Positions 1 through 64,000 of a DNA stretch of 64,000 nt are shown here, piece after piece. The notes beneath the pieces were generated by a model, which was not told the origin of the DNA, made no database searches, and worked only from the letters and a program-made list of their open reading frames with translations. A program made the position numbers and the translations under genes. Source of the DNA: Owenia fusiformis (lineage: Eukaryota; Annelida; Polychaeta; Sabellida; Oweniidae); contig CAIIXF020000008.1 of NCBI GenBank assembly GCA_903813345.2, forward strand, positions 29,454,005 through 29,518,004. Direction: 5' to 3'. Numbering within the stretch: position 1 is the stretch's first letter; the number at the start of each line of letters is the position of its first letter.

Positions 1-3000
1 AAATGTGATGAAATAATTTACTAGCCCAATGTTGTCTTGAATCTGAGTTTACAAAGGGGGATAAGGTAATAAATATACACATCGCCTAGAAAAATAGCAA
101 ATATAATGATCGCATGTAATACTTCCTACAGTTATTACCATATCGAATTAGATTCAAAGTTACAAACGAATTCTTCATTAAGTAATTAATTAATTTATTG
201 ATGTAAGATACAAATCTGGTGAAAGATACAAATAAGGCGTATAGTGGGCATATCATCCACATCCAAGAAGATGATCATGACAAATAAGCAGAAATGTGTT
301 AATCTCCAACCTTGCCAGCCCCCACCTCCTACCCTACCCCTTCCTCGACCAGCATGGTGAAAACAATCTGTAAAGTAAACTGGCCATGGGTTGCTACGTG
401 TAGTTTCAGTCTCTGAGCAGGATATACGGGGTAATATCATAAAGAAAGATGAAAAGTGCTCATAACTATTATAAACAATAATGAATCAGACTTATTTTCT
501 CACAGAGTGTTGATCTAAAACGTATACATGAACAAAATGTCATAATGTTGCATTATCCATTCTAACCTAAGCTTTTGTAACCATGACATCTCGTACCAAG
601 GGTACCTGGGATAGTAAAAAAAGAAACACGAGACACACCGTGATAAACGCACTTCGAAGAGCAAAATTGTCACAATCTTTACCTAACGTGCCCAAAACCT
701 AATCAGATCTTGACACAAGTCTGTTCTTGTATGCGTACAAATTTTGAGTTTCACAAGCTAGCGGTTTTCTTGAAAATCGATTTCAAAGATAAAAAAACAA
801 CTTTAAAACTGGTCCTCCGTACTAAACTATTAAAACAAAACGACCACCAAATTTTGCATTGGCTCTTTTGTGCCGCTATTTATTACAGTATAACCTCGTA
901 CATACAAACTCCAAATACACAAATACCTTTTGGGCAGCACCTCTGAGGCGCCTCAGATTTATGATCTGATCATAATCCTGGCATATAAAGTCATATATCA
1001 ATGTTCCATCATTCTGCGGCAGATAAGAGGGGCTCTGGCATACCATATCGCGATGATGGTCCAATTATGAACTCTAAATTAAAGTAGATCCCCAAGAGGT
1101 AAACCGTTAATATTAAATATTCCATATCTACAAATGACCCGGAGGCAAAAATCAACAATAATTCAATCTTGATCCATGTCTCGGAGACCAAACTTTTAAA
1201 ATTACCTTTCGTGAATGAATCATTCCATATGCCTCGGAGGCAAATCTTTTATCTAGATTAACTTAATTCCTGCAAATGATTAATTATAACACATTCTTTT
1301 TGTTTCGGAAACCGTAGGCTAATATTATATTGAATTCTTAAATGTCAAATTCGCGGCGACCCATTTTTGCAGTGCTATTTTTGTATACAAGGAGGTCCAC
1401 CTTGCCCTAAGATAAAATTGGCGCTTGTAGGATTTAAGAATTCGAACCACACAACTTTCTCTATAACATTAACAACACGGGGGCAAAGCAGACCCGATGA
1501 TGCAATGAGCTTGCTCGGCGGTATCATGACTCTTAATGTTTAAGTGTGCTCGGCGGTAGGTTCAAACAACGCGGATCCTCAAAGCATGTGCTCATGGTAT
1601 ATTCGTGTTTTAACACCCGTGATTAATATCAAAATAAAATTACATTTAACAATATACTTTAAAATTATCAACCTTGTTTTGTAAAAGTAAATGCTGCTTG
1701 CTAGCGTAGCGTCACAAAGCCGACAAGACTTGATATTATCAAAACCCAATTCCAACTATAACTCACTCACAACTCATGCAATCAATACCCCCCCCCCCCC
1801 CCGTTTACAGGTTTATCGTCACTTAAATAGAACAGAAGATACTCAAATATACACCCCGTAACATAGAACTATAGAACACCTCATATCTAGTATCAAAATT
1901 GATGCCTGTATTTAATCATTTTCAAACTTATTTGCTACGCTCAATTGTTAGAAAATATCAGTAATGTTGCATGATGCTTAAAAAATCAGAAATAATAAAT
2001 GATGTAATTATAACTAATTTAGACTAATTCAATTTAAATCATTGACTGTAATTAAAAACTTAAACAGTGTTCATTGAGTTACTTCATCCATTTGAGTTTA
2101 GAGTTCATTTTAATCTTATTTTTCAAATGAAATGGTTTAAAATGTTCTTGATGTCAAAGAGTTTATGATATTTTTACTTATTTAATTTATATTCAAAAGA
2201 AATCTTTAAATACTTTTTTCGAAAAGGGGACCCTTGCGTAATCCCAAATAAATGATAAACGGTAACGCTGTGTGAAATGCAACAAGCAATATCATGTCCA
2301 GTGATATTAAATCAATCTACCAATACAATATTCTTTAAACAGTGGCGTTTTAACAGGAGGAAGTAATCAACAACTATCTGTCTCCACTTGAACAGCCGAT
2401 ATCTAGACGTTTCTCAGGTTCTTTTTGGCAAGTCTATCTATCGTCAGCCAAGTCTGGAAAAAAAATCGATATTCTATTTTTAAAACAGAGATATATTCGT
2501 CGTACCGTTCTGCAATGCACAGCAAAGACCCTGCGTCTCGAATATGATATAATATAAATGGAAATCAAATATCCACTAAACTGAGGAAATATTTCGAATT
2601 TATTTTGTATCAAAATTGGAAAATACACGATCCATGTAAAATGTCGAACCATGTGATGCGACAATCGAACTAATAATGTTCGAATCTCGCATCATAATAT
2701 GTGAAATACGCATCATCATATGCAAAACTTGCATTCTCGTACGCGATTTTCAATCTATGTTATTCCATGGGCTCTACCACCCTATAGAGCCCATGGTTAT
2801 TCCAGCAGTTAATTGCCTTACATTTCTTATTTTAATTCACACACACTGGTTCTATCAAGTGTTACATAAAGAGTTACACTTGACTCGAATCACTTTGCAA
2901 AAATCAGTATGTTTGAATGTCACACGGATTGTGTTATGAGTAGCATAGAATACTTAACGAATTACACACATATCAAAATTACGAACGAACGTGTTAATTT

Positions 3001-3060
3001 TACACACGCACTGAGTCCAAACTCGCATGTAATGGTTCCCGTATTCCGCTGGACACTATT
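1..3060. other. Non-coding stretch
   Basis: No supported exon. Holds a C15 run near 1788-1802, a repeated GTGCTCGGCGGTA pair near 1510-1560 and the small hairpin at 2765. Open frames are short and unlike proteins. Confidence 0.6.
2765..2796. repeat. Small perfect hairpin
   Basis: 12-bp stem CCATGGGCTCTA / TAGAGCCCATGG with an 8-nt loop. Confidence 0.8.
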
Positions 3061-3070
3061 CTATGTGTTA

Positions 3071-3680
3071 CACCCCAGTCACATTTGTCGTACGGAGGCC
3101 GTGCATCGACCGCAGATCAATTAAAAAATCAGTGTATTTCTGCGGCGAGCGTAGCAAAACTACGCTCGCCATGCGGCCTCCGTACGGCGTATCCAGTTTT
3201 TTACAGGCCGCAAGGTCGCCGTAGAAATTATAACTCGGAGTTCATTTCTGAGGTCCCCGTAATAATCAACTGGCTCAACAAGATTGAATCATTATTTGTC
3301 AATGTTTCACGATCACTTTTCATTTGATATTACATCCTAGCACTATGAATGGTTTCCGGACAACTCGGACCCAGGACAACTCGGACCCTGGACAACTCGG
3401 ACCCAAGACATCTCGGACCCAAGACAACTCGGACCCAAGACAACTCGGACCCAAGACAACTCGGACCACTTTTTAAAATAACATCTATAAGTTGTTCCGA
3501 TGTAAATAAAATGAAAAAAGTATTATTTATCAACAGAAATTTAAAATTCACCGTGCGGCTGCCGTGGGAAATGTGACTGCAAAAGTATGAGAGCGCAGAA
3601 ATTCCACGGCGAGCGTAGAAATGTTACTGGCCGCAGAAATGATAGACCGCAAGGTCGCCGTAGGAAATGTGACTGGGGTG
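3071..3680. mobile_element. MITE family A copy 1, Harbinger-like
   Basis: Terminal inverted repeats CACCCCAGTCACATTT / AAATGTGACTGGGGTG flanked by TTA on both sides (3068-3070, 3681-3683), the TWA-type target typical of PIF/Harbinger. Internal GC-rich inverted pieces (TACGGCG, CTGCGGCGAGCGTAG). A 16-bp minisatellite sits inside. No transposase. Confidence 0.75.
3361..3467. repeat. 16-bp minisatellite (CAACTCGGACCCAAGA)n
   Basis: Seven near-perfect copies. Open frames on both strands here are only the repeat read through. Confidence 0.9.
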
Positions 3681-3791
3681 TTAGAGATATCACATAAATA
3701 TAAGATGTCAATATCAACACCATATAAATCAACCATCAACTACGTGATCTATGAATCGAATAAATTTTAATTTCACTCCACATTGACTCAC

Positions 3792-3902
3792 TCTGACACA
3801 GCAAACCAGAATAATTAAGTCCGCAACTGCATGTGTAGCCGTTGACTTGATCTGTACACGTTCCACCATTTAAACATGGATTGCTAGAACACTCATTCGT
3901 AT
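3792..3902 (-). CDS. EGF-like exon 1 (lowest coordinate)
   Basis: 111 nt, phase 1-1, acceptor TTCCAG, donor A|GTGAGT. Encodes [16 protein letters not shown] followed by a divergent second half ([12 protein letters not shown]). It is the most diverged unit of the series and has the O-fucose motif (Thr before the third Cys). Confidence 0.85.
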
Positions 3903-6900
3903 CTGGAATGTACATGTACATTAAAATTACAGTGTAAGTACCGAGAATGATGTGCACATACGCAGTAGATGCTGACCAATGAATCAATTGTAAATTGAAA
4001 AAACAACATGGTAAACTGTATTTTGCCAGAACACTCCATGCGTCTAAAGGTATTGTATTTCGGGACTCATACAGGTTAAGACTAAGCATTCACACAATTT
4101 TGCCATTCCATTATCCTTTCAATACACATATTCAAGTGGTATTGTTTACTTAAGTATAGAATGAAAGTTTTGGGATTCTTTTTTATTTCAGTTTTTTCTT
4201 GAAAGAAGTTTTTATGGAAGAGATTTCATGTATTAAGAAGCACAATGTTTAATTGGTAAATGCAAGCAAAGCCTATTATGACAATATGTTGATATCGACC
4301 CAAGAAATAACTAGAAAAACAGCAACTCCACGGAGTAGCAAATCCCACCGAACAAAACATATTATGCTTATTATAGCTAAGTGTATATGTTGAAATCTTT
4401 GTCCACTTTGTGATAGAAGCATGAAATTTGGCACAAAGTTAGTTTATACCATTGTGAACGAGGCATCATCATATAAAATTTGAACCAAATCCGTTCACTG
4501 GTATATGAGTTATCAAAGATTACGTTTTTTACGAAAATTTGCCGCCATCTTGAAATTCAGCCGCCATCTTGAAAAGTATTTCTTGAACAGAGCTACTGTG
4601 TCCCTAGGCATAATCATATAAAATTTCAACCAAATCTGTTCTCTGGTATTTGAGTTATCAAAGATTACGTTTTTTACGAAAAATTCCGCCAATTCCGAAA
4701 TTAAGCGGCCATCTTGAAAATGTTTTGTCAAACATAGCTACTGTGTCCCTAAGCATCATCATATACAATTTGAACCAAATCCGTTCACTGGTATTTGAGT
4801 TATCAAAGATTACATATTTTTAAGAAAAATAGCCGCCATTTTGAAATTAAGCGGCCATCTGAAAAATCTCTTTTTGTACGAAACTCCTTTGTCCCTAGGT
4901 ACCAGCATATAGAATTTGAATCAAATCCGTCAACTTGTATTTGAGTTATCAACGATTACATTTTTTACGAAAAATGGCGGCCATTTTTAATTGAGGGGCC
5001 ATATTGAAATTTCCTTCTCGAGCAGAGGTCCTACACTCATAAGGCATAAGCCTATAAAATTTGAACCAAATCTGTCAACCGGTATTGGAGTTATCGCCCG
5101 GACACACGGCCAAACGAACGGACGAACGGACGGACAGACGGACGGACGAACGGACGGACGGGTTCTCTATATCCCCCTCGAACTTCGTTCGGTGGGATAA
5201 TGAAGAAATAATGAGTATAATGATTTAACAATTCATAAATCAATGGCAAAACGACTTCCTCATCAAAGGAACTGATTGGAAACGCATAAATTTCGGACCA
5301 CCCTAAAGATGGCCGATCGATAGTGGGTTGCTTTTTCATTGTATTGTAGTATCTAAAAGAAGCCATTGGCAGGCCCTTTGTTCTTTGCCTTGAACTTCTA
5401 CTTATCTTACTACATCCTTGTCTAATATAAATAAGGTTATATGTACCTTTTTGGTATTTAGAAAATAAGCCTTGGCACGTGTGAACTAGACACATTACAG
5501 ATTGCCAGTATGAAGTCGCTCTGTACCTTTTGGGATTTAGAAAATAATTGTGTCAATCAAAAAGATTACTTTTGATGATTGCCGGTGTAAAGGGTGTATG
5601 TAACCTTTTGGATTTAGATAATATGCGTGGCACTTCCAATTAAGCCACACATTGGCAGGTGTTCCTTTGTTCTTTTGCTGACTTTTAAAACAAAACGAAA
5701 AAGACTTGTTGCTATTGACTCACTTATGGCACACTCCGCCCCCTCATATCCAGGGACACAAGTACATGTGTAACCATTGACTGCATCAGTACAAGTCCCA
5801 TTGTTTAGACATGGACTGCTAGAGCACTCGTCTGTATCTGGAAAGTAAAATTAGAATAGGCAATGTGAAGGGTGTATGGGTTTTAGAAAATACACATGAC
5901 AATGAGTGAAACAATATTCATACAAGATACATTCTTGATCTTATTTTTATACACACTTACTTATGGCACACTCCACTCCTTCATATCCAGGGACACAAGT
6001 ACACGTGTAACCGTTGACGTCATCAATACAAGTCCCAACGTTTTGACATGGGTTGCTAGAACACTCGTCTGTATCTGGAATGTGAAATGAGACATATAAA
6101 TATGTCGTACAGAAGTACGGAAGTGTGTACCTCCAAACAGTTCTGACTGTCACTAATATCTTAGTAAGATCATTTAATTTCCAGATCATGTTCGTTAATA
6201 TTGAAGTCGTGATAGCTTTGAAGCGAAATTCCTCACAATTGTTTGAATTAAAGTACTCTTGATGATTGCTGATGCAAAGGATGTATGCACCTTTTGGAGA
6301 TTTAAAAATAAAGTTTGCCACGATCAAAATGTTTATATGGAGCATTTCGGATTTTAGAATATACACATGAAAATGAGAAAAAATACAAACACGTTGCTTC
6401 CAATTTCTTGTTCTAACTTAAAGTATATCAGCTAAGAATTAAAGATACACACTCACTTATAGCACACTCCGCCCCCTCATATCCAGGGACACAAGTACAT
6501 GTGTAACCATTGACTTCATCTATACATGCCCCATCGTTCATGCATGGATTGCTAGAACACTCGTCGGTATCTGGAAGGTAAAATCAGATATAAATATGCC
6601 GTAGAGAAGTGTGTACTTTCAAATAGCTTTGACTGTCACCAATATCTTAGTAAGGGGCGGGGTCAAAATATCAATGTTCATATGGAGACGAAAGTAATTT
6701 CGTTTGGACAACAACCCCCCCACCCCCCCCCCCTCTAGACGAAAGCTTAGGTCACTTAAAAAACATTGATTTATGAGAGGCATAATCGTATCCTATTTGC
6801 CGGGTTATTATTACGGTGAATTAACACACGTTCGCAATTTAACTGCATTGAACTCTTCAAAAGGAGGAGGGAAAAGTACGGAATTTATTTGAAAAATGAT

Positions 6901-9900
6901 CGAATTATCGTCTTTATCTACCGATATTTTGGACCTATCACACAAAAAAGCTCACGAACTATTGAAAACAAGCCTTTTTATCAGAACATAGCGCCAGAAA
7001 AAGTGGGTAAGTCCAATTATTTTTTGTATATCAGATCCGAATTATCGATGTTTTTTTGGTCAACGAAAGTGCCCAAAAACCCCCTCCCCCCTCGCGAAAG
7101 TACTTTCGTCTCCATATGAACATCGGTATTTTGACCCCGCCCCTAAGATCATTTAATTTCTAGATCATGTTCGTCAATATTGAAGTTGTGATAGCTTTGA
7201 AGCGAATTCCTCAAAATAGTTTGAATTAAATGACTCTTAATGATTGCTGGTGCAAAGGATGTATGCACCTTTTGGAGATTTAGAAATAAATTTTGCCACG
7301 ATTGAAATGTGTATATGGGCTTTTCGGATTTTAGAATATACACGTGAAAATGAGTAATAATATATACAAGTTGCTCTCAATTTCGTGTTCTATCTTAAAG
7401 CATATTGGCTAAGAATTAAAGATACACACTCACTTATGGCACACTCCACCCCCTCATATCCAGGGACACAAGTACATGTGTAACCATTGACTTCATCTAT
7501 ACATGCCCCACCGTTCAGGCATGGATTGCTAGAACACTCGTTGGTATCTGGAAGGTAAAATCAGATATAAATATGCCGTAGAGAAGTGTGTACTTTCAAA
7601 CAGCTTTGACTGTCACCAATATCTTAGTAAGATCATTTAATTTCCAGATCATGTTCGTCAATATTGAAGTTGTGATAAGCTTTGAAGTGGAATTCCTCAA
7701 TATAGTTTGAATTAAATAACTAATAAATGTTCGGGTCAGATAGCATGGCGGGTATAGTAGATATTTCCCTTTAACTTAAATTACATCTGCTTTAGTTGTT
7801 CAATTTTCATATAACCCTATCTATCTAATGGTTATGCAAATTAAAATATGTCCAGTAAAAGAAAATGTTATCTGTCCAATACAATAAAAGATATTTCACT
7901 TTTTTGTGATTTTGTAACATGGGGTCTATTGGGAATCAACCCGAACAAGAAGTCACATTTTCAAAAAGAATCAAATTTTCAAGGATGATAAACAATTGCC
8001 GAAACCATATTTTTAGATGTACTTTTACATGTCGATTTCAAACATTACATCACTTTGACTGGATTTTGAATATTTAATGACATAAATCAAGGTTATTTCT
8101 ACTCGTATCAAGTCTATTCCTCAAATAGTTTGAATTAAATGTTTCTTGATGATGGCCGGTGCAAAGGATGTATGCACCTTTTAGACATTTTGAAATGTGT
8201 ATATATATGATGCTTTTCGGATTTGAGAATATACACATAAAAATGAGTAAAAATAAAAACACGTTGCTTCCAATTTCTTCTTCTACTAAAGTATTTCGGC
8301 TAAGAATTAAACTTATAGCACACCCCACCTCGTCTTATCCAGGGGCTCAAGTGTAACTACAAAATCCCTCAAAAAAGTTTGAATGAAATGACTCTTGATG
8401 ATTGCTGGTGCAAAGGATGTATGCACCTTTAGGAGATTTAGAAATAACTTTTGTCACGATTGAAATGTTTATATGGGGCTTTTCGGATTTTAGAATATAC
8501 ACGTGAAAATGAGTATATACAAGTAGCTCCCAATTTCTTGTTCTAACTTAAAGTATATCGGCTAAGAATTAAAGATACACACTTATGGCACACTCCGCCC
8601 CCTCATATCCAGGGACACAAGTACATGTGTAACCATTGACTTCATCTATACATGCCCCACCGTTCAGGCATGGATTGCTAGAACACTCGTTGGTATCTGG
8701 AAAGTAAAATTCGATATAAATATGTCGTACAGAAGAGTGTACCTCCAAATAGTTCTGACTGTTACCAATATCTTAGTAAGATCATTCAATTTCCAGATCA
8801 TGTTCGTCGATATTGAAGTTGTGATAAGCTTTGAAGCGGAATTCCTCAAAATAGTTTGAATTAAATAACTAATAAATGTTCGGGTCAGATAGCATGGCGG
8901 GTTTAGTAGAGATTTCCCTTTAACTTAAATTACATCATTCTCCTTTAGTTGTTCAATTTTCATATAACCCTATCTATCTAATGGTTATGCAACAAATTAA
9001 AATATGTCCAGTAAAAGAAAATGTTATCTGTCCAATACAATAAAAGATATTTCACTTTTTGTGATTTTGTAACATGGGGTCTATGGGGAATCAACCCGAA
9101 CAAGAAGTCACATTTTCAAAAAGAATCAAATGTTCAAGGATGATAAACAATTTTCGAAACCATATTTTTAGATGTACTTTTACATGTCGATTTCAAACAT
9201 GACATCACTTTGACTGAATTTTGAATACTTAATGACATAAATCAAGATTATTTCTACTCGTATCAAGTCTATTCCTCAACATAGTTTGAATTAAATGTTT
9301 CTTGATAATTGCCGGTGCAAAGGATGTATGCACCTTTTGGAAATTTAAAAATAAGTTTTGCCACGATTGAAATGTGTATATGGAGCTTTTCGGATTTGAG
9401 AATATACACATGAAAATGAGTAAAAATACAAACACGTTGCTTCCAATTTCTTCTTCTAACTTAAAGTATATCGGCTAAGAATTAAACTTATAGCACACTC
9501 CACCTCGTCTTATCCAGGGACACAAGTGTAACCACAAAATCCCTCAAAAAAGTTTGAATGATATGACTCTTGATGATTGCTGGTGCAAAGGATGTATGCA
9601 CCTTTTGGATATTTAGAAATAAATTTTGCCACGATTGAAATGTGTATATGGAGCTTTTCGGATTTTAGAATATACACGTGAAAATGAGTATATACAAGTA
9701 GCTCCCAATTTCTTGTTCTAACTTAAAGTATATCGGCTAAGAATTAAAGATACACACTCACTTATAGCACACTCCACCCCCTCATATCCAGGGACACAAG
9801 TACATGTGTAACCATTGACTTCATCTATACATGCCCCACCGCTCAGGCATGGATTGCTAGAACACTCGTTGGTATCTGGAAGGTAAAATTCGATATAAAT

Positions 9901-12900
9901 ATGCCGTAGAGAAGTGTGTACCTCCAAATAGTTCTGTCACCAATATCTTAGCAAGATCATTTAATTTCCAGATCATGTTCGTCGATATTGAAGTTGTGAT
10001 AAGCTTTGAAGCGGAATTCCTCAAAATAGTTTGAATTAAATAACTAATAAATGTTCGGGTCAGATAGCATGGCGGGTTTAGTAGATATTTCCCTTTAACT
10101 TAAATTACATCTGCTTTAGTTGTTCAATTTTCATATAACCCTATCTATCTAATGGTTATGCAAATTAAAATATGTCCAGTAAAAGAAAATGTTATCTGTC
10201 CAATACAATAAAAGATATTTAACTTTTTTGTGATTTTGTAACATGGGGTCTATTGGGAATCAACCCGAACAAGAAGTCACATTTTCAAAAAGTATCAAAT
10301 TTTCAAGGATGATAAACAATTTTCGAACCATATTTTTAGATGTACTTTTACATGTCGATTTCAAACATTACATCACTTTGACTGGATTTTGAATATTTAA
10401 TGACATAAATCAAGATTATCTCTACTCGTATCAAGTCTATTCCTCAAATAGTTTGAATTAAATGTTTCTTGATGATGGCCGGTGCAAAGGATGTATGCAC
10501 CTTTTGGACATTTTGAAATGTGTATATATATGGAGCTTTTCGGATTTGAGAATATACACATAAAAATGAGGTAAAATAAAAACACGTTGCTTCCGATTTC
10601 TTCTTCTACTTAAAGTATTTCGGCTAAGAATTAAACTTATAGCACACTCCATCTCGTCTTATCCAGGGGCTCAAGTGTAACTACAAAATCCCTCAAAAAA
10701 GTTTGAATGAAATGACTCTTGATGATTGCTGGTGCAAAGGATGTATGCACCTTTAGGAGATTTAGAAATAACTTTTGCCACGATTGAAATGTTTATATGG
10801 GGCTTTTCGGATTTTAGAATATACACGTGAAAATGAGTATATACAAGTAGCTCCCAATTTCTTGTTCTAACTTAAAGTATATCGGCTAAGAATTAAAGAT
10901 ACACACTTATGGCACACTCCACCCCCTCATATCCAGGGACACAAGTACATGTGTTACCATTGACTTCATCTATACATGCCCCACCGCTCAGGCATGGATT
11001 GCTAGAACACTCGTTGGTATCTGGAAAGTAAAATTCGATATAAATATGCCGTAGAGAAGTGTGTACTTTCAAATAGTTCTGTCACCAATATCTTAGCAAG
11101 ATCATTTAATTTCCAGATCATCTTCGTCAATATTGAAGTTGTGATAGGTTTAAAGCGAAATTCCTCAAATTAGTTAAAATTAAATGACTTTTGATGATTG
11201 CTAGTACAAAGGATGTATTTACCTTTTGGAGATTAAGAAATAAATTTTGCCATGATTGAAATGTATGAGCTTTTCGGATTTTAGAATATACACGTGGAAA
11301 GGAGTAAAAAATATATGCAAGTTGCTCTCAATTTCTTGTTCTAACTTAAAGTATATCGGCTAAGAATTAAAGATACACACTCACTTATGGCACACTCCAC
11401 CCCCTCATATCCAGGGACACAAGTACATGTGTAACCATTGACTTCATCTATACATGCCCCACCGTTCAGGCATGGGTTACTAGAACACTCGTCTGTATCT
11501 GGAAAGTAAAATTCGATATAAATATGTCGTACAGAAGTGTGTACCTCCAAATAGTTCTGACTGTCACCAATATCTTAGTAAGATCATTCAATTTCCAGAT
11601 CATCTTCGTCAATATTGAAGTTGTGATAGCTTTGAAGCGAAATTCCTCAAAATAGTTTGAATTAAGTGACTCTTGATGATTGCTGGTATAAAGGATGTAT
11701 GTACCTTTTTGAGATTTAGAAATAAACTTTGCCACGATTGAAATGTGTATATGGTGCTTTCCGGATTTATAGGATATCCTATGATTTTGAGGAATATCAT
11801 TTTATCTAAGAGGTGATATTGGTATCTGCACGAGAGAGCAAAGCGAACGAGGGCATATATCAATATTACCGAGTAGATTAAAATGATATTCTGAAAAAAT
11901 CATAGGATGTTCTTATTATAGTACACTTACAAGGAGTGTACTAAATGTATAATATCATTGCAAAATGAATTTCATGCCAAATAGAGTCAATTTGGCGGGA
12001 AATAAACAAGCGGAATATATCGTCACAATATCCTCCGCATATTGGGTTTTCTGGAGTTTATCGTCAAGATATCCTCCGCCCAGAGTATATCATCAAGATA
12101 TCCTCCGGTTATTTATTTTGCCAATAAATATATCAAATTACTTTTTTGATGTTATTATACATTTAGTACACTAAGTGTAGGATAATTTAGAATATACACG
12201 TGAAAATGAGTAAAAATATATACAAGTAGCTCCCAATTTCTTGTTCTAACTTAAAGTATATCGGCTAAGAATTAAAGATACACACTCACTTATAGCACAC
12301 TCCGCCCCCTCATATCCAGTGACACAAGTACATGTGTAACCATTGACTTCATCTATACATGCCCCACCGTTCAGGCATGGATTGCTAGAACACTCGTTGG
12401 TATCTGGAAGGTAAAATTAGATTAAATATGTCGTAAAGAAGTGTGTACCTCCAAAAATAAAAATATATACGTCAAGTACATGTAGCTCCCAATTTCTTGT
12501 TTTAACTAAAGTATATCGGCTAAGAATTAAAGATACACACTCACTTATAGCACACTCCATCCCCTCATATCCAGGGACACAAGTACATGTGTCACCAATA
12601 TCTTAGTAAGATCATTTTAATCTTCGTCAATATTGAAGTTGTGAGAGCTTTGAAGCGAGATTCCTCAAATTAGTTTGAATTAAATGACTCTTGATGATTG
12701 CTAGTACAAAGGATGTATTTACATTTTGGAGATTAAGAAATAAACTTTGCCATGATTGAAATGTGTATATGGGCTTTTCGGATTTTAGAATATACACGTG
12801 GAAATGAGTAAAAATATATACAAGTTGCTCCCAATATCTTGTTCTAACTTAAAGTATATCGGCTAAGAATTAAAGATACACACTCACTTATAGCACACTC

Positions 12901-15900
12901 CGCCCCCTCATATCCAGGGACACAAGTACATGTGTAACCATTGACTTGATCTATACATGCCCCACCGTTCAGGCATGGATTGCTAGAACACTCGTTGGTA
13001 TCTGGAAAGTAAAATTAGATGTAAATATGCCGTAGAGAAGTGTGTACCTCCAAATAGTTCTGTCACCAATATCTTAGTAAGATCATTTAATTTCCAGATC
13101 ATGTTCGTCAATATTGAAGTTGTGATAAGCTTTGAAGTGGAATTCCTCAATATAGTTTGAATTAAATAACTAATAAATGTTCGGGTCAGATAGCATGGCG
13201 GGTATAGTAGATATTTCCCTTTAAGTTAAATTACATCTGCTTTAGTTGTTCAATTTTCATATAACCCTATCTATCTAATGGTTATGCAAATTAAAAAATG
13301 TCCAGTAGAAGAAAATGTTATCTGTCCAATACAATAAAAGATATTTCACTTTTTTGTGATTTTGTAACATAGGGTCTATTGGGAATCAACCCGAACAAGA
13401 AGTCACATTTTCAAAAAGAATCAAATTTTCAAGGATGATAAACAATTTTCGAAACCATGTTTTTAGATGTACTTTTACATGTCGATTTCAAACATTACAT
13501 CACTTTACTGGATTTTGAATATTTAATGACATAAATCAAGATTATTTCTACTCGTATCAAGTCTATTCCTCAAATAGTTTGAATTAAATGTTTCTTGATG
13601 ATGGCGGTGCAAAGGATGTATGCACCTTTTGGACATTTTGAAATGTGTATATATATGGAGCTTTTCGGATTTGAGAATATACACATAAAAATGAGTAAAA
13701 ATAAAAACACGTTGCTTCCGATTTCTTCTTCTACTTAAAGTATTTCGGCTAAGAATTAAACTTATAGCACACTCCACCTCGTCTTATCCAGGGACTCAAG
13801 TGTAACTACAAAATCCCTCAAAAAAAGTTTGAATGAAATGACTCTTGATGATTGCTGGTGCAAAGGATGTATGCACCTTTAGGAGATTTAGAAATAACTT
13901 TTGCCACGATTGAAATGTGTATATGGAGCTTTTCGGATTTTAGAATATACACGTGGAAAGGAGTAAAAAATATATGCAAGTTGCTCTCAATTTCTTGTAC
14001 TAACTTAAAGTATATCGGCTAAGAATTAAAGATACACACTCACTTATGGCACACTCCACCCCCTCATATCCAGGGACACAAGTACATGTGTAACCATTGA
14101 CTTGATCTATACATGCCCCACCGTTCAGGCATGGATTGCTAGAACACTCGTTGGTATCTGGAAGGTAAAATCAGATATAAATATGCCGTAGAGAAGTGTG
14201 TACTTTCAAACAGCTTTGACTGTCACCAATATCTTAGTAAGATCATTTAATTTCCAGATCATCTTCGTCAATATTGAAGTTGTAATAGCGCTGAAGCGAA
14301 ATTCCTCGAAATAGTTTGAAATAAATGACTCTTGATGATTGCTGTTATAAAGGATGTATGTACCTTTTGGAGCTTTATGAATAAACTTTGCCACGATTGA
14401 AATGTGTATATGGTGCTTTTCGGATTTTAGAATATACACGTGGAAAGGAGTAAAAAATATATGCAAGTTGCTCTCATAACAAGAAATTAATTTCTTGTTC
14501 TAACTTAAAGTAAATCGGCTAAGAATTAAAGATACACACTCACTTATGGCACACTCCACCCCCTCATATCCAGGGACACAGGTACATGTGTAACCATTGA
14601 CTTGATCTATACATGCCCCACCGTTCAGGCATGGATTGCTAGAACACTCGTTGGTATCTGGAAGGTAAAATCAGATATAACCAGAACAACGGCAACGCCA
14701 AAGCGTAGCGAATCCCATCGAACAGAAATGGCTGGCATTTTTACATACGAAATATATAGCAAATATCATAAAATAACACACATAAGAAAGGCCACCATTT
14801 TCAAAATGGTTGATCACTAGCCAAGTTGTCATCAGAAGTAATATGCTTTTAAGTAGCCACATATAAAATTCTTAAAAGATTGCCAATGCTGGCCATTTTT
14901 TAAAATGGTCGCTTACTACTCAAAATGTCATAAGACAGTATGCAATCCTTACGAGTATTCGCATATCAAATATGAACAAAATCGCTCTATTACTTTATGA
15001 GTTATAATAATAATGTAAAATAACACACATAAAAATGATGGCCATTTTTCAAAATGGTCGACTACTCCCCAAAGTTTAATTAGACAATGTGCCATGCTTA
15101 AAGTATTCACATATCAAATATGAGCAAAATCGCTCGAATATTTTTCGAGTTATAGTAAAAAAAAAAAAAATGACAGCCATTTTTTAAAATGGCCGCCAAC
15201 TTGGTGAAGTGTCATGAGACAGTGTGCTAGGCTCATGAGTATTCACATATCAAATATGAACAAAATCGCTCCAATACTTTTCAAGTTATAGTAAAAAACG
15301 TAAAAATGGTAGCCATTTTGGCCGCCTACTACCCAAAGTGTCATTAGACAGTGTGCCATGCTTATAGTATTCACATATAAAATATCAACAAAATCGCTCT
15401 GCTACTTTTTGAGTTATAGTAAAAAATGTAAAATAACACACATAAAAATGGCAGCCATTTTTCAAAATGGCCACCTACTACCCAAAATGTCATTAGACAT
15501 TGTCCCATGCTTAAAGCATTGACATACCAAATATGAACAAAATCGCTCCACTACTTCTTGACTTACAGTAAAAAATGTTAGATAACACACGTAACACACT
15601 ACCAAAAATGTCATTAGACATTGTGCCATGCTTAAAGTATTCACATACCAAATATGAACAAAATCGCTCCACTACTTTTCAAATTACAGCAAAAATCGAA
15701 AAATGACGTGCAAAGGCAGCCATTTTTCAAGATGGCTGCCATGTATTTCTTCTATATTTACATTTCTAGCTTAATCAATGTCCTATATAACTTTTTTACA
15801 TTTAAAACATATTGCTATTACAGTTTTATAAGCAGTACCTAAATTACTGTAAAATCGGCACTAAAATGGCCGCCATTTTTAAATGAGCGGCCATTTTGAA

Positions 15901-17308
15901 AATCGGTTTTCGAGCAGAACTTCTACCCCCATTGGGTATATTTGTACAAAATATGAACAAAATCGGGCCAACGGTATTTGAGTTATTGCGGACGGACGGA
16001 CAGACGGACGGACGGACGGACGTACGTACNNNNNNNNNNNNNNNNNNNNNNNTGGACGGACGGACGGACGGACGGAGGCGTTCCCTATATCCCTCCGAAC
16101 TTCGTTCGATGGGATAAATATGCCGTAGAGAAGTGTGTACTTTCAAACAGCTTTGACTGTCACCAATATCTTAGTAAGATAATTTAATTTCCAGATCATC
16201 TTCGTCAATATTGAAGTTGTAATAGCGCTGAAGCGAAATTCCTCGAAATAGTTTGAAATAAATGACTCTTGATGATTGCTGTTATAAAGGATGTATGTAC
16301 CTTTTGGAGCTTTATGAATAAACTTTGCCACGATTGAAATGTGTATATGGTGCTTTTCGGATTTTAGAATATACACGTGGAAAGGAGTAAAAAATATATG
16401 CAAGTTGCTCTCAATTTCTTGTTCTAACTTAAAGTATATCGGCTAAGAATTAAAGATACACACTCACTTATGGCACACTCCACCCCCTCATATCCAGGGA
16501 CACAAGTACATGTGTAACCATTGACTGCATCAGTACATGCCCCACCGTTCATGCATGGATTGCTAGAACACTCGTCGGTATCTTGAAAGTAAACTTAGAT
16601 ATAAATATGTCGAACAGAAGTGTGTACCTCCAAATAGTTCTGACGGTCACCAATATCTTAGTAAGATCATTTAATTTCCAGATCATTTTCGTCAATATTA
16701 AAGTTGTGATAGCTTTGAAGCGAAATTCCTTAAAATTGTTTGAATTAAAGTACTCTTGATGATTGCCGGTGCAAAGGATGTATGCACCTTTTGGAGATTT
16801 AGAAATAAATTTTGCCACGATTGAAATGTGTATATGGTGCTTTTCGGATTTTAGAATATACACGTGAAAATGAGTAATAATATATACAAGTTGCTCCCAA
16901 TTTCTTGTTCTAACTTAAAGTATATCGGCTAAGAATTAAAGATACACACTCACTTATGGCACACTCCACCCCCTCATATCCAGGGACACAAGTACATGTG
17001 TAACCATTGACTGCATCAGTACAAGTCCCACCGTTCAGGCATGGACTGCTAGAGCACTCGTCTGTATCTGGAAAGTAAAATTAGAAAAGGCAATGTGAAG
17101 GGTGTATGTAGCATTTGGGGTTTTAGAAAATATGCATTACACTGAGTGAAAAAATATTCATACAAGATACATTCTTGATCTAATTTGTAATAACACTTAC
17201 TCATGGAACATTCCACCCCCTCATATCCAGGGACACAAGTACATGTGTAACCATTGACTGTATCAGTACAAGTCCCACCGTTTAGACATGGACTGCTAGA
17301 GCACTCGT
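3792..17308 (-). CDS. Multi-EGF-domain extracellular protein gene (partial, tandem EGF exon array)
   Basis: At least sixteen exons on the minus strand each encode one EGF-like domain of 36-38 residues with six cysteines (pattern [10 protein letters not shown][TA]-C-x8-C-x-C-x8-C). Every exon starts after AG in phase 1 and ends before GT in phase 1, so any number can be joined or skipped in frame; joins read ...CAI-N-T-[DN]-EC..., as in Notch- or fibropellin-type calcium-binding EGF repeats. The start DT[DN]EC and the middle C-x-[DN]-x4-Y-x-C-x-C fit calcium binding and Asp/Asn hydroxylation; C-S-S-[NS]-P-C fits the O-glucose consensus. Transcription runs from high to low coordinates and the gene continues beyond the left edge. 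No signal peptide or membrane segment is assigned, so the exact family (Notch-like, fibropellin-like, other) stays open. The array interior looks recently duplicated. The product is probably secreted or on the cell surface; the function is unknown. Confidence 0.85.
4311..5201 (+). mobile_element. Helentron-like non-autonomous element (pearl/HINE type) copy 1
   Basis: Starts CTAGAAAAACAGCAACTCC with subterminal TCCCACCGAAC. Then about 4.5 tandem units of ~145 bp (GAGTTATCAAAGATTACG ... GCCGCCATCTTGAAA), an ACGG microsatellite (5100-5160), and a 3' end with hairpin CGAAC-TTC-GTTCG followed by GTTCGGTGGGA, the inverse of the 5' motif. This layout is that of Helentron-derived HINE/pearl elements. 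No coding capacity. Confidence 0.6.
5724..5837 (-). CDS. EGF-like exon 2
   Basis: 114 nt, phase 1-1, donor ATAA|GTGAGT. Six cysteines; LNNGTC keeps the O-fucose Thr; ends GYEGAECAI. Confidence 0.88.
5961..6074 (-). CDS. EGF-like exon 3
   Basis: 114 nt, phase 1-1, donor ATAA|GTAAGT. Reads [16 protein letters not shown] then [12 protein letters not shown]-fucose Thr present. Confidence 0.88.
6457..6570 (-). CDS. EGF-like exon 4
   Basis: 114 nt, phase 1-1, donor [18 protein letters not shown]: Ala replaces the O-fucose Thr. First of the array-interior type. Confidence 0.88.
6654..7143. mobile_element. Harbinger-like MITE inserted in the EGF array
   Basis: Terminal inverted repeats of about 48 bp beginning GGGGCGGGGTCAAAATA, target duplication TAA (6651-6653 and 7144-7146). 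Removing the 490 bp restores CTTAGTAAGATCATTT, exactly as in neighbouring array units. Contains a C-rich run (6713-6732). No transposase. Confidence 0.8.
7434..7547 (-). CDS. EGF-like exon 5
   Basis: 114 nt, phase 1-1. [16 protein letters not shown], then [20 protein letters not shown]. Nearly identical to exons 6, 9, 10 and 12-14. Confidence 0.88.
8311..8358 (-). pseudogene. EGF exon 3'-end relic a
   Basis: Fifty bases resembling the last third of an EGF exon. The reading GYTCVPG then a stop (TAT changed to TAA), then DEVECAI in the related copies. A two-codon deletion relative to intact exons. Donor lost (ATAAGTTTAA). Confidence 0.65.
8583..8696 (-). CDS. EGF-like exon 6
   Basis: 114 nt, phase 1-1. 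A 4-bp deletion just past the donor gives ATAA|GTGTGT instead of GTGAGT. Exon 8 has the same change, so both descend from one duplicated block. Confidence 0.83.
9487..9535 (-). pseudogene. EGF exon 3'-end relic b
   Basis: Same lesion as relic a (deletion of TC, stop in place of Tyr, damaged donor), so it was copied along with its unit. Confidence 0.65.
9762..9875 (-). CDS. EGF-like exon 7
   Basis: 114 nt, phase 1-1, donor GTGAGT. LSGGAC variant, otherwise the array consensus. Confidence 0.88.
10636..10684 (-). pseudogene. EGF exon 3'-end relic c
   Basis: Same lesion as relics a and b. Lies 2325 bp from relic a, the spacing of the higher-order repeat. Confidence 0.65.
10907..11020 (-). CDS. 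EGF-like exon 8
   Basis: 114 nt, phase 1-1, donor GTGTGT (shared with exon 6). The conserved Tyr of NGYTC is replaced by Asn (NGNTC), which may weaken calcium binding and hydroxylation. Confidence 0.82.
11385..11498 (-). CDS. EGF-like exon 9
   Basis: 114 nt, phase 1-1, donor [22 protein letters not shown], array consensus. Confidence 0.88.
11770..12188. mobile_element. Composite palindromic MITE inserted in the EGF array
   Basis: Interrupts the array at CGGATTTTAGAATATAC. First part is a ~50-bp-arm hairpin (TCCTATGATTTT..GGAATATCATT) around GCAAAGCGAACGAGG; second part has ends TAGTACACTT and repeats of GATATCCTCCG. The same two-part layout occurs at 20.34 kb. Confidence 0.6.
12290..12403 (-). 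CDS. EGF-like exon 10
   Basis: 114 nt, phase 1-1, donor GTGAGT. CVPGY is changed to CVTGY. Confidence 0.86.
12545..12591 (-). pseudogene. Truncated EGF exon (3' half only)
   Basis: Keeps the [14 protein letters not shown] part and an intact GTGAGT donor, but the sequence jumps straight into intron sequence (CACCAATATCTTAG), so the first half and the acceptor are deleted. It cannot be spliced as a normal module. Confidence 0.8.
12888..13001 (-). CDS. EGF-like exon 11
   Basis: 114 nt, phase 1-1, donor GTGAGT. IDQVNG variant, interior type (GGAC). Confidence 0.88.
13761..13808 (-). pseudogene. EGF exon 3'-end relic d
   Basis: Fourth copy of the same decayed fragment, between the exons at 12.9 and 14.0 kb. 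Confidence 0.65.
14044..14157 (-). CDS. EGF-like exon 12
   Basis: 114 nt, phase 1-1, donor GTGAGT. IDQVNG variant shared with its neighbours at 12.9 and 14.5 kb. Confidence 0.88.
14544..14657 (-). CDS. EGF-like exon 13
   Basis: 114 nt, phase 1-1, donor GTGAGT, interior type ([10 protein letters not shown]). A 1.4-kb mobile element begins about 20 bp beyond its acceptor. Confidence 0.87.
14679..16116 (+). mobile_element. Helentron-like non-autonomous element copy 2, inserted in the EGF array
   Basis: Same layout as the 4.3-kb copy: 5' CCAGAACAACGGC with TCCCATCGAAC, tandem units of 120-150 bp (CAAAATCGCTC ... AAAATGGCCGCC), an ACGG tract with the 23-base N gap (16030-16052), hairpin CGAACTTCGTTCG and final GATGGGA. 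Flanks join to the uninterrupted array sequence CAGATATAAATATGCCG with at most 2-3 bp duplicated. Confidence 0.65.
16030..16052. other. Assembly gap
   Basis: 23 N inside the GGAC/ACGG microsatellite of the 14.7-16.1 kb element; the true repeat length is unknown. Confidence 1.
16468..16581 (-). CDS. EGF-like exon 14
   Basis: 114 nt, phase 1-1. Acceptor TTTCAAG instead of TTCCAG, still AG. MNGGAC, then TDAVNG. Confidence 0.86.
16954..17067 (-). CDS. EGF-like exon 15
   Basis: 114 nt, phase 1-1. [22 protein letters not shown]. The O-fucose Thr reappears here at the upstream end of the array. Confidence 0.88.
17201..17308 (-). CDS. EGF-like exon 16, shifted acceptor
   Basis: 108 nt, phase 1-1, donor ATGA|GTAAGT. 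The usual CCAG acceptor is lost (TAATTATACAG); the next AG, 6 nt downstream, gives a phase-1 join A|AC GAG TGC, so the domain still starts N-E-C with two residues fewer. [12 protein letters not shown]. Confidence 0.75.
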
Positions 17309-17345
17309 CTGTATAATTAGAAAGTAGTAAAATTAGAAAAGGCAA

Positions 17346-17445
17346 TGTGATGGACGCATGCACATGTGTAACTGTTGAATTCATATAATAATAATAATAC
17401 AAGCCCCATCGTTTAGACATGGATTGCTGGAACAATCGGCTTTAT
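17346..17445 (-). pseudogene. EGF exon relic disrupted by an (ATT)n run
   Basis: Acceptor TTTTTTAG then [16 protein letters not shown]. Five ATT/ATA codons follow and the frame meets TGA; the rest of the EGF (NSYTCAC) continues in another frame. A microsatellite expansion with a frameshift explains the break. No clear donor. Confidence 0.7.
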
Positions 17446-20341
17446 CTAAAAAAAATGAAATTAGACATATATAATCGTTAGAATACGGAAGTGTGTACTT
17501 TTGTGTAGTTCTGACTACAATATTAGCATGGATTGTTGATAATTACTTACTGGCAAAGAATAATGACACGACAATATTTTAATGCTCCATAAAAATACAG
17601 CATTTAAAGGAAAACTTACTGTTTTTCGGAAACAACCAGATAGACAAACATTTAATTACCAGAATTGAACTTTTAATAATTATACCATACCAAACCAGAT
17701 TTCATATTTTATTGTATTTTACACATCATTTATTGGCACAATAATATGTTGAATATTTGGATGATGCACCTCTTATTTTAAAAGGATGATGTTGCGCTCA
17801 TCCTGACCCTAAAACTGGCCCTAGAAAATGAACAAATTATAAGAACTTTTTTTCCTGACGAACAAATTAACCTACAGTTCTGATATTCATAGTGTCTGAT
17901 GTTTGATAGTAGAACAATTCTCTTTCAAAAGTCTTCACTGTGTCTAATAATCAAATAATAGGCATTTATACAGAAAAGGAGCGAAAATCCTACAAAGTAA
18001 GGTCATGAACACACACAAAAATGAAAAATTCTCAATATTTTCAAACTTTCTTCTATGAAACTATCAATTTTGATAACATTCTAATGTGTGATAATTTTTT
18101 TAAATATTTGGGGCATCTTCAGCACGACAATTCATGGTCTTCCATCGCTTAGCTTTTTCTAGATTTTTGATATGTTTTTTTATTCACAAAGAAACATTGA
18201 TTTCACAAGGTTTAAAATTTTTTTCAATTTTTCCCTTTTTTCGAGTTTTTTACTGGACTATTATTCTTCGTATTCATGAGAACGGAATTGAAAACCGAAT
18301 TAAAATGAAAAATTAGATTAGGTAGTCACCAGTTCCAACACCAGGTGGCTAATTTGGGTCAGATAGCATGACATGACTTATATGGAATTCAGACCCGTAG
18401 TCAGGATTTGCCAAGGGGGTCAATTTTTAAAAAATTCCAGGAGGGTCACTTTGACAGCCCTAAAATGGCCAAAATCATCTGGGAATGGCTCAGAATGGTG
18501 TAGAGAAAATGCTTGCTTTTGAAATAATTTTTGGCCAAGGGGTTCCCTCGACACCCCCAACCCCCTCTGGCTATGGGCCCGGAATTCTTGATTTAAACTG
18601 GTCAAGATTCTGGCCTTGTCAGGAAGTCAGGAAGTGCTCGACGATGAATGAAATTAAAAAACTCAAGTAAAATCAGGAGTTCCCCAAGGGAACACAGTGC
18701 TTGAACCTCTTTGCCTCATTGTATAAATCAATGGTTTGGGCAATAGGAAGCTAAAGATTAGCGTAAATAACACATTTACCTATACCTTTATTATACGTAG
18801 TTTGTTATTACACTTAGCGGTATTTTACCAATTACAGGGTTTGCGATACGTATAATTACCTATAAATGGCCGAAGATAGGTAATTCGAAAACGTATGTTT
18901 TTATCCAAGAAATTATGTCATTTGTAGATCAAATATCATTCACTTTAAAACAGTAACAACAAACATTTCTCATTCGATCTGTATAGAAATTAATTAAGTG
19001 GTCGAACACATTCATTGATGCCATATGATGATGCATGGAATTGTAGAATTTTCACATTCTTCATCAGTTTTGCTTATTTTAAATGTATATTAAATCAGCC
19101 ATTTTCTCGTGGTTTTAATTGTTTAATTTTACTATTAATTACTTGCTATATCATGCTAGAAATTTCACATTCGCCCTAAGTCACTGATCCATCAGCATGC
19201 CAACACGCAACACCCCCTTCCCAACTACAGTAGCTACACCACACTCTCTCTCTGAAGTATATTAAAGTTCTTGGAAGTGACACGTACTGGTATATGCCAT
19301 ATAAAACATCGCAAGGTTTTCATTATATAATTGGGATGTCATTTTTATCATAAATTGAAGCATACGGTTTCGTAGCCTTTTACGTTAAACTTATTTTGCA
19401 ATACGCATTACATGTACCTATACGTATACTTTTACGCTGATTTTAATCTCCCTACTAACCTAACTGCAACCTCCATAAATGTCTTGGACAATTGATGGCC
19501 CGGGCGTAAAAATCACTTGTCCGGCCTTATTTAGAATATACCATATCGGGACATTGATATTTTTGAACAGGTACAGAGTGAAGAACAGCCAGATTTATAA
19601 TCAAATTTTACTCAAGGGAAACAGGCTGCGCCACCAAAGCTCTTCAACACCCATGATTGGAGTTATTGAAGAGCGTAGAGCGTTTTCATTTTTACAAAGA
19701 AAACCATAACCTAGCAGCCATTCACGTACCAGCTCCATACTTCAGCCAACTGATCAATGCCAACGATCATCCTTTTTTGTATATATACATGTATATAAAC
19801 ATCAACTAGAACGGATGCATACTTTAGATATTTCCCCCTAGGAAAATAGCTAAATGGTTAACACTCTACAGTGACAGTCTAAGTAGTTCATACTCTGCCA
19901 TCGATTTCAATAACTGCAATTAAAACGGTGTTTTGACATAGATCTATTATTTTTAACCGCATCACTCCACTCATTTAATCGTTTTTAGGGTCCCCAGTTC
20001 ACATCGACAAGCCTGCACTACCGATTCAAGAGTTACGATGTCAACGCAGTAGCCTGACAGTCGTCACCAGTATTTATAACATCTTGATCACACGGTTTCG
20101 ATTGTTCCTACCCCAGGTCTCTAGACCCAGTGGAAAGCGACGATGTATTTATCGATCAAATTTAAAAAATTGAGTTGAAATCGTAGATCAATTTTAAATG
20201 TTAAGGGTAAAATCATATTGTATCACTATCATATTACACATCTTTTTAAATGGGCTTATCATTTCCCTTTGTGATTTTATAATGTGGGGTTTATGGGGAA
20301 TTTCCCTGTCCTAGACGGGATAATCTCAGATTTAACCGTTA
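17446..20341. other. Non-coding stretch
   Basis: No exon recognised on either strand. 18355-18610 resembles a dispersed repeat (GGTCAGATAGCATG, AGACCCGTAGTCAGGATTTG). Confidence 0.55.
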
Positions 20342-20800
20342 TTATCCTAAACTTAGTGTAAGTATAATAACATCAAAAAATAGTTTTGATATCTATTGGC
20401 AAAATAAATAACCAGAGGATATCGCTACGATATACTCCGGAAACCTATGCGGATGATATCGAAACGATATATTCCGGGAAACCAATATGCGGAGGATATC
20501 GTGACGACGTATACGCCGCTTGTTGATTTCACGCCAAATTGAACTATTTGACATGAATTTTTTCAATGATATTAAACATTAAGTTCACTACTAGTAAGTG
20601 TAGGATGACTTTTTTAGAATATCCTTTTAACCTACTCGGTGATATTGATACTATAAGTTATTCAATGATTCGAGTGAAATACAGAAAATATTCTTCCCGA
20701 GAAGGTTGTATTTCACGATGCGCTAGCACAGTGAAATACAGACGTTCAAGAGAAGAATATTTTCTGTATTTCACGAGAAATCATTGAATAACGTTTTTAT
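20342..20800. mobile_element. Composite palindromic MITE, second copy
   Basis: 20342-20609 has inverted ends ATCCTAAACTTA / TAAGTGTAGGAT and GGAGGATATCG repeats. It is followed by the arm GAATATCCTTTTAACC and a strong hairpin 20658-20790 (GTGAAATACAGAAAATATTC on both arms) around ACGATGCGCTAGCACAG. Confidence 0.6.
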
Positions 20801-21493
20801 TCCATGATTACCCATATGAAACTCGCCTAAATCAAGTCCCTTGGCTTGGGGCCGGAGAAACAGATCAACCTTCTCACCTCAGAGATATTTTACATCGATA
20901 TTCCTTCAAAATCTTTATGGCCTTGTTTGCTGTTTATTGTACTATACGAGACGTTTTTTGGAAGTGCAGTGTAGCGAAACGTTTTTTTAGGTCTCCTCTG
21001 TATCCAACGCTTAGTGGAATGTGCGTGTATCATTTTGAAGTATTTTTTATTTGCTTTCAAATGGTTTTTTGAAAAGTTTGATGGGATCATCTACCATATT
21101 TTTAAAGTTGAACACACCCTAGCATCGTCACATACGCTGTAAGACGTAACACTTTACGCTTACATGGTTCGTTGAAATTTGGACAACTTTTGAAATAATG
21201 ATCAGAATCCCACTAAAATTTAACATTTTATTCAATGGAACATGTGCATTTCTGAACTCACAATTGCGTAACGGCTCCAGTTCAAATTGTCTAAATACGA
21301 ACGCTTTTAAAATTTTGTGTAAATAATTGTGTAAGGTTTTGAAGGCGAAGGGGACGAAAAATACGTTTACCTCGATTTTACCTTCTTGTCACGGTGAGAT
21401 TTACAAAACAATAAACGATTTCTTTATTTTGCAAATAATAAAAAAATAAGAGCTGATTTTCGTGATTTTCATTTTAAACAAAAGTAGTAAATA

Positions 21494-22587
21494 CAGGGTG
21501 ATCACTAAGTTCTGGGAATCGGTCTGTCATTTCAATATTTTTCAACCAATTCAGTTGAAACTTCCAGCAAATGTACATTGTATAATTCTGAATTGACAAA
21601 TAATGTTTCATATACATATCACTTTTACAATTTATTTTATTGTAATTATAAAAAAAGTAAAAGTGGTCTGCGGGTCAGCAAATTTTGACTGATGTTAATT
21701 TGAAAATATCCTGCTAAAACATATTCATCTTGCCTAGATGGTTGGTTCAAACTTATTGTACTAGAGGCAGAACAGTACTGTTGAAGTCATTTATTCAGAA
21801 GTATTCTTCATTGCTGAAAGGATTATTTCATTTATAATGATTTCCATAGGTCTGGACGCCCATGCATTGTTGTCAAACCTAGTCCATAAAGTTGCTTTCC
21901 AGTCCTCCCTTTTGGTTACCCTTTAAAATTTGCTCAAGCTGTTGAGATCAGTCCCTCATCTGAACCAAACTTATGATGTTCTCTCATATGATTCTTTAAC
22001 AGTCAAATTTAGTGAACCTAATGGTGGTTCATCTGGTGAACATTATATGGTGAATATGGGGCATGAACAACTTGTGTGAACCCTAATTCTTCAAGAGTAG
22101 TATGGGCAATTTGAGGAGTGGGAAGAAGCAAAGTCATAATGGAAGATAACTCCCCGCTATTTTGAGTCATGATTGTGACTATGAGAGTCTGACCAATGAT
22201 AAGAAAATTGAGCAAAGTTCACTCTTACATCACAATACAGATGCTACTTCAGAAACTAAAGTTAGAAATATTTGAGAACATAAAAAATCACAGAAATTTG
22301 TCCACCAAATAGGTATTAATTAACCATACTTTTGGATCAAGTAAAAAAAAAATTATTAATCATTATTAATCAAGTAAAATAAAAATGAATTCAAATTTTG
22401 CTTGACCCGCTACGCCATTTGTCATGTTGCTATAGTAACAATAATTATCCATTGTGCCATCATATGACAATGAAACTGTTTTATCCAACCCAAAATTATA
22501 TTCTCTATTTACCTTGAAAATTTCAAGTAGATTGGTTGAAAAATAATGAAATGACAGATAAATTCCCAGAACTTAGTGATCACCCTG
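21494..22587 (-). mobile_element. Decayed Tc1/mariner element
   Basis: Inverted ends of over 60 bp beginning CAGGGTGATCACTAAGTTCT, flanked by TA on both sides. The minus strand keeps TLEELGFTQVVHAPYSP, matching the mariner transposase region before the last catalytic Asp (PPYSPDLAP), and downstream KG-PKG..K-LYGLG like its C-terminus. Stops and deletions make it inactive. Confidence 0.8.
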
Positions 22588-22884
22588 TATTAATATATTA
22601 TTTGATATTGGTAGTATATTTACAAGATCTATCTATTTCACATATATTCCGTGTTTTTCACCCTGACCCCCAGTTGCCGTGAATGAGGGGTTTGAAAAAC
22701 AAGAATTTGCATTAATTTGGAGATGTTTTCGAAGTTTAGCTTTTATTAAACTCAAATGAAAGGCAGTTTAGAGTAGATTGCAAATATTGTATCGTTTTTC
22801 TGATTCTGGCCTCGTAAAATTCAAAATGGCCGCCTAATGTTCGATTTCGCAATTATTTTTTTTATCTCTTAAAGTATGGCTATA

Positions 22885-24605
22885 GTGGAATCAATTGGTG
22901 TAAGGCCCCCATAGGGACCTTGCGTTTTCATACTAAAGTTTGTTATGGAGTTTTTTCTTATTGTTCTATGTATTTCAAGACATTTTAGAGACAGGGCCCT
23001 TTTTCTAAAGCCCTTTTTAGAAAAATAATTGAGATTACAGAGGATATCCATTATTACTCCTTTTTAACACAATGTGAACAGAAAAATCAAATTTCAAACT
23101 CCGTATCTCACTATAATTCACCAATGAAGAATGGAAGTTGAGCAACCAAACTTGGCACAAAGTTGGACCCTAAGATAGGCTCTAATCTGAGGGGTTTGAT
23201 CTTTTGGGAAATCATATATTTGCCTAGCAACCACATAGCAACCATCTAAAATAACATATTTTACAATATAAATTCACTTAATATATGCTAGGATGCTATC
23301 TGACCATTACAAAAAGTCTTCTTATCCTAAAATACAACAATTCAAACATATTTACAGAAGTGGCATCACCATGTTGCATAGCAACAATATGGCAACAGGT
23401 TACAATGCCCATTTTGACATTTGCACACCATATTCCTATTATATACTCACTTGTATGCCTTTGGATCCCTTCCACATTATTTCTTAACATACAGAAATTG
23501 TATTTAAGCATAAATGATGCAGTTATGCCTGACTATTTTCCCTAGCAACTTCCTAGCAACGGCTTGAAATAATGGTTAAATTTGCCTACCAATGATCTAG
23601 CAACAGCTTAAAATAGCAATGTTTCTCATAAAATCTCACTATGTATCCACTATTATGTACTTGAAGAAAATTAATATGTATGTCTTTTGATTTATAAAGC
23701 AAAAGTATAAAATTTATAATGCAAAAGTCCTGCAATTCATGTTTCAGTTCTGAGATAAAGTAAACACAAAATATTCATCGTATTTATCTTTGTTATATTT
23801 TCAGCATTGATACCCCTAACATAATACTTTATTTGGGTTAATTGCTACAATTTCCTTTGCAGTTGCATATTTTCGGTGCAGTAGAATGCACCGTGGCATT
23901 TGCAGTTCCCTTTGCAGTCACATTTGGTGCATCCACATTTAATCATGACTTTACATGCCTCGGATGCTAGCGATAGTATAGTCCATCTGGGTACGCACAA
24001 TCCTGATGCGCTCCTAAACCATCCCCATAGGTTTGGCTAAGGAAGAACTGGATCCAATATATACCATTATGTGCTCCTTGGGAGAGCTGCTCGCATGACA
24101 TGATAGGAGTTCTGCATCGCATGTTGGAGGTACTCTATCGGGATCCATCTGTCATGAGTGAACACGTGCCTGTCTCACTGTTTGTAGGCTGGTAAACAAG
24201 GATAATGAACCTCTCAATTGTGCCCATAACTTCTGTTAGGGTTGATGGGCGATCTGCTAGAGTCAAAAGGACACCTGTTAGATCATTACATAAGTTCCAT
24301 TGCTTGAAAACTGTCACCTTGCTCTGATGGTAAAGTCCAGATGTGGTATCAGTTCCAGTATGGGCGTGAAACATTGGCACCACATATGATCTTTGTGGTC
24401 CTAGTGCTCTAGCAATCTCATGAACTGGAATGTAGCGATACGTTTTGCATTTTGAAAATGCTACATAGACCTCAATCTGTAGCTCAGAGGCACAGGCTAA
24501 GGCTATCACAAGAACATTACTGTCCACTGATCTTATCATAAATGTCCTGCAACCTTTTCCGACACCATGAGACACATGCAAAAACATATGTATCTGCCTC
24601 ATGAC
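22885..24605 (-). mobile_element. PIN-like/CXC transposon-associated gene copy, left arm of inverted repeat
   Basis: Open frame 24135-24623 (162 codons) contains CRTFMIRSVDSNVLVIALA, YRYIPVHEIARALGP and FHAHTGTDTTSGL, the pattern of a gene family much repeated in marine invertebrates whose core resembles FEN1/PIN nuclease folds (acidic DxD and GxDT sites). After frame breaks, 23880-23960 encodes IKCGCTKCDCKGNCKCHGAF, a tesmin/TSO1-like CXC zinc cluster. The second acidic residue of SVDSN is Asn, so catalysis is doubtful. Downstream about 1 kb is non-coding with CTAGCAAC repeats. Family identification is from memory. Confidence 0.6.
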
Positions 24606-25029
24606 ATTGTTAATTTTCCACATTTGGATAGTAATATTCCAAGTATATAGATTTTAAATCAAGACACCATATTTTACTGATTAAATCGTTAGGTCAAGGT
24701 AATACTTGTTAAAAGCTTAAAATCCTATCTGGGCTTTGCTGAAACATACAAGTCATTAATTTTAAAGTTTCAAGTTTTACCACTTGAGATGCTGAAGGAT
24801 GTAGGAATTGTGCTAAGAGCTCTATCTTTCAAGAAAGTCTTGCCAATTGCTTGGTAGTTTGGTGTTAGATAGGATTTCTCAGAAACAATGACAAGATAGA
24901 GTTCTTTGCACTACTAGCAACTGCTACAAGACATATTATGGCAGACGATAGAATTTTTGTCTCAACCATTGAAGGAGAGTGCATCAGTAATCCTGCTAAT
25001 TATGCCATAATAGTCCCTGCTCCCAGGAA

Positions 25030-26555
25030 GAGGCAGATACACATGTTTTTGGATGTGTCTCATGGTGTCGGAAAAGGTTGCAGGACATTTATGATAAGAT
25101 CGGTGAACAGTAATGTTGTGATAGCCTAATAGCCTGTGCCTCTGCGCTACAGATTGAGATCTATGTAGCATTTTCAAAAGGCAAAACTAACTCTACATTC
25201 CAATTTATGAATTTGCTTGAGCATTACGACCACAAAGGCCACATGCGCTGCCAATTTTCCACGCCCTTACTGGAACTGATACCACATCTGGATTTTACCA
25301 TCATAGCAAGGTGACAGTTTTCAAGCAATGGAACTTATGTAATGATCTTACAGGTATGGGGGCAGTGGTATATAGTGGATCCAGTTCTTCCTTCACCAAG
25401 CCTATGGGGATGATTAAGGAGCCCATCAGGATTGTGGGTGCCCAGATGGACAATATTGCCTAAGCATCCAAAGCATGTAAAGTCATAATTAAATGTGGAT
25501 GCACCAAATGTGACTGCAAAGGGAACTGCAAATGCCATGGTGCATTCTACTGCATCGAACTATGCACCTGCAAAGGAAATTGAAGCAATTCACCAAAATA
25601 AAGTATTATTTTAGGGGTATCAATGCTGAAAATGTATTAAGTATCAATGTGATGAATATTTCGTGTTTACTTTATCTCAGAACTGAAACATAAATTGCAA
25701 TTTGATATACGTTAGACAAAAAATGTCCCATCATGCTTTACACAAGAGACTAAAGATTTTTAAGTGAGCAACTATAAAGCTTTATAAATTACAAAAGACA
25801 TATATATCGATTTTCTTCAAGTACATATAGTGGATATATAGGGAAATTCTTATGAGAAACATTGCTATTTTAAGATGTTGCTAGGCAAATTTAACCTTTA
25901 TTTCAAGCCGTTGCTAGGGAAAATGGTCAGACATAACTGCATCAATACAATTGCTATATGTTAAGAAATAATGTTGAAGAGATCCAAAAGCAGTGAACAT
26001 ATAATAGATATATTGTCTGCAAATGTCAAAATGGGCATTGTAACCTGTTGTCATGTTGTTGCTATGTAACATGGTGATGTCACTTCTGTACGTAAATATG
26101 TTAAAATTGTTGTATTTAAGGATAAGAATACTTTTTTTGTAATGGTCTTATAGCATCCTAGCATATATTAAGTGGATTTATATTGTAAAATATGTTATTT
26201 TAGGCGGTTGCTATGTGGTTGCTAGGCAAATATGTGATATAACAAAAAATCAAAGCCCTAAGATTAGAGTTTATCCTAGGATCTAACTTTGTGCCAAGTT
26301 TGGTTGCTCAATTCCCATTCTCCATTGGTGAATTATAGTGAGATAAGGAGTTTGGAATTAATTTTTCTATTAAAATTGTGTTAAAAAGCAGAAATAACAG
26401 GTATCCTGTGTTATCTCAATTATTTTCCTAAAAAGGGCTTTAGAAAAAGGGCCCTGTCTCTTAAATATCTTTAAATACATAAAACTATAAGAAAAAACTC
26501 AAAAACAAACTTTAGTATGAAAACGCAAGATCATTCACCAATTGATTCCGCTACT
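25030..26555 (+). mobile_element. PIN-like/CXC transposon-associated gene copy, right arm of inverted repeat
   Basis: Plus-strand copy of the same element. 24938-25129 reads IFVSTIEGECIS and IHMFLDVSHGVGKGCRTFMI, then breaks; about 210 bp of the core (from ACAGGT to GGTATATA) is deleted; 25484-25590 encodes the CXC cluster KCGCTKCDCKGNCKCHGAFY followed by CIELCTCKGN and a stop. Clearly a pseudogene. It extends farther N-terminally than the left copy. Confidence 0.6.
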
Positions 26556-26559
26556 ATAT

Positions 26560-26846
26560 TATACTCAAATTGAAGGAATTTCAGAGTAGATCACAATAAT
26601 GATTATGGTCTTGTTTTTCTGATTTGTGCCTCTGAAAATTCAAAATGGCTGCCCAGTGCAGGAATTCGCCATTACTAAGATTTATCTTGAACGTATGGTA
26701 AAATGAAACTACAATGATCTCAGATATTTTTTGAAGGGAAGTGTAGATGGTAAATATTACATTGTGACTGTACAGATTCATGATTTATATATAGTGTTCG
26801 TTGGGATTTGCTACTCCGTGGAGTTGCCGTTTTCTAGTATTTGGAA
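26560..26846 (-). mobile_element. Helentron-like 5' end, copy 3
   Basis: On the minus strand it starts CTAGAAAACGGCAACTCCA with TCCCAACGAAC, followed by one diverged tandem unit (CAAAATGG). Runs into the PIN/CXC inverted repeat; the 3' end is not seen. Confidence 0.5.
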
Positions 26847-27538
26847 AGAACATGAGAGAGCAACTTAAAACCCCAGCAGGGTAAATACAAAGGGTAATTA
26901 AAAGTTGAGCGGTGATCAGATATAGATTTAGACATCCAGAAGGAATCCCATGAAATTCACTGTAGAAGATGTGTAATGGTCTGAAATTTGCACAATCAAA
27001 CATATTAGAGCATCAGTCCATCAGTTTGTCCTTTCGTCCAGAAGATAGCACAAATACAAGTGAATGGATTGTCTTCATATTTGGTGGAAAGATGTATTTT
27101 TCGTGCCTAAGAAGTCATGTCTTTTGGAATTAGAAGCATGAGATATAACCTTTATATTTATATTAATATTATTTATTTAATTTTATTTCTATTGATTAGA
27201 TTTCAGGTTTATCAATTTTATACAGTCATTTGAAATGGAACCATTGTTTATTCTGAATATATAAATAATATTAAAATATCATATTTCTATTATAATGTAT
27301 CTCAATTGTCAGCTCTTATGATTGTACTCTCCTCAGAATGTAAACCTAAAATTATTTTATTATTGATTATGTTCAGTGCATTTAACAACTTTTACCTGCT
27401 TCAAAGGGATCAATCATTGACTCACCCATTATAAACTAGGACTAGGACTAGGAAAATAATTATGAAGACTTGACAGAAGATTCAACAACTGAGAATTGCA
27501 CTTTTCCCCCATCAACATCAAAACAAACAATTTGCTGT

Positions 27539-27757
27539 TATTATACCACCGAATTTCAGATTGGCTACCATTTTTCGTATAAAGGAATGTAATATTTGAT
27601 AACTCAAATTCTAATTAATGGATATGATTTACATTGTATATGTTGATGCCTAGGGACAAACAAGCTCTGTCCGAAAAGGAATTTTCAAGATGTCCACTAA
27701 TAAGCAAAATATATTTTGTCCGGTGGGATTTGCGACACTGTGGAGTTGCTGTTTCTA
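27539..27757 (-). mobile_element. Helentron-like short copy 4
   Basis: Minus strand: CTAGAAACAGCAACTCCAC, TCCCACCGGAC, one tandem unit (GAGTTATCAAATATTACA), then the 3' end TTCGGTGGTATAATA. No microsatellite. Both ends are present in 220 bp. Confidence 0.5.
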
Positions 27758-28076
27758 GTTGTCCCCAGTTTCGTGCGACGTGTATATACCTTTCGTTTAA
27801 TATTAGCTACCTATGCATATTCCTACTTCGTTTGTATGAAAAACATATGAAAAACAGTCCCCCATTATAACTTAATTGTTTTACTGAAAAGTAAAAACGT
27901 CAACGTTTTAACTAATGCAGGATGGTAAATATTTTAATTGAAGGCCGTCGAGAGAAGCTCACAAATTATACGACATGAACGTAAAACCAACGTCAGTTAT
28001 GCATGGGACAGGCGAGGAATGCTCCCGCAAAACCGAAGAGAATATGTAATATATTCAGACATTTTTCATATAAACC

Positions 28077-28645
28077 ATAAAGCAATAAACATCATTAAGC
28101 CTGTTTCTATTACAAATTATTGCAATATACCTCATTTGGCCTGTTTTTCATACAAACGAAGCAACAATACACCTCATTTAGTCTTTTTGATACAAACGAG
28201 GTAGCAATAGACATGTTTTTCATACAGATAAAGTAGCAATACATCTAATTAACTGTTTTGCAATACAAACAAAGTAGCAATATACCCCATTTAGCCTTTG
28301 GAATACAAACGAATTAACAATTCATCTAATTTTGGCTATTTTTCAAACGAAATAGCAATAAACCCAATTAAGCCTGTTTTCATACAAAAAAAGTAGCAAT
28401 ACACCTCATTTAGCCCTTTTTCATACAAACGAAGTAGCAAAACAACGTATCTATCTCTTTTCATACAAACGAAGTAGCAATACACCTCACCAAGCCTCTT
28501 TTCCAGACAAACGAAGTGGCAATATACCTAATTAAGCCTGTTTTCATACAAACGAAGTAGCAAAATAACTAATTTATCTTTTTTCATACAAACGAAGAAG
28601 CAATACCCCTCATCCAGCCTTTTTTCCATACCAAAGAAGTAGTAA
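28077..28645. repeat. 40-bp minisatellite
   Basis: About 14 degenerate copies of a ~40-bp unit, CATACAAACGAAGTAGCAAT followed by ACACCTCATTTAGCCTTTTT. Spacing 38-43 bp. Confidence 0.9.
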
Positions 28646-29917
28646 CAAATTTTGTTGTAATTGTCCAAATTAGCACTCATACCAGATAAGAAGTTCTAAA
28701 GGCCGACCGTTTATGACACTGCTGTGAACAAATATATCAATTTTGATTAACACTTTCAGAGAAGATACACCTATTCTCTGAGAATAATACGCGATCAGTG
28801 CTTGTGGAGGACATATATATTTTCACACAAACCCATTGCATTATTATACATTTCCTTTTATATCTGTATATAGACGTGTTGCAAAAAGGTCGCGCACGCA
28901 TTGTTACACATTTTCGCTTTTTAACACCACAGAATGTGACGTTTTTTGAGAAAAAATGTACACATATGGAAATCCTTTCGTCCTCCACATTTGCCTCTAT
29001 ATCTCAAAATATTTAAGGCGTATAACTCTAATATCGCATATGTATTAACAATGGGATAGGAGCATCATAAAACACGAATCAATTGATATTTTAGGTGAAA
29101 TAAATATACGTGTTGCTGTGCTTGAAAATAGGCGAATGGCGTAAATTAGCCCTATTTTAATGAATTTTGAAAACCTTTCGTCCTCCACTTTTCCACATAC
29201 AACAGAAAACACATACTTTTCCGAACAAAATCAACTATTTATTAATAAACTAGGGTTTAAGAGCAAAATAATCATGTATGATTTATTAAAAATTGATCTC
29301 GTATTTTTTGTTTAATGTACATCTGAAAAATTGAAGGTAACAAAAAATGAGCAAAAAAGGTCGCTGTCAACAGATTCTATTTTACAAACTCTATGACGTC
29401 ACAATATGGGACGCTTACTAAAATTCATTCTTTGAAATAAAACTTCCATCTACCTTTATCAAGACGAAAAATAAGTATAATAGTCATATATTGTTATGAG
29501 TTATGAGCGTTTAAAGACGACAACTAATTCAAAATGAAACGTGTCAACAGGGGATATTTGCCAGATGTTTTGGTAAAAAACTCTTTTTTTAAAAAAACGC
29601 GCAAGAATCGTGAACGGAGTGTAGTTGATCTAAAAACTTCATCGAAACAGCTTCAAAATGATATATAACTTTAATTAAAATATTATCTTATAATCCAGGG
29701 AATCAAAGTTACATTCACGCGATACCATTAAAAACAAATGCGCCACCTTTTTGCGACACGTCATATCTAAATATCTATATTTTTTCATGAATACATAATA
29801 TATACTGTGGACAATTCAAAGTGGCATTTCTACTGCCGCTTAAATAGTTTGAAAAGTTTATCATATATTAAAAAGTAATTAAATGTATGTTTAAGTAATC
29901 TAAAATGCCATATATTT

Positions 29918-29967
29918 GTTTGCTCGTTTGTTTGTTTGTTTGCTTGTTTGTTTGCATGTTTGTTTGT
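29918..29967. repeat. (TTTG)n simple repeat
   Basis: TTTGTTTGTTTGC-type run of about 50 bp. Confidence 0.95.
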
Positions 29968-30244
29968 GGTGTCCTAATCTAGGAAAGGTCCTAATAAAAG
30001 CCTCATGAACCTTTATCATTCATGCTCAGTTTGTATAACTGCCTTAAAAATATTGCAATTAATCTCGTTTGACATGTCTTTATCACCAAAAAGTAAGAAA
30101 GCTGTCTTGGTTTTTAAGGTTGTATATCTGACTATGTATGTGTTTAGTTCTTTTTTACCACCGCTAGCGCATTCACGATATTTGTAATTCTTGTATATGT
30201 ACTATAACGTATAAAAATAAAAATGAAAATGTTTTCTTTTTTTT

Positions 30245-30345
30245 CGAAATTCGACCCGAAAGTTTATATATGCAACTCATTAAATTTTTCAAACGTTGCT
30301 GCGCAAGTGTGCTACGGATTCTTCATATTCAGCAGTTACTGTTAC
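30245..30345. repeat. Interspersed repeat C, second copy
   Basis: Same ordered motifs as 57.73-57.91 kb, just downstream of the PAN-like exon. Confidence 0.55.
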
Positions 30346-30414
30346 TTATTCTTATAGCCTTAACATGATATTTTAATATAGTCCAATAATTTCTGCAAAA
30401 AGTTCAACACTTAC

Positions 30415-30582
30415 TTGCAATCATGAGGGTCCATCCCCCTGCCAAAATCCCAGTTGAATGTTCATCGTATAGTTCACATTCCTTTGTGTGTTTCTTATAA
30501 CCAGATGCCTTACAAGAAGAACTTTCAAGGCACGCGGCAAAACAAGTAATTCTTGACCTAGCGTGCGTTAATACCGTTCCAC
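30415..30582 (-). CDS. PAN/apple-like domain exon
   Basis: 168 nt between acceptor CTTCTAG and donor GCAA|GTAAGT, phase 1-1. Translation contains C-FAA-C-LESSS-C-KASGYKKHTKE-C-ELY, the cysteine and CELY pattern of PAN/apple-type modules, and ends GGWTLMIA. These modules bind proteins or glycans in secreted and cell-surface proteins. Same strand and same symmetric phase as the EGF exons about 13 kb downstream, so it could be an N-terminal module of that gene, but no connecting exon was found. It could equally belong to an independent gene. Confidence 0.55.
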
Positions 30583-30922
30583 CTAGAAGTAAAATTCAAT
30601 TCATGTTTTAATTTTTATTTTAATTGCATAAACCTATTTTTGAATGTAAAACATATTGATCTAATTTCCGTTCCTGACCACATGAAATGTCTTATGTACT
30701 AAACCCTTACAAGTGACTTCTTGTTTTCCTTCGGTGGGCCCGAAAGAATATTCTTTAACATTGTTAATAAGTGCTACGACAATTTTCCAAGTTGCAATGA
30801 ATGTAAACGCCTTCAATGCGAACATTTCTTTTTTGAGTTATCTACTAGTATTACGACTTTGTTCAAAACCATCAACTACCGTATGCCTGTAAATCAATGG
30901 TGTTGTTCAATTTTAAACTCAT

Positions 30923-30969
30923 TCATAATCATTATCATAATCATTATCATAATCATTATCATAATCATT
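30923..30969. repeat. 12-bp simple repeat (TCATAATCATTA)n
   Basis: Four copies. The run of Ile codons in the overlapping open frame is only this repeat. Confidence 0.95.
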
Positions 30970-31126
30970 GGTATCCACAACACCTACTGTTTCATATCAA
31001 AGGTTCGCTATAGCTAGTTCAGAATGGATTTCTCGTATTCGCATTTAAAAGTATCACTTCAATGGAAGTTTTCTGGATGCTTCGGGCACATCCTGTTTTT
31101 AAAAGCAATCGCTTCTCGAATTGCAT

Positions 31127-31351
31127 TCACGATAGTCTTTGTCTTTTCCTGATACAGCCAGGGGTTAAATTAGTTACACAATTATTTTGTCTGGGACATA
31201 GGCCCGGAAAATCCAAATATCTCGTTTTAGGGTGAATAACCACAAAATACCCATGGGAATTATAGATTGGTTTATTGCTTGGTCTCTGACTTGTATGCAG
31301 TTGCAAAGGTGATGTGACATAAAGGGCATCACAGCTTCCCGCAAGGTACAT
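31127..31351 (-). CDS. Possible 5' exon with signal-peptide-like start
   Basis: A 74-codon open frame on the minus strand. The frame upstream of and including Met reads DILIIGLMYLAGSCDA, hydrophobic with a small-residue end like a signal peptide. It lies 0.55 kb upstream of the PAN-like exon. No convincing donor in the right phase was found, so this may be chance. Confidence 0.15.
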   Translation of the reverse strand: MYLAGSCDALYVTSPLQLHTSQRPSNKPIYNSHGYFVVIHPKTRYLDFPGLCPRQNNCVTNLTPGCIRKRQRLS

Positions 31352-31574
31352 CAGTCCAATAATGAGGATATCTTTTACAAATAATTGCAGTTAAAATGCA
31401 AGAAGAGCCGGTAAAGTTGATATCGATATGTAATGATAGTCGATTAGGGTGTGGTAATTCCTTACAATTATGGTAAAAACATGAGATATTTTTGAGAACA
31501 AATGCCCTTTTTATTCAACTGTCATTAATCCTAGTTTGTACATAAATTGATCTCTGTATAGCATTATTACATGA

Positions 31575-31690
31575 TGGGGAGTGTGATACATCGAAAATCA
31601 CTTTGAGGGATAAAATATCACGAGAGGCAAAACCGAACGTGATATTTTTTCGAGTGGTGATAACTTATATTTGCGTATCCATCACACTAA
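31575..31690. repeat. Short palindromic repeat
   Basis: Arms GTGTGATACATCGAAAATCAC and the inverse ending ATCCATCACAC, around AGAGGCAAAACCGAACGTG. Confidence 0.6.
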
Positions 31691-32109
31691 AATAAATATT
31701 TTTTAATTGCGTTTTTTACAATATTGCTGTGACGTCGTAACAAAAACATAACATCCGGGACTTCCCGTCTGGATATACATACCCTGATACATCAGATCAA
31801 GGCATCAGATTTAGATTACCCATATTGTTTTATAAATTCTGATCTACCGTAGGCCTAAATCAAATAGTCGAAGCGAAAGCTAGCGGAAATCACATGCTCG
31901 ATAATCACATGCTCAACTTTATTTTGACAAAGTCTAAATATATAGACGATAGCTTTAAGATAATTTCATATCCCCGTGTCAAATCAATAGTTCACCATAG
32001 CCTATACCAAGTCAATACACTTTTGTACTAAAGGATCTGACAAAATTTAAATAACTTCCTCCTGTTAAAGCAGTACGAGTACGGGCCAGCTACTGGGCCA
32101 TCCTAGAAC

Positions 32110-32700
32110 GAAACTAAAAATCAATCACGTTATGCGCGAAGTGTAATAGCTCATCTACACGTAAAAAGTAACTTTCACGCTTACCTGTAGAAAGTAGGCT
32201 AATCTGACGTCATTTTTCTGCGCGCGCATTGAAGTTCATGCTTTGTTGAATACGCGTCCAAGGAGGATTGGCTCCCAGGATCGAAACTCGATATTTTCCA
32301 ACAATGAAAACGTCGAAATGTCGTTATTTTCTGAAATTAAAACCGACTATAAATTCAAAATAAACAGTTCAAAAGATTCGAACCAATATCTCGATCGTTT
32401 CTTGTGAGTTTTGGAATTTTTCGTTTGGAAATAAGACCAAAATTCACGATTTAAATGTTGAAGTGAACAAAATGGCGGCTGTTTGAATTCGAATTTTGTA
32501 TTACGACATACCCATATATGGGACAGAATATCGGTGGTGCACTCTGGGAGCCAATCCTCCTTGATACGCGTCTGTAAATTGCACCAACATGATAATCTAA
32601 TGTGAAAACCTGTAAATAAACAAATCTGACTTCATTTATCTGCGCGCGCATTGAAGTTCACGTTCAAGTTTTGTTAAATACGCGTAGCTAATGAACCTTT
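32110..32700. repeat. Interspersed repeat B, copy 1 (interrupted)
   Basis: Contains two CTGCGCGCGCATTGAAGTTC segments, each preceded by CTGACGTCAT or a variant, and AATACGCGT. Inverted copy at 63460-63720. A MITE is nested at 32259-32563. Confidence 0.75.
32259..32563. mobile_element. Nested MITE, MULE-like (9-bp target duplication)
   Basis: Perfect 20-bp inverted ends CAAGGAGGATTGGCTCCCAG and a perfect 9-bp duplication ATACGCGTC (32250-32258 and 32564-32572). 305 bp, no coding capacity. The other copy of the host repeat (63.58 kb) shows the empty site. A 9-bp duplication favours a Mutator-like origin, but the ends alone do not prove it. Confidence 0.85.
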
Positions 32701-33127
32701 CTATTACCTCATTGCGTTAGCTCACCAATATGTTTTTATTCCATCATAGAAAGTCCAAAACAAAACAAAACAAAAACTAGATTTTAAAGATATTTTAGTC
32801 CTTATTTGCTCTTGACACAATAATGATCAATTGACTTATTTATAATAATTTAATGTGACTCATAGTGATCTAATGAAAATTCCATACAAAAGAAATAAGA
32901 TAAGTTATGATCTAAATATTAATCATTAGTGAGTATTCAGTGGTCAATACTGCAAGAAACAATTTCAAAGATTTAGGTGGTTACGCGTCAAAGACTTATA
33001 ACTACAAGACCTGCTGTCATCATTTAAACGGATCGGAAAATAAAGTGATCAAATCAAGTATGTATACTTTTAATTAATTGTAATAATAATTGTGTTTTAT
33101 TTTATTGTATATTTATATATTTTTTAT

Positions 33128-34230
33128 CCCATACTTGGACGTGTTACAGGTACATATAGCAGGTTTGTAAAAACTTTTATCCCATACTTAGACGTGTTAC
33201 GAGTACATAAAGCCGGTTTGTAAAAACTTATATTTTCATCAGCGGGCAGATATAGCTTTACGTCCCGCTCCGAGCGGGCAGATATAGTATATCTGCCCGC
33301 TACGTCATAATCGCTGTTCCCGTATTGGTCCTTTTTTGTAACGTTCGTATACTGTAAACGACAATGGAGAAAAACGCAGACAATCGCGATCTGTTATATG
33401 CTTTAAAGAAGGGAAGGAGCAGTATGCCCCGTTAATAATCAAAGATTTGAACAGGAAAATCCGGCTACGGACAAAAATACAAAACTGGACATGAATATTT
33501 TAAAATAATTCCACGGTTTGTTGCTAAGTTTCTGAACTTTGGCCAATTGAACAATGTGATTGGAATTGGATAAACAGATCATCCTATAGTCGGTTCAGGG
33601 TATTTGGATTATCCCTTGGCCAATATAACATATCTTCCCTCGGGACCTACGGCCCTCGGGCAAATATATTATATTGGCCTCGGGATAATCCCAATATCCT
33701 GAACCTCATATAGGATAATCTCTATATATTTTCATTAGCGGATCGCGGACAGATATTATCCTATATGAGGTTAAGTATATTGAGATTATCCCGAGGTAAA
33801 TATAATATAATCTGTCTGAGGGCCGCAGGTCCCGAGGGAAAATATATTATATTGGTCAAGGGATAATCCCAATATCCTGAACCGACTATTGGATAATATG
33901 TTTATCCCATACTAATCTTGGTAATCTGGTTCACATTGTTTAATCGTGGACATATTTTAGAATATTCACGTCCAGTTTTGTTTTCTTGGTCGTGGACGGC
34001 CGATTTTCTTGTTCTGTCAAATATTCCCATATTTATTTTCTCAATTTTTGATTGATTAAGTTGATGCTCCTTCCCTTTTTAAACCATCAAACAGATCCCG
34101 ATTGTCTGTGTTTTCTCCATTGCCATTTACAGTCATTACGCAAACGTTACACATTATGAACAAATATGCGAGCGGCTATTATGACGTAGCGGGCAGACAT
34201 ACTATATCTGCCCGCTCGGAGCGGGACGTT
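33128..34230. repeat. Large palindromic (fold-back) repeat
   Basis: Arms 33240-33720 and 33750-34230 are inverted copies. Outer parts carry GCGGGCAGATATAG..TATCTGCCCGCT around CCGCTCCGAGCGG; the middle carries AGATCGCGATTGTCTGCG / CAGACAATCG-type sequence; the inner parts carry ATTATCCCAATATCCTGAAC. Centre near 33735. A direct duplicate of CATACTTGGACGTGTTAC precedes it. Confidence 0.75.
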
Positions 34231-34380
34231 ATCAGTTATCACACGTTTCAGCATGTGATACAGGAAATATTCCACGAAAGGTAATACTGTATCATCCACG
34301 AAAGCGAAGCTTGAGTGGTGATACATTGTTACCCGAGTGGAATATTTCATGTATCACATAAGCTGAAACGTGTGATGACG
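34225..34380. repeat. Hairpin repeat abutting the large palindrome
   Basis: Arms ATCACACGTTTCAGC / GCTGAAACGTGTGAT with inner TGATACA..GAATATT, around ACGAAAGCGAAGCTTGAG. Confidence 0.7.
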
Positions 34381-36339
34381 ATTTTATCACAGGTCTAGGA
34401 ATTTTGAGGCATTTTGATTTGGTCAGTTATGATTGTTTTCAGTACTCTGTACTCCTGGTAACTATATTAATTTTTGATTTCGCTTTGAAACAAAATGACG
34501 TCATACCGTTGTATTCGTACTTTTTTGTGAAATAGTATGACGTCATATTGTTTTCCTTAGCTTGAAGTGATATAATCAGTGTGACGTCACATCGTTGCTA
34601 TTGACTCGGTAGTGATAGAACTCACCGTATCACATGAAAATTAGTCACGTGTCATGTGATACGGAATATACATCATCACAATTGACCAATCAAAATGCGT
34701 AGACACTCCTAATCCACGGCTGTTTCCAACTGAACTTTTAATCAAATCTCCAGCTTTACTCCATGCAGCAGTAAACAAAGTCGCAGATTAATTCTGCCAT
34801 TCAGTTACATGGGACTTTTTTACAATTAGGTCAAGTTTAGAGTCTAAATGCTCAGAATGTGGTGATTTTAATTTACTCACTTTTTGATGATTAAAACAAT
34901 AAAGGTATCCTTTATATTGTCCATCAAGAATTACATGACAGCACCATATAAACAAAAAGTTATGAATTACTTTAGAACATGTGTATTTGGAAAAATATGC
35001 GGTGATATACCAAGATATCAAATATCTGCCTATGCTATGACTGCTGCAGACATTTCTGCTAGGGCTATTTACATGATGTTCAGCAGATTGCCCTTGCATA
35101 TTATTTAAGACTGAAATACAATTTTGTTTAAATTACCTTTAAAAGAACTTATGATAGGGTCAATTTAAAACTTTTGCTAACAGTATTCTTATAAGGTTTA
35201 TCTTTATAAGGTGTATGTTTTTATAAAAGCATAACTGTTGATAAAATGCGTCAAGAATTGAGAGTGAAATTGACTTACCAAATTGCAGCAAGGGACTATG
35301 ATTAAATACCCATAAATGCGCTAATGCTCATTTCTAATCCAAATGTTAATCTAAGATAGATACTATATTATGTAAAAGTCAATCAATGAGTCACTTCAAT
35401 ATCACTTTACTTTCTTCAACTTTGTCCTCTTTATGTGTGGGGTAATATCCAGAATTTCAGGTTGCTGTTCAGTTCTAGTGATCATTGATACGCTTGATTT
35501 TCTCAGCAAATGATGTTGTTAATGATGATCATTGTCTTATTAATGTCATGTAACATTTACTGCCTATATATGTAGGGTGATAATGCGCCTCATCTAATGT
35601 TATATGAATTCCTTCTTTCGTTTTGATATTTTCAGTTACCTATTTTGCATTAATTGGATTTACCTTTCTGCTTTTCTGTGAATGTTTACTTTTGAATGTG
35701 AAAAGCTTTTTTGAACAAAACCGGCAAAGTGATTCTATGGATTTTGAAAAAATTTCCAGATGCATACTTGTTTATTTAATGAAGGCCATACTAAAATCCA
35801 TGTTCTGTTACAATTTACAAAGTAAGAATCTTTAAAGGAGAATGGTAACTTCAGGGAAATTAAACTTTAAGACAAAGGGGTGCTGTCATGACTTCTAAAT
35901 ATATTTGTGCAGATCTTGAATAGTTCTTTTCTTCGGTGTGTCATAGTTTAAAAACAAATCTCAACTTTTTTAGATAGAGGGGTGAGAAAGTATAGCCTTT
36001 AAACAGATTTATGTTCATTAAATGATACCAGATTTGATCAGTTATGTCTCAATTCCTTGAACCCCTTCTAGATGTTCACATGTTAATGTTTCTACCAGGA
36101 GCAATTAGACTGTCAACAAGTTAAACAAAGTGAATCTAGCTTGATTTATTGAATGGAAGGAATACATTGAGGGGGAAATGCTACACAACTTTAGCTAAAG
36201 AAGGATTGACCCAATTTAACCGGATATGGCTAAGAGCGCATGCTCAACATCTGGTTTAGATTAACAGTCAGAATGACCTGAACTTAAGGACAAGTATTAA
36301 AGATGCCAAAAACAAGCCATTTAAACAGCCGTGAATCAT
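34381..36339. other. Non-coding stretch between palindromic repeats
   Basis: No exon or clear repeat seen. AT-rich; CACATGAAAATTAGTCACGT near 34630 is another small imperfect palindrome. Confidence 0.5.
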
Positions 36340-36550
36340 GTGATAAAAAGCTATATCTGCCCGCTGATGAAAATATCAGTTTTTACAAACCGGCTTTATG
36401 TGCCTGTAACACGTCCAAGTATTAGATAATTAGAGGTTATGTCACTATCGTGGCATATATGCCCGAGGTCTCAGTGATATATGGCCCGACCTTGGGAGGG
36501 ACATTGATCTCTGAGAACCGAGGGCACATGTGCCACGATAGTGACATAAA
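36340..36550. repeat. Partial palindrome-family copy plus hairpin
   Basis: 36350-36425 matches the TATCTGCCCGCTGATGAAAA ... ACACGTCCAAGTAT end. 36441-36550 is a hairpin with arms GTCACTATCGTGGCA / TGCCACGATAGTGAC. Confidence 0.7.
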
Positions 36551-36809
36551 CGATTTATAACATGCCTATGATGATGTAGACTGGTCAGAGAGTACCATTT
36601 TCTTAAAGAATTGACAAATAAATGGTTTGAAAATGATTGAAATGAGTTTAGAAAAATTGCTCGCTCAGTTTTATCTTCGATTGATTGGTTATGACGTCAG
36701 CGCCTTGACCAATCAGAAAGTTAGCGGGCGCGGGCTTTTCGAAACTTATATTGGCCCGCTGTCTTGTGTACACTTTGCACTATACATCATCATAGGTATG
36801 TTATAAATA

Positions 36810-37350
36810 AAGATTATCCTATATGAGGTTCAGGATATTGGGATTATCCCGAGGCCAATATAATATATCTGCCCGAGGGCCGCAGGCCCCGAGGGAAAAT
36901 ATATTATATTGGCCTAGGGATAATCCCAATATCCTAAACCGACTATATAGGATAATATGTTTATCCCATACCAATCTTGGTCATCTGGTTCACATTGTTC
37001 ATTCGTGGCCGGAAATATTTTAGAATAATCTTGTACACTTTTGTTTTCTTGTCCGTGGGCGGATTTTCCTGTTCTGTCAAATATTCCCATATTTATTTTC
37101 TCGAATTTTTGATCGATTTTATGCTCCTTCCCTTTTTTAAACCATCAAACAGATCCCGATTGTCTGTGTTTTCTCCATTTTCGTTTACTGTCATTACGCG
37201 AACGTTACAAATTATGAACAAATATGCGAGCGGCGATTATGACGTAGTGGGGGCAGATATACTATATCTGCCCGCTCGGAGCGGGACGTAAAGCCATATC
37301 TGCCCGCTGATGAAAATATAAGTTTTTTCCAACCGGCTTTATGTTACTCG
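36810..37350. repeat. Half copy of the large palindrome
   Basis: 36815-36960 is the inner hairpin (GGATATTGGGATTATCCCGA ... inverse, around GAGGGCCGCAGGCCCCGAGG). 36960-37345 is a direct copy of 33900-34230 plus the CCGCTCGGAGCGGGACGT end. Only one arm is present. Confidence 0.75.
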
Positions 37351-37789
37351 AGCCTCTAGCCAATTCTTGGCTAGAAGCGATTCCATCTGGAACACCGTGA
37401 AATATTGTAAAATCTTTAGCCGTCGGTTTATAAATTTATGTTATATTTTAAAAATCGTTCTGTTAATATTTCATGAATTGAAATGGTAACGGCTTATCTT
37501 GTTGATGAGATATTGAAAGTTTTCAATTGAAATAGACGTCGTCTCGTTCTCCATTTTGAAAGCATGCCTATTTTCCGCTATAGCGATTTAGTCAAGATGG
37601 CCGCTTATTGTAAATTATTTCTTTCAGTTTTATTTTTAATTATTTTGTGAATAAATATCCTGCGAAGTAGACGCATGTATGAACTAGGACGGCGTGTAAA
37701 GATCAATGAAGGTTAGTTTATTATGTTTACATCAATAAAAACAACAAAGAGTGTCTTATTTATATTCTATGGCTCAGTGGTAAGCTTTA

Positions 37790-37950
37790 TGTTCCTGTAA
37801 CACGTATTTATCCCATACTTGGACGTGTTACGGGTACATGAAGCCGGTTTGTAAAAACTTATATTTTCATCAGCGGTCAGATATAGCTTTACGTCCCGCT
37901 CCGAGTGGGCAGATATAGTATATCTGCCCGCTACGTCATTTCCACGGGAA
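37790..37950. repeat. Terminal piece of the palindrome family
   Basis: ATCCCATACTTGGACGTGTT through CCGCTACGTCAT, same order as 33170-33310. Confidence 0.75.
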
Positions 37951-40354
37951 AATAACATGGGAAATATTGTTTTGCACGTTATCCCATTTGAAACATATTT
38001 TCCTTTTAGGAGGTGAACTGTGTCTATTAATTTTTAAAGCAATATTTTGACGCATTTACATTGAAAAAACGAGTGGAATGGAATGAAAATCAGGAAAACA
38101 TTTTTGAAAAAAATATGTTGGTTTGGATTGCACTTTCAATGTCTCTATGAGTGCTTTTCCTTTAGATAATGCATTGGTCTTACATATTGTACCTTTTTAA
38201 ATGATCAGAAAATAACCACAATCAAACATATGACTGTCTAAAATCTGTTGCGATACCTTCCGTGGTCCTTTCAGAATTGTACACTTTACGCAATCCCTGA
38301 CACTAATTTATATAAATAACTATATAGTAATTGCCAAACATGGATTATTATTGCCTATGCACATATACACGATATATAAACAGTAGTGTCATACATCTAC
38401 AAAGTAACAAATTAGTGTTTAATGTGGAAATTAATTAACATTGAAAGTTTCAATTTTTGGTTATCCACAGCTTTCGAACGATTCCAAAATGTTCCTTTAA
38501 CCTCTTCAACTTTTGAAAATAAAAACATATCTTCTTCTTTTTAGCAGAGATATTAATAATAATTTTAATTTAATTAATTTGACTTCTGCGTATAGCATGT
38601 AAACTGTATTGTGTAAGATGCAAAAAAGAACCCTGAGGAAGTCTAAAGTAATGGTAATAGGTAATGAAACAGTTAAACTCAAGTATTGCTAAAATTAGGA
38701 TAAAAGCATTCAGGACATGGTTAAACTAACTTAACAAATACCCATGCCTCCTTTACGTGCCTCCTTTACTTGAAAAGAAACTAGGCGATGCCACCTTTCT
38801 TGAGAATATATTGAATGATGAGACTCTCATTCAGAGATTCCCAGTGACAGCTGGGAGAGCATATTCAAAAGCATACTAAAATGCCTTCCCTTAACCTCTT
38901 GACTACCTGGAGTGACGAGATTTCTCGTCACCTCAGAAATGACCTTAAAACCCAGAGTGACGAGAAAATCCGTCACGAAATTTTTCACTAATTTTGCTCT
39001 TATTTGAACAATTTTCGTCCGATTAACACAAAAATTGTTTTAAAATATGTAGAAATGAGCTTTGTCATCTGATTTTACTATGTTGAGCATCTAAAGCTGT
39101 ATAGTTACATGTATATAGTAAAATGTCAAAAGGTGGCAAAAATGAAAAATTCTCCGTTTCAACCGATTTTAGAGCCTTGGATTCAAAAGGTTAACTCTAC
39201 TGACTTCTTAATGTACAACCCAAACATTTCAAGAATACTGGACAAACGGGTAAGTTTTAAGACAAGGCGGTTCCTCAGACTAAATTATCTTGAAAAGGAA
39301 AACATAGCAATGTTAACTATATTTCGTGTTATTCGAACGCAAGTGATGCAATTTATCATCGCTGATTGTTCGTACACTTCGACCGCCACTCGTAGTTGTT
39401 ATTTGATATTGCATAACTGTTAATATCATGTGTCAGCTGCAGAACTAAGTCTGCAGAATTCTGCTCTCTAAGTTGTATTCTAGCTGTATTTTTAATTTTT
39501 TACATTGTTATGGCACATTGGGTTCTCAAATGTCCACCGCATGACCGTAATGAAAATGACAGTTAATATCATAATGTAAAAATTTGTTATTTAGTTGTAA
39601 AGTCGGAACTAGGCAACTCATGTGTTTCAAGTAGAATCCTGAATATCTAAATAAATATATGCAAAATCAGAGGAAATCTGAAGGTGAACGGACGGAATTA
39701 CTGACAAAATTGAATGTGATCATTCCTAACTATAGTTCACATTTGACCAATAAAATGACCATCCACGCACGTACCCCTCCGTAACTATTTGTCTTTTGAC
39801 GTTAAATTGAAAATATCGTATTGTCATTTCAACCATTCGTTTCAGTAAATTAGATAGTAATGTAAAGTAATATAATTCTGTATGACAAGTACTATAATTA
39901 CAATTTGAGACCCAAAACAATACATTCTTTATTTGACATTTTCGGATTAAAAACAAGATTATGACATTTAAGCCGTTGCTATTATAAAAACGAGTGATTC
40001 ATCTCATATGTGAAAATAGTGCCACTGACGATGTAACTACTGTGAATCCCGAAGGCAATTCACAACATTATACAGACCATCGAGAAGAAATGCATGATGT
40101 GATGAGTGCTTTCGATATTAAGATCGTTATTTAAGACACGCCAAATCATCCTTGAGTTTCAGACAAAATAATAGGGAAATAAAAGGCATAGTAATTGAAC
40201 CGATGAATATGATATGGAATGTTTAATTACACCGAAATACTTTCGAACAAAAATTATAAAAACAGCTCCAAGAGGAGAGTATTTCAGTATTGTATTTCTT
40301 CAAAGTATTCTCTTTGGTCGCAATCTCCGTTTGATCATTCCACAAACCGTGACG
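37951..40354. other. Region upstream of the nAChR gene
   Basis: Apart from the possible piggyBac end, nothing supported. A 104-codon open frame at 39109-39423 has no recognisable domain. Should contain the receptor promoter, but no TATA or initiator can be singled out. Confidence 0.5.
38892..39060 (+). mobile_element. Possible piggyBac-like end
   Basis: TTAA followed by CCTCTTGACTACCTGGAG, then palindromic GTGACGAGATTTCTCGTCAC. TTAA plus CCTTT/CCTCTTGAC-like ends recall piggyBac. No partner end found. Confidence 0.3.
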
Positions 40355-40573
40355 ATGGAACCTTTGATACAATATCTGCTAGTTGTTTTCATAGCAACAG
40401 GACTCCTGACATCATATCCGGTGAATGGGCTGGACCAAGATTCGATGACGCCGGAATTCTCTCTCGTAAAAGACTTGATGGCAAACTACAACCCTAATGT
40501 ACGCCCTGTGAAAAATGCATCTGAACCTATAGTGGTTGCAATGAATATAGCGTTGAATCAAATAATGGACGTG
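40355..40573 (+). CDS. nAChR exon 1 (signal peptide and N-terminal helix)
   Basis: 219 nt, ends in phase 0 at donor GTG|GTATGT. Met at 40355 is chosen because a hydrophobic stretch (LIQYLLVVFIATGLLTSY) follows directly; an in-frame upstream Met at 40214 would bury it. Contains NYNPNVRPV and an NAS glycosylation site, typical of the family; ends LNQIMDV. Confidence 0.88.
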
Positions 40574-43500
40574 GTATGTGGCCGTTTTTTCTCCATGTAA
40601 CCCTTTTGTAGCGGGACTAATCATTTTTTCATAAAGTTTAAGCCACAGATTTGAGCAGCAATGTTGGTATCAATTCAAAGACAAGTAGAGGGGGTTAATT
40701 TGAGATGTGACGATCGAGACATTATTAAATATATTACACTTTCTTCATTATATATTAAAGTACAATCCAAAAATGAATCCCATAATTATACGAAAATTAA
40801 CAAGAGCTGCAAAAAATATGATGCTTTTATTTCATCGCCAATGTCTTATTTATTTAATGGTTTTCAGAGCGAAAGACACCAAACTATAATGACGTCAGTG
40901 TGGCTTTGATACGTGAGTACTACAATTTCATAGTGGTTACTAATTATAAGTACATTATGTTACATTACACATGTTTGAAATACGCGCTTCATAGATCTCA
41001 TTGAGCTAATCAAACTTTTCAAAAAGGCCTTAATAAAGTGTTGTTGTCCTGTTTTAGAACCCCTATTTTATTATTGAAAATGGGTTCTAACAACCTACAT
41101 ATATCGTATGATGATTTGCAGGTTTAAAGTCAATTGTATCCCCATGTTAAGTCAGTACATCCTCACTGAAATTATCATCTTCTCAGAAGAACTCAAGTCT
41201 GTTGAGTCCCAACATAGATACATGTGTTTTTTTTACAATCACATTTTACAATATATTTCTTGATTCTAGTTCCCTTTGGAATAATATTTCTATATACCAT
41301 ACTTAAAATTACTTTATATAATATACAGTTTTTTTGCAATTAGGAGCCTAATATTTTCGCTCTTGTCTTTTGCTCCAAATATAATGTCTCTTGTAGAAAA
41401 TTTTACTGTATTACTGTACTTCTTTTGGCAAATAGACTGAACCAATTTTCAAATTGACTCAATATATTTACATTTAATAAAGAAGTGTTCATATGTGTCC
41501 AGTTTATCTTTACAATACTTGCAGTTTTAATTGTCTACCACAAATATTTGTGGGATATATTCTTTGCATGATCTGGATCTGATCTTAAGTCTAGGTTATT
41601 TAATTTTTTAGGCAATCCAAAATGTTTTCCAAATATATAAGGTTTTGATATTTTAAATTCTATCAAGCTTTTGCTTTTGAAACTTGAATATCTTTTGAAA
41701 TAATCATATTTCTGAATTTCTTTGCATTAATGTCTTTCATCAATATTTTGTTATGGATCCACCTGCATTCACTTTGTGGATTCATTTCTTGCTCTGTGAA
41801 TACCAGGTTATAAGAGCATTCGTTACAACATTATCGATTATATTCTGATATTAATGCAGGATTATTGCACGTAGGATAGTATCGCTAGACTCCATTTTCA
41901 ATTGAAAGAATAATAGGGGTTCTTCAACAGGACATTGGGCTTGCTTTTTATAACTTCCTGTCGACTCTTATTATATGTCTCTGGTCATATGTATGATATC
42001 ACATGATGCATTTACTGCACTTTTTCTCAAATATGTAATATATACTTTCCAATAGAACAATATTAGTAATAAACAGTGTATTCACTCTTAAAAATGAATT
42101 ACTTGAGTATTTCCCAAGTATTTCCCAAGTATAAAAATTACTTAAAGTTAAATACTTAGTTTTACTTCATTTTACTTAGGTTTAACTTATATTGTCATTT
42201 TGAGTTTTTTAATTGCTTAATTATGTAAATGAGTATAACAATTACTACAGTAAGTATTTCAATTTCTCTCCTTGCATTAGTAAATTCACCATAAATGAAT
42301 TACGTAAAAATTACTTTAAAATTATTCAGTAGATCAAGATTATTTGAGTCATTTTTTACTTAAAATGAGTAGTACAATTTCTCAATATAAGGAAATCCAA
42401 GTAATAATTTTTAAGAGTGTTGACTTGAAAATAGGCACCACCTGGTGAGCCATTGCAAATTATTACAAAAAAATAACAACTGAATTGTAAGGCCGAGCGC
42501 AAACCGCTGGTCCAAAAAATTAGCCCAAAACAGTAGGCCCGTGTCATCATAATGTTGTGGTGATAAAGGAACCAGTTGGAACGGACGTCCAAAGGGGATA
42601 AGCGAGGGGTGAATCATTGGAATAAAGGAACAGATAATAAATGTCAATTTGTAATAACTGATGCACGTTTAATCAAGCTGATGATATGCAATAGCTACAA
42701 AAACCTGGGTCAAACTAAGTTAAAAATATTAGTTATTGCGTATATCATATTGCTTATGTCATCATTTCATTTAGATAGTACCGATTGCTGCATTCAATAT
42801 TAATCATATCCTGGTAGATACACACGTTGATCCTTCCTATGTACAATACTGGAACACCGTAATACAAATATTTGTCATGACATTTTGTGCTGGTAGTCTT
42901 GAGCTTATTTTTGAGAATTCGAGAAATGGTGATTCTAAAATGGGTATAAGAATTTATCCGTAGATTCCTACAATTATCTTCCAATTGGATCGTATTTGAG
43001 CCATGCGATTGTAACCGCTTCGGGACAGTCGCTTACCTTTGACCTGTTCCTTTCTTTCCAGCTTAAACATGTTAGTATACCTTTGCAGAGCAATAAACAT
43101 GTTATTAAAGCTTCGGAACAAAGTTCATACCTTGACAAGTTGAATGCATTAACATTGTTAATTGTACGTGTAAACTTTACAGAATCTAGAAGATTCCTAT
43201 CTGAACTATGCTTAGTAAATCTTAAATTAGATATTTTTCTGTCAAACGTGAAAAATGTTCCACTTTTTGAATACCCTATTGATACTTCTACAAAAGGACA
43301 ACCTGGATTTGGGCACACTTTGAAATTTTATATTGTCTTTCAGACCTGGAATGATTATTTCCTGAGGTGGGATGAGTCCAAATATGGAGGAGTAAAAACA
43401 ATCAATCTGTATTCGAAAGATGTTTGGGTTCAAGATATCACCCTATACACGGAGTAAGTTGATCTTAGATATCACCCAATGCCGGATATGGTTGATCCAG

Positions 43501-46500
43501 AATGTAAACATATTCAAACTTAGACGCAACATAAATAGCAAAAACAAAGGGCAACATGAACATGTAACATTATCCATTTACATCAGTATATCCTCCTCTT
43601 TACCACTCATTAGTCAAGTTACATTTTTAAATTGGTTAAAATGAAACAATACTGTATCTGTACATTACAGGAATGACTCGCTGTAGTCACAGGGCTACCC
43701 AAAAACAGAACCCTCTAAAAGTGTATTAATTTCCTAAATACCCATCCTATAGACCTAAATGCATCAGGGCGCCCAATCGCCTAGCCTGAACGTGCTGGCG
43801 CCTCAGCCCTCTCGGCCAACTCGACAACCCCAAAAGAAAAAGTTGTTTTGTTAGTCGATCTGACTAGGGGCAGCTGATGTTAACGCTCAAACACACCAGA
43901 GGAAGCACAACTGACATTCCCTACCCTTTCAATTAGCCACCCTTTCCATTTGGCATTTGTGCTTATATATTTCTAAGTTTGTTGCACAAAATTGATTATT
44001 TGTGATATCATGGATAATCTTAAAATGTGTTCAATGTTCGGAAAATCAGCATCGAGACAAAATCATATCTTGAGAAATTCATAAGGAAATTCCCCAAAAA
44101 CTAGAAACCAAAGTCACGTTAAGTTTGATATTGTAATTGCAAATTGAAGAATAGGCAATGATAAAACACCTACTAAAAATCGGATGACCTGAATTCCTGG
44201 CCTCTGAGCAAGATTCTGCTGCAAGAACACCTCAAATACTGTACATTGGGCGAATTCCCCAGAAATCATTAGTCAGATTTAGATCTATGTGACAAGAAAT
44301 TTGTACAATTGATCTACCAATCTATTCCTTAAGATACAATATCAAACACAATATCTCCCAAATGAGCCATGATATTTTACTAATTGGAAGCTATTAAGGC
44401 GTCAAAGTGCTAGAATGAGGAAATATTGTTTAAAATATCCCAAATGATAAAAATGGTAACCATTAAAATAAAAAATAATACGTTATTGTCAAAATCTTTT
44501 TGTGTTGCGTGACATGTAATTTTAAAGTCGAATATTTAATAAGTTGAAAGAGGAAGAAAGAAGAACTGTTGAACATCTGAATGGAAATATGATGAGTTAA
44601 CCTATATAGGGAGGTTTCTTAGAATGCGAGTATGAGAACAACCGAAAGCACTGTGTGTGATTGCATTGAACGTTGTCCCAAAATATCACCCAGAAGGTGC
44701 AACCATACCTTAAGATGGCTCAAATGTTGCTGAGACACTTCCCCATCATCAACCTCTATATATGCTCACAAAATACAGCTTAACTAGAAGATTATAGAAT
44801 GCGATTGGTTTAAACAAACGATCTGTAATCCTTCGGTTGACACTAATATCACATGTTTCTTCTCTTTCAAAAGTTGGCACATTTTTAATTGACCATAACA
44901 AGAAAAATATCAATGTTATGTAAATTATGTGGTCTCACATTGTCATTCGTAGATTTTAGATTCTGTACATGAAAACTGAAGCTGATAACATAATATTAAT
45001 GTATTAGATCTCATTTTTGGAGGGTTCTGTTTTTTGGGTCACCCTGTATAAGAAACCAAGTGGTAAGTTTGACCACTGTGTCCAGAACTTTACATTTGCG
45101 ATTACGTGGCCAATATTTAGAAACTAAGATAAATAAAAGACTAACATACTGTGTATCTTTGACCTCAACGAGGGTATTAACAGTGAATGCCAAAAATGAT
45201 TAAAATGTCTCCTTCCGTAAACACTATCAATACTTGTAACGAGATTTGGGCAAGTGTAGTTTGATTACTATTATGTTAGTCGTTTAGTTACAATTGTCAT
45301 GAAGCCGCAAATGACCAATTAAAATTGGGAAGTAAAAATCAGTTTCTGCCTGTGCTTTTTTAACTTCTTTTATATTCAAAACCACAAACATACTGCTTCA
45401 AAAAACACGCTTGCCAAATCGAAATCGGCAGTATATTCTAGTATATTTATTTAACCAAGTAACACGGTTTTTTGTTTTGTGTTCTACAGCGTTAAAGGAG
45501 AATTCTACGAGACTGATCCATTTCGAGTAATTTTAACGAGCGACGGAACTGTCCAGTGGAACATTCCAACAAGGCTTGTTAGTACATGTAAATTGGACGT
45601 CCAGCATTTTCCTTATGACTTTCAGACCTGTAAACTCAAGTTTGGATCTTGGACGTTTGGAAGCAACGAGATAGATTTACAAAACAGAACTGCCTCAGCA
45701 GACTTGGCAATTTATGAATCAAACGGAGAATGGGACCTTGTGTCAGTGGATGCGGAGCGGCATTCCATATTATACAACTGTTGTCCAGAGCCTTACATTG
45801 ATGTGACTTACTACATTAAGATCAAACGAAAGCCTCTTTATTACACTTTCAACGTGATCCTGCCCTGTATATTCATAGTGATCATCTCGCCGTTTTCGTT
45901 CCTCGTATCCCCGGGAAGTGGAGAAAGGATACAACTGGGCATCACTCTATTGTTATCTCTGACGGTTTACTTATTGTTAGTTGCCGAGCAATTACCTGTT
46001 CAATCCGAGGGTGTACCATTAATAAGTAAGCATTTAAACTTTTGTAAAAACATATCACGTTCATACGATTATGATGAATAGGTTAAAAGTCAACCAAAAT
46101 GTTGTGATAACATGAAAATAGACTTCATAGCAACCTTTCTAGCGGAACATGGCATACTATTAAGACAAATGATTTCAATTGCTACACTGCATTAGGTTTG
46201 TGACCGCTATGAGAACACGGCATTCCTTTCATTTCTAGGTCAATACTTCATGGTTACGATATTAACTCTGGTCCTGGCGAATGTGGCATCCATAATATCA
46301 GTTCATCTCTATCACAGAGGTTCATTGACAGACACACTTCCACGAAGGACGAAACTGGTGATGCGAAAAGTGGCACAACTTGTTTGCAAAGCAGATGGAT
46401 TTGACGACGCCATTGATATGAGGAGCTCTAAAGTAGTTTCAGAAGATGCGGAACAGGAAAACAATGTGATCAAGAGACTTGATAGTGTAAGTAAATTGTG

Positions 46501-47152
46501 TGTTTATATTGATATCAAACAGGTGAAAATACCAGTAAGCATTCAACACCTCTTGTAAAGGCCCGTTATCTGACTGTGTCTTGGAGAAAGACCCAAGATA
46601 ACAAAGATTTATAAATAAGGCCACTGGGGTTTAAACTACACTGTAGTTGAACATGTAGCATTCTAGCGTTTGTCTGTTATGTATTTTTAAACAATAGTTG
46701 TTCGACCGTGTTAACAATTAAGCTCCCTCAGAATAAGATCATTAGGGAGTGACACAAAATAAGAAAATGCGGGAAAAATGTTAAAATTCTCCCAAAGATT
46801 TACTTGGTAATCGTATAAGATAAAATGAATGCATAATTGTAAAATCTTTAGTTTTCCTCAAATAAAGTATTCATTTTGAGATTTGACATGTCAAGGAATT
46901 TTCAAAAATTGAACCTTTTAGAATATCATTTCATCTATACAGTAATACTCTTGGAATATTTTTCAATATACTTATAAATACTTTTTGTTTTAGCTTCGCG
47001 GATATCACGTGACATCTCAACGAGTTGAGGCGATCAAAATGGAGTGGAAGATGGCATCACTTGTGCTTGACAGATGTCTGATGTTTTTATCCAGTGTTTT
47101 CATAACACTTTGCTCCTTGTGCTTCTTGCTGTATAAACCGAACCAAGATTAA
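40355..47152 (+). CDS. Nicotinic acetylcholine receptor alpha-type subunit gene (six exons, one in-frame TGA)
   Basis: Six plus-strand exons join in frame to about 438 codons. Order: signal peptide (1-26), extracellular ligand domain with loop A (VWVQDITLYT), Cys-loop C158-C172 (13 residues between), loop B GSWTF (W179), loop C Y220-N-C-C-P-E-P-Y227, TM1 from PLYYTFNVILPC, pore TM2 after SGER, TM3 from QYFMVTILTLVL, a short cytoplasmic loop of about 75 residues, TM4 (LDRCLMFLSSVF) and stop. The vicinal cysteines mark an alpha-type, agonist-binding subunit; GER and LLLSLTVYLLL fit a cation channel. The 45-bp and 110-bp exons match the conserved exon plan of nAChR genes. The 45-bp exon has TGA at codon 87, so the gene is either a recent pseudogene, a null allele, or affected by a sequence error. 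Promoter and poly(A) site not identified. Confidence 0.9.
40868..40912 (+). CDS. nAChR exon 2 (45 bp, contains TGA)
   Basis: Exactly 45 nt between TTTTCAG and GTGAGT, phase 0-0, reading SERHQTIMTSVWL-stop-Y. Aligns with the family segment DEKNQ..TTN.WL.Q of the conserved 45-bp exon. TGA is at 40907-40909; CGA to TGA is one transition. Confidence 0.85.
41300..41800 (-). mobile_element. LINE C-terminal fragment in nAChR intron
   Basis: Minus-strand reading contains CKYCKDKLDTYEHFFIKCKY, the CCHC motif found at the C-terminus of CR1/L2-type reverse transcriptases, followed by DIIFGAKDKSENIRLLIAKK, also typical of that C-terminus. Several stops and frameshifts: an old fragment. Confidence 0.6.
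42083..42419. mobile_element. MITE in nAChR intron
   Basis: Inverted ends CACTCTTAAAAAT / ATTTTTAAGAGTG continued by AAGTAATT-type sequence. AT-rich interior full of ACTTA and TTACTT. Superfamily not determined. Confidence 0.6.
43344..43453 (+). CDS. nAChR exon 3 (110 bp, loop A)
   Basis: 110 nt after TCTTTCAG, donor GGA|GTAAGT, starts phase 0 and ends with two bases. TWNDYFLRWDESKYGGVKTI and DVWVQDITLYT hold the conserved Trp and loop A Tyr. Confidence 0.93.
43690..45046. mobile_element. Mariner-type remnant in nAChR intron
   Basis: Left end CAGGGCTACCCAAAAACAG and right end CTGTTTTTTGGGTCACCCTG are inverted copies over about 30 bp (..AGAACCCTC.AAAA). Length 1357 bp fits a full mariner. 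Right flank TA; left flank CA, one base changed. I could not recognise transposase sequence inside. Confidence 0.6.
45490..46025 (+). CDS. nAChR exon 4 (Cys-loop, loops B and C, TM1, TM2)
   Basis: 536 nt after TTCTACAG, donor ATAA|GTAAGC. Carries the Cys-loop, GSWTF, LYNCCPEPY, NRT glycosylation site, TM1 and the pore helix LGITLLLSLTVYLLLVAE. Confidence 0.95.
46239..46486 (+). CDS. nAChR exon 5 (TM3 and cytoplasmic loop)
   Basis: 248 nt after TTTCTAG, donor AGT|GTAAGT. QYFMVTILTLVLANVASIIS is TM3, then HLYHRGS and an acidic loop. Confidence 0.92.
46994..47152 (+). CDS. nAChR exon 6 (TM4 and stop)
   Basis: 159 nt after TTTTAG, phase 0, ends TAA. EWKMASLVLDRCLMFLSS matches the pre-TM4/TM4 pattern (W..VA.V.DR) of the family. 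Confidence 0.92.
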   Translation, partial: LRGYHVTSQRVEAIKMEWKMASLVLDRCLMFLSSVFITLCSLCFLLYKPNQD

Positions 47153-47211
47153 TTGACGGATGTTGCGATGATGTGACTTTTTTCTAAATCACATAATGAC
47201 TTCAATACTAA

Positions 47212-47647
47212 CACCCCAGTCACATTTGTCGTACGGATGCCGTGCGTCCACCGCAGATCAATTAAATCAGTGAATTTCTGCGGCGAGCGTAGAAAAACTA
47301 CGCTCGTCTTGCGGTCTCCGTACGGCGTATCCAGTTTTTTACTGGCCGCAGGGTAGCCGTAGAAATTATAACTCGGAGTTATAATATTTGTTCATTTCTG
47401 CGATCCCCGTAGAAATCAACAGGCCGTTACCAGACCGCAGAGAGGTCCAACGGTGACCGCACGTCGGGTTTGCCGTTGACTTGCGTCTGCTGTATGGTTT
47501 GATGGGTCAAAAACTCGCCGTGCGGCTGCCGTAGGAAATGTGACTGCAAAAGTATCCGACCGCAGAAATTCTACAGTGAGAGTAGAAATGTTACCGACCG
47601 CAGAATTGATAGACCGCACGGCGGCCGTAGGAAATGTGACTTGGGTG
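47212..47647. mobile_element. MITE family A copy 2
   Basis: Same termini and internal segments as the copy at 3.07 kb, without the minisatellite block. Begins 59 bp past the nAChR stop codon, flanked by TAA and TTA. May form part of the receptor 3' UTR. Confidence 0.75.
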
Positions 47648-50074
47648 TTAGTCATACTAATACTAACGCTCCATTTACACCCGGGGCTAAGGGGCGCATT
47701 TTTATTTCGTAGCACCCCCAGAGTGAAGTCACAAATTAAATATTATCATTTTAAAGCTAGTGATTTTAGGTATTCGAAATGATGCATTATTAATAATTAT
47801 TATTAACTCGAATTATAGATCCGCCTGTGTTTAATGTTAAAGGATTTAAGCCCTTGACTCAATGCATTGTGTTGCTGAAACATTCCACTAAGATGTTGTT
47901 TTCAAATCTTTGCTAATTACGTCACTAGAAGACCAATTTATGGGGAAATCATGTAAACTGCTCATCAATCTGTTACTGACACTGAAGGTATAAAACAACA
48001 GATGTTGGATATCGCTGACTTTCATGTATATTTCTCTTTAACATATAAAAAGAAATTCGATTGAACAGAAGACAGAGACTGGTACAAAGTAAGTTTTAGA
48101 GAAACGGTTCTAATGATGTATTTTGGGATGATCCCTCGAGATTATTGTAACATTGTTTTCTTTTGAAAAAGGAAATAAATTCAAAAGTCTGCATTTTGGT
48201 ATTCAAGATCTAATATCTGAATTATATTTTTCTGAAATTAATTTAAGGATTGAATAAGGAAAACATTTTTATGATTTCTAAACGACTGCTTCGAACATTG
48301 TCCATTCTCCATTCTATCCATTCTTTTTTGCTTTACTACGCACCGAAATAGGACAAGTGATGATGGCGTAGCATATGTGTGCAAACTTAACTAAAACAGT
48401 CACATATTGCATATGTACAAACACACAATGAGATAAACAATTGTACGAGGCTTTCGTATGCCTGGTTGAGAGTTAGACTTCAAGTCCAAACATTTGTTCT
48501 GCAAGTATAATGGTATGGTCGTTTTAGCGCCTTGCGACTTTCAGGAATATACCATTCTTTGGATGCATTTGACCAGTTGGCTTGAGCTCAATTGGATCCT
48601 GGAATCAAAACATATGCTATACTTTTACGTATTTACATATACCCATGTAGTTTTGTTACAAATAAATTATTTTAAATACAATTATTAAAGCTTAAACAGT
48701 AAACAAAAAGTGCCAATAGAGACTATGAGAAAGCGTTTATTCGGCGAATTTTGAGATTTTAGATGGCCAGACTTTCGATTACATGTCAAACTATATGTGT
48801 GTCACACTACTCGTACATGTATATGTGTGATTATATAATTACATATCGCATGAATCATAAAGGTTGTTTGTGAATAGCATCATCAATTGTACAGTGGTGT
48901 CGCTAATCTCAATACTTTGTGATCTATGAATGTTTATACTATTCCCAGTTTTAGGGTGTTTATCCCTCGTGAGACATGCACATCTACCTTCGGTCCCTAC
49001 GGTCCCTCAGGTAGATATGCATATCTCTTTGTGGATAAACCCCATATCCAAAACCTCCAAGTACATAAGCCTTATATAGTAGCCGAGACAACACAAGTCC
49101 CAAGTCTGTAAATTTACTCTCGTTTCTTCACTTCAACAAATGCAACATTTTGACGTTATTAATAAATCTCCAAGTTATAAATGACAGATACAATATGGTG
49201 TCTCTAATCTTATTGACAATAACTATCACTAGTTATTTTTTGCCAGTCATCAGATCGTGCATTGGAAGTGTACCTCAATGAGAAATGCATTTATTGATTG
49301 TGGCAAGTAGTGAATTGTCAAAAGAATGTTGGAGTCGCACCATTATTTTGTTGCATTTTGGTGCTTCTTTTCCCATTCAAGGTCGTTTTGGTACCACTGT
49401 GATGTCATAATATATAATTTGATGTCATAATATGGGTACCAAATTGAAGCACACATTACAAGCTTTAAGATGATACCAAATATGTCATCATTCATTTGAT
49501 TCAAATTGTAACTGGAGTAACCCCAAAAGGTATGCCACTCCCCTACCCCATCCATTTTTCAGGCCATTGAAACATGCTAAAATCTCAAATAATGCAGGCA
49601 TCTTCATGGGTCGTTTTTGGCCCCGTTTTATTTAAAATATCATGTTTGTTTAGCCATTTTTCTCGGAAATGTCTCAACTACCTAAAACAGTTACATTTGT
49701 GCTGAATAAGAAAACATTTGGTCATTTTGGAGTTATTACACCAAAAATAGCTAGAGACTTTTATTAATTTCGTCAAAATGTTGCATTTGTTACAAAATGA
49801 CAAATTTTGGTTATAGACCAATCAAAATCAAATGTGTCCCTATTTTTAACAACTAAATTATAATCAAAACCAATGGAATTCTATGTTAGGATTTCTCCAA
49901 GGAATTTGCATGCAAAATGGTGGTGACTTAACTCTTAAAAGTGAAGAAATGAGAGTAAATATACAGACTTGAGACTTGTCTCGGCTACTATGTACCATTT
50001 TGCTTTCCGTATACAAGGTTGAATATATATCGGCGGCCCCGTATTGTTGCTTCAACATAAATAATTGCATTTAT
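47648..50074. other. Intergenic stretch between nAChR and P450
   Basis: Genes converge here. Apart from the hairpin at 48.95 kb I see nothing; the missing last P450 exon should lie here or further left but was not recognised. Confidence 0.5.
48950..49075. repeat. Hairpin repeat
   Basis: Arms TTTTAGGGTGTTTATCC / GGATAAACCCCATATCCAAAA with inner ATGCACATCTACC / GGTAGATATGCATAT around TCGGTCCCTACGGTCCCTC. Confidence 0.65.
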
Positions 50075-50107
50075 TTAAAATAACAATATTAATATGCGGT
50101 TGTGTAC

Positions 50108-50270
50108 CTCTGTTTTCTCACATGGGAGAATTTTCAGTTTACGAACCATGTTAGCAATGCAAAGTCTGACTTCTATCTGAGCGAGGCGCATTGCAACACA
50201 GTTTCTTGGTCCCATCCCAAATGGCTGGTAGAAATATGGATTCCGCTTTGCCTTTTCCTCTTGCGAGAAT
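50108..50270 (-). CDS. P450 exon 13 (heme loop)
   Basis: 163 nt, acceptor TTTCAAG, probable donor GAG|GTACAC. FYQPFGMGPRNCVAMRLA then EVRLCIANMV; the reading frame stays open for ten more codons to a stop at 50075-50077. Confidence 0.93.
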
Positions 50271-53200
50271 CTTGAAAGTACACCAAAACTTGTATATGTA
50301 TCATGGACGTAGCCAGGGGGACGTGCGATGGGTGCGATCGCACCCCTCCCCCGCCCCACAAAAAAATAAAAAAGCAATTTTGTAAAATGTGTTGAAAAAA
50401 CATTAACAGTTTGAAATGCTTAGTTGCACTGCACGTGATACATTTTATAAGATATTCCCAAGAGGAATTAATTTACACTATTGCTCGAAATTAAGCAGCA
50501 ATTATTTGTTTATAATCATAATATGTGACAATAATCCTGATTGGTCATTATATAATGTAGTCACGTGTCCTGATATACTCACTCAAATGTGAAGTGGGGG
50601 AGAATATATAATTTATATAAAATACTCAGTTTTCCCTCTAATTGTTTTCAGCGTACATTATATTTGTACATATATTTCATATATGGCTTGCTACTCAGAG
50701 TCACATATAAAACACAAATAATACAATTTAGTTACCTTTCAGGGATGAACTTCTCTGGTTCGGGATAAATATCTGGGTCATGATGCAACGCATATATGGG
50801 GATTGAAACTATTGCGTCCTTTGGAATAGTAACTCCATCTATTGTAACAGTTTCACCACATCGTCGATCTGTCCTTTTAGCAAAATTTAAAAACCTTATT
50901 GTACCATTATCGTATCTTTATAATGATCATATCATTTAAGTTTATTTCATGTGTATGTTGATACTTTTGATTATATGCTATACAAGGACTGAACAGAACA
51001 GCCAACTTGAAATTGTAAAACTGACGAGGGTTGTCAATTTCACTAATTCTCGGTCAGTGAGAAAAGAACCATGCATTTGTCTTTGTAAGATAAAGACTGC
51101 CTATACTGTGTTCTGATTGGATAATAAGATGATAATAAATTGTGAATAAAATATATTGCTGTTTTAACTTAAAATACATGATATTCATCAAACGAATATC
51201 AATTTATCTTGAAGTTCATAATTCTTTAATTCTTTACACGACGACTGGATATCAAAAGATTTGGCTCTAGGTTTTATCGATAAAGTAATCGTAGTGCTTG
51301 AAAAATATATAATATTGTTATTATATACATTCAAGCCAGTTAATATTATGTTATTTATATTATTCAAATGTCATTAAAGTACTCAATCACTTCAGTTTGT
51401 ACGTATCATTTACCTTGGTGCGTTGGGAAACAGTCGCATCGTTTCTTCAATAACTGTCTCTAAATATGTCATCTTGTTCAGCATCTCGTATGATATCTCA
51501 TCCTATTCATGGTGATTCAAAACAACATGTAATGGGATAATAGTTTTGGACATTTTAGACTCGGTTTACATCATTAGGTGTGCTTTTAGATATTTTCTTT
51601 TGATATGATTAATTCATATTTTCTGTGAAATCACGTTTCACTTCTTACACATTCGACGCTTGTACATGCTAACATGTTTCATTTGAAAGATAAATATGAA
51701 TGGCAGGCCTTTTTCTGAGCGTGAGGAATACGATGGTTAAGAAATAATTGTATTTAGTCTTACCTCATCGCCTAGTAGTTCTGTGATCTCCTCAAATACT
51801 TTTTCTTGTACATCTTGGTGAAGTGCCAGCTCATATGCTACCCAGCCTATTACAGAGGCGACCGAATCATAACCAGCTAGCAGAAAAACCACCGAATTGG
51901 AGAGCACCACCTCTTTATCTAACTCTGGAAGAACAAAAATATGATATGAAACACTGCCGAACATTGGAGAAGATCTATCAATGCACAAGTATTTTTGTAA
52001 AACACATAAAAATTATTGGCAAATATGACTTAATCATTACCGAGAAAAATCTGCTCGACAAAATAAAGTATTTAATTTAAAGAATATTAAAAGTGTCGTC
52101 AATAAAGAATTCACGTGAAGCTAGGCACGAGCGGTCAGAAAATGTACTGTATATGAAAAAAGCTAAGTAAGTTACTTTTAGTTTCATTCTCTGCATCAAG
52201 GGAGTCTATCATCAATTGTAAAAAGTCGTTCTGCTTCTGAAAGTTTAAGGCAGTGGATTTGGATGGATTTAATTTTGTACTTATGTGTACTCAGGGTATA
52301 AACAACGCAACAAACAAAAAACTACACAACCAGTGAGGACTGCATTGATTTCATTCAATGTAATATGAAAAACATTTCCCCTCTTTTCCATGATATGTAA
52401 TTTATTTGCATGAGCCCATGGCCGCTAGTATAAATAATCAGTAAATTTCCACCATGTCCCAAAAACGGTTTCATAGCAAGTTGATAGCAACAGTGATAAC
52501 TGTACTGATTTCATCTAATGTACCACAAAGCTATGATGTGTCATTTATCTCCATGGGGTCAGGGTTGGCTGAATAATCGTTTGTTTTGCCGATGGGCCAA
52601 AATCATCGAGGAACAAAGTTTAAGACATTTCAAAATTTAGTGTACGGGCCGAGGTCCTTTTGGAAAAGGCTTGGCAGAGTTGGCATTAGCAGTTAAGGGT
52701 TCATTCTCCTGATCGTGCAAGATTACATCTCATATACCCCTTTAAATGACCATCATTTATTTGCACACAGAGGTGGGCTCATCTTTCAATGGCATGCACA
52801 ACATTTTGAATCATCTTTGGGTTTTAGGCGGAGAACACAACCTGTTGGTGATCCTTTCCCGATCTGTTAAAATGTTGTTGAAGGGTAGTTAACACTTTGC
52901 TTTTGAGATATCCACAAAGGAAAAGTCACAATTTAGATCAGGGGATCTTTCAATAGCACCAGGCTGGTGCACTGACTTTTGAAATGTCTCAAACTTGTTC
53001 CAAACCCGAATTTGGCTCTCTGTGCAAAAGGAATGATTATTCAGCTAACCATGACCCCAGGAATTATTTTGGCATAACATTGAAAAGACGAGAAACATGG
53101 CCACATGATGCAGTAAATGAAATTGATGTCATTGCTGGTTGTGATTTTATGATTTATTTAAGTTTGTTGCGTTTTGATATGTACTGTAAATATCATTACA

Positions 53201-56200
53201 CAGATATAATATACATGCCATTTCATTCATTGTTAACATTAAATCTAATTATGTCTCCATTGATTTTTATGTACAGAATGGTAACAATAATTCCGTTGCT
53301 CTGCTAAAACGTATAAATGGATAAGCATGCACAAGTTAAGATAAATTATTTAAAAATAAAGTAAAGGCATTACGTTTTGATCCGCCTTCCTATTTGTAAC
53401 AGCTTGTGCCATTATATCTTCATAAAACTTGACTGTTTTAGGAGGAGTGTCCGCTAGCTTCAACTTCTGAATCAATGGAGCTAATATTGGCAGAATTATT
53501 GGCGCTGAAAATAACAGAAATATCTTTAGTTAGTATATCAATTATATTCTACTATGCAAATACAGTTAACAAGGTACTCCATTTAACATTTTAATAAGAT
53601 TAAAAAATAAGTATACACTTGACAAAGATAGTGGTTATGAAACGGTCTATCCATTTGTCTGTGCGTCTGCACATCTCCAACGGTGATATTTATGAAATAA
53701 TTACCAACAGACCTACCAGACATAGGTCGACACCAGCCATTCGTAAGTTGATCAAACCGCAATTTTTATGTGTTGAACTATTTCTTAACCATGATCAATA
53801 TCAAGATATTTCCAGATTTAAAAAGAAAATCCATTTATATTTTCCACTAATTTTATTGTAGATTTATTTGAATTTATGTTAAACGTCCATGCCAACATTA
53901 CTCTCATTCTCACAGCATGCATAACACGATGTGTGCACAATACGAGGGTCGTCCCAGAAGTAATGCACTTTATGCTCCAACTTTATAAATACTTGATATT
54001 CTACATGAAATGTTCAGTGAATATAAATGTGCATGAATAAAGACATTAAAGAGTATGGAGTAAATAGAATAAATGATTAGAATGTCTAAGTAAATATTAT
54101 GGTAAACTGTTCATTGAAGGCGAAACTGCCAGCTCCAAAATTTATGAATTGTTTTTAATTTTGTTTAGTTTGTCCTTTCCATCGCCTAGCTTCTTTATAA
54201 TTATTTATTTAGGTTGAATAAAACAAAACAACTGTATTATTTCGATAAGCTTCTGTGATTGTGTTTATAAGAAATCAATGACTAGAAACTCCTAAGTCTG
54301 TAATTGGAAATTAGCCCTGAAGTTGATGACTTAAATGTCACGGAAATATCGGCCAATAGTTTTACGTTATTTTTTGTTGTCCTTTAATTGGTACTACTTT
54401 AAAGAATGATTATTTTCGTAAGATTTTATTTTGGTAATGTTCGATCGGTATATGTATTTCATATACTTCAGAACTTTGATAGCTTTTGTATTCCATTTAA
54501 TCTAGGATGAAGAAAATCCTAGAAATAAACAACGACACGTCAGAACTTATTTGGAACTCAATGCAACACACATAATCAATGACATAATACAATTTTGAGC
54601 GAAAAAGTAGTTCCTCATGATTTAGTCCATGGTATGAAATCTCTAGGACGTCTAATAAAGGAGTTGGTAGCACACTATAGCGCAGCGATATTTGACCGTA
54701 CATTAACATACCTACATATGTCCCCTAATGATTTTTATTATAACCGTTCAATATACTTCCGGCTTTTAGGCTGAATTATGCCTGCCATTAACAGAGGTCA
54801 AAAAATCACTAAAAAATAAAATCCCAATTTTTCACAATTTGGAGTACACAATGCAACAGAAAATAATACAAAATGATTTTAAATATATATTTATTTATTT
54901 ATTTATTATTTATTTGACAGTCACTTTTATAACAGTGGCACTCAAAGGTGCGTCAATATTACATATATGTAGTATACAAACGATACATTTTTTACTAAAA
55001 TCCGTAGAGGAATATGAAACATAAGCTTTTAGTAAAATCATTAAAATAGGCTAAAATCACGCTGTGTTATGTTTCACATACACCTTTTGCAGAAATCTTT
55101 TTGTACAAACATCAAAATTCCAGCCATTGTCGTGCCCCCAAATGTTAAACACATCATCCCCAAGAATCCACTCTAATTTCATTTGTGGGGGGAAATTTAG
55201 GTACTGAGACACAACAGGAGCATCACATTTACTACTTAAATCATGTATAAATTCAGTTCTTTGTTTCTGGAAATGAGGACAGAGGAGGAAACGATGGATG
55301 GGATCATCTATTACATTTAAGTTACATAATTTACAAAAACCGTTACTTATTTTCCATCTTTTTCTGTCTTCCTCAAGGTTAAAGCAGCCTGTTCTGGCCA
55401 GAAACTTTAGTCGAGAGGTGTAAAAGTCTGTATGGTTCATGAGGTACTTCTCTTTATTTGTATTAAATTTCAAATTTTTATAGAGGTTCAAAGACTTTTT
55501 ATCATTGATTGCTTCAATAAATTCAGATTTTCTTTGATCATTTGAGATTTTGAGAAATGAGTCGTACCAGTCTGCATTTTCGGATGAAATGCATCCGTCT
55601 AGACCATGGGCAGTTAATATCTTTGACACGGAATCAATATATGGCCATACTGAGCTTTTCTTTGCTTTAAAGTTAGAGAACATATCACTGTAAATATCAC
55701 CTAAGATCTTACAACTTTTAGCTCTATTTTTCAAATGAATAAAATAATCTATTTTACGTTTATCTATAACATTCATAATTGGTCTCCAACCTAGGTCACC
55801 AAGTAGAGCGTCCCTAGCTGGTGTACTTTTTATATTAAATATTGCTCTTCCTACATTATACTGATATGAGTTCATAGCATTCATTCTTGTATTATTGTCA
55901 AATGAAATAACTCCACATGCATGGAGAACTGCTGGTATGAAAACATTATTATGTAAAACATCCCCAAATTTGAATCTTTCTAGATTTGAGTGTTTATTAA
56001 GGGTGCTACAGATATAGAATCTGGTCTTTCGAGCTTTCTCTTTAATAAGTGTATTAAAGTGGTCTGAGTCTTTTAGAGTATTATTTAAAATAACACCTAG
56101 ATACTTATATGTTTTGGTTTCTTTTAATGATAGTTGTCCAAGTTTCCATTGATTATTTGTATTAATTTTTCTACCAATTGGCATAATTTGAGATTTCTTA

Positions 56201-59200
56201 GGGTCAAATTTGAATCCCCAATATTTGGCAAATGAGTTAGAAACTTTCAGCATTTCAGTAAGTTGATCTTCAGATTCAGATATCAGAACTACATCATCAG
56301 CATATAAGAGTGCAGGGACTTTGTAGTTTTTAAATGGTATTCCTAGATTATGTTCTTTAAGTCTTTCTGTCAAATCATTTATAATTAAGAGAAATAGTGT
56401 TGGGGATAGAGCACAACCTTGTCTTATTCCAAACTCTGAATCAAACATGTCACTTTCGAAGTTACCAAAAAGAACTTTATTCCTTATTCCCTCATAAAGT
56501 TTTCTCAAAATGCGCCATGGCTTACCCTTAATACCTTTTTCCCACAATTTCTTAAAAAGAAGGTCCCTACTTACTACATCAAAGGCTTTTGAAATATCAA
56601 GAAATGCTAGAAAAGTTTTCAATTTAATGTCTTTCCTTAATGCGCAAAGTCCCTTCAAAGTAAATATACTATCTTCAAGGCGTTTACCTTTCATGAATGC
56701 TCCCTGGAAGTCATCAAAAATTCCTTGTTTCACACAAAAGTCCATTAGTGAGTCTTCCATGAGAGCAGCATAAAGTTTATACATATTTGAGGTTACAGTT
56801 ATATGATTTAGGTTTCTAAGCTACAAGTTTTAGGTTAATTTTCTTATCAATACCAAAAAATATGTAATCAGTGTATCGACGTTTTGTATTGTTTCTCAGG
56901 TATTAATAAGATAAATGCTACAAATGAATCACTTTTATATTGGAATGATAAATGTTTGAATTATGCTACTTTTTCACAAAATGGGTCTCAATACGTTTTG
57001 AGATATGGACTTTTATTCAGCGGTGAAGATTATCAATAAATGCTGGCCTATTGCTCTTCCTTGACTAATTGGGACTACAGCTAAACTTCTATTTCTCGTA
57101 GTAAGATGTGGCTCAGTTGCTTATAAAACAACCATCATGACTCGGTCGAATTCATGAAAAATTGAGAAAAATCGTTATCATTATCTTCCTAAAATTTGAT
57201 TGTATCCAGCGGTAAGGTCAAAGAAGAAACAGCCATCAGAAAACTTGATGATAGCCACAAGTAACGTCGAGGAAGAATTTCAAGGCGCTCGATTACATAT
57301 GACTCTAATTGATTATTAGACATGCCCTTGGAATAAATGAACATTCCAATACCTCTGTAACATTTAATTAGATATAAATTTTACCTATTTGTTTTTGTAT
57401 TATGTTTTGAAAAACATGAACAATAATTTGTTGTTTGACACCTTGCGATTATATGGAAAAATTCTGGTAATAAAATGTTTTAAATGGTAAGAAAACTAAT
57501 ACGTTCCCAATCACAAATTACCTAAATATTCCACATAATTTTGTTGAATCGGCTTGGCTCATATTTGAAAAATTAAACAAAATCTGAAAAACACACTTGC
57601 ATAATTACACTAATTAAACACCGACATCTACGGTAAAATTAAATAGTATATTTTTAAATAATAATAATTTATTTTTGTTCGTATGCTTAGAATAACGGTC
57701 TGTGTCTTATAAAATGTATAAAAGTTCGAATCAAAATACTTACGTTTTTTGACCCCTTGTGATGAAAGACATTTTTCGACCCGAAAGCCGGGAGTTTTTT
57801 CAGCAAATGGTATTTCAAAAGAATCAAGACATGTACACCTTCATAAATATTGCTTCAAATGTTGCTGCGCTATATAGTGTGCTACGGATCCTTCATATTC
57901 GGAAGTCATACCATGGACTAATTGTGGTTTAACCAACATAGCTGTGGTTTATCTAAGATGTCGGGTTGGTTAAACACGTCAATTGAGGACAAAGAAACAT
58001 TTTTTTTAATTTGGCTAGAATATATTTAAATTACCTATCATTGCAAACACTCTCAGGGCAGAAAATTCAAAAAACACTTTTGCATGAGAAGGGAAATCAG
58101 AATCTGGGTTTTTCTGAACATTTGCATCGAAGCCAAATGCGACAGCGGCGACCATATCCATCGTACATTCGGAAGCCATTCTGAAATATATGTGTAGTGA
58201 ATAATAAAATTTGATACAACGTTCAGGGGGTAGTCAGTTTGTAAAAATAGCGTCATTGGCAACTTTAGATTATCAGAAAAATTGAAGTAAAGGTGAATAC
58301 TATAAGAAGACTTAATTTTCACAATCATACTGTCATACTGAAGAAGATAAAAAAATAAAATATGCTCATATTGAGATTGAGACATTAATGATTACCAAAA
58401 AGTTCTAGCTAGTATAACAATAAAAAGTATAAAAAGTACAAATGAGAATGACCCTCAGAGAAAATCGTAAGAAACAATAAAAATGCAATTTGATAATCGA
58501 GGTAAAGTATTTTAAAATGCACTCAAACAAAATAAGACTCATTCTTACTCCTTCATCTCGAATATTTCATCTGAGTCTGCTTTTTCCCCAAGCCTCTCCA
58601 GAAAAATATTGTTATAGACATTTAGGTTGTCCACCATCTGGAAATATGTATACAATGCGATGAGTATCGACAAAGACGTCTGTTCGAATTCATAGAACTG
58701 TATTTCTTATAAAGTGAAGTATGTTGAAATGCAATGTCAAAATAACTATAATATAGTACCCTCTTAAGTTTTCCACTCGTGAATGCCTGGCTCATTACTG
58801 CTCTTGTATGTTTCCATTCGGTGTCTTCCAAGGCCGTGATCATGTTACATATCAGTTTCCCAAACATCGGATGGATTTTCTAAAGAGTTACAAAGTATGA
58901 AAACATTTGTATAATTTGAGGACATGTATTTAATATTATCAATACGGAATAAGCTATTAAAGGTTAAACATCAAGACAGAGGCAGTGACAATAAATTTCC
59001 TATTGTAACGGGCTTCAAATGTGCTGTTCTTTGCCCATTTGTCATTTATCGCATCATTCGCATGTATTCGTATGTATTATGAGTATCATTATAGTATTTG
59101 GTAATTTTTTAGAACTTTAAGAAATTCAAAGATTTCATCGAATCCCTTTCATGTATTATTTTAGATGATATTTGGACACGCATGTTAATAACGCCAATTC

Positions 59201-61308
59201 ACGCAATACCATTTCTTTACCGGGGTCCCCCAACATTGACACAGAATAAAGATTCGTTTTTCCTTTGTCCACACACTTCATTGCTAAAACTTTTTGGATA
59301 TAGGTCCCAAGAAAAAGTCAATTTGATGGCATGAATTAGAGTAAGTTGATGCTCACCCGTCTATTTGTAAAATACTGGAAATCCTTAACCAACACCTTCT
59401 TTATCATCTCGGGATCAGCGATGAATAGATTTGGTAACGTACCATCATACGTACTTGAAAAAACATAACGTTATAGCTGAATTAATCTGTTCATCGAATG
59501 AATTTCTATCTATATTCAAATGATTTGATTATAAATTAGGGTTATGTAATGAAATATGTTAGATATAGGTTTGAATAACCCGGGTATACCAAAACTTTCC
59601 CATTTTCTTAAAGGCCCCTAAAAAGTTTAAACCACTTTGGCTTATGTTGTGGTCGTACTCAAATGTTATTCAAATGAAACTTTTCAAAAAGTGTTTTTTG
59701 AAGGACTTTTGTTCGGAATCGTGAATTTATTCAAAACTAAATTTTAGAGCAGACATATTTCTTTTACCATAGCCTTCAAAAAGGAATACATGTAGATCGT
59801 TGCATTTGTTATCAACCAATTATCCTTAGTTTGACACGGATGGAAAGGTTTGCATTACTTGACTGTGAGACTACAAACTGTACGAGTGTACGTACAATAT
59901 TTGATTCAGAATTCAATTAGGGAAAAATTGTAAATAAGTTCTGTATTTCTATTTTTTAGCATTAAACTTACCCATAAACTTTGTTTTTCTTATACTTTTG
60001 GTAGTAATATGGATCAATTTTTATCAAACCAGCCTACAAATCGAAAAGAAGGAATTAAAATCAATCAACGGATGTTCTTAAAATGTTTGTTAATATTTAA
60101 TTTCAAAGAGTACTTTTAGTTTAGATTACAGTCGTTCTGCAAAATTGCACTTCAACAATGACTTTTGATAAAGTCAAACGCCCCGACTTGTATCAAAGGC
60201 GGTGTTGTCACATCTATTCGACGGAGTAGAGAAAATAATGAATGTGAATTAGCTAGAAATTACTTTTGTTTCTAAAATGGTGAGAAATTAAGATATTTGG
60301 AAGCTAAAAAATAAATCACTTTTAAGTCATATTTTTAGAAAGAAATATTTGAATGATTAATGAGTACATGGCTCCATTTTGGATCCAACGTAATACCCTG
60401 ATCAACTAATGTAAAATTAACTTTCCAATCTATAGTAGATAGGGATATCAAATTTAAATAGAAGAAGGTTTCACTATTTGCACTTATCAATAGAGTCAGT
60501 TAAGTTTGTTAAAATTCCTTGGAGAGAAATGCTACCTTATCTGAGAAGTAGATCCAAAATGTCCCCACGATGGGAAATGTAGCTGGTCCTTTGATCCCTT
60601 GGGAAGACCAAAGACTGAAATCCCATTTCCATTTTCTAAAAAGCACAAATTATACCATTTACATATTAACACAGCAGTAAAAGAAGGAAGTTGTAAACAT
60701 ATATTAAAGCATTTGACAATGAAACTATTTCACAACAACAACTGACTGCAACCGAAAAGTACAATATAATTTCAAATGGTTTGATGATATTGAGATTTTC
60801 TTGAGAACGTGCAACAGGTGTTCAACGAAAATAGAATGAAATACAAGTTTCATTAAATTACTGTCCTGTTTACCATCACTGGCATAATTATATTTTATGT
60901 TTCTATTAAGATTAAATTTATAAACAATACGATAAAAACCTCTGTGTGCGATTATACTCTTGGTCTACACTGAACGAAATAAAATTCCATTTGAAAAATA
61001 ATTTGCAGGTGGCGTAAAATACCACAAATTATTCACAGTAATTTTAGATAAGCATGTTCAGTAAACACTTATATATAGTACAGTAATGCCTTGGTCACAT
61101 TTGCTCCGATCCATCGTCCGGCGCGCGCCCGATTGAGTGTTTTGTAGTTTCGATAGAGTCGCCATGAAGAATATAGAGCCATAACAAAATTGACTGCCTC
61201 TCAAATATTAGTTAATATGCCTGGTACTACTTACATGTAAATAGCAATTAAAACACCAGCAACAATAAGCAGTATGTTGGGAACCTCTATTAGTCCAAGG
61301 ATATTCAT
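50108..61308 (-). CDS. Cytochrome P450, CYP3-clan (13 exons, C-terminal end not found)
   Basis: Thirteen minus-strand exons join in frame to 477 residues; CYP3 proteins are about 500. Order: N-terminal membrane anchor (NILLIVAGVLIAIYI), proline-rich GIKGPATFPIVG, C-helix WKHTR (133-137), TSGKLKR, I-helix LLAGYDSVAS (A310-S314), K-helix EETMR with E367 and R370, PERF, and heme loop FGMGPRNCVAMRLA with the heme-ligand C447. This is an ER-bound heme monooxygenase; CYP3-clan members oxidise xenobiotics and steroids, but the substrate here cannot be told. Oddities: D-S replaces the usual E-T pair in the I-helix and Ala follows the heme Cys-Val where Gly is usual. Reading on past the last donor gives VHNRILILLF and a stop, so either a final exon was missed or the tail is short. 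One intron holds a LINE. Confidence 0.92.
50736..50873 (-). CDS. P450 exon 12
   Basis: 138 nt, acceptor CTAAAAG, donor AAAG|GTAACT. IPKDAIVSIPIYALHHDPDI and YPEPEKFIPER (PERF motif split by the next intron). Confidence 0.92.
51414..51502 (-). CDS. P450 exon 11 (K-helix)
   Basis: 89 nt, acceptor AATAG, donor AG|GTAAAT. MTYLETVIEETMRLFPNAP with the ExxR pair. Confidence 0.93.
51764..51924 (-). CDS. P450 exon 10 (I-helix)
   Basis: 161 nt, acceptor CTTCCAG, donor GAG|GTAAGA. SVVFLLAGYDSVASVIGWVA, then YELALHQDVQEKV. Confidence 0.93.
52176..52236 (-). CDS. P450 exon 9
   Basis: 61 nt, acceptor CTTTCAG, donor AAAA|GTAACT. KQNDFLQLMIDSLDAENETK, the conserved DFLQLMIDS of CYP3. Confidence 0.9.
52237..53373. 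other. P450 intron 8
   Basis: Two diverged direct segments (CTGCATTGATTTCATTCAATG at about 52346, CTGTACTGATTTCATCTAATG at about 52501). No coding signal. Confidence 0.5.
53374..53504 (-). CDS. P450 exon 8
   Basis: 131 nt, acceptor TTTTCAG, donor AAC|GTAATG. PIILPILAPLIQKLKLADTP and FYEDIMAQAVTNRK: F-G loop and G-helix. Confidence 0.85.
53941..54010. mobile_element. Possible solo mariner end
   Basis: TA then CGAGGGTCGTCCCAGAAGTA resembles mariner termini; no matching opposite end seen. Lies in the P450 intron between exons 7 and 8. Confidence 0.3.
54888..56805 (-). mobile_element. 5'-truncated non-LTR retrotransposon (LINE, CR1/L2-like)
   Basis: A 575-codon open frame (55057-56784) encodes most of a reverse transcriptase: FLDISKAFDVV (motif A), GIRQGCALSPTLFLLI, LLYADDVVLIS (catalytic YADD), GFKFDPKKSQ, YKYLGVILN, and a C-terminal CKLC...HRFLLC zinc-like motif. 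Homology (ITVTSN) starts just upstream of the Met and then stops, so the 5' end is truncated, missing the endonuclease. The 3' end has a TAAA-type simple-repeat tail (54888-54915). It lies in the P450 intron between exons 7 and 8, in the same orientation as the gene. The frame has no stops, so insertion is fairly recent. The clade call is from motif style only. Confidence 0.9.
57730..57910. repeat. Interspersed repeat C, P450 intron copy
   Basis: Shares CGACCCGAAAG, GTTGCTGCGC and GTGTGCTACGGAT.CTTCAT with 30245-30345. Confidence 0.55.
58035..58180 (-). CDS. P450 exon 7
   Basis: 146 nt, acceptor ATTTCAG, donor ATAG|GTAATT. ECTMDMVAAVAFGFDANVQ aligns with the CYP3 E-helix (SMDVI...FG...). Confidence 0.9.
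58549..58637 (-). CDS. P450 exon 6
   Basis: 89 nt, acceptor TTTCCAG, donor GGA|GTAAGA. MVDNLNVYNNIFLERLGEKA then DSDEIFEMK: D-helix region. Confidence 0.85.
58760..58879 (-). CDS. P450 exon 5 (C-helix)
   Basis: 120 nt, phase 0-0, acceptor CTTTAG, donor AGG|GTACTA. Contains EWKHTRAVMSQAFTSGKLKR with the WxxxR heme-propionate motif. Confidence 0.9.
59357..59453 (-). CDS. P450 exon 4
   Basis: 97 nt, acceptor TTCAAG, donor CGG|GTGAGC. LPNLFIADPEMIKKVLVKDF then QYFTNRR: beta-1 and B-helix region. Confidence 0.88.
59972..60033 (-). CDS. P450 exon 3
   Basis: 62 nt, acceptor TTTGTAG, donor GG|GTAAGT. AGLIKIDPYYYQKYKKNKVY matches the KYGKVYG region. Confidence 0.85.
60536..60635 (-). CDS. P450 exon 2
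   Basis: 100 nt, acceptor TTTTTAG, donor AAG|GTAGCA. KWKWDFSLWSSQGIKGPATF: start of the catalytic domain with the KGP...PIVG proline hinge. Confidence 0.85.
61235..61308 (-). CDS. P450 exon 1 (start, membrane anchor)
   Basis: 74 nt from ATG at 61308, donor ACAT|GTAAGT. MNILGLIEVPN then a hydrophobic anchor. Confidence 0.85.
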
Positions 61309-63083
61309 CTCAACTGGTATCTGTCAATGAACATTTTTATAGTTAAAACCTATTATAGCTATGTTTACATGTTGCATACCATATCTATACAAGGTCATTC
61401 TGTACTAATAAATCCAGTTAGTACTGACTGTAAAATAGTCACTAAATTTCAAAGAATGATTACTCGACATTATAATATTAATGAAGCCATTAGAATATTG
61501 ATATGATCCCGTCCCCTAAGATGAGCTCCGAATAATATAAACACAACAGTTAACAATATCATAGAGAAATATTAAAATACTGAAGCTATAACGAAACAAA
61601 TGTTTAAATATGCAGTGTTTATCTACTGTAAGCATGTTTGAAAATTAAACTGACTATATGAATAAGCCTGATAAACGTTTAAGCACCCCCTTGTATCTAT
61701 CAGAGATCATACCTAACTTGAGTCACATTTTATCGACTGAGCCCTACTAAAACGGTACGGCAGCCGTAGCTTCACAAAATCGATATAGATTGTCTATGTC
61801 GATTTTGTGAAACCACAAGCAAAGTAGAGAATATGAAACTGAGGCATACCGTGTGACTGTTCCTGCAACTGTTTAATCCTTTGGTGCTCCCAACTGTCTA
61901 CAGTCTACATAAAGAAACGGTCGCGTTGTTCTAAGTCTTTTACAGCTTGTCGTTTGTTTATATTGTGTAATCCTTCATCTCGTCATGGCCAAATACGGAC
62001 TGATGATTCACATAAGATGATTATAAGCATACCTAATATAGGCCGTGTATGTGATTCAGAGTGTATTGATACGTTGTCACTGATATGATATATAGATCGG
62101 TATGTATTATGACCAAATATAGTAATATAGTACTTCAAACTTTTTTGCATATTCAAGGTAATAGGTTCATTTTGTTCTGATTGATGATAAGTCATAATGT
62201 CGATAAACTTGGGTGTAAAGTTTAATTGGAAGTTATCGTATACTGTAGTATGTATTTAGTACGATGCTTTACTTTTCTGAGGGAAATGTAGATTTGAACG
62301 TGAAGCTCTCACAATGTACTTTTATACCACAATGTACACTTATCCCATAATGCACTTCTGTCCCACAATGCAACATTTTCAAGCAATGCAGCAATAGTTC
62401 ATTTAAATCATCGTGCTCTATGGAGTTTACTATGGCTTGTTGCTGAGATGGAGATGAAAAAATAATCAATAACTATACATCTAAGCCAATTGAGTTTTTA
62501 AATGTCATTATTTTTACGGCCATCTTGGAATTTTTTTTTGTCACATACTTAAATATCAGTCACATATATCATCCATGTCACATATTTTTCATTTGGCAAT
62601 AACTTCTCCAAAAACCTGGTTCATATATTCATATACTTTTGCTGGAGATACAGGACTCAATTTTTGCAATTTAATTGTCAATGTCTTTATAAATCTTCAG
62701 TGGTTTCTGAATAAAGCGATAAACATAATAAATACATACAATAGGTCAAAGGTTACTCACTTTATTGTCTAACTGAAATTTTATCTAAATATGAGGCAGG
62801 ATACATCATTTTTCATCCGTGAAATTGATAATGTTTCTGGTATGTAGATCTATCACTAAGAGAGACTTTTCATGTGACGTATTGCATAAATCTATGAATT
62901 GAACAACTGAAAATTTAGTATTTAGGCCCAAAAATTCAATAAAGAGTTAAGACAGTTGATAAGTTAATGAATAACTAAAGAGACGTGTATTGCTCAATTC
63001 GTCGTTTGTCTTACTTTTTTTGCCATACGAATTAGTAATAGTAATTTATTATTTATTAGTTTTTTCATTCATTTCTCTATTAT
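61309..63083. other. P450 upstream region
   Basis: Non-coding. Should contain the promoter. Four variants of CACAATGTACACTTATCCC occur at 62310-62375 as a short tandem repeat. Confidence 0.5.
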
Positions 63084-63282
63084 TCAGTGTCCAAGTTTGG
63101 TATGCCCCATCAATAAAGATGACGCTGATCGTACCGATATGATAACTTTCGCCACTTCCATTTTAACCTCCCGCCATTTTTGAGCAGCCTCGTTCTGAGT
63201 TGCTTCCATTGCAAATGTCATAGCGTCGACAATACCGGGAAACCCTCCTTTCCCAGATGAACTATAGGTAGAGATGATGTGC
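63084..63282 (-). CDS. Possible 3'-terminal exon of an unrecognised gene
   Basis: After acceptor TTTTACAG an open frame runs 66 codons to TGA: HIISTYSSSGKGGFPGIVDA, then an amphipathic stretch (MTFAMEATQNEAAQKW, VKMEVAKVI). AATAAA-type sequences lie about 25-40 bp past the stop on this strand. Composition looks coding. No family recognised. It would be the gene upstream of the P450 on the same strand. It could also be chance. Confidence 0.3.
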
Positions 63283-63459
63283 CTGTAAAACATATGTCAC
63301 TATTATTATAACTTATTGTATGATAAACGATTGGTCATGATTAATGATAATTTGCCCTACTTAGTCGCTTTACGTAATGGTGTTAGTTCAATAAAAGAGA
63401 GCTTTCTATATACATTACTAGAGAGGTTAAGTCACACGTATTAATAAACAAAACTTGAT

Positions 63460-63720
63460 CATGAATGTGAACGTAAACTTCAATGCGCGCGCAGAAAAAT
63501 AACGTCAGATTTATTTTCTGTTTACAGATTTTTACCTGTAGATTATCATATTGTTGCACATTGGAGCAAGTTACAAACGCGTATTCAACAAAGCATGCAT
63601 GAACATGAACTTCAACGCGCGCGCTGAAAAATGACGTCATATTAATCTACTTTCTTCAGGTAAGCGTGAAAGGTACAGGTTTTTACGTCTAGATGAGCTA
63701 TTTCACGTCGCTCAATTACG
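63460..63720. repeat. Interspersed repeat B, copy 2 (uninterrupted)
   Basis: Reverse complement of the 32.1-32.7 kb repeat: two CGCGCGC segments, AACGCGTATTCAACAAAGC, TCTACTTTCTTCAGGTAAGC and TTTTTACGTCTAGATGAGCT. Confidence 0.75.
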
Positions 63721-64000
63721 TGGTTGACTTTACATTCTTATGGGTAAATGACAACTTCTAATGTGATCGTTTTTTTTAATTTTGCGATCATGTAATATAA
63801 ATAGGCAGGGCTAGTTTAATACCCGGGGCTTACTACAGTATATATATACTAAACGAAATGAAATTACAACCAGAGCCTACTAGCTAGCTATTGCCTTATC
63901 ACTACATTTGATTTGCGAACGAGGCATTTTCTTTGTATTACGTCCGCCCTATAAAAAGTGATACTAAAGTAACTGAAAGTAATATGAAATAAAGCAAAAA

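Follow-up and report, generated by a model that had tools for sequence, protein, structure and literature searches.

An in-frame TGA in the loop D exon of a nicotinic acetylcholine receptor subunit gene of Owenia fusiformis

RESULTS

Structure and identity of the gene

The window, which is the whole 64,000-nucleotide (nt) stretch of Owenia fusiformis DNA that was analysed (C8:29454005-29518004), contains a gene for an alpha-type nicotinic acetylcholine receptor (nAChR) subunit at positions 40355-47152 of the + strand (Table 1). Its six exons join into a coding sequence of 1317 nt (438 codons) that has one internal stop and ends in TAA, and all five introns have GT-AG boundaries. With X at the internal stop, the protein matches Pfam families PF02931 (E = 3.6e-61) and PF02932 (E = 4.9e-22), and its best match among the solved chains of the PDB is human alpha-7. 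Exon 1 encodes a stretch that by eye resembles a signal peptide, and the joined exons carry the motifs CKLDVQHFPYDFQTC, YNCCPEPY, VWL, ITLYT, and GSWTF. The Cys-loop, the vicinal cysteine pair of loop C, and the ligand-site aromatics (which we take to be W in loop D, Y in loop A, W in loop B, and Y in loop C) are all present. This alpha-type gene, which contains introns, belongs to a small set of closely related nAChR paralogues; its reading frame, which in an intact subunit gene would be continuous, is interrupted by the TGA at 40907-40909. The other strand of the window holds two further features noted by eye, an open frame resembling a reverse transcriptase and a set of EGF-like exons.

Table 1. 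Coordinates of the window gene, its paralogues, and other features (unprefixed positions are those of the window)
Feature	Position	Strand	Description
Exon 1	40355..40573	+	219 nt; start codon, beginning of ligand-binding domain; donor gtatgt
Exon 2	40868..40912	+	45 nt, phase 0; loop D; SERHQTIMTSVWL*Y; acceptor ttttcag, donor gtgagt
In-frame TGA	40907-40909	+	Arg codon in 4 of the 4 nearest paralogues
Exon 3	43344..43453	+	110 nt; loop A region, Gln at 43431-43433 replacing the WxPD proline
Exon 4	45490..46025	+	536 nt; Cys-loop, loop B, loop C with vicinal Cys pair, TM1, TM2
Exon 5	46239..46486	+	248 nt; TM3, beginning of cytoplasmic loop
Exon 6	46994..47152	+	159 nt; TM4, TAA stop
Open frame	55057-56820	-	587 aa, resembling LINE-type reverse transcriptase (by eye)
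EGF-like repeat exons	5947-6417 and 17049-17441	-	TDECSSNPC... (by eye)
Paralogue P1	C8:28.877 Mb		45-nt exon SERHQTIVTAVWLRF; codon CGA
Paralogue P2	C8:28.862 Mb	opposite	45-nt exon REKQQTIMSSVWLRF; codon CGA
Paralogue P3	C235		45-nt exon SEKHQTIMTSVWLRF; codon AGA
Paralogue P4	near end of C8		45-nt exon SEKHQTITTSVWLRF; codon AGA
nAChR stretch	C5:40698521		broken; TGA and short deletion
nAChR stretch	C155:13295		broken; TAG
nAChR stretch	C155:4797-5482		broken; stop and frameshift
nAChR stretch	C235:125394		broken; TAA in exon 5-6 fragment, same subfamily as window gene
nAChR stretch	C3:25099914		uncertain; TAG inside TM2
nAChR stretches	C10:3831139, C10:9016009, C10:23212446		appear to be intron or exon-edge artefacts

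The stop in the loop D exon

An earlier, sequence-only reading had reported an in-frame TGA in the 45-bp exon of an otherwise intact nAChR gene. The stop itself is confirmed: exon 2 lies between ...gttttcag and gtgagt, has normal splice sites, is in phase 0, and reads VWL-stop-Tyr. "Otherwise intact" holds for the remainder of the frame, which has no other internal stop, and for the cysteines and aromatics, but not for loop A, where the WxPD proline has become Gln (43431-43433), a change that this reading had overlooked. Exon 2 scores 65 against the 45-nt exons of the paralogues, and no other 15-mer exceeds 29 in a scan of the window's + strand; judged by these scores, its homology to the paralogues' loop D exons is beyond chance.

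The predicted product would end after 86 residues, ahead of every transmembrane segment and the greater part of the ligand-binding domain, and the mRNA, with the stop upstream of four exon junctions, would be an expected target of nonsense-mediated decay. Exon 2 contains three GT dinucleotides that might serve as alternative donors (40894, 40898, and 40900). Only that at 40898 is in frame, and it was rejected as a rescue, being weak by eye (TCA/GTGTGG) and such that its use would remove VWL*Y and with it the Trp of loop D. The other frames of the exon were likewise set aside: frame +1 contains stops, and frame +2 is open, yet nonhomologous and out of frame with exon 3.

Comparison with paralogues

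DNA and protein searches of the genome recovered four near paralogues (P1 to P4), every one of which has a homologous in-frame loop D exon. All four read VWL-Arg-Phe where the window gene reads VWL-stop-Tyr, so that the codon following the stop is altered as well (Phe to Tyr), and 13 of the 15 exon 2 residues are shared, position for position, with one or more paralogues. The disabling change is found in none of these four nearest paralogues, and the window gene has kept its introns. A C-to-T change at a CpG, turning CGA into TGA, would be the likely and shortest route to the stop. The observed/expected ratio of CpG in the coding sequence is 0.84, and because this depletion is only mild, strong CpG hypermutability is not demonstrated.

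A minisatellite of ~34-bp units (L003 ~3600-6150 vs L004 ~4760-5050) makes intron 3 of P3 ~2.4 kb larger than that of P4. Elsewhere, the aligned segments of these two paralogues mostly share 90-96% identity, and the two could be haplotypes or the products of a recent duplication.

Loop A of the window gene reads WVQD (43425-43436, exon 3), whereas the WxPD proline is present in all 27 of the other distinct exon copies read in the genome. These copies comprise P1 to P4, both outgroups, three intronless copies, and 20 fetched exon places picked from ~150 listed (20 of 20 with proline), two of the 20 being the outgroups again. As a single change, the Pro-to-Gln replacement could be tolerated, and it lends weak support to loosened constraint.

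Selection and age of the loss

The codon model covered 397 of the 438 codons in five genes, with the TGA treated as missing data and gapped and boundary codons excluded; outgroups O1 and O2 were kept outside the codon tree because their dS is undefined. On the window branch, omega is 0.30-0.31, compared with 0.20 elsewhere (likelihood ratio test [LRT] 2.8-3.2, P = 0.07-0.09), suggesting a value only marginally above that of its relatives. An omega of 1 on this branch is rejected under all three topologies (LRT 21.8-23.7, P ~ 1e-6). When estimated separately, omega is 0.31-0.33 for P1, 0.18-0.20 for P2, and 0.15-0.16 for the P3/P4 stem. The value for P1, a gene free of stops in the codons read, is as high as that of the window gene.

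Exon 1 of P2 falls outside the codon alignment, and the comparison of lineage-specific changes, over 333 columns, is therefore without exon 1. The window gene has 20 such changes (stop included), a number that does not stand out from those of the other lineages (15 in P1, 23 in P2, and 18 in the P3/P4 pair). At columns conserved in both outgroups as well, there are four changes in the window gene, three each in P1 and P2, and one in P3/P4. The rejection of neutrality and the ordinary number of lineage-specific changes indicate that purifying selection kept the window gene through most of its history.

The window gene has zero further disabling changes, which bounds the age of the loss. With nonsense changes amounting to 4.4% of random substitutions, an indel/substitution ratio assumed to be 0.08-0.16, and an assumed 80% of indels being disabling, the loss is no older than ~1.2-1.8% of neutral divergence (95%, under these assumptions). 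Species diversity of this order is common in marine invertebrates; if that of O. fusiformis is similar, a segregating null allele would be as likely as a fixed one. Searches of the assembly DNA with positions 40300-41000 and with exon 4, in which very common words were skipped, gave no sign of a second haplotype: no further near-identical copy of this locus turned up.

The whole case for loss hangs on one base, and an erroneous base or consensus call in the assembly, with a sense codon and a functional gene underneath, would account at once for the integrity of the rest of the gene and for its purifying selection. Moreover, CpG cytosines are error-prone for some sequencing methods. Such an error is nonetheless unlikely, given that the typical long-read error is a homopolymer indel and the change here is a substitution, that the neighbouring codon also departs from the four paralogues, and that the altered WxPD motif is a second independent oddity.

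Possible routes around the stop

Skipping of exon 2 would preserve the frame (45 nt, phase 0-0) and yield a subunit without loop D, either nonbinding or a dominant-negative partner. The past purifying selection on the gene as a whole could be read in its favor, as could the skipping of the corresponding 45-bp exon in a spinosad-selected strain of Tuta absoluta (PMC5111602). Both splice sites look normal, however, and the match of 13 of 15 residues to paralogues suggests that the exon was in use until recently. In addition, human alpha-7 without the corresponding exon 3 gave no current in oocytes with either acetylcholine or the agonist 4BP-TQS (PMC5111602), and, by analogy, an ordinary receptor would not be restored by skipping. 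Taken together, these points make skipping quite improbable. Regular skipping with the loop-D-less subunit selectively kept to modulate the receptors that its paralogues form is very improbable; if true, it would make loss of a loop D exon a route to a new regulatory subunit.

Decoding of the TGA, whether by readthrough, A-to-I editing to TGG, or selenocysteine insertion, is extremely unlikely, even though the frame after the TGA stays open for 351 codons and is receptor-homologous. The paralogues carry Arg at the site, rather than Trp or Cys. The context here is TGA-TAC, in contrast to the strong readthrough motif TGA-CTA, and a G preceding the A disfavors ADAR. No Rfam SECIS was found in 40000-50500 at E values of up to 5 (two snoRNA matches were far below gathering), and the potential for a stimulatory RNA stem 3' of the stop is unremarkable (z = -0.38). 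As for an editing duplex, 2 of 23 inverted-repeat pairs touch exon 2 (17 nt; 82% and 76%), and neither reaches the TGA.

A replacement loop D exon within the same gene would follow the precedent of insect alpha6, in which mutually exclusive exons 3a and 3b are described (PMC6393475, PMC5111602). An alternative 45-bp exon in the same intron, which the sequence-only reading had named as grounds for giving up its claim, was sought in introns 1 and 2 and is absent. None of the 14 AG-45nt-GT/GC candidates in these introns resembles exon 2 (best score, -1 vs 65), and any other 15-mer in them scores 20 at best, with no likeness to loop D. Nor did a comparable loop D exon turn up in the rest of the gene or in the scan of the window's + strand, which leaves this explanation with almost no probability.

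Other broken nAChR copies in the genome

Eight other nAChR stretches flagged with stops were read. Four of them are broken and one is uncertain; the remaining three look like intron or exon-edge artefacts (Table 1). Given these broken copies, a stop in an nAChR gene is less rare than it appears.

Several additional arrangements were seen among the nAChR sequences. Long intronless frames spanning the entire ligand-binding domain occur on C155 (a 25-kb contig), C9, C11, C2, and C5; several are open for >450 codons, and some have stops. A loop C-TM2 exon is present as a tandem pair within ~460 bases at C10:23212446-23212907 (L019), and the two copies might be alternative exons like the exon 8 variants of insect alpha6, and two copies of a loop A exon of the 110-nt type, ~480 bases apart at C1:13788079 and C1:13788563 (L022 and L024), are also possibly alternative. 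Two fragments belong to the nAChR subfamily of the window gene, one of exons 5-6 with a TAA (C235:123501-127000, L011, spanning the broken stretch at C235:125394) and one of exon 6 (C235:223001-226000, L012). L011 is very AT-rich (GC, 0.16) and holds an open frame of 3101 aa.

DISCUSSION

The window gene, as represented in this genome copy, is probably a very young null allele or pseudogene, recently disabled by a point mutation. The single stop, the intact remainder, the sense codons in the paralogues, and the past purifying selection all argue for recent loss; the Pro-to-Gln change in loop A fits slackened constraint, and the same genome holds four further broken copies or fragments of this family. 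On the other side, the codon model does not demonstrate relaxed selection on the window branch, the omega of the stop-free P1 being equal. The sequence-only reading had left four options unranked, and among them recent loss or a null allele is now the best supported, readthrough or recoding is unsupported, and skipping would offer no ordinary rescue.

If the stop is real, a gene loss has been caught in its opening stage within a large receptor family, in a gene with one lesion and a footprint of selection, alongside four apparently intact relatives. The gene could then serve to measure turnover in the nAChR family. No new mechanism is indicated; this is a new instance of a kind of change familiar from insects.

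A literature search on Owenia and nAChRs gave one paper, which uses Owenia sequences in a tree, and a search on nAChR pseudogenes that segregate turned up no relevant paper among the matches listed. The lophotrochozoan nAChR family is large and lineage-specific, with tandem and retroposed copies, and its low-expressed, intron-poor copies have been called consistent with inactive pseudogenes (PMC6896357). The window gene shares the setting of an expanded family with those copies but is intron-bearing and complete and is no retrocopy.

The nearest published event is the spinosad resistance allele 3aQ68* of Cc-alpha6 in the medfly Ceratitis capitata, in which C202T creates a stop in exon 3a (PMC6393475). 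As in the window gene, a C-to-T nonsense change lies in the exon containing loop D, and the medfly mutations are non-lethal (PMC6393475); truncated medfly products do not, for the most part, reach the membrane (PMC10672392). The two cases differ in that the insect exon 3b can bypass the stop and selection by insecticide is known, neither of which is seen in the window gene. In Tuta absoluta, skipping of the 45-bp exon 3 of alpha6 is associated with spinosad resistance (PMC5111602). This corresponding exon likewise encodes 15 residues, and its skipping entails the loss of loop D, but no DNA lesion responsible for it was found in Tuta, whereas the window exon holds a stop and its skipping is hypothetical. 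The truncating alpha6 alleles of Plutella xylostella arose by natural point mutation in a subunit thought to be redundant (PMC2792709) and resemble the window gene in that a point mutation is predicted to truncate an nAChR subunit; in Plutella, the mutation affects the splice junction of intron 9, and the truncation falls between TM3 and TM4.
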